Shown: piece by piece, positions 1 through 64,000 of the stretch
Numbering within the stretch: the stretch's first letter is position 1
How the letters are laid out: each line of letters begins with the position of its first letter
Source of the DNA: Scatophagus argus
Lineage: Eukaryota > Chordata > Actinopteri > Scatophagidae
NCBI RefSeq assembly: GCF_020382885.2
Contig: NC_058493.1
Span: forward strand, 22,441,499-22,505,498
DNA length: 64,000 bases
Direction: 5' to 3'
Made by a program: the position numbers and the translations under genes
The notes under the pieces: model-generated
What the model saw: only the letters and a program-made list of their open reading frames with translations
Database searches by the model: none
What the model was told of the DNA's origin: nothing

Positions 1-720
1 GGTTACAGTGTTACCAGGCTCCGCGATTTTCCTCTCATTCTGTCTGAAAAAGGGATGTAGAGGCTGCCGGGTTGTAAAATGTGGATGTACCACCTCAGGA
101 GAATGTAATCGCTTGAGAGAGACACACAGAGGGGGAAAAAATCTAAAAGAAAAAAACAAAAACAAAAAACAAAACAAAACAAAAAAAAAAACAAGACCGC
201 TCCGTGTTCACAAGTTTCGGATTTGAAATCGAGGACGGCAGGCCTATCTACAGCTGACGAGAGCGGAGGTAAGGCAGATTCGAGCTACATAATGCTGATT
301 TTATGTTTGTCTTTTCTCTGCCTTTTCTGGCGTTTGCCCTTCCAATTCTTCAGCACTGCTTGACAGCGGCACATCCAATAAAAGCACCCGCAAGGATTGA
401 CCTACAGCCTTTACTGACGTTAATGCAAATGAGCTCCGCGCAGCTAATCGGCGTCGTGCTCGGCGCCGCTGGGTGGTCCTCCGCTTTCCGTGGGAACTTT
501 GAAAGCAGGAAAAGAGCTCTCACCGACCAGCAGCGAGCTGCCTGTAGGTCCGCTGTCGGAATATTTTCTGACGATAGCACATGTAAACCCAGTGAAAACT
601 GTTCTGGGAGAGTTTTCTGTTTCTGTCTGTTGCTATTTGCAGCGGCGGTTTAACGTTTTTGAACACGCGCAATGTTTTCCGGTAGAATCTCTTGGTATGG
701 AATACCATTTGGGACAAAAT
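1..720. promoter_or_regulatory. CpG-rich promoter-like region at the left edge
   Basis: Bases about 430-560 are unusually rich in CpG for this window. A perfect octamer ATGCAAAT lies at 423-430, and a good splice donor (GAG|GTAAG) at about 268 follows a non-coding, A-rich stretch. This would fit a 5' non-coding exon and promoter of a plus-strand gene, but no downstream coding exon was recognised before gatm. The open frames here (such as 303-653) look like chance frames in GC-rich DNA. A promoter is inferred from composition only. Confidence 0.3.
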
Positions 721-1214
721 TAATAGGCTTGGAATTAGTTCCACTTTATTTAAAAAGTAACGTCAGTCAAAGCATACAGAATATATATAAATGAAGTGAT
801 AGAATGAGTAATAATTCAAAAATCAATTAATTATTTGTGAAATATATTAGTGTTAGTGTTAATTGTCAGTCTTAATTGTTGTCGTCTTGAAACCATTGAC
901 ATTGACAAGGACATTGTACAAAAGTGTAGCCAAAATATCCCGGATAGGAGCGTCACCACCTTGTGCTATAATGGCATCATATGGAGCCCACAGTTGCGCA
1001 GTAGCGACGTTTCACTCCTCCCCTTTTTATAGCATCAGATAACTAATTAATACCAAACTTATCAAAAATAGGAACACTTGAGCATGCACCAGCATGATAA
1101 GAACTAGCTAAAATGACAGAAACCATCTTTGGGAAAAACTTATTTCATGTACACTTTGAGGTTTTATTCTGGTCATCATTGAGTGGGTGGGTTCACGTCT
1201 AATACTGGAGCCAG

Positions 1215-1229
1215 CCACCAGGGGGCGAT
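1215..1229 (+). promoter_or_regulatory. CTCF-like motif
   Basis: CCACCAGGGGGCGAT is very close to the vertebrate CTCF core consensus (CCACNAGGGGGCGC). Similar motifs lie at 4842-4857 and 8029-8045 in the same orientation. Occupancy cannot be judged from sequence. Confidence 0.45.
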
Positions 1230-1286
1230 CAAGATGTTTTTGGCTTCACCTCTGGGGATCTCTCATGTCATCCATCTTTAGAAGAA

Positions 1287-1590
1287 TCAATCAATCAACT
1301 TTATTGGCAGTATATATATTTTTACATACACATACTGAATTTGACTACTGCATTTATCCCATCCTTAGTTGAACACACACATGCAACACCCGGCAAATTA
1401 CATGCAGTGAAACACACTCAGGAGCAGTGGGCAGCATCAAGCACCCGGGGAGCATATTGAGGGGTTAAGTGCCTTGCTCAAGGGCATTTTTCGTATGAAT
1501 CACTCCACCACACCCAAATTTTTCCTCCGCCGGTGGGGGAATCGAACCGGCGACCCTCACAAGCCGCTTCTCCAACCTCTAGGCTGCCCC
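1287..1590. repeat. Fish dispersed repeat, SINE-like
   Basis: The stretch has the look of a common teleost interspersed element: a repeated ATCA/CAATCA lead-in, the phrase TGCCTTGCTCAAGGGCA, and near its end TCGAACCGGCGACC. Read on the minus strand, that last piece resembles a tRNA box B (GGTTCGA). This suggests a tRNA-derived SINE or a fragment of one. The family name is not known to me from sequence alone. Confidence 0.55.
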
Positions 1591-2697
1591 GTAATTTATA
1601 TACATCCAGTGATTTATATACAATCACTGGTTGCAACCAATCCTTTTCACCATTGATAAAACTGATGATTATTATATGAATTAATTTATCATCCATTTTG
1701 TCTACAGTCTCAGAGAAAAATAGAGAAAAAAATCCTATCACATTTTCCAAGAGTCCTATGTGTTACACTCAGATCACTTGTTTTCTCCAATCAGCTGCCC
1801 AAAGTTCAAAGGTATTTAGTTTACAATTATAAAATATTAAGAGGGCAGCAAACCCTCATATTACAGAGGCCTATAGCAGCAAATGTTTGGGGTTATAGCT
1901 TGAAAATGACACACCTAACTAGATCGGTGCCATATAGTTTCTGATTCTCATTCTGATTCTGACTGTGTATCTATCTATTAACTAATTAAGTTCTACTTCC
2001 ATCTCCATCTTTTGCTTCTTTATTGACTTCTGCTTTATTATGCACCTTTTCCTTATTTTTTCCCAATGACACTTTTTCACATTTCATGACAGTTTTCATG
2101 TTCACCCATTGATTCTGCCTTGGCAGCAGCCACTAATTTATTTCTTAAACTACCATAATAATACATTTGGATTTACACAATACGACACAGGATCATATCC
2201 CAACAGCTAATACTTAAGTTCATGTTTGTTTCCTTTGAGCACTGTATTTATTTGTGTCTATTCTCACTTTGTGATGTTTCGACATCTCCTTGTTTCTGTT
2301 CAGACTCATTCTTACTTTTATGGCATAGCTGCCGTGTGCCACTTTCTTGTCGCAAATGGCGTGTCTCACTATGGTTTAATAGACAGATGAAAAGCACTTC
2401 ACCACGCTGCATTTACTTTCTGCCATTCTCCTTTCTCTCACAGCACAAATTTGTGCTGTTTTCATGTCTTATAGTTCTCCACAATCGCATGACACGGACC
2501 AGCTATGTGTCAGAACTGTTTTGTCACAATGTATGTACTGACAACGTTTGAAAGTGATGCAACTACCCACATTTTGTATGTAATCTTATTATATACAGAG
2601 ATATCAGGATTATCGGTCCATTAACCTCCAAAAATGCCGAATACTAAATAACTGAAAGACCCAGAGTGACTTTGGGTAGAGATTGAACCGAATGCAA

Positions 2698-2713
2698 ACA
2701 CACACACACACAC
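2698..2713. repeat. (AC)n microsatellite
   Basis: A short uninterrupted AC dinucleotide run in gene-free DNA. Confidence 0.9.
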
Positions 2714-4841
2714 CATAATTGCCGACTCAAAGCTTCGAGTTTGTAGTGCAAACTTATGTATTTGTAGTCTTCAAAGCCAAGTTAAGATAAACCTGATAAC
2801 ATAATCAGGGCTGTTGTCTTAAAATGAACTTGCCTTTATGTGTAAAATTGGTGCCGCTCCCCTGTAACACATGCCAAATGACCCTAGTGTGCCTCTACAT
2901 GCAATAGTCCAGTGTAATACTACCAGTACTAGCAACCTGTTCACATCACAAACCATTATTGATTTAGTGTTAGTTAATAATTTCCTTTTGGAGCTTAAAG
3001 CAACAAATCATGTGAGGGTGTGGTTAAGTTGCTTTCAACAGGACGTGGAAAAAGATGCAGTGAATAAAGAAACCAAACCATCAGCAACAAAATCAGTATA
3101 AATCACAGAATCAGATGGTTTGTTGTTTTCATCAAACAAAAATAATACCAGTTTAATTTAAGAATGTAAATCTTAAATAAATCAATATTAGAGATATTAC
3201 AGATGACAGCACATAACTAAATCCACTGACAGATCAAGCTCAGCTCTGTATGCTCTCTAAGCTCTCAGTAATGCTGGCTGTATCATTCATTCATTCATTA
3301 CTGTTGTTAAAGTGAATATGTCAAGTTTGAGTGTCCTCTTGTTCTGTAGTTTAAAATACACAAATTTGCATACTGTATTTACACATCCAAATAAAGAATG
3401 CAGTATTGAGCTGTAATGTCAAAGTTAGCCTGATATTAACTGCAGCTTGTACAGCATGCTTGAAAATGTCTTCTGGCATGAAAATAACTTATCAGGCAAA
3501 AGGCACCTGTAAAGGCACCTTTATTGGACTTTTCTCAATATTAATATACAAGCCTCTTGTGTCTCATGTCCCTCTAACTAATAAATCAAAGCTTAAGTTA
3601 AACTACCAATAAAATTAGATGAATTGCAATCAATTCTTTGGCTTTCCAGTGGACAAAATGTGATGAAACGACCAACAGGGTGCTTTTCACGGACAAAATA
3701 TGAAGTGTCTTCTCAAGCGCCCCTCCAGTGGAGAAAACATGACAAAGTGCCCTCAAGGGTGCCCTTCCAATGGAAAAGATTTTATGCAGTGCCACATAGA
3801 CTGCCTTACTAACAAAATCAGGCCTCCATGTACCTCTGCATGGTTAAATAATTAAAAGTTCCCTGTGTGTCCTTTTACAGAGGTGTCACATAATGAAACA
3901 ATTTTAATAATCTATTTCATCATAAATGCATCGCAGTTCTCTGCATGCCACCCCACACATATAGCTGGTGCCTGTTTTTATTTTCTATTTTTATTTCACT
4001 TTATTTATTTATTTATTTTGTCCCTGATGTTCAGACAGCCTGAGTCTGCCACCGTCTCTCATGTGAATAATACAGGTGAAGCAATTTGTAGTTGTGGTGG
4101 TCGAAAAAGTAGAAATAATAAAAATAACTGATGTACTCTGGACATATGTTTTAGGAGCATCTGCCGAGGAGTTCAGCCCTAATTAATCCTCCTGTCCTAA
4201 CTCACCTTCTTCTATTGGTACATGATTCTCCCCATGGCTGAAACAAGAAATCAAGAAGCCCTGGAAAGAAAAAGTCCTACACAAGAAACATAAAGCAATG
4301 GTGCATCGACAGTTGGCGTGCAACACCATGATGGGGTTTCTTCTAACATTCAAGGTCGTCACATAGGCGCTTGTTTCAGTTAGCGAACACCAGGTGGGTT
4401 TACAGTAGATCTACTTTGGTAAAATACAGTAAAAAAAACAGACATTCCAGAAGCAGCAGTTATTAGGGCAATAAATTCGCCATTACAAAGGGTAAATATG
4501 AGCAAGCATGGACCAGCCAACTCTACACATACTCCAAATCCTGTTTCACATGTTACAGGAAATGTTTATGAGCAAGAGCAAGAATCTTTAATCTAATCCA
4601 CTGAGCAGTTTTATGTCATCAAAGATTATACTTCCTGATCACTGAAGCATCATATCTACTTCTAGCTGTGTCCTGTCATCTCTGATCAGAGTTATGCCCA
4701 GCAACACCACACTTTCACTATATTAACTCTACTCTACGGTAGAAATTGTTCAGATTTGGTTATAATTGTTGTTTCCAGTTCATTTTCATCAAAATTGTGC
4801 TCTCCATTTTCAAAATATATACAGTGCATTGCATACTGCAT

Positions 4842-4857
4842 CCACTTGGGGGCAGCA
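4842..4857 (+). promoter_or_regulatory. CTCF-like motif
   Basis: CCACTTGGGGGCAGCA matches the CTCF core closely. It is in the same orientation as the motifs at 1215 and 8029, all within the 10-kb gene-free block downstream of gatm. Confidence 0.4.
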
Positions 4858-6041
4858 AATGAGTGAGTTTTCAAATTCTTCACATAGTGACTTTAAACTT
4901 ATTAATGTTTTCATTACAAAACCTACATAATATACAACAATCAGCCATTAACACCACTGAGAGTTTAAGTGAATAAAACTAAATATATCTTTACAATGCA
5001 CGCCGTGCGAGGAAACTCAGGAATGTCTCAAAGACCACAGCTACGGCCTGCAGACTCCCCAGATCCCTACCTGGTCTGATACCTATCTGGAGGATGCACC
5101 GGAGCCTGGAGGGAGGAATGCACAGGATCCAAAGGCTCCAACATTCTGATGCTGGTGATCCCTGAGGTCCTGAGTCCCTTCCCCTGACAGGTCAGAACTG
5201 TTTTGGAAGCACAAGTTATTATTATTGTTATTGTTATTATTATATATCCATCTGGATACTATAGCAGACAGTAAACTGGGCAAAGAAGCAAATGAAAGTT
5301 CACAACACTGGTGCCTACTGAATGGCCAAGCTTTTAAAAAGGTTCAGCCGCGACGTCTCACGGTATGTTCAGACACAACACAGAGCACCTTAACTTTTTA
5401 TTTTTACTGCACTGCGGCCATGCTGCTGTATTGTGTTTTGTCTGCACACGTTGTGCTTGCAGCATCTTGTTCAACACGCGGTTCTTGGGCATGATTCAAT
5501 GCAAAACTATCATTACAGAAGACGAGCTAGAGGGCACCTTGTTCGTGATGAAGCCTGAAACCTAACTGATGTGGATAAACTCAGGTCTCTCGCTTCTTCA
5601 GTAACACACTGGTGAAAGACTGATGTTGTTAATGAATTCCTGCACATCAAACATTAATCTTTAAACCAAAAAAAGCTAATCAACCAACCACAAATCACAC
5701 GGTGTCACGTGGATGACAAATGAAGGAATTCAAACGATACAAATAAAACATTCTGACAAAGAGAAAAACATTTTCACAAAAGCATGACGTGCGTTGAGCA
5801 AAGTTTCCCATCCAACCAGCCCCACTAAATAATAAGCATAACTGTATAATTGCAGTGAATTAGCTGTCATACTGGTAGGACACAATTTGACTCCCTTCAC
5901 AGATTACCTTGAGCCTGAGGCCTTTCACTGAATATTCTTCTCACAATATTCTACCTTTTCTTTTAAGAAAATATGGGCCATTCCTTGGCCTACGTGTTCT
6001 AATTAGTCTTTAAACATATATCCATCCATTGCTATCTTATA

Positions 6042-6295
6042 CACCATGGACAATATGCACAATGTGCCAGTTAATCACGGGACTGACATATGGAGACAGA
6101 CAACCATTCACACTTAGAGCAATTTAAAGTCACCAATTAAATTAACCTGCGTGTCTTTGGACTGTGGGAGGAAGCTGGAGCACCTGGAGGGAACCCACAC
6201 AAACACGAGGAGAACTTGCAAACTCCACACAGAAAGGCCCTGGCCTTGCTGTGAGGCGACAGTGCTAACCACTGTGACACCATGCCACCCATTTT
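6042..6295 (+). repeat. Vertebrate dispersed repeat tail (L2/mermaid-like)
   Basis: The region contains the phrases typical of a very abundant fish repeat: a block around TCTTTGGACTGTGGGAGGAA, a block GAACTTGCAAACTCCACACA, and an ending GAGGCGACAGTGCTAACCAC. It looks like a diverged copy. A further short fragment of what seems to be the same 3' end (GCTAACCACTGTACC) is at about 15,604-15,662. The exact family assignment is uncertain. Confidence 0.65.
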
Positions 6296-8028
6296 AAATA
6301 CATAACGGTGTTTAAATCAACGCATCAATGAGGCCCCAATTTTACACTTAAAAGTCACTTTACTTGTCATGCTTTGTATTGTCATACTAAAGTCTTCAAG
6401 GCTTAGAGTCTACAAATGCATAGCAGAAAGCAAACAGAAAGCTTTTATGATTGCATTGTGGGAAATGTAGGAGCCAGTGTCTCTGGAGCTTGACCTACTT
6501 TAGAGTGAACGTCAGGATATCTCATCCTCCGCTACTTTGATTTCTATCGTTCTTTTTAAATCTGTCTCTCAGAAGTCTCCCAACTTTATGGAAGTGTAAT
6601 ATGAAATCACTGCAGTGGCTGATAAGTAGATCTAAGGATACGGTTGTCCGTCCACAATTTCCAGTGAGAATCTATCATATATCCATTTTTGATACATGGA
6701 CTGTTCAGTCACAGCTGTTCTAGATTATAAGTCAGCCACGTAACTCAGCTGTTCACCTCTGTACCACCGTGTTGATTTATAAGACAAACACCTAATGCAC
6801 TTTGTTCTTGTTGCGACAAGTGCAAAAGCTGTCTTTCTACTTTTCCCACCTCCCAAGTGCAGATTCTGATTAAACTTTGGTGTTTTGTTAATTCTTTGTC
6901 CCACCCCCTTTCATTTTTTGTGACAATAGCATGTAACACATTATGTATAACTGATAATGTATAAAATATGCCAAGTGAACACTTAATTTCCCCGTGTACT
7001 ATTGTTTTTCCTAGTATACTTATAAATACAAACAAACAAAAATCCTGTATATTCTCTGAGACACCTTTACTAGTTACTGGATCTATAACCTATAACTTGG
7101 ATCTATCACGCGTCAAGTTTAAGCAACCAGAATTTTGAACATATGATCCTCTTAGACTAACTATTCTGGACCTTGGTCAAGAGAATCCGAGGAGACGACT
7201 GCTGTTTTTCCCGCACACGGTGAAGCCTGATCATTACTAGATCCCAATCAATTTTCCTGTTTGAGGACAGTTGTTGAGGCAGCTGCAGTATTGCACAATT
7301 AGGCAGCTGTACAAACAAGCAATCCATCTGCGGCAGACTACGTAGAAGCAGGGGGAGGAAGAGGTGCGACTGAACAGCTGTGAAGAGAAGCGACTTCAAG
7401 TGAACCTGTCCTGACACACGGTCACCTTCAATCCAGTGCGCGATTGCGAATGTGATTTATCAGCGCAGAAGGCAGCCACAGGCCTCGTCACAGGCTGCAG
7501 CTGTAGCCTGATAGCATTCACCCATGCCTGATCCAAGCCACATTGTGACAAAGGTGAAACAGTTAAATAGGCAGCATGCTCATGTTGAATGTCATAGAGC
7601 TGCACATAGTCACGGTATGTGGCAAACTGATAGCCAACTGCTTTAGTGACATTAAAGTCATATGCTCTCACAGTGGGGTCAGCAAAGGGTTAATTACAGC
7701 AAGAAAATTGTCATTTCATACTCTGTCCCTTCAAATTACTCCTGACAGCACAACTGGATCAGCCAGGTCTTAAGTGTCCCATTTCAAAGGACACAACAGT
7801 ATGTCGATATTTTCTTTTCCCAGGATGGCGAAGTCATGACCTTCATGAGTAATAATAAGCTAATGATATAACACTGATGTTTTTCTGCAATCTGCATTTA
7901 CATCCCTGATGATACAGTACACAACTCACAACAACATTTTCAATGCAGGTGCTTCCTCCACCTGTGGATATGGAGAGCAAGTCTGCTCCTCTGCGTTAAA
8001 AACCTCTGAGTGCTGTGTGCAATTTTCA

Positions 8029-8045
8029 CCACTAGATGGCAGCAG
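8029..8045 (+). promoter_or_regulatory. CTCF-like motif
   Basis: CCACTAGATGGCAGCAG fits the CTCF core (CCASYAGRKGGCAG). The same short phrase also occurs inside some fish repeats, so it may be repeat-borne. Confidence 0.35.
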
Positions 8046-8064
8046 AATGCAGACGTGAACAGGT

Positions 8065-8070
<6 letters not shown>

Positions 8071-8100
<30 letters not shown>
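8071..8100. repeat. (AT)n microsatellite
   Basis: An uninterrupted AT dinucleotide run of 30 bases. Confidence 0.95.
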
Positions 8101-8103
<3 letters not shown>

Positions 8104-8974
8104 CTGATGTTACTTAAACCTTCCTGGTGTCATTTGTTTGTTTTAATTTGTATCAGACAACAAATCAGAACATTATTTATTATTTTTCAGATTAATGCAG
8201 TACTCATGAAGTACACTATGTAACAAAGTGCTGTGCCAGAAAATGAGCTTAAAAGAAGTCAGGTGAAAGTTAACCTAAAAGTGAAAATTAATTTGGTCAG
8301 AGGTGCATACAGGAGTGAAAATATTTCAAAAAGTTAAGAGTACAGAAAATAAAAGTAGAATACAAGTCTAAAATCTAATTAACTAATGTTTTATATACTG
8401 TTCTACTCAAATTACTACAAATTTGATATTGTAAATCTTAAGATTCTTACTGTTCACTTCATCAACTGTGATCTTAACATGCTACATTTTGAGTTATATT
8501 ATGTGTTATATATATTTAACACCTCCATGTTCATTGCACATTTCTGTCAGCCAGAGGTAGACAAAAAGGGGTGAATAAATGGATTTTACAGTGTTAAAAA
8601 AATAAAAGGTTTTGCAGTGTAAGTGAAAATATTACCCTCACAAAGCCACAAAGTAACCATTCATTTTATAGACAGAGTTCCACTAAATAAAGCAATAGTT
8701 CCAAAGACTTTGCCCTCAACTAAAACAAAAGCAATGAATAAATAAAGCAATTCTTGTTGTTTTTATCCTTACATTAAAGTGAATTTCCAGTAGTCTTGTT
8801 TGCATAATAATAGACCTGTATGATGCAATGTTGCTCCCGCTGACATCAACCTGGTTAATGTTTACAGACATAAAGGTGTCACAGTAACTGTGTTAAATGT
8901 GGTGCCATTTATCAGCCAGGTGAACAGATCCCAGGTCCCAGAATGGCCTTCTTTGTTCAGCTGAGTGATGTCTA

Positions 8975-9500
8975 CGAGTGGAAGTGCATTTACTCCACCG
9001 CTGCGCTTGATGTACTTGTACTTTAGATACGTTTTTATATTTATTGCTACTTTACACTTCTCCTCCTCCACACTGCAAAGGGAATTTTTGTACTCAGTCA
9101 ACTACAAGTATTTAATTATTTAACGACATTTAAGTTTTCTTTTTAAGATGAAAACTTTCAACCAAAATATATGATCAGCTTCTGAAATGCTTTGTTTCAT
9201 AATGCTTTTGCAGGTTAACGGAGTATAAAGTAGTTATAAAACTCTACCTTGACAATACTGAAATGCTGCTGTACTTTACATATAGTATTCCAACATTACA
9301 TATGATAAGTATGACAGGGGCCATTACTTGATGAGTAATTTTGATACTTTTTGAGTACATTTTGCTGAGAATACTCCTGTGCGTTTACTCCAGTAAAACT
9401 CTTGATTGCAAGACAGGACTTGTAATATAAGTATTTTTTTCTTGCAATGTTATTACTTTTACTTCATTAAAATATCTCAGTACATCTCACACCACTGGTG
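8975..9500. repeat. AAGTACT-rich dispersed repeat, longest copy
   Basis: The stretch is dense in variants of AGTACT, ACTTTTACTT and CTCAAGTA, interspersed with GGGGCCATTA and ending in CACACCACTGGTGG. Related fragments occur at 12,340-12,760, 20,650-20,740, 24,290-24,375, 33,970-34,030 and 55,860-56,030. This pattern is typical of an abundant non-autonomous element in fish genomes. The class (MITE or other) cannot be settled here. Confidence 0.5.
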
Positions 9501-9959
9501 GTATGCATTAAAGGGTAAGGTTAACAAAATATAAACCAAAACAAATACACAATCACAAAAATGAGACACAGCTTTTTCTTTTTTTTAAATTACATTTAAT
9601 AATGTTGCATAATACAAAACATCATTCCCCTGTTGAGCCATAACTTCCTCTGAATTCAGAGGAAATATCAGGGAAGACTTGAAGAAGTAAACATCTCATA
9701 CCCAACTGTATATGCAGCGAATGGATCATACGACACGAATCTTCACAACAAAACACATTTCATTGTTTAGGCATTTTAGCTTTGCACACAAAAGCAGCCA
9801 AGCCCTGAGAATGACTAGTAGCATATTACTGGCCCAGATTTGCAATAGGAGAAAACAGCAGAGGCAAAAGGTATACAATATCTGATATGGACCGCTTACT
9901 TTTTAAGTAACTATATATATATAAAAATGTCGGGAAATCCAATAAAGAGTATGAAAAAT

Positions 9960-10687
9960 ATGAATAATATTTTAATAATAAATCAGTGTAAAAAATCAAT
10001 ATGGTTTAATGACCTACGTAACAACTTTTATACATTTCTTTAAATAAAAAAATACTTTGGAAAAAGATTTAAGGTTTCTGACTTTTCTTGAGGAGGTAGT
10101 CTCTCTCTCCTCCTGTGCCCTTGTTTGATGACTTTCGCATACCAAATTATACCTTGTCCTCAAAGTTATGACTTCTAGATGGATGAGCCACGAACGATTC
10201 AGCTTCACAATAGCCAGGCCAGAAATGCAGTTAATATTGAGATTACTGATTGAAGTAAAGTGACGCTCGTGTGTTGCTATTGAGCATATCAGAACAAAGC
10301 TGTTTGCAGAAGGCACTGTAATGCACAGCAATGTCAAATCAAAATAATTCATACATGTTCATTCAGGACGCAAAGACCCAATCCAGGAAAAAAAAAAAAA
10401 AGACTTTGGCGCCACCCGTCATGATTGGATTATACCATTATTGCTTTCTTTCATGCAGGTTGGGAGATTAAACTGTTAACAGATTAGACTGAGTATGTGA
10501 CCCCCAAACACACAAATCAAACCAGTCTACTTTTTAACGTAGAAATCTGCCAAAAGTAGATCCTAAAGCTCCACCGTTCATTAATCTGTATGCACACACA
10601 CAATATTCACTGACAATAAAGATTTGCTAATCAAAGTGGTATTAAGATTCTTAAAAGCTCAATAGAAACTGCCTATTTCTGGCAAGG
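9960..10687 (-). other. gatm: Likely gatm 3' UTR
   Basis: AT-rich sequence directly downstream of the gatm stop. No perfect AATAAA was seen on the minus strand close by. ATTAAA variants (TTTAAT on plus) occur near 10,005 and 9,970 and could end the transcript. The open frame 10,014-10,352 on the minus strand has no homology that I recognise. Confidence 0.4.
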
Positions 10688-14239
<3,552 letters not shown>

Positions 14240-14328
14240 TGTCCAACGTAATGGTGAGTGTGTCAGTGAAACCAAACGGCAGCGCAGGATCCACCACGCA
14301 GTTTGCGCATGAATGAAGACGCCTCAGC

Positions 14329-14334
14329 TTTATA
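14329..14334 (-). promoter_or_regulatory. gatm: TATA box of gatm
   Basis: TATAAA on the minus strand (within CCTATAAAGC), 90 bases upstream of the gatm ATG. It would place transcription start near 14,300 and give a short 5' UTR. Inferred from motif and spacing. Confidence 0.55.
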
Positions 14335-14339
14335 GGAGT

Positions 14340-16199
14340 GGGTCTACGTGCCTCCGAGACCATTGGTCGCTTTCATGTCGTGGGGCAACGTGACTTGAGA
14401 AAAAGCATTTCTGAAACACAATCCCTTACGCCAGCAAATTCTTATCAACTGGGCTGCTTGCGCTTAAGGTTTCCAAGAAGAAGAACCGAAAATGTTTCAA
14501 AAAATGTTTTCATTTGTGCTCCGTCAGAACAACGATTTGGGAACTGTTATTTCATGCACAAAGAATAATTAAGGAGCAGCACAAACCCTTTAAAGACGTC
14601 AGTGCTGGGGCTACAAAACAAACTTCATCTATACTGGGATACATCTTGCTTGTTGTTATGAAAACACACAAATCGAGCCATTTTGTGATTTCATTTATTA
14701 TTCTGAAATTCAAAACCAAGCTTGAGTCTACATATCTCAAATTAATGATCCTCCCTTGTTAATATTTCCTGTGCTGATGACAAAAAAACTGTCTGAAACC
14801 GCCCTGAATCCACAGTAACATGACAACTTTAACAGTAACGTCTTGCAGGGGGAACATTACCAAACACTCCGGACTTAACATAATCAAAAGGATAGATAAC
14901 CTTGTGCTGCCTGTGTCACCACATGCTTCACTGGGGTGTTGCTCTCAAGAGTTTCACAACCCACGGACCTCCGTGACTGCTGACACGCTGCCTGGCTGAT
15001 GGTCAGGGGTTCAAAGGATGCATTCAGTTCCCAATAGCATCATTAGCAAGTTCAATGTTCACAGACAGAATTTTGTTTTTGAGTTGACTAATATTTCATC
15101 GTTAAAGCTGCATTGATAAATACGTGGTGACTGGTGGGGTAGAACAATACGCAAAAAGAGCAGATAGACAAGCTCTTTTTTTAATTCATTATTTTTTTTG
15201 TGGCATCAGGGTTGTATAAGAGGATTTGACATAATCGGGGGGTCATACAGCGACATCTAGTGGCCACGATCGTCAGAGCAGCTTGATTAGAAACCAAATA
15301 CCTGCCAGCACATGACCGCATGACTTGGTGAGAGAACAAAGCTGGATGTCGTAACGCACACACACACACACACACACACCACAGTCTAGCCGAGTCAACT
15401 GTTCGTGAACCAGTTCTGCTTTCTCTCCAACATGATGGAACTTGATGGAACCACAAACAAAGTGCCATCCATCATACCTTTCCTCACCTCCGAAACTCAA
15501 CTGGGCTTTGTAATTTGGGGTAATCTGTGGCTTTATGGCAGGGAATCGTCTGGGAATAAGCAAATATTGTACATAACAATCATTTCCATGTATGGTGAAG
15601 AACAGTCCATCCATCCATCCATCAAACCTGGAACCCCTTTGCTGTGCTAACCACTGTACCAAATCCACAAATCTAAAATAATTTGCAGTAATCTCAAAAC
15701 AAACAAACAAACAAAAAAATCGTTTGTGTTTTTGTTTTCCATTCCATTTAATTTGGAAACATGAAGACAGTCATTTTCAATTCAATAAAAAACATAATTA
15801 AAAAAATGCGGAGCCATTTTTGGTTTGTTAGATTCAGTAGAATAACTGAATATGCGCTGGATACGTGGACTAAACTCCCATGCTGCTCAGAGGAATAATA
15901 ATTTCTTATTTCACTATTTGGCAAGTAAAGTGAAAATGTTTGTGAACGTCTGGTGTTTGCAGCTCCTCCCACCGCATCCAGCCCAGACAGTCAGTTTCTT
16001 TACATCCTTTAACCTCGCTGTTGTCTCTAAGTAAATAAAGGCCTCGGTTCCCATCAGTATTATGCAGTATTCAGTGTTTTATGTGACCTTCTCTGTGAAC
16101 TAGCCTACCTTTTGAGAAAATGCTCCGCCCAAAATCTTTGCTTCCCATTTTCCAGCAGGGGCTGAACTTTTCTTTTCTTTCTTTCCTTTTTTTTTGCAG
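14340..16199. other. gatm-slc27a2 intergenic region (divergent promoters)
   Basis: gatm reads left and slc27a2 reads right from this 1.9-kb interval, so both promoters should lie here. It holds an (AC)n run at 15,356-15,379, a minus-strand CTCF-like core at 15,251-15,263, a TCCA tetramer run and a repeat fragment at 15,604-15,662. The 145-aa minus-strand open frame at 15,273-15,710 crosses the microsatellite and is not credible as a gene. Confidence 0.5.
15356..15379. repeat. (AC)n microsatellite
   Basis: Uninterrupted AC dinucleotide run. Confidence 0.95.
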
Positions 16200-16225
16200 G
16201 ACTTGAGGCTTTTAAACGACAAAAC

Positions 16226-19200
16226 ATGATGGGGATATACTTACTCTCAGTCATTTTTGCAGGTATCCTCATCATACCATTTGCACTCAAAACGTTTTCC
16301 CCTTTTCTCTGGATGGATGTTCTGTATTTCAGGGATCTACTACGGATTTTAGTCACGTTTGTTTCGAGGCGAAGAAGGAGACCTTTCTTCTTCGTTTTGG
16401 ACCGTTTCTTGGAGCAGACCGCTGCCAATCCCGACAAGCTGTTCATTGTGTTTGAAAATGAGGGCTACTCGTACACTCATACGGACAAAAGGAGTAATAA
16501 AATAGCCAACGCGCTTCAGTCTCATCCCGGCTTCAAAGCTGGGGACACCGTCGCGCTTTTCATGGGGAATGAACCCGCATTCCTGTTTACCTGGCTGGCC
16601 TTGGCTAAATTAGGCTCTCCGGTGTCTCTCCTCAATCCAAACATCCGCAGCAAGTCTCTGCTGCACTGCTTCAACTGCTGCAAGGCCAAAGTGCTCATAG
16701 CTGCCTCAGGTGTGTGCGCCTCAGCTGCTTTTTCTTATGTTTTGTTTCTTTAGAAGAAGAAGAAGTTCACTGAAATCCTGAAAAGACAGTACAGTTGGTA
16801 CTTCCTAATGATGTAAAGAGACTGGAGGAAACTGTCTTGAATGCAAACACAATCATCATTGTGGGGATGGAGGGGTGTGAAGCTTCTATGAAACTGATTG
16901 AGATTCCAGTTTATTTAGTTGGTTTCTGTGCTGAAAATGTATTCATGTGTTTCAGTGTGTGGTTCGACAGGGCTCAGAAGGCATTTCATCTCAAAATTAG
17001 AACAGATTTTAACCAAGTCAGGGATACAAACAGTATTTGTGTTGTCAAAATACTGCGGTGCACATTCTTACTGTCTCCTGAACTCCCATAATTCAGCCTC
17101 AATGCTAATGTGATTCTGGTTTCCAGACTTACAACTAGTGAAAGTGAAGCTTTCACCTTGCATTTTCTGTAAATCTGCATATTTCACTGACAATACTGGG
17201 CCGCTATCTAGGCAGGTGTTTATACTAATATACATCTAGCATGTAGTGGTTCTGATTGTGCTGTATGTCCCTTTCCAGAGCTAAAGGAAGCAGTGGAGGA
17301 TGTGTTGCCTTCACTGACAGAGCAGGGCGTCACCGTCCTCATGATGACCACACACTGTAACACGCCTGGAATTGAGAGCTTCTCTGATAAAGTGGACGAG
17401 GCATCGGACTCCCCGCTCCCTCGATCCCTCAGGTCACACATCACTTTCAAAAGTCCTGCGGTTTACATTTACACCTCTGGAACCACAGGTATTGGAATGG
17501 CTGCGTTTTTCTGTTTTGGTTTTCAGATTCATGTGATAATATGTAACCCAGCACAACATTTTAGCCATACAGGCTCCCTTCAGCTTTCAAGGTTTGTGCT
17601 GCTTGTGTCCTGTTGTGTTTCAGGTCTCCCTAAGGCAGCTGTGGTCAATCAGAACCGCCTTTTAACAGCTCTGGCTGTTTTATCAGCCAACGGTGTCCTC
17701 GCTAGTGACGTCATATACCTCAACCTGCCTCTGTGCCACACAGCTGGATTTATTATAGGCTTTATTGGCTCCATCGAGACAGGTGAGACCAGTTAGACGT
17801 AGCTAAGACAGTCATAACCTCAAACCAAAGGTTTTGTGAGTGCTGTGTGAGATTCCTTGTGGACTGATGAATACTTCATTGTGTAAATAGTGGGTTGTTT
17901 TATACATTGCAGGTTTTGTTAAATAACTCAGTAATATACATGCCATATACTGTTGACCTGTAGTTCATCAAGAGCTGCACCAAAAGCTCTGCTCTGGTTC
18001 GCTATACATTCATCACTGCAGCGTGCTCTGACTTCACATTTTTAAGCAAGGTACAGGTGACACTATCTGAGGCAAGGGGTATTCAGTTGGCTGCCATCTG
18101 CAGGCTCACCACTAGATGCCACACGCTGCATCTTTGGGCTAAATGAACCATTAAAAAGCCTTTTTTTTTTTTTACCTGAAAAAGTTTTGGCGCTACTGTA
18201 CATAATTTTAACTTTACAGATTTGATGGTTAACATGCAGTAATTAATCAGGCAGGCTCCAAATGAGCCCTGAGTATCATGCAACCCCTCACTGGCTTCCC
18301 ACCTGCGATCACTGACAATATTATTTGCTCCTGGAGGTATCACTTGAACCTTAGATCTCTGCAGGTGCCCCCTGTAAAAGTGGCACCCTGTCACGAAACC
18401 TTCATAAGTTTTTCTCACGCAAATATGAGAAGAGTGTTGCCACATTGTGAACTGAAAAGTGATGCCCCTGATCCACCTCCTGCCTCAGCCCCAGCGAAAC
18501 TTGATGAAAGAGCCTTGTGTCAATGTGAACCAGTAATCTGAACAGAGCCTGGTCAGCCCAAACCAGATTACCTCTACTTTCTAACTGCGTCTTTTTAAAT
18601 AGGCTAAGGTTCACAGCACTGTTATATGTCTGGGTAAGCAGCTTGAGTTACACACATAAAGTGCTGCTGTGCAGCACATGCTGTTGAATGGCACTCAGTT
18701 TAATAGTGTTGGCATGAATTTTTGGAAGTAGTCTTACATTCAGTGCACTAATTCATCTTTAATTCTATCAAAAATATGAATCAAATGTTGCAAAACTGAA
18801 GTTCCTGCAATAATAGTGGTAGTAGTGTCTTAATATGAATGGGCATAAGCTGTATCTCTGCTTGTAAGACTCTGTATCTATAGTATTGACCAACACACAC
18901 ACACACACACACACACAAAATCAAACCGAATCAGAATCTGTTGCCTTCACATTTCCACGCTGTGTAGCCCATGATGAAATGTTCGTTTTTGCTGTTCAAT
19001 TTTGAAGGGTCAACCATCATTTTGAAGCGGAAGTTTTCTGCCTCTCAGTTTTGGGATGACTGCAGGAAAAACAATGTGACTGTCATCCAGTACATAGGAG
19101 AGGTGATGCGTTACCTTTGTAGTACACCAAAGGTAAGAGGATTTTTACTGTGTTTATCAGTCATGCAGAGTATCACATCTTCCAGATTAATTTACCACAT

Positions 19201-22200
19201 TTTGTTTTCCTTGTAGCGTGGAAAAGCCTCTGCAGCAGTGCTGATCCTTTGAATGAAGATGTCTTTTGTCAGACAGAATATAATGGCAATTTAATGAGAC
19301 AACTAAAATGCCTGTACTTTAGTCATGTGTGGCTGTAATGGAGCTGTAATGATGTTATACGTAAACCCTTGACAAGCTCATGCAGGATCTTTGGCAGGAC
19401 ACCGTGCGCTTTATGCCTCCTCTGTCGACCATCTTAACCTCGAGGCATCTGCAGAGGCCGAGCACTGTGAACCGGCTGCAGCAAGCTGCCATTGAGTCAC
19501 ATCTAGTCAGAGATAAACTTTCCAAATCTGTATATTCCCGCAGCGCAGCACAGCTGGCTAACCAAAATAGAAATCGTTAAATCTGAACTATCAGGTTCCC
19601 TTCCTCTCCATCATAATCTGTAGGGGTTTGAAGAAACATGAAACATTATGAATACCTGTGAATATCATTTGCTTAAAAATGGACATTTTTTGAAGTACTA
19701 ACTAGACCGATGGTGCACTTTTGAGTTCCCTTAAAGATGCGTCTGCTGTATTTAGGAGTGCCTACATGTATAGCCATTGAGAGTATCTTATTGCATCACA
19801 TGAAGTGCAGTCTCAATTTACAGTGTGACCCTGTAGCAGCAAGAGGAGGTGGTTTGTCTGTATCTGGTCACCTCTAGGAATAGATGCTGGCCTTTACTTA
19901 GGAAGACCATATCGAGTAACTTGGCAGCAAAATCTCCTCGGACGAGTATGTTAATCTAGGGTCACATTTATCTTGGTGAATGGTATTTCTTCGACAGTAT
20001 TTGTATGAATTTTAGAGAGATTAGCATTTTTAAGCCACACGGAAATGTTTTCACTTCTGTCAACTTGTCTCTAATGTCAGATCTTTACATGTAGACAGGA
20101 ATTAGGCATATTTGTCCTAATTAAGAGCCTAATTAGATGACTCGTGTGTCATAAACATATGAGCTTATATACGTGTGTGTGTCTAAAAGTAGTGCATTCT
20201 CACACTTTATAGAAATCTTCTCAAAAAGCTGACTCTGGCTATTGGCACCATCACCACTATTTATTCTGCCTTTGAAGGTTTTTATAGTTAGTCAATTCAG
20301 ATATTTGACTATTTGAATTAAATAATTATCACATTATTCATTTCTTGCCAAATGATTAATCTGATTATTTTCATTTTTATGTGAAAATGCAGAGAGAAAA
20401 TGACAAGCACCATAAAGTAAGACTGGCCATTGGCAACGGTGTGAGAGCGGAGATATGGAGAGAGTTTCTCAGTCGCTTTGGGAACATTCAGGTTCGAGAG
20501 TTTTACGCCTCCACTGAGGGAAATGTGGGATTTGTCAACTACGCAGGAAAAATTGGAGCTATTGGACGAGTCAACTTTTTGCATAAGGTAAGAATGAGAT
20601 CAGAAAACATTTTTGTTTCCTGTTGACGTTGTTTCTGTTGTCATTTATGGACAATTCATTAGTGTGCATAAAATGGAAATACTCAAACAAAGTACCTCAA
20701 ATATGTGCTTAAGTACAGCACTTCAGTTAATGCTGGCCGATTGTCAGGTGAAGCCTTAAGAAGCTTTGAGGCTTGTTTGTGCCTTTGGGGCATCAAACCC
20801 AGCAAGCACAGTGACATCTGGTGGCCGTCCAAGAGGATTGCGTGTTATTAAAGATGCATACTGTTGTTCAGAAGTGCCGCTTTAAGTATAGATGTTATTG
20901 TGCTGCAAGGTACAAACTGCAAACCATGTGATGTTATTTGAGACTGATATTCAGTAAATATTAAATATTACTTTTATGTGGTATCAAAAGGAAATGTTCT
21001 CATAGTCATTATTTTTCTTTCAAATCTACATCCCCACATTTTTCAGTTATTCCCCTCTCCTCTCATAACACTATAGTGCCACACACATCAGCTTCACAGT
21101 AAAACTTTCAAAATCGTCAAACTGAACGTATCACTTTCCAAAGAACAAGTGATGTTTGAAGTTTCAGACGTCATCAGTCACATGATTTTCTTTGTTTGAC
21201 AGTAGCTCTGGTACAATGTATTGAAACAGGGTGTCTCACGGGAGTGAAACGAGCTTCAGAGCTTCAGAGATCATCCGCACATCTCAATTAAACACGCTTC
21301 ATTACAGTCCAGCACTAATAAATAATATGTGAATTCTATGTATTGGTTTTGGTTTTGGATTATGCTGCATGGTGTAAAGGTGTGTTGGGCACTTAATGCA
21401 ATACTGGTGTCTTTACCTCCTCCTGTAGAAGCTGTTTCCCTACACTCTGATTCGATATGACACAGAGCGGGATGAACCAGTCCGAGATGCTAACGGCCTC
21501 TGCATGGAGGCAGCCAAAGGTGAAGAAGCTTGTGCAAACTGCATCACAGACTTTCAGTCTCGTATCATCGCACTTAACGTAGATTATTTAACACACAGTG
21601 GCTCTCAGTACTACATCTTAAGTGCAGGGACTATTTACCAACCAAGTCAGGACCTCCCTGTGGTGGAGCAAGGAGTCTATTGATAGACCACAGCAATAAC
21701 AGACGTGTCTCTCGCTGCTTTGTTTTTAAGGTGAGACGGGACTGCTGGTGTCGAAGATCACAGACATTGCTCCTTTTGTTGGCTATGCGCACAATGAAGA
21801 ACAAACAGAGAGGAAAAGACTCCGCAATGTTCTCAAGAACGGAGATCTTTACTTCAACAGCGGAGACCTAATGAGGATCGATAACGACAACTTCCTGTAC
21901 TTTCAGGATCGTGTAGGGGACACATTCAGGTACACAAGTCCTGCGCATATTGATAATTGTTTATCATTTTGTGCTGCAATATATATATATGTTATAAAAC
22001 TGAAATAAAAGAGACTTGAATGCATCACAACACATAAGAAGGACAGATATAAGGTGAGGAAGAGTGAGAAACGTCATGTTGGCTTCAGTTTCTGTAGAAT
22101 CGATCTCTTCCCTCATTGATTTATGTGCAAGAGATTTAAAAGAGACTCGGCCTCTCTTAGAGTAAATTCTGACGAAGAAAAAGTTCTTTATTCTGTTTGA

Positions 22201-23272
22201 GTAAAAGATCAAATAAAACGGTTATATTTTCATGAATAGCCTGTTGCTATCTGACACACAGTGCATGATTATTATACAACACTCAGCTTTAAAAGAATGT
22301 TTTCTTCTTGCCCACAGCAATATTGGTTATGCAGAATACATATTTAAGACTTACTATTGACCACTGAGTGCAAATTTTAAGAAGTGCTGCAACACTATAT
22401 TTCCCTGTATGTTCTACACCAAGCTCTTTTAGAAAAACTTTCTCAATTTCTCACAGTTACAGACCTGTGAAATAATTTGTTTTTGATTTTATTAAAAAAA
22501 AAAAAACAAAACAAAACAGGTGGAAAGGGGAGAACGTGGCAACAACCGAGGTGTCTGACATCCTGACGATCTGTGATTGTCTCAAAGAAGCCAACGTTTA
22601 CGGAGTCAAAGTGCCAGGTGATGGTCATTTCCTCTGTACATTTCACCTCACGGTATGTTTATGTATAAGTATGTATAAGAATATCATGACTTCCAAATGG
22701 CAGAACAGTGAAGGGAGACATTGATTGATGTGGTCATGAATTAGTTAATGATGAAAAGTGCTTGATCTGTTTCAATTTCTTTCCGGCAATGTAGGGCATG
22801 AGGGGCGAGTAGGAATGGCTGCCGTCACTGTGCAGGAAGGTGCTCAGTTTGATGGAAGTAAAATATACAGTCATGTGGTTAATTACCTGCCCTCGTATGC
22901 CAGACCTCGCTTTATAAGGATACAGGTAAATTTATTTTCTCGCACACTTTACTGCATTGTTCTGTTCATTAAAAAAAGAAATAACAAAGACTGTGATCAG
23001 TGTTTATTCCCATCATGTTAGCATGTGATCAAAAGCACTTGATGATATTCTGATACAGTATCTGAGGGAGTAATTTGTGTTTTTCTTCTATTCAGAATGC
23101 AGTGGAGTTGACAGGGACTTTTAAGCAAATGAAGGTGAAGTTAGTGAAGGAGGGTTTTGAACCAGGACCTATCCAGGACCCTCTTTACATCCTTGATGAT
23201 CACAGGAAGAGCTACATCCCGCTGACGGCTCAGGTCTACAACTGCCTCATGTCAGGAAACGTCAAACTATGA
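16226..23272 (+). CDS. slc27a2: Very-long-chain acyl-CoA synthetase (FATP2), tandem copy 1
   Basis: Activates long and very-long-chain fatty acids to acyl-CoA at the ER and peroxisome and promotes their uptake. Ten coding exons: 16226-16709, 17279-17488, 17624-17782, 19008-19132, 20393-20587, 21429-21519, 21731-21929, 22520-22617, 22795-22925, 23096-23272; 622 aa (human 620). Residues 3-25 form an N-terminal membrane segment. The AMP-binding signature [14 protein letters not shown] begins at about residue 224, and the FATP-family motif [15 protein letters not shown] lies at about 485-499. The ATG exon is preceded at 16,200 by a strong pyrimidine tract plus AG, so a separate 5' non-coding exon is likely; a second ATG follows directly. 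Unlike copy 2 and human, it has LNPNIR where they have LNYNIR, and LPLCHTAGF where copy 2 has LPLYHSAGF. The C-terminus is NVKL. Confidence 0.93.
18893..18917. repeat. (AC)n microsatellite
   Basis: AC dinucleotide run in intron 3 of slc27a2 copy 1, about 90 bases before exon 4. Confidence 0.95.
20650..20740. repeat. AAGTACT-type repeat fragment
   Basis: Short fragment (AAATACTCAAACAAAGTACCTC and a following TTAAGTACAGCACTTCAGTT) of the dispersed family best seen at 8975-9500. It lies in intron 5 of slc27a2 copy 1. Confidence 0.4.
20745..21310. repeat. Possible diverged DNA element in slc27a2 intron 5
   Basis: Between a left block rich in GAAGC/GAGGCTT (20,749-20,775) and a right block rich in GAGCTTCAGAGCTTCAGAG (21,250-21,270), the sequence differs in texture from the surrounding intron. 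It also carries GACATCTGGTGG (20,813-20,824), a phrase recurrent in fish repeats. No clear terminal inverted repeat or target duplication could be set, so this is tentative. Confidence 0.25.
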
Positions 23273-23729
23273 GTCGAACTTAGTGTTGACTAATTGCGCA
23301 GCCTGCATTGGAACTTTTAATAATGAATTTCCAGCTCTGTGAATGAATACATTTTTTAATACTTTTTATCAATGCCTTTGTTAAAGGACGTAGATGGGAA
23401 TCAGAAATGTGGGATTCATTTTAAAGAATCATATCAAGCGCTGAAGTCGGCCTGAGGAGGAGGAAATCTGATAGATAGTAATAATATATTAAACAGCAAG
23501 TAATAATATAAATAGTATACTTTTTCCTAACATGATTACTGCTTTTCATTAAGAGGACAGCTGCTTTTATTTTATTCAGTCTAATGATGATGTCGCAAAG
23601 TGTTAACAGAATACTTTGCTTTTAGGAAAGATATGAGCAGCACGTAACTTATAAGAGTTGGAACACGGTCTAATGTAAAACTCTATAGTTATGTGCCAAT
23701 ATCTGTAAATATAAATGATTTCCCAGAGA

Positions 23730-23735
23730 ATTAAA
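23730..23735 (+). terminator. slc27a2: Poly(A) signal of slc27a2 copy 1
   Basis: ATTAAA about 460 bases past the stop codon, followed within 30 bases by a GT-rich stretch. A plausible 3' end. Confidence 0.45.
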
Positions 23736-23759
23736 GTGATTCTTACTGTAAAAACCAGA

Positions 23760-26440
23760 CCTGTGTTTCACATGCATCTCTGATTTTACTCACCACAACA
23801 AGACAAGTTTCAGGCACCACAGGTCACAAGGTGGAGACAAACTCACATGCAGCCAGAGTCCCCGTCCTCGGTGTAGCTGGGATGTGCTGTACAGCGTTAC
23901 GAAATGCTGACAGACTTTGACTGCAGGGATTTGCTCCCATTGAGCCACTATAACATTGGTGTGTTCCTACACTGATGCGGTATTAGCTTGACTCTGCGTT
24001 CTTTCAGAGCAAACTGGAAAACCTTCTTTATCGATGATGGCTTTGTTATGTTCTGCTGATCTGTGTGCCAAACGATCTAAATTGGCAGCAACACCAAAAG
24101 TACACACAAATACGTGAACAGGGCTGTCGACACATTAACCTTCACTGTGTATGCTTTTCTGTTTATTATGCAATTACATGGACAGCATATCTGTTCACCC
24201 CCCTGCCGTGTGTAATCGTTTCAGATGTCTATGAGTTAATGTTCAAATGACCAGTACCAGACCGGATGTTTGTTGTTGTTTTTTTATTAAGTTTTGCAGG
24301 ACTTAGCCTTGTAATGGAGCATTTTTACCTTGCTCAAGTGGTACTTTTACTTAAGGGATGTGAGACAGCAGATTTCTTTCAGGGCAACAAAGTCCCTGCT
24401 GTTAAAGCTTAAATGATACTTTCAAGATCAGTCATTTACACGCAAGTTCAAATGTCACCATTTTACTCTGTAAACATTGACAAAATGATCTCGGTAAGTC
24501 ATGTTCAAACAAATGTTTCCACAAGCCAGTCATGACAGACAACAAGAACGCAGTGTTGTTCCATGGGCCCTGGCTGAAATGTGAAACCTTTGAATCCATC
24601 TTGGAATTCACAAAAAATGCATCTGATTTATTAACGCAGCAAAAGTCAGCAAACTTGTTTTTTACTCGTTTACTGTCTTCTCTGAACAGTCCCACAAAGG
24701 ATTGCTGTTGGGCAGCAGGTCCGTTTGATCGACAAGCTGTCCATTTAGTCGAACAGTCGATGGCGAAACAATAAGAGCAAAACAGCACAGAAACAAAGAA
24801 GAAAAGTTTGAAAACGGTAGCCCCCCTCCCCCTCCAACGATCGCCCCACAGTTTTCCATCAGAACAAACGTGTTTGCGGTTAATCTGAGGGATTTGAACT
24901 CGCAGGTGGAAGATGATATACAGTTTTATTGTTCTTCAAACGCTGCTTGAATGGACACCAGTTGCGGGTTCTCCGTGGCTCTCTGAAAAAAAAAAAAATA
25001 ATGCTCAAACAGCAAGATAGAGAGTTCAAACAAACACGTCGACATCTCACTGTGACCCCAGAAAATGGAATTCACACCGAATTCAGTTTGACAATAAAAG
25101 CATGTCTCGTTAGCGAAACACGAGTTGACTTTTATTATGAAGTGGTCACCGGAAACGCAATGTGTATGTTACTGAGAGTGTGATTCGATGATTTGTTATC
25201 GGTCAACGAGAACACGGGCACAAGAAGACATCGCTCCTCTCCGCTCTTATTTTTTTAGTGCCGCAAATCTGAAGTATTACAGGCAGTAGCAGAACAAGAA
25301 GGAGCTGCCATAGTGAGCTGTCAGCTGACACATCCAGTTTCTCAGCCGGGTAACACACTGCTTTCACTGAGCCCTGCAACAAACACGTCGTGTGCAATTA
25401 AAATCACAGCGTGGTTACTAACAGAGTGATGGACAAAGGCCGACAACTGCTGGACTAATGTATTAATATGGTTAATTTTGCTGCATCCGTAATTGTGGTA
25501 TCCATAATATAAATCCCACTTGCTATTCCCACCAGTAACCACAGGTGGGCTGTAACTTCAATCCTCACTGTGTGCTTAATTAGCGTTTAAAAGCTATTAT
25601 TATTATTATGATTATGATTATTAATATTAATATTAAATTTCATGTCAATCGTGTTTTGGCAACACCTCAATAAAGGGTCTTAAACTGGGGAAATATTGTA
25701 ATATTACTGTTTTTAAAGGGGGCGGTGGAGGACAAAAATTTTGGGCGCATGCGTACTTCTAAAATGGTCTAAAACTGAAGCAAAAAGTACATAAATAGTT
25801 TATGCGTCCATGTATGTTTCACACATATAGTTATAGATGTGACGTATATAGGGTATTAAATGTAAATATTGCTATTTCTTCTTCTTTTCCTGTAGTTATT
25901 TGTGTTTGTTTATCTACATTTTCCATTTTCTGGTTTTAAAATCTGGTCCAATTGAATTTGTAGTTGAATAGCCTTGGTCTAGAACTGAGTTCTGCTTAGC
26001 ACTGCAGGGGATACTTATGAAAAATGTGTTTCAGTGGGCGTACGATAGCCGTATGCATTGTAAGGTGAGATTCAAAACGGTGTGAGAAATAAATATTGTA
26101 TCAAGCTTCGTATCCCCCCACCCCAATCTAGTCACTGGTTGGAGGTTTGAATTAATTATTTTTGGCAACATTTAGAGTAGAAATCCTGGTTTTGGCAGCA
26201 TTCACTGCAGGGCAAGAGAGGTTCTGTTCTGATAACGCAAAGGTAAAACAGCATTGCCAGAGTGAGCAATAGTAGCATTTCACAGACTATTGGCAGCAGT
26301 TGGATAATCAGGTTTCACCAGGGACACTACAGGCTCTTTTGTTACACACCCGGTGAAAATAGTTCAAAGTTCAATAGGCGTACCTGAACAGGCCTGTTTT
26401 CAGCTGTTCTATACTGCTGAACCGCTCAGGACTCTTTTAG
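23760..26440. other. Spacer between the two slc27a2 copies
   Basis: 2.7 kb without recognisable coding exons. It contains an AAGTACT-type repeat fragment at 24,290-24,375, trinucleotide ATT/TTA stretches near 25,590-25,640, and unexplained unique sequence. The promoter of copy 2 should lie in its last few hundred bases. The 118-aa minus-strand frame at 24,432-24,788 has no homology that I recognise. Confidence 0.5.
24290..24375. repeat. AAGTACT-type repeat fragment
   Basis: TTGTAATGGAGCATTTTTAC and GGTACTTTTACTTAAGGGAT are characteristic of the family seen at 8975-9500. It lies between the two slc27a2 genes. Confidence 0.45.
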
Positions 26441-26462
26441 CAGCAGGACTGACACGATTATA

Positions 26463-29400
26463 ATGTTTGCATATGTTCTGTATACCGCTCTTGCGGGTTT
26501 GGCAATTTTGCCATTGTTGCTTTATTTTAAAAACCCTTATTTTTTGAAAGATTTAAGTTACGCAATTACTGCAATTCAAATTGGCATGAAGCTGAATAAA
26601 TTCAGCAAACAGAAACCGCTTTACAGTATATTGGATTGTTTTCTGGACAAGGCGGCAAGGCAGCCACATAAACCGTTTTTACTGTTCGAGGAAAGCTCCT
26701 ACACTTACAGCCAAGCTGACAAGGAAAGCAACAGAGTTGCCAGGGCTTTGTCCATGCATGCTCACCTGAAGGAGGGCGATACGGTGGCCCTATTCCTGGG
26801 CAATGAGCCACAGTTTGTATGGATGTGGCTTGCACTGGCCAAGTTGGGATGCGTAGCTTCTCTGCTGAACTACAACATAAGATCCAAGTCTTTGCTGCAC
26901 TGCTTCTCCTGCTGTGAAGCCAAAGTCCTGGTTGCTGGTGCTGGTAAGCTGGGAAACTAAGACTGAGATAGACTGTCATGCTGTATGTGATTATGAAATT
27001 CATTTATTTGTTTGTCTAGTGTTGTATAAAGGAATATAAGGTGTCAATGGTTTTCCTCCCTCTCTAAATAATTATTGTCTCCAAAACCTGCATGTAAACT
27101 AAAGACATCAGTTCATGAACGTTTGTTCAAATTACAGGAATTAAACTGACCTCTTCATTAATAAATGATAAATAATGTTAAATGTGTACCACCCTGAGAC
27201 TATGTTCTTTGCATGGTGTTGGGTGTTTCTTTTGACTTAGCATGAAGAAACAAATCCGCTACATTCTGAAAAAGTGACTCATACAAGGCAATTTAGGTGA
27301 AAGGGCTGAAGCAAGGCGTCTGGACTTGTGAAGATTAAATGTGATACGATAGTTAATTTTCACAAGTCCAGATTGAATGACCTGGATGACTGAGAATCTT
27401 CACAGACATGAGGCAATTTAGGGTTGAAAAATCAACTCTTTTCATGCTCTCTGACCTGGCAAATACATGTGGCTTTTCTGCTCCTGGTTTATTTGAGGAC
27501 TTCTCTAAGACACAACAGTGCTCAGCAATGCTGGGGTTATTGAACTTTTGAACTTTTTTACAAATATTACATTTCATTTTTGCCAATAGATCCTCAGAAA
27601 TCCTACAGACTGGGTCCTTGAACTACGTTTTCAAAAGAAATGAGCAAATTACGTAAACAATGGCAACAATTACAAACCATTTAATGGTGACATTGTTTCC
27701 AAATTATCTCAAGCACATTTCTGTCCTGCTGTTATTTAGTTTCAGTTGTAGAACAATGCTGAATTTGATCTTCATTGGCTTTATTCCCATGATTGTCTAC
27801 ACCTGGGTGAAACACTGTTCTCCCATTTTTATTGTCCCTGCTTTGACGTCCCTGAAGCCTCCAATAGCTCTCGTTTGCATGTCTCTCTCAGACTTGCGAG
27901 GGGCTGTGGAGGAGGTGTTGCCCACGCTGATTCAGCAGGGCGTCCGTGTCTTCATCCTCAGTGAAGACTGTGATGTGGAGGGCATTGAAAGCCTCTCTGA
28001 TAAGATTCAGCAGGCCTCAGACCAGCCTCTGTCACCTCAGCTGAGGGCCAACGTCACCATTAAGAGTCCTGCACTGTACATCTACACCTCAGGAACCACA
28101 GGTAACGTGACCTTGACCTCTTTGTTTATGTTTTTAGTGTGCAGGCCTTGTGTGACGGACAATAAAGAATAAAATGATGTTATCTTTAGGACTTCCTAAG
28201 GCAGCTGTAATTAACCATGAGAGGCTGTGGATGGCCTCTTTTCTTCAGTCTGTTGCTGGCACCCGCTCAGACGATATCATCTACGTATACCTGCCTCTTT
28301 ACCACAGTGCTGGCTTTCTGATGGGGCTTTGTGGAGCCATAGAGAAAGGTAATTTATGGTATCATAAAACTACAAACCATGATTTCCAGGCTGCATTTTG
28401 AGTTCACTCAAGGTCATGCAGGTATACAACCTCAAATAACAGAGAGTTTGGCCCTGGTCACCACTATTTGTATTTCAAAGTCCTCAGGGTCATACATAGT
28501 TTACGACAGTGACTGAACTTTTAATATTGAGATAGTATTGTTGAGCCTACTGTTGTGAGTACTGTTGTGTCTCTTCGTTTCTAGGTATCACTGTCGTTTT
28601 AAGACGTAAATTCTCTGCTTCCCACTTCTGGAATGACTGTAGAAAGTACAATGTGACTGTCATTCAGTACATAGGAGAAATTATGCGCTACCTCTGCAAC
28701 ACACCGCAGGTAAAGCCCAGGATAAAATCACAAATGGCTGCTTATATTGTTTAAACATTATTACTGACGACATTGATACATTTATATAAAACTTAAATAG
28801 TTTTTCGTGACATTTGCATGATCAGCTAACAGCACTCAGAAGACACTGATAAACCTAGTGTTCCCTTCTCTCCAGAGAGACAATGAGAAAGATCATAAAG
28901 TCCGACTGGCTGTGGGGAACGGGATTAGACCTGACGCCTGGGCTGATTTCCTGAAGCGATTTGGAGACATTCAAATCTGTGAATGCTATGGAGCAACAGA
29001 AGGAAATGTTGGCTTTGTCAACTATGTTGGCAAAGTTGGAGCTATTGGCAAGGAGCATTTTCTCCATAAGGTAAGATGTTAGGGTTCGCCCCTCATGCGT
29101 ATTGAAAGTTTCAGTCAGGATAAACTTTTACAGGTGCTAATTGAATCATTACAATATAAAGAATATACAGGCAGATGTAGTTTGAGTCTAAATGACCAGA
29201 TCTTACTTAATTCTTTTCTATATGCTTAATTTTTTTAACTGTTTTTCAGATGGGATGCCCGTATGCCCTCATAAGATATGACACAGAGAAAGAGGAGCCA
29301 GTCAGAGACTCCAGAGGATTTTGTATTGAAGTGCCCAGAGGTGAGCCAGGCTCCACCAAAAACATGGCTCTCTATTTATTTTATTTTTATTTTATGTTTT

Positions 29401-30955
29401 GCTTTTACTAATATGCGCCACATGCTTGCTGCTCTCATCTGCAGGAGAGACGGGGTTGCTGGTGGCAAAGATCGGAACAAGAACACCATTCAGTGGCTAC
29501 GCCAAGAACAAGCAGCAAACGGATAAGAAGAAGCTGACTGACGTGTTTGTGAAGGGAGACGTCTACTTTAACAGTGGTGACCTCCTAAAGATAGACAATG
29601 AGGGATTTGTCTACTTTCAGGACCGCATTGGAGACACTTTCAGGTCAGTGGATAAAACACTTCGACCAAATAAATGTGCAAATAATAGAGACAATACACC
29701 TGCACATCACAACACCTGCAAAGCCAGACTGTTTCCAATTTCAAAATCACCGGAAACTGACTTTGATGAGGACAACTCTTAACATTTCACTAAATTCAAA
29801 ACCATTTAAAGCCTTGGATGCAGACACCCTGTTTGTTCTTGTTTTCCATATTTGATACCCTGTAGTTGCTGTTTAATTATCATTATTATTACTATTATTC
29901 AGCATTTTCTCCAAATGAAAATGATTGTATCTGACTTATAACAAACTCTTCACAGTGCTAGCTGAAAACATGGCAGCTAAGCTACGCATGTACTGTCTTT
30001 GTGTTGTTATAAAACACAGGTGGAAAGGAGAAAACGTGGCGACCACAGAGGTGGCCGATCATTTGCTCATGGTTGACTGCATCGAGGAGGCTAATGTCTA
30101 TGGTGTGAAGGTACCAGGTAATAATAACATGCATTAATTATTAGCAGTGATTTAAGATGTATCATCTATGTTAGGCAGTGTTTTAAAGAATGTTCTTGTG
30201 CTGGGGAAAATGAGTATGTCTAGCATATGAAACTGGAGAAAAAGTCTGAACCTGTCAGCACTTTATGTTTGGGGTTTTTAAAAGACTTACAAGACCAGAT
30301 CTTGGACTTATTTAATATGTTAACGTGCCCAATAATCTTTAATCAGTGTAATCATCACCCAAGTAATCCTGCAAATGACAGCAGAAGTCAAAAATATTAC
30401 AGCTGAGAAGAATTTGAACTAGGGCAGCATGCATTTGAAATAAGTGTTCATATACTTAATATGAATTGCAGAAAGAGCTGCTTATATTTCCCCTTCTGAG
30501 ATGAGCTCTCTTTTTACTTTGGCCTTTGCTGATTAGGACACGAGGGAAGAATTGGAATGGCAGCGCTCAAGCTGAAAGAAAACATGGACTTTGACGACAA
30601 AGCCACATATCAGCATGTCAAAAACCACCTCCCCAGCTATGCGAGGCCACGCTTCATTCGCATACAGGTGAACACATTACTGCAGATTTTACCTACAAGA
30701 TTAAAAACAAAACGTCTTGCATTTCATTTTTTTTTAAATGAAAATGTCTTGCAAACATAACCATTTCTTTTTCTCTGGCAGAGTGCACTGGTAGTTACTG
30801 GGACGTTTAAACAAATGAAGATGAAGCTGGCAGAGGAGGGATTCAACCCTGCTGTCATCAGCGACCCTTTGTTCTACCTGGAGGACAACAAGGGCTACGT
30901 ACCCATGACTCAGGAGATATTCAACTCCATCGCAGAGGGAAGAGTCAGGCTCTGA
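26463..30955 (+). CDS. slc27a2: Very-long-chain acyl-CoA synthetase (FATP2), tandem copy 2
   Basis: Paralogue of the upstream copy with the same reaction and likely ER/peroxisomal site. Ten coding exons: 26463-26943, 27892-28101, 28190-28348, 28585-28709, 28876-29070, 29250-29340, 29445-29643, 30020-30117, 30537-30667, 30782-30955; 620 aa, the human length. Exons 2 to 9 have exactly the lengths and phases of copy 1 (210, 159, 125, 195, 91, 199, 98, 131), so the pair arose by duplication of a whole gene. The N-terminal membrane segment (res 4-21), [14 protein letters not shown] (from about 223) and [15 protein letters not shown] (about 484-498) are all intact. It keeps LNYNIRSKS and LPLYHSAGF like the human protein, so it is the more conservative copy. 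Introns are shorter than in copy 1. The C-terminus is GRVRL. Confidence 0.93.
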
Positions 30956-31318
30956 ACGAGTTCACTGTTTATCATTGGATTGTCAACCTCAAGTAGTACA
31001 TTTGATTTTTTTTTTTTTTGTCATTTTTTAGATGACACAAAAGGGCCAAATAATGATGAATAACCTGCACATTACATGAGCTATTTAATCTTCTGTGGGG
31101 AATATTGTATACTGAAATATATTAGGGGGATGTAATTTTGTTTTACATGCTTTTTTTAGTTGTAAAGATTTGTTTTATTGAAAGATGCTGAAGTTATAAT
31201 GCAATTGCAGTACTTAAAATGTAGAAACATTTCTGTTTATGCATGAGGAGATAGAGTTAAAAGGCAGGAAGAGCAAAGATACACAAATGTATACAGGTAC
31301 ACACAAATATACTTGTAC

Positions 31319-31324
31319 AATAAA
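31319..31324 (+). terminator. slc27a2: Poly(A) signal of slc27a2 copy 2
   Basis: AATAAA 364 bases past the stop, just before an (ATA)n run; another AATAAA overlaps the end of that run at about 31,350. It faces the hdc 3' end about 100 bases away. Confidence 0.5.
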
Positions 31325-31330
31325 GCAACG

Positions 31331-31352
31331 ATAATAATAATAATAATAATAA
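31331..31352. repeat. (ATA)n microsatellite
   Basis: Trinucleotide run in the short space between the converging slc27a2 and hdc 3' ends. Confidence 0.9.
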
Positions 31353-31427
31353 AGAAAACAAAGTAAACACACTCACATTTATGTATACACGTACTCAGAA
31401 TTATATATAAAAAGGTCTGAAATGCTC

Positions 31428-31433
31428 TTTAAT
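31428..31433 (-). terminator. hdc: Poly(A) signal of hdc
   Basis: ATTAAA on the minus strand (TTTAAT on plus), 96 bases after the hdc stop codon. Convergent with the slc27a2 copy 2 signal. Confidence 0.4.
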
Positions 31434-31528
31434 AAAAAAATTTTTAAAAACATGGTTTCAAATGAGCAAATTTTAAAATCAGTATCCAACACAGTCGAGG
31501 GATAAAGTACCGTGTGGTGCTTTCGGGA

Positions 31529-34500
31529 TCATTGCAGGAGCTTAGGTGCAGTGGCAGTTTCCAGTGGAGTCGGAGAAGGAGCTGCGTTGGCTACCGGAGA
31601 AGAGGACATACAGTTCGTTCTTCTGCAGGTGGAGGTTAAGTGTTTTTGAGCTGTTTGTGAAACCTTGACGGGGCAGCACACCTGCTGCCGGCTGCACTGC
31701 ACCAACTGGTTGCAGAAACTCGGCACGCTATAGAACTTTGTCAGCTTTTTCAGCACCTGTTTACCCAGAAGATTTGAAGGCATCTCTGTAATCCCAGTCA
31801 CAGGGTTGGGTTCTGCCGTTGAGGGAAAAGGGAGGACACCTGCTGCATCTTTAAGACTTGGATTTGGTTCACAGTCACATCCAGACAGTGTCCCGATGTA
31901 AGTGTGAGGCAGAGGCTCGCTGTTGCAGCTAAGAGAGCGCATCGGTCTCCTAGTTTGATTCCAAGCCTTGTCAATCCACAGCTCCACTTCAGCCTTGTCC
32001 ACCCCGGAGGCTGCCTCCCCTCTCTCCTCAGATCCAGTGTCTGACATGGTGTCTTGGGTTCCTTCGGCTCGCATCATCTCATCTTTCCTTGATCTTGGCT
32101 GGTCTGCATTATTCAGAGCTTGTGTCTCAGCCAGAAGAGCAGAAGCCGTTTTGGAGATGAAGCTCCAGTCCTTGAGGATGTCATCTGCGGTAGTGAACTG
32201 TGAGGTCACCGTGAATCGGATGATGCGTTTGTTGTGAATTTCTGCAGGGATGAGATATATGACGCCCGACCGGGTCAGTCTCCTCAACAGCTCCTGGGTC
32301 AAAGCATTTCCTCCCTAGAATAAGAAAATGACATGAAATATTGAGAAATGTTTCAGGTATATTCAACAACATCAGTTTCAGGTTTCAGCATTTTATAATA
32401 ATCTCCGATACTGATCTTAACCTGTGTGAAACAGAGGTGGGCCAAGCTCTTGATCTGATCTTTTAGCTCTCCCTATTACGTATAAGGTTGGAGAAACCAG
32501 AATGAGCAGCAGAAGGGATGAAGATGCTTCTACTCTAACAGTGGTGATCTTCTACACATAAAATTTACTTATTTATTCTACTTCAAGACCGCGTTAGCGA
32601 CGTTTTCAAATCGGACAAGCTGATGGAAACTAAAAACCCACATCTGAAAACCGTGTAACTGTTGGTTAGATAACAATGTCAAAGGTAGAATAAAGATAAA
32701 AAAAGAATAAAACTAGTTCACCTTATTTAGTAATTCAACTAACTCACCTTTGAACAAGGTGTGACTGGGAACTTTGCATTCATCTCAACAATGATTAGCC
32801 AGTGAAAACATATTGCTTAGTGAGGTCAATCCAGGTTTGTGTTACACACCTTCAGACAGAAGACCACCAGGCCAAGGTGCCTCTCAACGGGAACTTCAAA
32901 ATTTGGGTCACCTCTTATGTGAGACTCCAGGAGCTTTGCCATCTCAATCCCCTAAAACAAAGTCATGAAAAATGGATGGATCATGTGTATTCTGAAAGTT
33001 AAAAACAAGTTCACTTGCACAAAGACAACTGAATGCCCCTCACATGTCTGATATGAGCCTGGAGGTTTTTCAGTCCAAAGGAGCGCATAACAAACCAGAG
33101 TTTGAGAGAACGGAAACGTCGGCTGAGGGGAATCTGCCAGTGCTTAAGAACAGAATAAAATATTGTCATCGCATAAAATGATTACCAGTACACCTGAATC
33201 CTCAATTTGGTGTAGGCGTGAGTGTCATACCATATAGTCTGTGGCTGCCTGTGAGTTTTCATGTCTGAGGTAAACAGGATCAACCGTGAAGGTCTGTTGG
33301 AGCATATATTTATCCTTTACCCTGAGAAAACAAAGTTAAACCATAAACTTGCTGTTTTTTAATGTCTCACCTACTTTCATGCATATTTACTCCTGCAGAG
33401 GTCAAATAAGGCTTCAGTCTTCCAACTCACCAGAAGGCTGTGCAGTCAAAATGGACCATCATCCACTTGGCAGGGTTGAAGACGAAGGAGTGTGCGAATT
33501 CAATGCCCTTCAGGGACCAGCGGAGCTCAGGACAGACGTAGGCTGCGCCTGCGTATGCAGCGTCAACGTGAAGCCACACTCCCTCTTCAGCGCCTGTATG
33601 GTAGATTTCAATTTCAACGGGACGATGCAATTTAGTGGCTTTACGGTCAACGTCAAAACAAGACCGTACTGGGATAAAGTTGAATACGTACAGACTGGTC
33701 CCAGTTCAGATAGCTTGTCAAAGGCACACACTCCTGTAGATCCCAACGTTGCACACAACTAGACAAGAGACAAACACAACCGCAGACAAACATTTTCTGT
33801 TGTTTATTTTAATTACATATCAATTTTTTTTAAATCATGTCTTAACACTATAAACTGTGCATACATTTTTATAACCCCCTTGACCATTTTCCATACTGTA
33901 TCTGTTGGACCTTAGAGGCAGAATTATTTCATTTGAACATACCACGGAAGTGAACATTTAATTAATCGCAGCCGTGAAAGATTACTCAAGTAAAAGTTCC
34001 AATGCATTAATGTAACAGCACTCCATTCCAACTGTAAGTCCTATTCATTCTAAATGTGCCCAAAGTTAGCGACATTTTGCAGAGAAGAAGTGTTTACCCC
34101 AATTACCCACTTCTGTGTCAATTACCCACCATGAAAGGGACCAGTCCCCTTGCCCTGTCCTCTTGTATGGCTTGTTTCAAAGTGTCCTCTCTCAGGGATA
34201 ACTGCTCATCTGTAGGTAGAAACCTGATCTTGACCAGAGAGATCAGACCTGCCTTCTCAACTGAGGAATGAGCCTAAAAAGGCAGTAGCAAATGAAATCA
34301 ATTTCTCAGTTTATTTCATCTTATTGATAGGAGATTATTGTAAAAGAAGTTGTAAAAAAACCCAAAAAAGACCTGATCTGAAGCGTAGGCCACCAGTCTT
34401 GAATTTAGGACCGAGTCGTCCACATCTTGGTCGAGTTCAGCCCGCAGCTGCATTATTTTGTCTTTCCTGGCTGCCAGCAGAGCAACCAGCGTGCTCTCGC

Positions 34501-35313
34501 TGACGGTGCTCTAACGGGACAAAAGAAAGATAATAAGCTCCCGGATAGTTCAGAGGCTACATTTCCAGAGGTTTATGAAACAGATCAAGGTGTCACACAC
34601 CTGCAGCATGCCTCCACCTCTGCTGTCAGGATGGTGATGCAGAAAGAAGGTGGGGAGCCCCAGTGCTTTACACAACCAGTCCAACACATGAATTTCCAGT
34701 TCTGTACAAGCTGGACTGGAGGCCTGTTCACAACCAGCATGGACAACATTATTTATTCAGATGGTATGAGTTCATTGTTGTGATGTTTCTTCTGTTTTTA
34801 TCAAGTTCAGTGGAGAAAGAAGTCTAGGTCATGCCCTTACCCAGGTGAATCCGACACAGTTTATGGCATCAGCCAGCATGTCCCCGAGCATGGAGGGCCA
34901 AGAAGTCAGGCAGGGGTAGTAGGCATGCATGTGAGGGCTCTGCCAGTGAACCACCTGCAGGGAAAAGACGAGAAAATGTTTGCTTCATTGCCTGAGTTTT
35001 AAGTTATTGATACGATGAATGACAGCAGGTACTTACACCTGGCATGATGACTCTCTCAATGTCGTTGAAGATACTCTCCCAGTCCTCTGGCTCTGTAGGC
35101 GCAGTGTCAGGGAGAAGCTCCTTCATGTAACCTGGCTTCACATCTGGAATCACCCTCCTCTCCCTGATGGAGCCCAGGTACTGTGTGATGTAGTCCACCA
35201 GCTCCTTGCCTGATGAGAAACAGACACTGCAACATCTGGACACACACAAAACGAGTCACTATAGCAAGATGGAACCTCTGATTACCTCTGCGATTGTACT
35301 CTTCAGCCTGCAT
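31529..35313 (-). CDS. hdc: Histidine decarboxylase
   Basis: PLP-dependent group II decarboxylase that converts histidine to histamine in the cytosol. Twelve coding exons: 35313-35286, 35209-35037, 34954-34841, 34723-34601, 34510-34373, 34273-34130, 33758-33692, 33593-33431, 33321-33231, 33142-33044, 32951-32850, 32314-31529; 675 aa (human 662). The decarboxylase fold covers about residues 3-475. The PLP lysine sits in [13 protein letters not shown] at residue 305, the same number as in human, and [14 protein letters not shown] precedes it. [14 protein letters not shown] is split between exons 5 and 6. The last exon is one 786-base block that holds the end of the fold plus the non-catalytic tail. 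The KFYSVPSFC element near the human C-terminus is followed here by about 60 further residues, many of them Ser/Thr/Pro. Expression is probably TATA-driven (35,417). Confidence 0.96.
33970..34030. repeat. AAGTACT-type repeat fragment
   Basis: GATTACTCAAGTAAAAGTTC followed by a TAACAGCACTCCATTCC-like ending matches the family vocabulary. It is in the hdc intron between exons 6 and 7. Confidence 0.35.
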
Positions 35314-35416
35314 TTTTTTTTTTTTTTTTGAGATCAAAGCGCTTTGAGTTAATTCGCTGTGTGTAACAGGTGGCTTCAGTGATGCTTTGTGTATTCAGCG
35401 GGCAGAGATCACAGAA

Positions 35417-35424
35417 CTATATAG
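35417..35424 (-). promoter_or_regulatory. hdc: TATA box of hdc
   Basis: CTATATAG, about 105 bases upstream of the hdc ATG on the minus strand, in a locally GC-richer context (GGGGGCCTATATAGTTCTG). The spacing gives a 5' UTR of about 75 bases. Inferred. Confidence 0.5.
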
Positions 35425-35429
35425 GCCCC

Positions 35430-36695
35430 CTTGTGAAGAACACACCCCAAAATGGTGACGCATTTGATCCACCAAACAAATGACCTTCAGATGTTCTTCT
35501 TTCCATCACTGGAATTGCTGGTCACATCACCCATTGACTAGTAGTAAATATTTACCATCCTCTGGTGGTAATGATTTATTTGTTCACATTTCACATCTCA
35601 GTGACCCAGCATCCCTACATGATGCTGTATTTCGCATAAGAGGACTATATGTCCTTCTATGTGCCCTTCTCAGCACGCAGCCAAACCATATGATGATACA
35701 GTTAACACTGTCTGCTATTTCCTTGCCTAAATGCATTACAGCAGATGACTGCAAGAACAAAACAATATTTGTTTTAGATGATGACTCTTCACAAGCACAA
35801 AAGTTAAAAAAAAAAAATAAACAATGGATGAACACAGTAAATGGTAATAGGATGATGAGGGCAAACCCATCTATGTCACAGCTTATCGCTGCCTTTTAAG
35901 CTCTGACAAAAGCTGGAGCAGCACCTGGACTATTCACACACACACTATTTGCTGGCCTTTGTGCCTGACATGTGCTCTCTCTCCTCTGGTTCTCTGTGGG
36001 AGCCAGTGGTTGAACGTAAGTCTGACCGTAATTCAAACACGCCCAGCATGCACACATTAATGTTGTACCAGAGAGACGATGATGAGAAGCAATCAATTCA
36101 TTCCTCAATGAAACTAATAAAGCACCAGAGGAAGTTTATCTAAGCTATGTGAACACATTACACACGTTTAGCAGCTATGATCCACCTTTTATACGATACT
36201 CCGTTAATGAAGTTGACTCTGTACAGTATATTTGTTCAGGGTAAAGTTTAGCCTCACCCAGTATGGTTTTTATTGTTCTGTCAAAACACCTGTGAGAATT
36301 TGTGCATGTTCGCTTCAGGTTTTTCCACCAGAAAAATTTGATGTCACTTTATAAGTTTGATTTTTAGCCCTCCCAGTGTAGGTGCATATTTTCGTACTGT
36401 ATTTCACAGCAGTGTGTTTCTTTTTTGGTAACTCATTACAAACATTCGACATAAATAATTCACTACATCTACTTTCTAAATGTAAAGTCCAAACTGTTAC
36501 ATGGGTTAAGATCAGGTTTGTTATTGGTCACATTGACCCAAAAAAATAAATACAAAGCAAAACAAAACATGGTTTCAAAGTTTATTCTTGCAAGCACAAG
36601 TTCTTTGAATCAGAGCAATAACTGAAACACAGACTTTTGATCCCACTGAAGGCAGGAAGCTCAATAGCAGGCAATGACAAGAGTAATGGTAGCCT

Positions 36696-36728
<33 letters not shown>

Positions 36729-38210
36729 GGGGGTATAATACATAAAAATAAGTGTTATCTGATATAAAGCAAAGCACAGTGTGACTATTGTGCTCCTTGT
36801 GTGTCTTTACATCCAGGAGTTGGAGCCTGATGAAAGCAGGTTTAATCATAATTGTGCAATTGAAGCTCTGCCTTGTGACATCAAAGTCAAAGTGCTTCCT
36901 GATGGACTCTATTCTGTTGCTTTTATTCAAATAACTTTAAAATATTGACATGATCAGTCCATGACAAAGAAAACCTTGGGCTCGACAACTCAAACCAAAA
37001 GTCATTCTTGCTGCCTTTTCTAATGTGGATAGAAGAGGCAGCAAGATGACTTCAGTGATGTGTTGATAAATTAGCTTACAGATGTGTGCAGGTAGGCAGG
37101 TATGCAGGTAGGTACATGTCCAGATGAACACAAAGCACAAAGCCATAAAACGACAAAACAGCTAAGGTGATCTGACAGAGTATGAGGGGGGAATGGGCCT
37201 GTTAAGCGTGAGCAGGTGTGTGAATGGATTAGTCAGGTGATACAGAAAGGAAAGAGAGTCCGAAGGCATCTCATTGATGGATGAAAAATGGCGAAAAAAG
37301 GGCCAAATGGGACTGGGAAAATGTCTGAGAAGAAGAGGGACACCCCTTTTCCACAAACAAGCAACAGGTTCCTTTCCATTTCTGACACTTAGGATTAAAC
37401 CATTCTGAGCATAGCAGGTTTTAAGTAATCTTAAATTCAAACCCTGACGAGATCAGTGGGTGTGTCTTATTCTGAGAAGTAGGACAAGTCCATTTGTCTT
37501 CCACATAATGGTCTTCAGCATCCTCTTATCACTAACAGGTGAAACAAGTATCTGTAACAACAGCAGTAGCTCAAGTAATCAATGCAGTCTGCCTTCTTAT
37601 AGTTGCACTGTGCAATGTGCAAAATCCTCCACTGATGATGCATCCCTGACGACAACGATTCTACTCAAAACTGGTGGAAACACTTGCTGGTTTGCTAGAT
37701 AGCAAATAGGAGGTGCAGGTCTCTCCTCTGCAGTCAGTGAAGCTTTTCCAGTGGCTGAAATCTGAACTAACAGTCTGATTCTGATAGTTAGACAGTGACC
37801 TGTCCATCTGCTGCCACTGACACGTCCAAGAATAAGACCTTTAATCTGCAACTGCTCCAGTGGCACTTCTACATATATGCAAATATGTTCTGGGAAGTAC
37901 AAAGCCTTGCAAAAGGCAAACGCAAAGCAAGACTCCTTCTTCTGGATAATGTTTAAACCCAGTATATGGTTGTATGTACAATCAAACAGTAATAGAGAGT
38001 GAAACATTAATGATTGCCTACACGGATTTATTTCAATGACACGCAATTAAACATTTTTTTAAGTGTCATTTGGATTTTCAGAGCATGTCGTTCCTCAAAC
38101 ATGATTGTTGGTTATACTGTAGGCAAATGTTCACTGTTTAGTAAAGAGAAGTTGGGACCGGACTAAGAAACTGGTCAGTGGAAGCAGAAACTGTGCTCCA
38201 GAAGGTGGCA
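35430..38210. other. hdc-usp8 intergenic region
   Basis: 2.8 kb between divergent hdc and usp8. No coding exon was recognised; in particular there is no ankyrin-repeat coding sequence of gabpb1, which lies between HDC and USP8 in human. It holds a (GT)n/G8 tract at 36,698-36,733. Stretch 36,570-38,100 has a 3'-UTR-like texture on the minus strand (AATAAA complement at about 36,580), but nothing ties it to a gene. Confidence 0.5.
36698..36733. repeat. (GT)n followed by a G8 run
   Basis: GT dinucleotide run of about 28 bases leading into eight Gs. Confidence 0.95.
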
Positions 38211-38219
38211 GTACTGCCA

Positions 38220-38335
38220 CATTAAGAATGCCAGCTACCGCAAAACCTGGTAGAAGAAGAAGGGTGGGCGGAAGAAGGAATCAAGAATCAGCTGTCAAAA
38301 AAGTAGCTAAGGTGTAAGCAGCCGATCAGAAACAG
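38220..38335 (+). promoter_or_regulatory. usp8: Probable usp8 5' non-coding exon and promoter
   Basis: A splice donor AACAG|GTAATT at 38,335/38,336 fits a non-coding first exon. It would join the acceptor TTCCAG|AG at 39,065/39,066, which opens the exon carrying the usp8 ATG. Transcription start and exon 5' limit are not determined; an alternative donor is at about 38,309. Confidence 0.4.
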
Positions 38336-38439
38336 GTAATTTTTCCACTAACGCTACTTTATCAAATAGTCGGCTACTATATATGTTCTGGTATTATTAC
38401 TGGAGGATATCTCTTTAGGGCTGAACGCCGTTATAGCCG

Positions 38440-39030
38440 TGACTGTCTTTGCTGTGTTAATTAGCCAACAGTAGCTAAACCAACGCTTAACATAACTGCG
38501 TGAGTTAAGAGCGTAGCTTGCTAACTAAGGTAGCTATGTTGCTAGCTCGGAAGGTAAGAAGGCTAAGTTAACATTTGACCAGCTAAATTGTGTTTATATG
38601 ACACTAGAGGTTGGTTTACGTTCTGCGTTGGATAAAATGTCCGTTACCTGGTTATCAGGCATCAAGTCAAGGCAGATGATAGCGGAAAACGTTCGCCAGT
38701 AAACTATTCCATGTTGTTGTCGTCACTGTTGACATATCCTGCGCCAGCTAACTACAGCCACAAGCTAATCAATGTTGGCTAATGCGCTAACGGTGGGCAA
38801 CAGTCTATGATAGTTGGATTTAACTTATCGTCAGCATGTTATATACTCAGCTTAACATAGCGTATTCTAATTCTGGTCAATTTAAATGTTGCTAGACAGT
38901 TAACGGCAAGTTAAAACTCAATTCGTTAACTGTCATCTATCCTGAGGTGTTCCTGATAATAGAGGAAGCTAACAGTAACTTATGCTAAGTGTTAGCTAAC
39001 GCTAGCCAGTAATGGCTACGATGTTGAGTA
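38440..39030 (+). repeat. GCTAAC/GCTAGC motif cluster in usp8 intron 1
   Basis: More than a dozen copies of TAGCTAA, GCTAAC and GCTAGC variants lie within about 600 bases, for example at 38,517-38,545, 38,750-38,790 and 38,985-39,005. They are not in tandem and occur in both orientations. Similar motif crowding near start sites is something I associate with teleost genomes. The role is unknown. Confidence 0.5.
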
Positions 39031-39067
39031 GGGGTTGATGTTTTTTTGCTGTCACATTGTTCCAGAG

Positions 39068-39094
39068 ATGTTCAGAGCTGGTGTACAGCACTGA
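39068..39094 (+). promoter_or_regulatory. usp8: Upstream ORF in the usp8 5' UTR
   Basis: An ATG just inside the coding exon's 5' UTR opens an 8-codon frame ending in TGA, 43 bases before the usp8 start codon. If the exon begins at 39,066 as predicted, this short upstream frame is in the mRNA and could lower or condition usp8 translation. Confidence 0.4.
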
Positions 39095-39137
39095 CCGGTT
39101 GTCTGCCTGTGAGCTCTGACTGAACACACCTGCAAAG

Positions 39138-47521
<8,384 letters not shown>

Positions 47522-47982
47522 TGGTGCTGTAGGACATGAAGAGACAACACTCCACCAACTGGCCAGCAACTTTCAAGCCTAGAGGTTGTTTGGTTTTGTT
47601 GTTGTTGGTATTTTTTTTTTTTCCTTTTCAAAATCACAGCTCTGAGGACCAGGCGCACGTAGTTGCGGGTTAACGAGTCGTGTATGTGCAGGCGAGGACG
47701 TTCTCGAGCTGGTGGCGACGAGATTCCGCCTCTCGCAGAGTGGAGAAAGGTGCAGGCACACTATGCGATGCTTCAGCTACTAGAGGACCCCATACCTTAC
47801 ATTAAAACATGCCAACTGCTGATATTACTGATAATCTAGAGACTAAACATATACTCCTTTTATTCTGACTTCTGTACCTTGATGGTCGTGCCGGAGGGCT
47901 GACAGCTGGTTCAGAGGCTCCTCGCTGTCGTTTCTGTTGCACGCAGTGTGGACGGCCGTATCGCAAAACTGATCTGTAAATA

Positions 47983-47988
47983 ATTAAA
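47983..47988 (+). terminator. usp8: Candidate poly(A) signal of usp8
   Basis: ATTAAA 462 bases past the stop. A second ATTAAA near 48,910 followed by a TG-rich stretch could give a longer 3' UTR of about 1.4 kb that nearly meets the usp50-like 3' end. The choice between them cannot be made from sequence. Confidence 0.35.
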
Positions 47989-49104
47989 AATGCTAATGTT
48001 GCACATTGAAAAATGTAAATACTCGAGGGCAAGGTGTTTCTCTGTTAAGTGACCAAATTCAATATTTTTTTTTTTCCTTCAAAGTAGCAGCCATCATAGT
48101 GTCTCCACGTTCGTGAGCGTGTTTTAGGGGTTTAACGCTAAAGCCTTCTGATGTTGTTGATGGAAGAGGCTACCAGTGTTGGATTTTGCTTTCTACCTAA
48201 AGAGAGAATAGGGAATGGAGATTGTTGCTTGTTCATATTAGCCACATTCTTGCACTTACACAATATGCAATCAGTTTAAGTTGTTTATGTAGATCACATT
48301 GTTTAACCGCAGACATTAATACTCGACTGAGAATGCTTTAAAATGATGCTGATGCTGAGACTGAGCTCAGATCGGCCAGTGACAGAAAAACCTTCCTGCT
48401 TCTGTAAAGTTTGTCGTAGATTTTATTCTCTCTTAAGCATACTTAACTAGCTGCATTGTTATATTCAAACACAAAACTATTTAGAGGAAAAATCACTGGG
48501 ATAACTTGGCATTCTTATTGGCTCGTTTCTAAGAGGCTGGAAATTCGATTTATCTGATTAATTTTGTTTCTGTGTTCAGTACTGACCCATGAGAATATGA
48601 AGAGTTGAAGACCTGACTGTGTTCACTTACAAGAGTGCGTTAGCATCAACGTTTGCTGCCTGACTTGCTGACTGACGGGACTGACAAGAGCAAGCACAAA
48701 GTATATTACTGATATATTTTTTCTGAATGGACCAGAGATCTGAGGTGGCTGGACGCTCTACTTCCTTAGTGCAGTTTTATTGCCTAGCATGAGATCATAA
48801 TCTGTTTTCTTTTTACTTGTACATGTTGATTTTATTTCTTAATGCTCTAAAAACAATTTGTTTCAGATATAACGATTATACTAACCTCAAACAACTCATA
48901 TGACTATTTATTAAAACTGCTTCAAATTAGAGTCTTTGTGTCTGAATGATTCAGGATTTATCGCCTACAGTGGCGCCACAAAAAGACTGAGAAGCTCAAT
49001 GAAACCTGATCCATTAAACATCTAGACCCTTCATTCCTGAGGTTCTAGGACAATCTGATCTATCTGATGTACGAGCAGTTGGATATGATAATGTCACACA
49101 TGAA

Positions 49105-49110
49105 ATTTAT
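49105..49110 (-). terminator. Poly(A) signal of the usp50-like gene
   Basis: AATAAA on the minus strand (TTTATT on plus), 163 bases after the stop codon. Confidence 0.5.
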
Positions 49111-49272
49111 TTGGAGCACAGATAGGGAGAAGTCAGCAGAAGGACAAGATGTTACAGTGGCGGACTTGCAGTGGGCAGTTAAAAAAAGGGTATCAAAATG
49201 GATAAAGCCCAAAGGACAAGGAGGAAGTCGAAGCTCATTCCCATCATGGGTTTGGCCTGCTGTTCAGAGAGC

Positions 49273-52200
49273 TCAGAGTCCATGAATGTTTGGCTTTTGA
49301 AAGGGTTTGTGGCTGTAGAGCAGCATGTAGGCGTTTGGAGATTGCACGAGGCCGTCCTGCACCTCTCTGACCGCTGAGTCGTCAAACCAGTGCCAGGTGT
49401 GGGTCAGGGCACTGTGGCACAGAGCTGTGTAGTGACCTACATTCAGATTACCTGTGTGGTTCTAGTGAAGGAAAGAGTACAGAAACGTCATCCCCAGGCA
49501 GAAAGGAAATACAGAGATAATTATTTGCTGATATTTATGCAGATGTTATACTCTGGCTTAATTTGTTTTTATTTTGGCAAGTGCTGCCATTCACAGTTGC
49601 CAATTTTCTGTAGCCATCATATCAAGAAAATCAAATCTGCAAGTTGCAGCTTTTCATTTCCACGCGTTGACATAAATGCCATCCTAAAAAAATCTGCGAA
49701 AATAAAGCGGAATGATGAACATAATGAAGAAAAAAAAACTGTTGACAATGAATGTGTGTTTACTCACCACAACAGCATACAGGCGATACGAAAAATATGA
49801 GTTGTTTTGCACTGAGCTGGATAGGAATGGGCTGAGATCGAGCTTCGCGGAGAACGTAACATTAGTCCTCAGTTTCACCTGGTTCTTCCCCTTACAGCCA
49901 AACCTGGAGATGAGATGGTTTACAGCTAATAGACTATTGGACATGGTAGCACTTGGTCAGCACATAAAGAATTCATGACCCTTCTTGAATTAATGCATGA
50001 CTTTACATGATGCACTGTGAAGGCCTGTGAGCCAGTATTAATACATGCTCAAGGCATATTAATTTGTGTACTTTACATTCATAAAGTTATGGCCCATTAA
50101 ATGTTAACTCAGTTAAATCATCCATAATTAAAATGTCTCAAGTTTGCCTTTTTGTTTATTTATTTTACAGACTTTCTCTTGCACGTCTGCCCACTGAACT
50201 GCTTCTTAAATTAACATTTATTGGTTTATCAGTTTTAATTTTATTTAACCTTTTCCTCCAGCTATTCTTGTAATGTGGTCGTTATACTTTTCTGAGGTTT
50301 TTCTGAAGCTTGTAAAGTAACTTCTGAATGCATAACTAAAGAACATGCAGAGTATTTGAAGGGAAAATAGAAGTTTATCCCTGTCTGAAACTTAACTTTT
50401 AAGCCTACACGCACTAAAAGTCCTCAAGTTGGCAGAATTCTAGATCTTATGAAGATCATGTGATACGACTGAAAGCCCCACACCAGCTGCTAAGTGGACC
50501 TGTAGGTGAGATTGTGGTGTCGATTTAATCTTAATTGCATGCAGTTGTTCATGATAACTAAATATTCATAAATACCATGTGTGCCCTAAGAGATCATTTT
50601 AAGTTTCTGCCCACCTTTTCAGGTGCAACATGAGGATCTCGGGAGGTTTCTCCAAACATGTGAAGACTGTCGTTTCTCTCCTCAGCCCACACACTGAACA
50701 CAGCATCTGCTCTGCCCCGGTGAGGATACTCTGCTCGAAGAACAGTGACAGGCAGTCCTGCACCACATAGACACAATTGTGAGAAAGGGTGGAATAACAA
50801 GAGTAGTATGACCGCTAATATCTAAAATATGACTTCCCTGCAGTCTGGGTGATGTTTTTAATAGTGCAGAATGAGAGCGGCGAGCACCTGCAGCTGTTTA
50901 AAGGTACCTGAATGGAGCACTTAATGTTGTCTGTTGGAATCGGCAGGGACAGTACAGTGAAGGTCTGTGTGCTGTGAGCCTGGTAATCGCAGCGCATGCA
51001 GAGGGTCGTGTAGCTCAGCTGGCCTTCGAACAGATGTGACACAATGGTGGACTCGCCCGCTGCAGAGGCGCCGCTTCTGTTACGGTCTTGTCTCTGCTGT
51101 CTTTTCGAGGAGCGCATCTGACGCTTTGCAGCCTTTCAACACACAAAAACACACATTCACTCTTTCTGTATTTAGTGATTTGGCACACAAAGGTATGTGG
51201 CGAGTGACTGTGAAGATGCAGTTGGTGCACTTCTGGCGTTTTGGTACCTTTTTGAGGTCGTCGTGGAGTGCGTTGAGGAGAAAGAGCAGCAGTTCCTGGG
51301 CGTCTTGCTGAGAGTAGTTGTTGAACTGGGGGAGGATGGAGCAAAGCACAGACCTGGCCTCCACAGGTGCACAGCTGGAACTCCTTCCCATCCACATTTC
51401 CTCCAGCAGGCGTACAAACACCTCGGCCACCCGGCACTTGGACCTGCATGAACAAGGTTAAACCACTGAGAAAACCGGACTTTGAACGTGGAAGCGAGTG
51501 TCTGAAAGACAGGCGGTGGGTGGTCTTACCTTGCCAGCTCTTTGCGAGTGTTTTGATTAAGGAGGTGCTCCACGAAGGGCACAGTGGAGCACAGACACTG
51601 TAGCACAGCATTTAAATAGCAGGAGTTGCCCGAGTTGTCCAAACCGCAGACTCCTGGTCTGTTCCACCTGTGCAGCCTCGCTGCAGGGATGCAGGATTCT
51701 CGTTTCTCATTTTCCATCAACTGACCACAGCTGATTGTGCTTGTCCTGTAAGACCAGTGAGAGAGCGGAAACAAAAACATCTGTATTCCTTTGCAATGTT
51801 GCACACAAACAAGGACTTCATCAGTTTTAAATCATTGTAAATTGAATAGATCACGAAATTGGGATCTGGGAAAGGATGGGATTTTTTAAATTCTTTTCTA
51901 GAAAGTTACTGACCAAACAATCATAACACAGATGTTACTGTAGGTTACCATTAAAACAGAGATTAATTGTCTCCTAATTAACTGACCTAAAATGACTCAG
52001 TGACTTGAAAGAATGTAATTCCACGTCTCATTGTTTGTTGCAGATAAAAATAAGATTTAATTCATCTAAAGTTGCAAAGAAAACAATTGGGTTGAATTCA
52101 AAATGACAGAGCCTTCCACGGTTTTCTTCGATACAGATATTTTTAGTGATCAAAAGCTTTCAAAGATAGAAAGCTATAACTGTAGCACTGCTTTGGTTTG

Positions 52201-53502
52201 CTGCGTTTTCAGTCATTATCTGTGAAGGCTGTTCTTTAGAACAAACGGTCAGACTAACCTCTGCTTTGAACTGCTTGTTAGATTTGTGTCTTGGTATGAG
52301 GTGCTATTCAGCCGCGGCAGAACAGGCACGGTGACGCTGCTGTCCACGACCAGCTGGGAGGCCAGAGTCCTGGTGAACTCTGTCAGCTGGACCTGCCTGT
52401 CTGAGCCCTGGTTCTGCAGTGTGTGGAGTGTAAACGTGTTGATGCAGATGATGTGCAGCGCTGCCCAGAGGCCTGGGAGAAACACATCTACCACCGATCC
52501 CTTCAGGTCTGATGGAGGAACCAGAGCAGGTCCGGTCCAGCCCTGCAGGTGGGCTACAAGTTGAGATGAACCCTCAGATGTTTGTGGCTGAGGTGGCGCC
52601 ACTGATGGAGATGATGTTGGATCCATGACAGGCATTTTAACAGTTGGAGCAAAATTAATCATGACTCCTAAGCTAGAGAAGATGTCTGTGAGTCTGCCCT
52701 CCATCCAAGCAGAGCTGTCCAGCTGAACTGGGTGTCTGTGGCTGCAGAAGGGTTTCATCAGGTGTCCAACCACCTGCTCGACTACAGGTTTCCTGCTCTG
52801 CTTCTGGAGTTGCTTGGGACAGTACAGATACATGTTACAGATGAACCCAGAGCTCGTGTCGCAGAGGAGGGCGAGATGGAGGGAGCAAGGACCCTGCTGG
52901 TAGAAAAGTCTGTATTTCTTCACGGCCAGGTTGTGACCAGGTGTGTACAAGGCCTGATACCGCCTTGTTATGTGGCTACAGAAAGCAGAGAGGGCTTCCA
53001 ACTTGTCTTTGTTCTCCAGTCTGGTCAGTGACAGGAGGCTGGTCTGGAAGCTGTTTCTCTTCAGGACGCCCTGCCATCCATCCAGTTTTAGGGTGAGCTC
53101 AGAGTCAAAGCTGCTGTTCTCTCCTACAGACAGGCCGCTTTGTAAGACTATAGAGAACCATGTTAACGTCTCAGCGTACTCCCCCTCAGAGAGATCTGCA
53201 CTCTGCTCTTTGCTCTGGTTATATGACGAACGGTTAGAGCCTGCCTTCACCCCGGCAGCTCTCCTGATCAGCTCCCGGATGGCTCCTCTGTCTAGCACTT
53301 CCAGCAGAAGCTCTCTGGCTGTATGGTAGACCTGGTAAGTGGGTCCAGTTTCAGTCCTGGTGAGTGACTTCACTTTTTTGGACCTGAAGATGTTTGGTAA
53401 GCACAGGCCGTCGCCCTGGGAGTCTGCATGCAGCTCGTCCACCAGGTGGCACTCCTCAGACATCCAGGCACACTCCCTCACTGACAAAGCCTTGGCCTTC
53501 AT
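49273..53502 (-). CDS. usp50: USP50-like deubiquitinase with predicted N-terminal piggyBac-derived domain
   Basis: Predicted exons: 53502-52259, 51745-51530, 51443-51248, 51132-50908, 50757-50615, 49903-49768, 49461-49273. Together they give 2,349 bases, an open frame of 782 aa. Residues about 55-385 resemble piggyBac (PGBD) transposases: YTPGHNLAV at about 186-194, then [16 protein letters not shown], then VQLDSS and a Trp/Asn-Ala-like C-terminal block. Residues about 440-775 are a USP domain: Cys457 in [43 protein letters not shown] and CSVC zinc pairs, His730 in [10 protein letters not shown], Asp747/748 in WHWFDD. Position beside usp8 and sequence point to usp50. An internal ATG (M425) 32 residues before the catalytic Cys could start a USP-only form, as in human USP50. 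The join is inferred from phase (AG|G) and good splice sites, not from transcripts. The USP half is the more certain part. Confidence 0.8.
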
Positions 53503-53508
53503 CTTAGC
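52259..53508 (-). mobile_element. Domesticated piggyBac-transposase-derived exon
   Basis: One uninterrupted 1.24-kb coding exon, against 136-216 bases for the internal USP exons, as expected for captured intronless transposase sequence. Family hallmarks: EYAETLTWF and [14 protein letters not shown] upstream, [27 protein letters not shown], a cognate of the VDNF block ([15 protein letters not shown]) and [19 protein letters not shown]. The first catalytic Asp (VDE in active elements) is replaced (AVKK, res 193-196); the second (LD, res 262) is kept. No terminal inverted repeats or TTAA target pairs were noticed. The 5' limit uses the acceptor AAGCAG at 53,509; the 3' limit is the donor AG|GTTAGT. 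Confidence 0.68.
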
Positions 53509-53589
53509 CTGCTTGATTTAAGAGAAAAGCCATCTAAAAATGGTGAGAGCTCTGGTCAGGAACCACGATGACATGTCAAGAGATAAGCC

Positions 53590-53820
53590 TCAAAAAAGCA
53601 TAATTGCAGTGTGCCTGAAATCCCTCCTTGTTTGATGACAAAACGAGAAGACAGCCAGGGGCAGAGCGTAGTCCTTTAGGGTGTCTGACAGACTGTGTGT
53701 GCTGTTCATGTACGTATATGCTGTGTGTTGATCGCGTCTCAGGTGAAACACTCCTGAGAATCTGCCGTTGAGGTAAATCACCAGGTATCCACTGTTACCG
53801 GACGACTGTGTCATGGCAAC
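53590..53820 (-). other. Possible additional upstream exon, unidentified
   Basis: A good acceptor (TTCTGTTTGTAG|G) opens a frame without stops for 77 codons (VAMTQSSGNSGYLVIYLNGR at its start) that ends in TGA at 53,590. The translation looks protein-like, with a YLVIYLNGRFSGVF stretch, but no family was recognised and no strong donor was found to link it to the piggyBac-like exon 80 bases further on. It could be a 5' exon of that gene using a weak donor, the last exon of another minus-strand gene, or chance. Confidence 0.3.
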
Positions 53821-55859
53821 CTACAAACAGAACACATTGATCGCAGTGTAACTCCCAGGACATGTTTTTTGTCCTGCTGTGGATGATTTCACAGTTTGGC
53901 TTTACATTTAGAAGACTATATGGTAGCTTCGCAGAGTAATTATCAGTCATCTGGCTGCAGGGTTTTAAGCTTATGTCAGAAATACAACTCCTGTACAGCA
54001 GCATTTTGCCAGTTACAGACTATGGCAACATGTATTATTATCTCACAGGCTTTTTTTTCCTGTCCACTCTGGAATAGCCAGTTCACTTGTACTGTGCTCT
54101 TTTCATTGTTATTGCCACAGTTGGTCTATTGAGCCATCGGCAACACGGCTCTTGTAATGTCTGCTCATCCCACCCCTCACCTCTTACGTCTGAACATTAC
54201 CGACATTCAGACACAGCATAGGAACACGTCATCTTTTACTCCGGACTTTGAGAAAACAGCTGAAGTCAACATTGTTTTTGATGGTGTTAAAGACTTATTT
54301 ATATCAATATATGCATATACATAAAAAGACCAGTAAAGATCAGTTGAAGGCTGCTCAGTCATATGTGTGAATACACCTGCAGTTAAACTTGCTGAGTTGT
54401 CTCTCGCAGCATCAGGATTAATATAAATGCATTTCTGGAAGTGCTATCAGTTCCAGCTACCACTCACTGATTGATTGATTGATCGATCGACTGGTTGTAC
54501 ATTACACAGGTTGTAGCTCTGGGAGAATGATATTTCCCTTTTTCACAAACAGACGGTCCATTTACTTACTACAAAGAGAAAGCAGTCCTTTCTGAATTTG
54601 TGCACAAAAGTCAAGGAAATAAATAATTCAGCAGCTCACCTTCTGTTTTCCTCATTCATGCCTCTTTGTTACATGCAAGAATCTTGTTGGTTTTAGGCAT
54701 TGTTTTCTGTGATCTCATACACAAAACTCCTTCCTCTCTTCTTTGGCATGCCATAGAAACCTGACGTTTGTGGAGCATCATTGCACAAATTACACACATT
54801 CAGACCTGGAAACTGCGAGCACAACCTGCTGCCCAGAGCACTGTTACCAGAGCCGTCCACGATTAAGCATCTGGCTGAACAGCACATCAACAGTGGCAAT
54901 AAGGTAAAGGAAAATGCCACTCTTTCACTTCCCTGCCCATGAAGTGGATGTGCAACTTTTGGGACTGCGACAACAATCTGAGAATTTCCCCTCTGTGGGA
55001 CTAATAAAGGCCTATCTCGCCTTGTATATCTTATCTTAAAATATCATCAGTTTATATCAGGCTGCAGATTCTCCACAAGGGGAAGCTGTTCACTCACTTA
55101 GATGAAGTCTACACGGGCCAGCCTGTGTTTCCCACAGAAGAGAAAACTTAACAGCAAAGTCACTTCAGACCTTCAATTTGGAAGTAATGATGTCGCCCCC
55201 TACAGGGAAATAAAGTTATAGCTACCACAAATTTAATACTTTGTGGCAAAAATGTTGTTAATCCAAAAGTAAATCATAATGTGTTTCCCTCCAAGTGTAC
55301 ACTTATTGTTTGTAATTTATTCAAAATGTTTCTCACTTTACACAAATAATTTACCATACATTTGACAGGCATGAATGTTGATAAATCATTAATAAAGAGT
55401 CTTAGATTATTAACTATTATAATAAGCACCCTTAGGGCCCCACCTTCTCTCCAAACTAACCATGAAAGTCGTGCAGGATGGCACCCCTGGCTGTGGAATA
55501 TTTTACAGTTTTACATTTGCAGGTTTAAAATTTAACATATAAATCCTCTAATAAACAAATGGCAACCAGAAGAAAGACTCCACAGTTACTTCACTGGCGC
55601 AGGCGTGAAAGTTGTCCAAGCTATTGCTTTGCCCGCCTGCATACAACACACAGGTCACACAGTTGCTAAACCTGTGGATTTGATCCAACGCTAACCATAT
55701 GGGGACAGAAAAGTCACACATTTGTAAAATTGCAAACTGTTTTGCTGAAATACACATAAATTAGTCAACAAAAAGACTGAAAACAGGAAGAATTATTCAT
55801 CTCACAGCAATCTATTGGCTATTGCCATCATTAGTCTAAAGTTCCCCTGGGATTTATCT

Positions 55860-56030
55860 CTAACCCCTAAAAGAAAGTACTAATACCACAACATGAAAGT
55901 ACTCCACTGCAATCGAACGTCCAGCATTTAAAACCTTAGTGCAGTAGCAGCATGTATGTATTTCCAGCAAAATGTGTAACTACTGTAGTACTTGAGTAAA
56001 TGTTCTTAGTGATATTCCAGCACTGTAGTT
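55860..56030. repeat. AAGTACT-type repeat
   Basis: GAAAGTACTAATACCACAAC, GAAAGTACTCCACTGCAATC and GTAGTACTTGAGTAAATGTT mark another copy of the dispersed family, in the gene-free region before mapk6. Confidence 0.5.
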
Positions 56031-57358
56031 TCATGAAAAGGATGTCATACACTGCAAGCAGAAAGCAGAGTTTTATTAAAGCCAGCAGAAAAATAATGTC
56101 GTGAGCCACAGTGCAGAGTGAGATGACACTAACATTGTGTATTTCTGTCATGCAGGGCTAAACAAGTCTCAGCAGCAGTCTCTGGTAAGTGTTTTTCCCA
56201 CAGTGAATGTACTGTATGTGCTGCAGCACCGGGGCGTCGTGACAATACCCTGCCTTCTGTCACTGGGGGTGGAAGAATCGCACAATCACCTCGAGGGCTC
56301 TGGGAGCTCTCGTGCATAAATCAAATCCACTTTCAAGCACAAAATATGCTAATCCATTAATATCAAAGAGCATCTTCACTCCTTCAGCGCGCCCTTTTGA
56401 GCTTTCTGCTCTTCCTAATTTAAAACCTATTCATTTGAATACATAATCGTTCACAGGCTGCGCCTCACTGTGAAGTAGCCGGCCCATGTCACCCACACAA
56501 TGAAAAAGAAATCACACGCTGATGATTTTATTTCATGTAGGAGTCTCATGTGACACAGGCAACATTTTAAAATCCAACACCCTTCAAATTAGCTCCTGAG
56601 CTGTAAATTGTCCATTTGATGCTCCGTTGGTTGTTGAAATCAGAAAACAGAAAAAGCACAGTTTGCTTCTCTGTCTATTTGTTTTCCAGCAAACAAGCAG
56701 TTTACAAAGAGAATAAAGATAAATGATGAAGAAGTAGTAATACAGTTTGGTCCTGGATTCAAAATTGGAAAGCAAGTAAAGAAAGGGTAAAGGAGGGTGG
56801 GTGTTTGTACATGCATTTTAGTGCAGTTTTAATGCTCGTTAAGCTATCTTTAATGTATCAGTTTATTTTATTGTCAACTGCCCTCCTTAATTTTGCTCTT
56901 ATTTCTACGTGCTGTTTATACCACAGCAACCCATCACATTTTAAAAACAGACTACATGTTGTGCACAAAAAAAATCAGAACATGAAAAGTAGCTAATAAC
57001 TCAACAAACTACCAGATAACTCAAAGAAAGTACCTCAAAACTATACTCAAGAAGTTACGTTGTAATGAACTTTGCACGTTTCACCCCTCAGTAAAAATGT
57101 GGGAGTAAATAATGTAAAGATGTCAGCAGAGGTGAACCATCAAATGCCGACGCTCCCTCAGTTCCTCTGCTAATAAACTGTGAAAGGTCACAAGAGTTGG
57201 TCTCTTCATTATGAGCTTTAGTCACACAAGAAGCTATTTGTGTTGAATTCAGATTTAATTCTGAAGACTCAGCAAGAACACTGAGTTACTGAATTCTGCA
57301 GCACATCCTGAAGTGCTGATGCTGTTTGTTTCCCTGCATTCTGGTGAGTTTAGTTCCG

Positions 57359-57385
57359 CACACACACACAGACACACACACACAC
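57359..57385. repeat. (CA)n microsatellite
   Basis: CA run with one interruption (a G at 57,371). Confidence 0.9.
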
Positions 57386-59396
57386 GTTCTGAGGAACAAG
57401 ACATCTTTGCTGCTGTGCTCTGCTTATCAGGATGTTCACTAATTCATGAGCAGTACAAGTGAATATGATTAAAAAGGCAAAATACACCAGTGAAAGTATG
57501 AGACACGCTGTGTGAGGCTGCAGAAGGTCCAGTGCTGACACGGAGTGGTCTGTTATCTGTGAGGGGAACCGCACAGTGGAAACGTCCACGTCCTGAAAAA
57601 AGGTCAACTTTGTTATGGAAAACACACGGAATTGTTATTATGCTGGGAATACATGCAGGCTTCTGTCGTGTGAGCGATGCTTGTAAAACTACTGGCCACA
57701 GTGTGGAAAATGGGGACAAATGTTTATTTATTTTATTTTTTTTTTCCTTTTCAGGCTGCCTCGAGACCTGAGACCATTTCCTGGTACAGTACAGCTTCCT
57801 ACATATGTTTATACATTTGAAATGTTAGTGTGGAACCCTGGAAGTTCCCAAAGAGTATATGTGTATATTTTTGTGAGTTATTTCGCCAGGATCATTCACT
57901 CAGTATCAGCACTGTTTTATACTGAATATATAAAAGATGATCAGTTAAACAATAATACAACACATTATGTTGTGGAGAAAATGAGAATAAGCTACAGGCC
58001 AACGAGCGAACACAAAATCTGGCATGAAATCAGAATTAAGCAAAAAGTAGATGTACAACACAATTAAGAGATAAAAACCATAGAAATATCTAACAAAAGT
58101 CCAAAACATGTTTCATGTTTCTTAATGCTCAGACTCAAAAATATTTTAAAAAAAAAAAAAAAGTAGCAGCAGCTGGAAGAGAGAGCAAAAACAGCGAAAT
58201 CAACACGAACCAAAAAGCCTGTCCTCAGAAAAACAGTCTCCACAGGATGTGTAACCAATGAGGTCAAATGATGTGCTCTAAAATCTGCCATGCAAATCAT
58301 TAGCTAAACACACACCAGACTGAATCCTTCGCTTTCTTTAATTGTACAACACGCCAAAGTGAAAATAAGACGTAATTTCTCTCCATTTTGAGGCGCGGTC
58401 TGTGTGGCCAAGCTGCATGTTAAGGAAGAGAAGCAAATAAATTCATATTGGTGGTGCTGTTGTTTAATGAGAACATTATGAATATTAATAAGCTTCTAGG
58501 ATGGTTTTCTTTGAATGAGGGCACAAATATCCATGTCGGCCACCTTTGTTCATCTCGCTGGCTCCAGAGTACTTGGGCCTGACTGAGGACTAATGCATTT
58601 TCTCTCAGAGCGCTTGAAGGTGTGCAGAGAAATTTTTACTCTCAGGGTGAACACAAGTCGTTGGATGAAAAGACCAGCCAGTTTCATCTGCTCTCCTGTG
58701 AGGGATCGCTGAAGTGTGAATCTAAACCCTACATTGCTTTGAGGTCATGTAAAATGACTAGCTGATCTGGAGTCAGTGATCGGGACGCTCTGTAACTTTT
58801 GCTCTTGTTAAAGCTTTCAGAGTGCAGGTCCTTGGGAGCTCATGTCTATTTATAAAGGCACTTTGTGTTCTAACTTTGGTCACCCAGCACTGTGCACAAC
58901 TCTGAATATGGACACACATTCGGACACTGAGGAGCCGTAATGAGCAGCCTCAAGTTGTAGCAGATAACTATTGGATGCTTGTGCTTTTGTCCCTGCATTT
59001 TCTCCACTTCACTGCAAAACCTCTGCCAAGTGGGTCATCGCATGCAAGTTATTCCAGTTCTTTCCACTGGAGGAAATTCTGTAAAAGCTAAAACACTTCC
59101 TGGTTCTGAGTTTTAATTGGCCTTCCAGGAGAGAGAATAGCGTTCATGACCTTGAATTAGTAGGTGATGCGTTAAGCTTACTGTCAGCTGATGGGTGGTG
59201 ATTTGAGCTGCTTATCCCGGTGTTCCTGGATTTTATTTTTAACCTGACAACACCTGTCAGGCCCAGGACATGAAGAGGAGGGGGCTCTAATGGTGACGCA
59301 GTGAGGGAGCATGAGAAAGTGAAGTATGGTGGTGCATGGCTGAGAAAAATACACATTACGTAGTTGTAACTTGCAGATGTGTGGGCTGCCGGTGAA

Positions 59397-59420
59397 GGGG
59401 GGGGGGGGGGGGTGGGGGGG
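59397..59420. repeat. Long G-tract (G16-T-G7)
   Basis: Sixteen Gs, one T, then seven Gs. It is the longest G homopolymer in the window and fits a G-quadruplex-forming tract. Confidence 0.9.
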
Positions 59421-60423
59421 CTGTGTGTCGCTGATTTGCATATGCATATGTTCAAATCCAAACCACCTTCCTGCACAAAATGACCTACATTTAATCTTTA
59501 GGCACACCTCTTAACTCATCACTTGGCACAAATCAGGCTCGCTTGTTACCCAGAGAGCGAGACAACAACACATAACTGGCCTAATTTTTCTCAGCAGGAA
59601 GTAGCAGCAGTGAAAAACCAGAGTCCAGCTGGAGCTGATTATGGTGAGACAACCAGCTCCAACCTTTGTACCACAACATTTCCATTCCTTAAAGATCAGA
59701 GTCCTTCAAATGAGTGTCTGGTCAGAGAATTATGCACATCGTAAACCACTCTTCAACCCCTTTGACTCATGTAAACAAACATTTGTCTGTTAACAAAGAT
59801 GTAGATGATTTCATGTACCCCTGCACACAATTTGGTAAGGAAACATCTTAAAATATCACATTGTCTCAGTAGTTATAGCTACAGATTGAGATGTCACAAC
59901 AACCTGCAGGAGCTTGTTATTTCCACACAGTCTGATGTGGGTCACCTGACAGAATTCTTCCATTTGTTGGTTTTTTTTTTTAAGTTTGGAAATACACACA
60001 ATGAGGCTTCCAGTGACACAGCGTCATAGTATTTCCACACTTGTTTATCTGACTGCTAAATGCTTCATCACTGCCGACTTAAATGTACACATCTGTTATG
60101 TAATCCTGCTTGTTTTATACCTAAAAGTGAGTGGGAATCCGTGTGCCAAGTCCACAGCTCCAATCGGTGGAGTTTGAGTCACAGCTACATTTAGCTGACA
60201 TTTCAAACCTCGTGTCCACAGTGCAATTTCGTCTGCCGACTTCAAAATGGAGCCTAGAGGTGGCATCACTGTAGTCAGCACTTCCTCTCAGCTAATAAGG
60301 ATCTTGTGGCCGTGTGCTCATACGAAACTCGACTGTTAAAAACGCCACTTAACTGGGTGTATGAGGTCTGACAGTGACCAAAAAGGAAAGGACAGACACG
60401 GAACAAACTTTTTGCCAGTAATT

Positions 60424-60429
60424 TTATTT
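60424..60429 (-). terminator. mapk6: Candidate poly(A) signal of mapk6
   Basis: AATAAA on the minus strand (TTTATT on plus), about 1.4 kb past the mapk6 stop. The intervening AT-rich, A/T-homopolymer-containing sequence looks like a long 3' UTR, as is usual for this gene. Other closer signals cannot be excluded. Confidence 0.35.
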
Positions 60430-61823
60430 TGAGATATTTTGTAGAACAGGGGAACCAATGATTACAAAAAAAGTCCATAAGTGTTCTACATGCTACACCT
60501 TAACCTAATTCATCATGCTTGCCTGGAAAAAGTACATAGAAATTTAACAAAAATCGTACAGTTAAAACTGACATTATACTCACCGATAACTTTACTTTTA
60601 ATGTACCTTTCTCTTGCCTCCATGCACGCAATTTTTTTTTACATTACATTTAGATTAAAAAAATTAAGACTTTTAGGCGCTTCTTTAAACCGTAAAGCAG
60701 TTTTTTTTCCACTAAAGACAGAACGCACCTATAGATAATAAAAAAAAAAAAAGGAAAACGAACAAAAGAATGATATCCGTTTGGACAACATTGGTGGAAA
60801 ATGGAAAGCCTCAACTTCTTTTAGAAACATAACAGATGAATTTGCATCCAACCATAAAACAAAAAGGAACACTTGCACGCCCATATAGTGCCGAAATGAA
60901 AATCGAAGTCTGTCCAACTCTTCAATCTTTAATAATCACATTGAAATAACACATTTTGATAAAATAAATATCGCACATCTGCTAGAAATAAATAATGATT
61001 ACTGAAACACCTCACTATGTTAAATGCTAAAGTGAGACAGATTTCATCTACGCGACCACTTCATTTCATGGCATGAGGATGGTCATGTGTGTAAAGCACT
61101 AGTGTGGCTTCGAGTGTCTCTCGCGGCTGTTACCTTGAGGTAGATAACACATTTACATTAACGCCTACGATAATGGTTGCTGCTGGCATCATGTGTCAGA
61201 TTTACAGTATGAAAGGGTTACTAAGGAAGCTTTCATTGGGGGGTGGGGGGGTTCAAACAAAAAAAAATGTAAAAAAAAAAAGAAAAAAGAAAAAAAAAGG
61301 ATATCCCACCCTAGTTTTCTTCTGTTGTCCCATTCCCATTCTGTATCCCATCCCAGAAGAGGGCGTTTGAAAGCACTTTAAATGCCTACAGCAATGTTAG
61401 CGTCTACCATCCTTCCTTATGTCACACCCAGCCAAACCTTCTCTTAAAAATCACAGCTCCTCTCCCAACATCCATCTTTCTTCAATTCTCTCCTTCCTTC
61501 TGTTCATTTACAGTACTTAAGTGTGCGAGTGACGTGCCGGTTTAGCAATGAGGGCGTAGACAATAACCCATGAAGGCCTGGTGATCAAGGCTCAAAGTGA
61601 TGACCAAAACGCTTTAAATATAGTAAATCACCCTTCTCGAATCTTGAAAAACAAACAAGCAAAAAAAAAAAAAAAAAATTAAAATTAAAGGTAACCATAA
61701 TAAAAAAAGTATGAAATGATTCAAGTACAATAACATACCATATTATTAAAAAAAACAAAACAAAACAAAACATAAAAATAAAACTGCCTAGATTCTGCAC
61801 TGTGAGGGAGGATATATATTTCT
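60430..61823 (-). other. mapk6: Probable mapk6 3' UTR
   Basis: Sequence directly after the mapk6 stop with A/T homopolymers (for example about 61,653-61,679 and 61,257-61,300) and no coding frame. The extent is assumed from the poly(A) candidate at 60,424. Confidence 0.4.
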
Positions 61824-63934
<2,111 letters not shown>

Positions 63935-64000
63935 TTACGCAACATTCAGCATCTGCATGAGTGAGCGAGTGTGTTTTGAGCAAGACTGAGTGTGGCAGAT

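Follow-up and report, generated by a model that had tools for sequence, protein, structure and literature searches.

Fusion of a host gene to a transposase is a known route to new genes. In the primate protein CSB-PGBD3, a host gene and a piggyBac transposase with a mutated catalytic aspartate are joined by splicing. Its N-terminal part comes from the host, and its C-terminal part is an intact transposase open reading frame with its own poly(A) signal. A splice acceptor lies just upstream of the PGBD3 reading frame, and both fused and unfused proteins are made (PMC3459987). PGBD5 is an old domesticated piggyBac of chordates in which the catalytic aspartates are not conserved; its transposase domain is spread over seven exons, and the account in PMC3902484 describes no fusion to an enzyme. 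The inactivity of PGBD5 is disputed (PMC4625184).

Human USP50 is a chromatin-associated protein that acts at stalled forks and supports fork restart. It is classed as inactive for want of acidic residues, although some reports of activity exist, and its USP domain is 36.6% identical to that of USP8, the gene for which lies head-to-head with that for USP50 (PMC11405836). Zebrafish is counted without USP50 in a list from 2009 (PMC2809080).

In the genome of Scatophagus argus (570.7 Mb searched, 48 contigs), a long exon that derives from an inactive piggyBac transposase seems to join usp50 by in-frame splicing, which predicts a hybrid protein. The locus lies in the window, the whole stretch of 64,000 nt analyzed here (22441499-22505498 of contig C1). 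Its features are listed below, with a slash marking exon–intron borders.

53593-53820, minus strand: 76-aa open frame that precedes the piggyBac exon, with a fair acceptor-like site at 53820 (rank 7 of 205)
53508..53528, minus strand: acceptor-like site ttttctcttaaatcaagcag/g, first exon base 53508, 6 nt before the ATG (rank 2 of 205 AG sites)
52259..53502, minus strand: piggyBac-derived candidate coding exon 1, 1244 nt, codons 1-414 plus 2 nt with a phase-2 donor; Pfam DDE_Tnp_1_7 at residues 95-264
52253..52261, minus strand: splice donor GAG/GTTAGT, last exon base 52259 (rank 1 of 93 GT sites)
51746..52258, minus strand: predicted fusion intron, 513 nt, 34% GC, with ATTAAA inside at 52061-52056
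51530..51745, minus strand: usp50 exon 2, 216 nt, start of the USP domain, with Cys457 (GNSCYLN) and the alternative start Met425
51248..51443, minus strand: usp50 exon 3, 196 nt
50908..51132, minus strand: usp50 exon 4, 225 nt, first cysteine pair (CMRC, 597-600)
50615..50757, minus strand: usp50 exon 5, 143 nt, second cysteine pair (CSVC, 647-650)
49768..49903, minus strand: usp50 exon 6, 136 nt
49273..49461, minus strand: usp50 exon 7, 189 nt, His730 (GHYTA), Asp747/748 (WFDDS) and the stop
49106..49111, minus strand: AATAAA, the closest poly(A)-type signal past the usp50 stop
44290..46877, plus strand: usp8-like paralogue, five USP-domain exons, transcribed towards usp50 and used to compare intron places

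The structure of the predicted fusion gene is well supported by the sequence. Its seven exons run on the minus strand from 53502 to 49273 and total 2349 nt, or 783 codons including the stop; these coordinates and sums reproduce those of an earlier sequence-only reading of the locus. The joined frame encodes 782 aa, contains no internal stop, and runs through the transposase and USP parts by canonical splicing, with GT-AG borders at all six introns. The 514-base spacing proposed earlier between exons 1 and 2 corresponds to the 513-nt intron. Left unspliced, the piggyBac frame reads …R-L-V-stop and thus ends three codons past the donor, again as the sequence-only reading had it.

The USP part is easily recognized. 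A UCH domain extends across exons 2-7 (E 2.4e-60, residues 448-769) and covers 254 of 254 profile positions, and the closest solved structure is that of USP8 (8xpn, E 3.4e-63), bearing out the earlier view of a complete USP50-like domain. Cys457, His730, and Asp747/748, which we take to be the catalytic residues, align with their USP8 counterparts, giving the full set of a USP deubiquitinase, and the USP part of the fusion is probably an active deubiquitinase. The neighboring gene at 44290-46877 is presumed to be usp8 from its resemblance. The name usp50 is used here on the basis of likeness to USP8 and of position beside the usp8-like gene, which lies on the plus strand with usp50 adjoining on the minus strand. 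The two proteins of the window are 36.4% identical over 286 aa. As a USP-domain gene beside USP8 with a similar identity to it, human USP50 resembles the fish gene (PMC11405836). However, the human protein lacks the acidic residues, while fish usp50 keeps Cys, His, and Asp; the human pair is head-to-head, while the fish genes converge; and the sections on human USP50 in PMC11405836 mention no transposase part such as the one predicted here. The loss of USP50 activity may be lineage-specific. Elsewhere in the window, two tandem genes were recognized by eye from open frames at 16166-31000 on the plus strand. They presumably belong to the long-chain fatty-acid transport/acyl-CoA synthetase type (slc27a2-like), and frames on the minus strand that we take to be gatm-like and hdc-like flank the pair.

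Descent of exon 1 from the piggyBac transposase superfamily is supported. Pfam DDE_Tnp_1_7, the family against which the earlier reading had proposed to check the N-terminal part, matches residues 95-264 with E 1.2e-9 and 38.4 bits, above the curated cut-off of 22.4, and the match persists inside the 782-aa fusion (E 4e-9). An hhalign comparison with 11 piggyBac ORFs of S. argus gives a probability of 95% (E 3.7e-8, 195 columns). Sequence identity is low, at 23.9-25.0% over 138-156 residues for the best long piggyBac ORFs of the genome and 32% over 50 residues for one piggyBac fragment (L002). Queried alone against the solved structures, exon 1 returns only two weak matches, an aminopeptidase (E 0.4) and piggyBat (E 0.6). 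A tree of 15 rows, built from exon 1 together with 14 long piggyBac ORFs out of 24 (those excluded being mostly near-identical), puts exon 1 on an end branch of 4.3-4.75 without a trustworthy place. Structure prediction from the single sequence, without an alignment, yields an uninformative model with a mean pLDDT of 34.6 and 409 of 414 residues below 50.

Genome searches with exon 1, both as protein and as DNA, turn up no other copy (the next protein matches have E 4.9 and 9.8), and among viral contigs six pattern matches yield no confirmed relative. An active element would carry terminal inverted repeats with a TTAA target site; a general repeat scan of 48000-58000 reveals no convincing flanking pair among the 25 longest of 33 repeats. 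The genome holds at least 119 piggyBac matches; exon 1 is not among the matches listed, presumably as it is too diverged for the first search. Several piggyBac families have copies at different places that are 94-100% identical in protein (L011, L014-L016; L012, L018, L019; L013, L017; L022, L023, L025, L027, L029), and piggyBac elements have therefore probably moved recently in S. argus. Two single long piggyBac frames, L030:964-2865 (minus strand, 634 aa) and L010:1183-3231 (minus strand, 683 aa), have host-like codon use, the highest after exon 1, and look like other domesticated piggyBac genes. In the alignment, L030 is without the QY.P.KP loop and without an equivalent of D346.

Comparison with the solved piggyBac transposase (PDB 6x67) in three alignments, each of low identity with 61-71 identical residues, indicates which parts exon 1 retains (domain limits as in PMC7351741). 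Segments matching both dimerization/DNA-binding halves and the RNase H-like core are present: 129-132 of 147 residues are covered in the first half and 53-65 of 79 in the second, which is less certain. In contrast, the insertion domain is poorly covered (20-32 of 62 residues), and scarcely any of the C-terminal Cys-rich domain remains, with 2-7 of its 42 residues aligned, depending on the alignment. The first catalytic aspartate, D268, is replaced by Lys195 in all three alignments, while D346 corresponds to Asp262 in all three; the equivalent of D447 is Gln320 in two and Asp332 in one. The aspartate of an LLCD motif (D215) was considered as a catalytic residue and rejected, since alignment with the solved transposase places D346 at D262. 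Exon 1 thus has neither the D268, D346, D447 set nor the Cys-rich domain of an active element, and the transposase part looks inactive. Compared to CSB-PGBD3, the transposase of the S. argus fusion would be N-terminal, far more diverged, and without the Cys-rich domain, and its host partner would be a deubiquitinase. Compared to PGBD5, it occupies one exon joined to USP exons.

Several lines of evidence point to exon 1 as a coding exon. The longest stop-free run in 52249-53520 is 422 codons, longer than in all 1000 dinucleotide shuffles (maximum 254). The synonymous-codon score of exon 1 is 0.296 bits per codon versus 0.081 ± 0.041 in 1000 shuffles, 0.339 for usp50, and 0.388 for usp8; the 24 long piggyBac ORFs of the genome all score lower (−0.164 to 0.211), as do the other five frames of exon 1 (at most 0.184). 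Because usp50 and usp8 had trained this model, it was repeated with a second one trained on the open frame at 61827-62954, which we take by eye to be a mapk6 exon and in which a Pfam search finds no family at E 0.1. The second model gives 0.220 for exon 1, 0.249 for usp50, 0.260 for usp8, and −0.339 to 0.197 for the 24 piggyBac ORFs. The signal is uneven, and two of the six 69-codon blocks (codons 70-138 and 277-345) score near zero; in codons 277-345 the other two forward frames outscore the reading frame. In simulated drift without selection, exon 1 stays free of stops with a probability of 0.014 when 0.1 substitutions per site have accumulated, a level at which about four stops are expected, and none of 2000 runs stays open at 0.2. 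By comparison, the best long ORF matches of exon 1 are only 23.9-25.0% identical to it. This argument hinges on the age of the insertion, because part of the divergence from piggyBac ORFs may predate it. The GC content is 54% in exon 1 and 34% in the fusion intron, and the change point at 52298 has a range (52180-52315) that takes in the donor at 52259.

The splice sites were scored with textbook weights, not trained on this genome. The donor at 52259 has the top score among the 93 GT sites that the minus strand offers from the ATG to exon 2; it is in phase 2 in the open frame, in agreement with the phase assigned earlier, and the next phase-2 open candidate lies 5.5 bits below it. The 11 other donors scored in usp50 and usp8 span −0.72 to 6.85, and the 3.59 of the 52259 donor falls within that span. 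A point against this donor is its T at position +3, which is rare. Among 205 AG sites in 51700-54300, the acceptors at 51745 (exon 2) and 53508 rank first and second. The site at 53508 suggests that the piggyBac exon may not be the first of the transcript and that a 5′ exon would lie upstream, much as PGBD3 has an acceptor just upstream of its reading frame (PMC3459987). For each of the 24 piggyBac ORFs, the best acceptor-like site was taken from the 150 nt preceding the first Met; one (L008) had an equal site within 10 nt, and another (L020) had a better site, which is 55 nt away from its first Met. The 76-aa frame at 53593-53820 is unsupported as an upstream coding exon, its best Pfam match (E 0.019) being below cut-off.

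Exon 2 starts at a strong acceptor and therefore needs an upstream donor. The phases of the usp50 and usp8 introns agree in six of six compared, five of them at aligned, anchored places. The fusion intron and its usp8 counterpart form the unanchored match, with 33 and 35 residues to the conserved motif and little similarity between, and a phase match by chance has a probability of 1 in 3. Given this agreement, which for the fusion intron is one of phase and distance, the exon 2 acceptor is probably the end of an old USP8/USP50 intron to which the piggyBac exon supplies the upstream partner. In a genome search, exon 2 hits its own locus and, more weakly, one site on contig C16 (49% identity over 39 residues, E 5.5e-7), taken to be another USP gene.

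The preferred reading, with a probability of about 0.72, is that usp50 took over an old piggyBac copy as a coding exon and that splicing yields a 782-aa fusion. The insertion would date far back and lie within the usp50 5′ intron or immediately upstream of it. The transposase frame would then have been retained, bounded as an exon by an acceptor that closely precedes the ATG and a donor that closely precedes the frame end, and spliced to the old phase-2 acceptor of exon 2. Compatible with this reading is an arrangement like that of CSB-PGBD3, in which an upstream usp50 5′ exon precedes the piggyBac exon and only some transcripts carry the latter before exon 2, giving both fused and plain USP50. 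The strong acceptor-like site at 53508 speaks for it, as does the precedent of PGBD3, where an acceptor just upstream of the reading frame likewise accompanies fused and unfused proteins (PMC3459987). The upstream 5′ exon is hypothetical and has the splice-site score in its favor; the arrangement is a tentative, if realistic, possibility.

Two separate genes are unlikely. A stand-alone domesticated piggyBac gene would end after codon 414 and use the ATTAAA at 52061 for polyadenylation, while usp50 would begin at Met425 or from a separate 5′ exon. The stop codon three codons behind the donor, the placement of the ATTAAA inside the intron, and Met425 as a possible start of unfused USP50 all fit such an arrangement. 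It would, however, have the best-scoring donor coincide with the end of the frame and match the usp50 acceptor in phase, require a piggyBac protein without its C-terminal Cys-rich domain, and leave the strong acceptor of exon 2 in need of an upstream donor. More improbable still is an unexpressed, decaying piggyBac fragment upstream of usp50 that is open by chance. Decay would be in keeping with the loss of the first catalytic aspartate and the Cys-rich domain and with the two blocks of exon 1 that are without host-like codon use. Against it stand the 422 open codons, a frame that drift would soon have broken, the host-like overall codon use, and the good splice sites flanking both frame ends.

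The product of the spliced fusion would combine an inactive, piggyBac-derived N-terminal half with a USP domain that has a complete Cys-His-Asp set. The USP part should cleave ubiquitin, and the transposase half, without transposition, would be a helical module, perhaps a dimer, that serves the deubiquitinase as a dimerizing or DNA-proximal element. Such a role is likely because exon 1 aligns with both dimerization/DNA-binding halves but has lost catalysis and the Cys-rich domain. We infer that RNA is produced from the fused gene, that the insertion is old, and that the transposase half acts as a module. The proposal in the sequence-only reading that this half steers a USP to DNA or chromatin fares less evenly. 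The aligned dimerization/DNA-binding segments favor it; the missing Cys-rich domain and the lysine in place of the first catalytic aspartate count against it and make sequence-specific binding of transposon ends unlikely. Chromatin targeting by the fusion protein is conceivable. The full proposition, that selection acts on the fusion and that its catalytically dead transposase half uses the dimerization/DNA-binding module to recruit an active USP50 to DNA or chromatin in this fish, with transposase and host enzyme in the reverse order of CSB-PGBD3, is doubtful.

The open-licence papers searched include none naming piggyBac together with USP50, and, judged by titles or the starts of abstracts, none on a piggyBac–deubiquitinase fusion; subscription papers lie outside this scope, and absence is not proven. 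The open-licence papers that name piggyBac and USP8 are, by title, not about a fusion, and neither "deubiquit" nor "UCH" occurs in the main text of a survey of transposon-domain fusions (PMC12062965). A fish USP50 that keeps the catalytic residues and carries a transposase module, if real, would make it possible to ask if one lineage acquired DNA targeting and the other lost enzyme activity.
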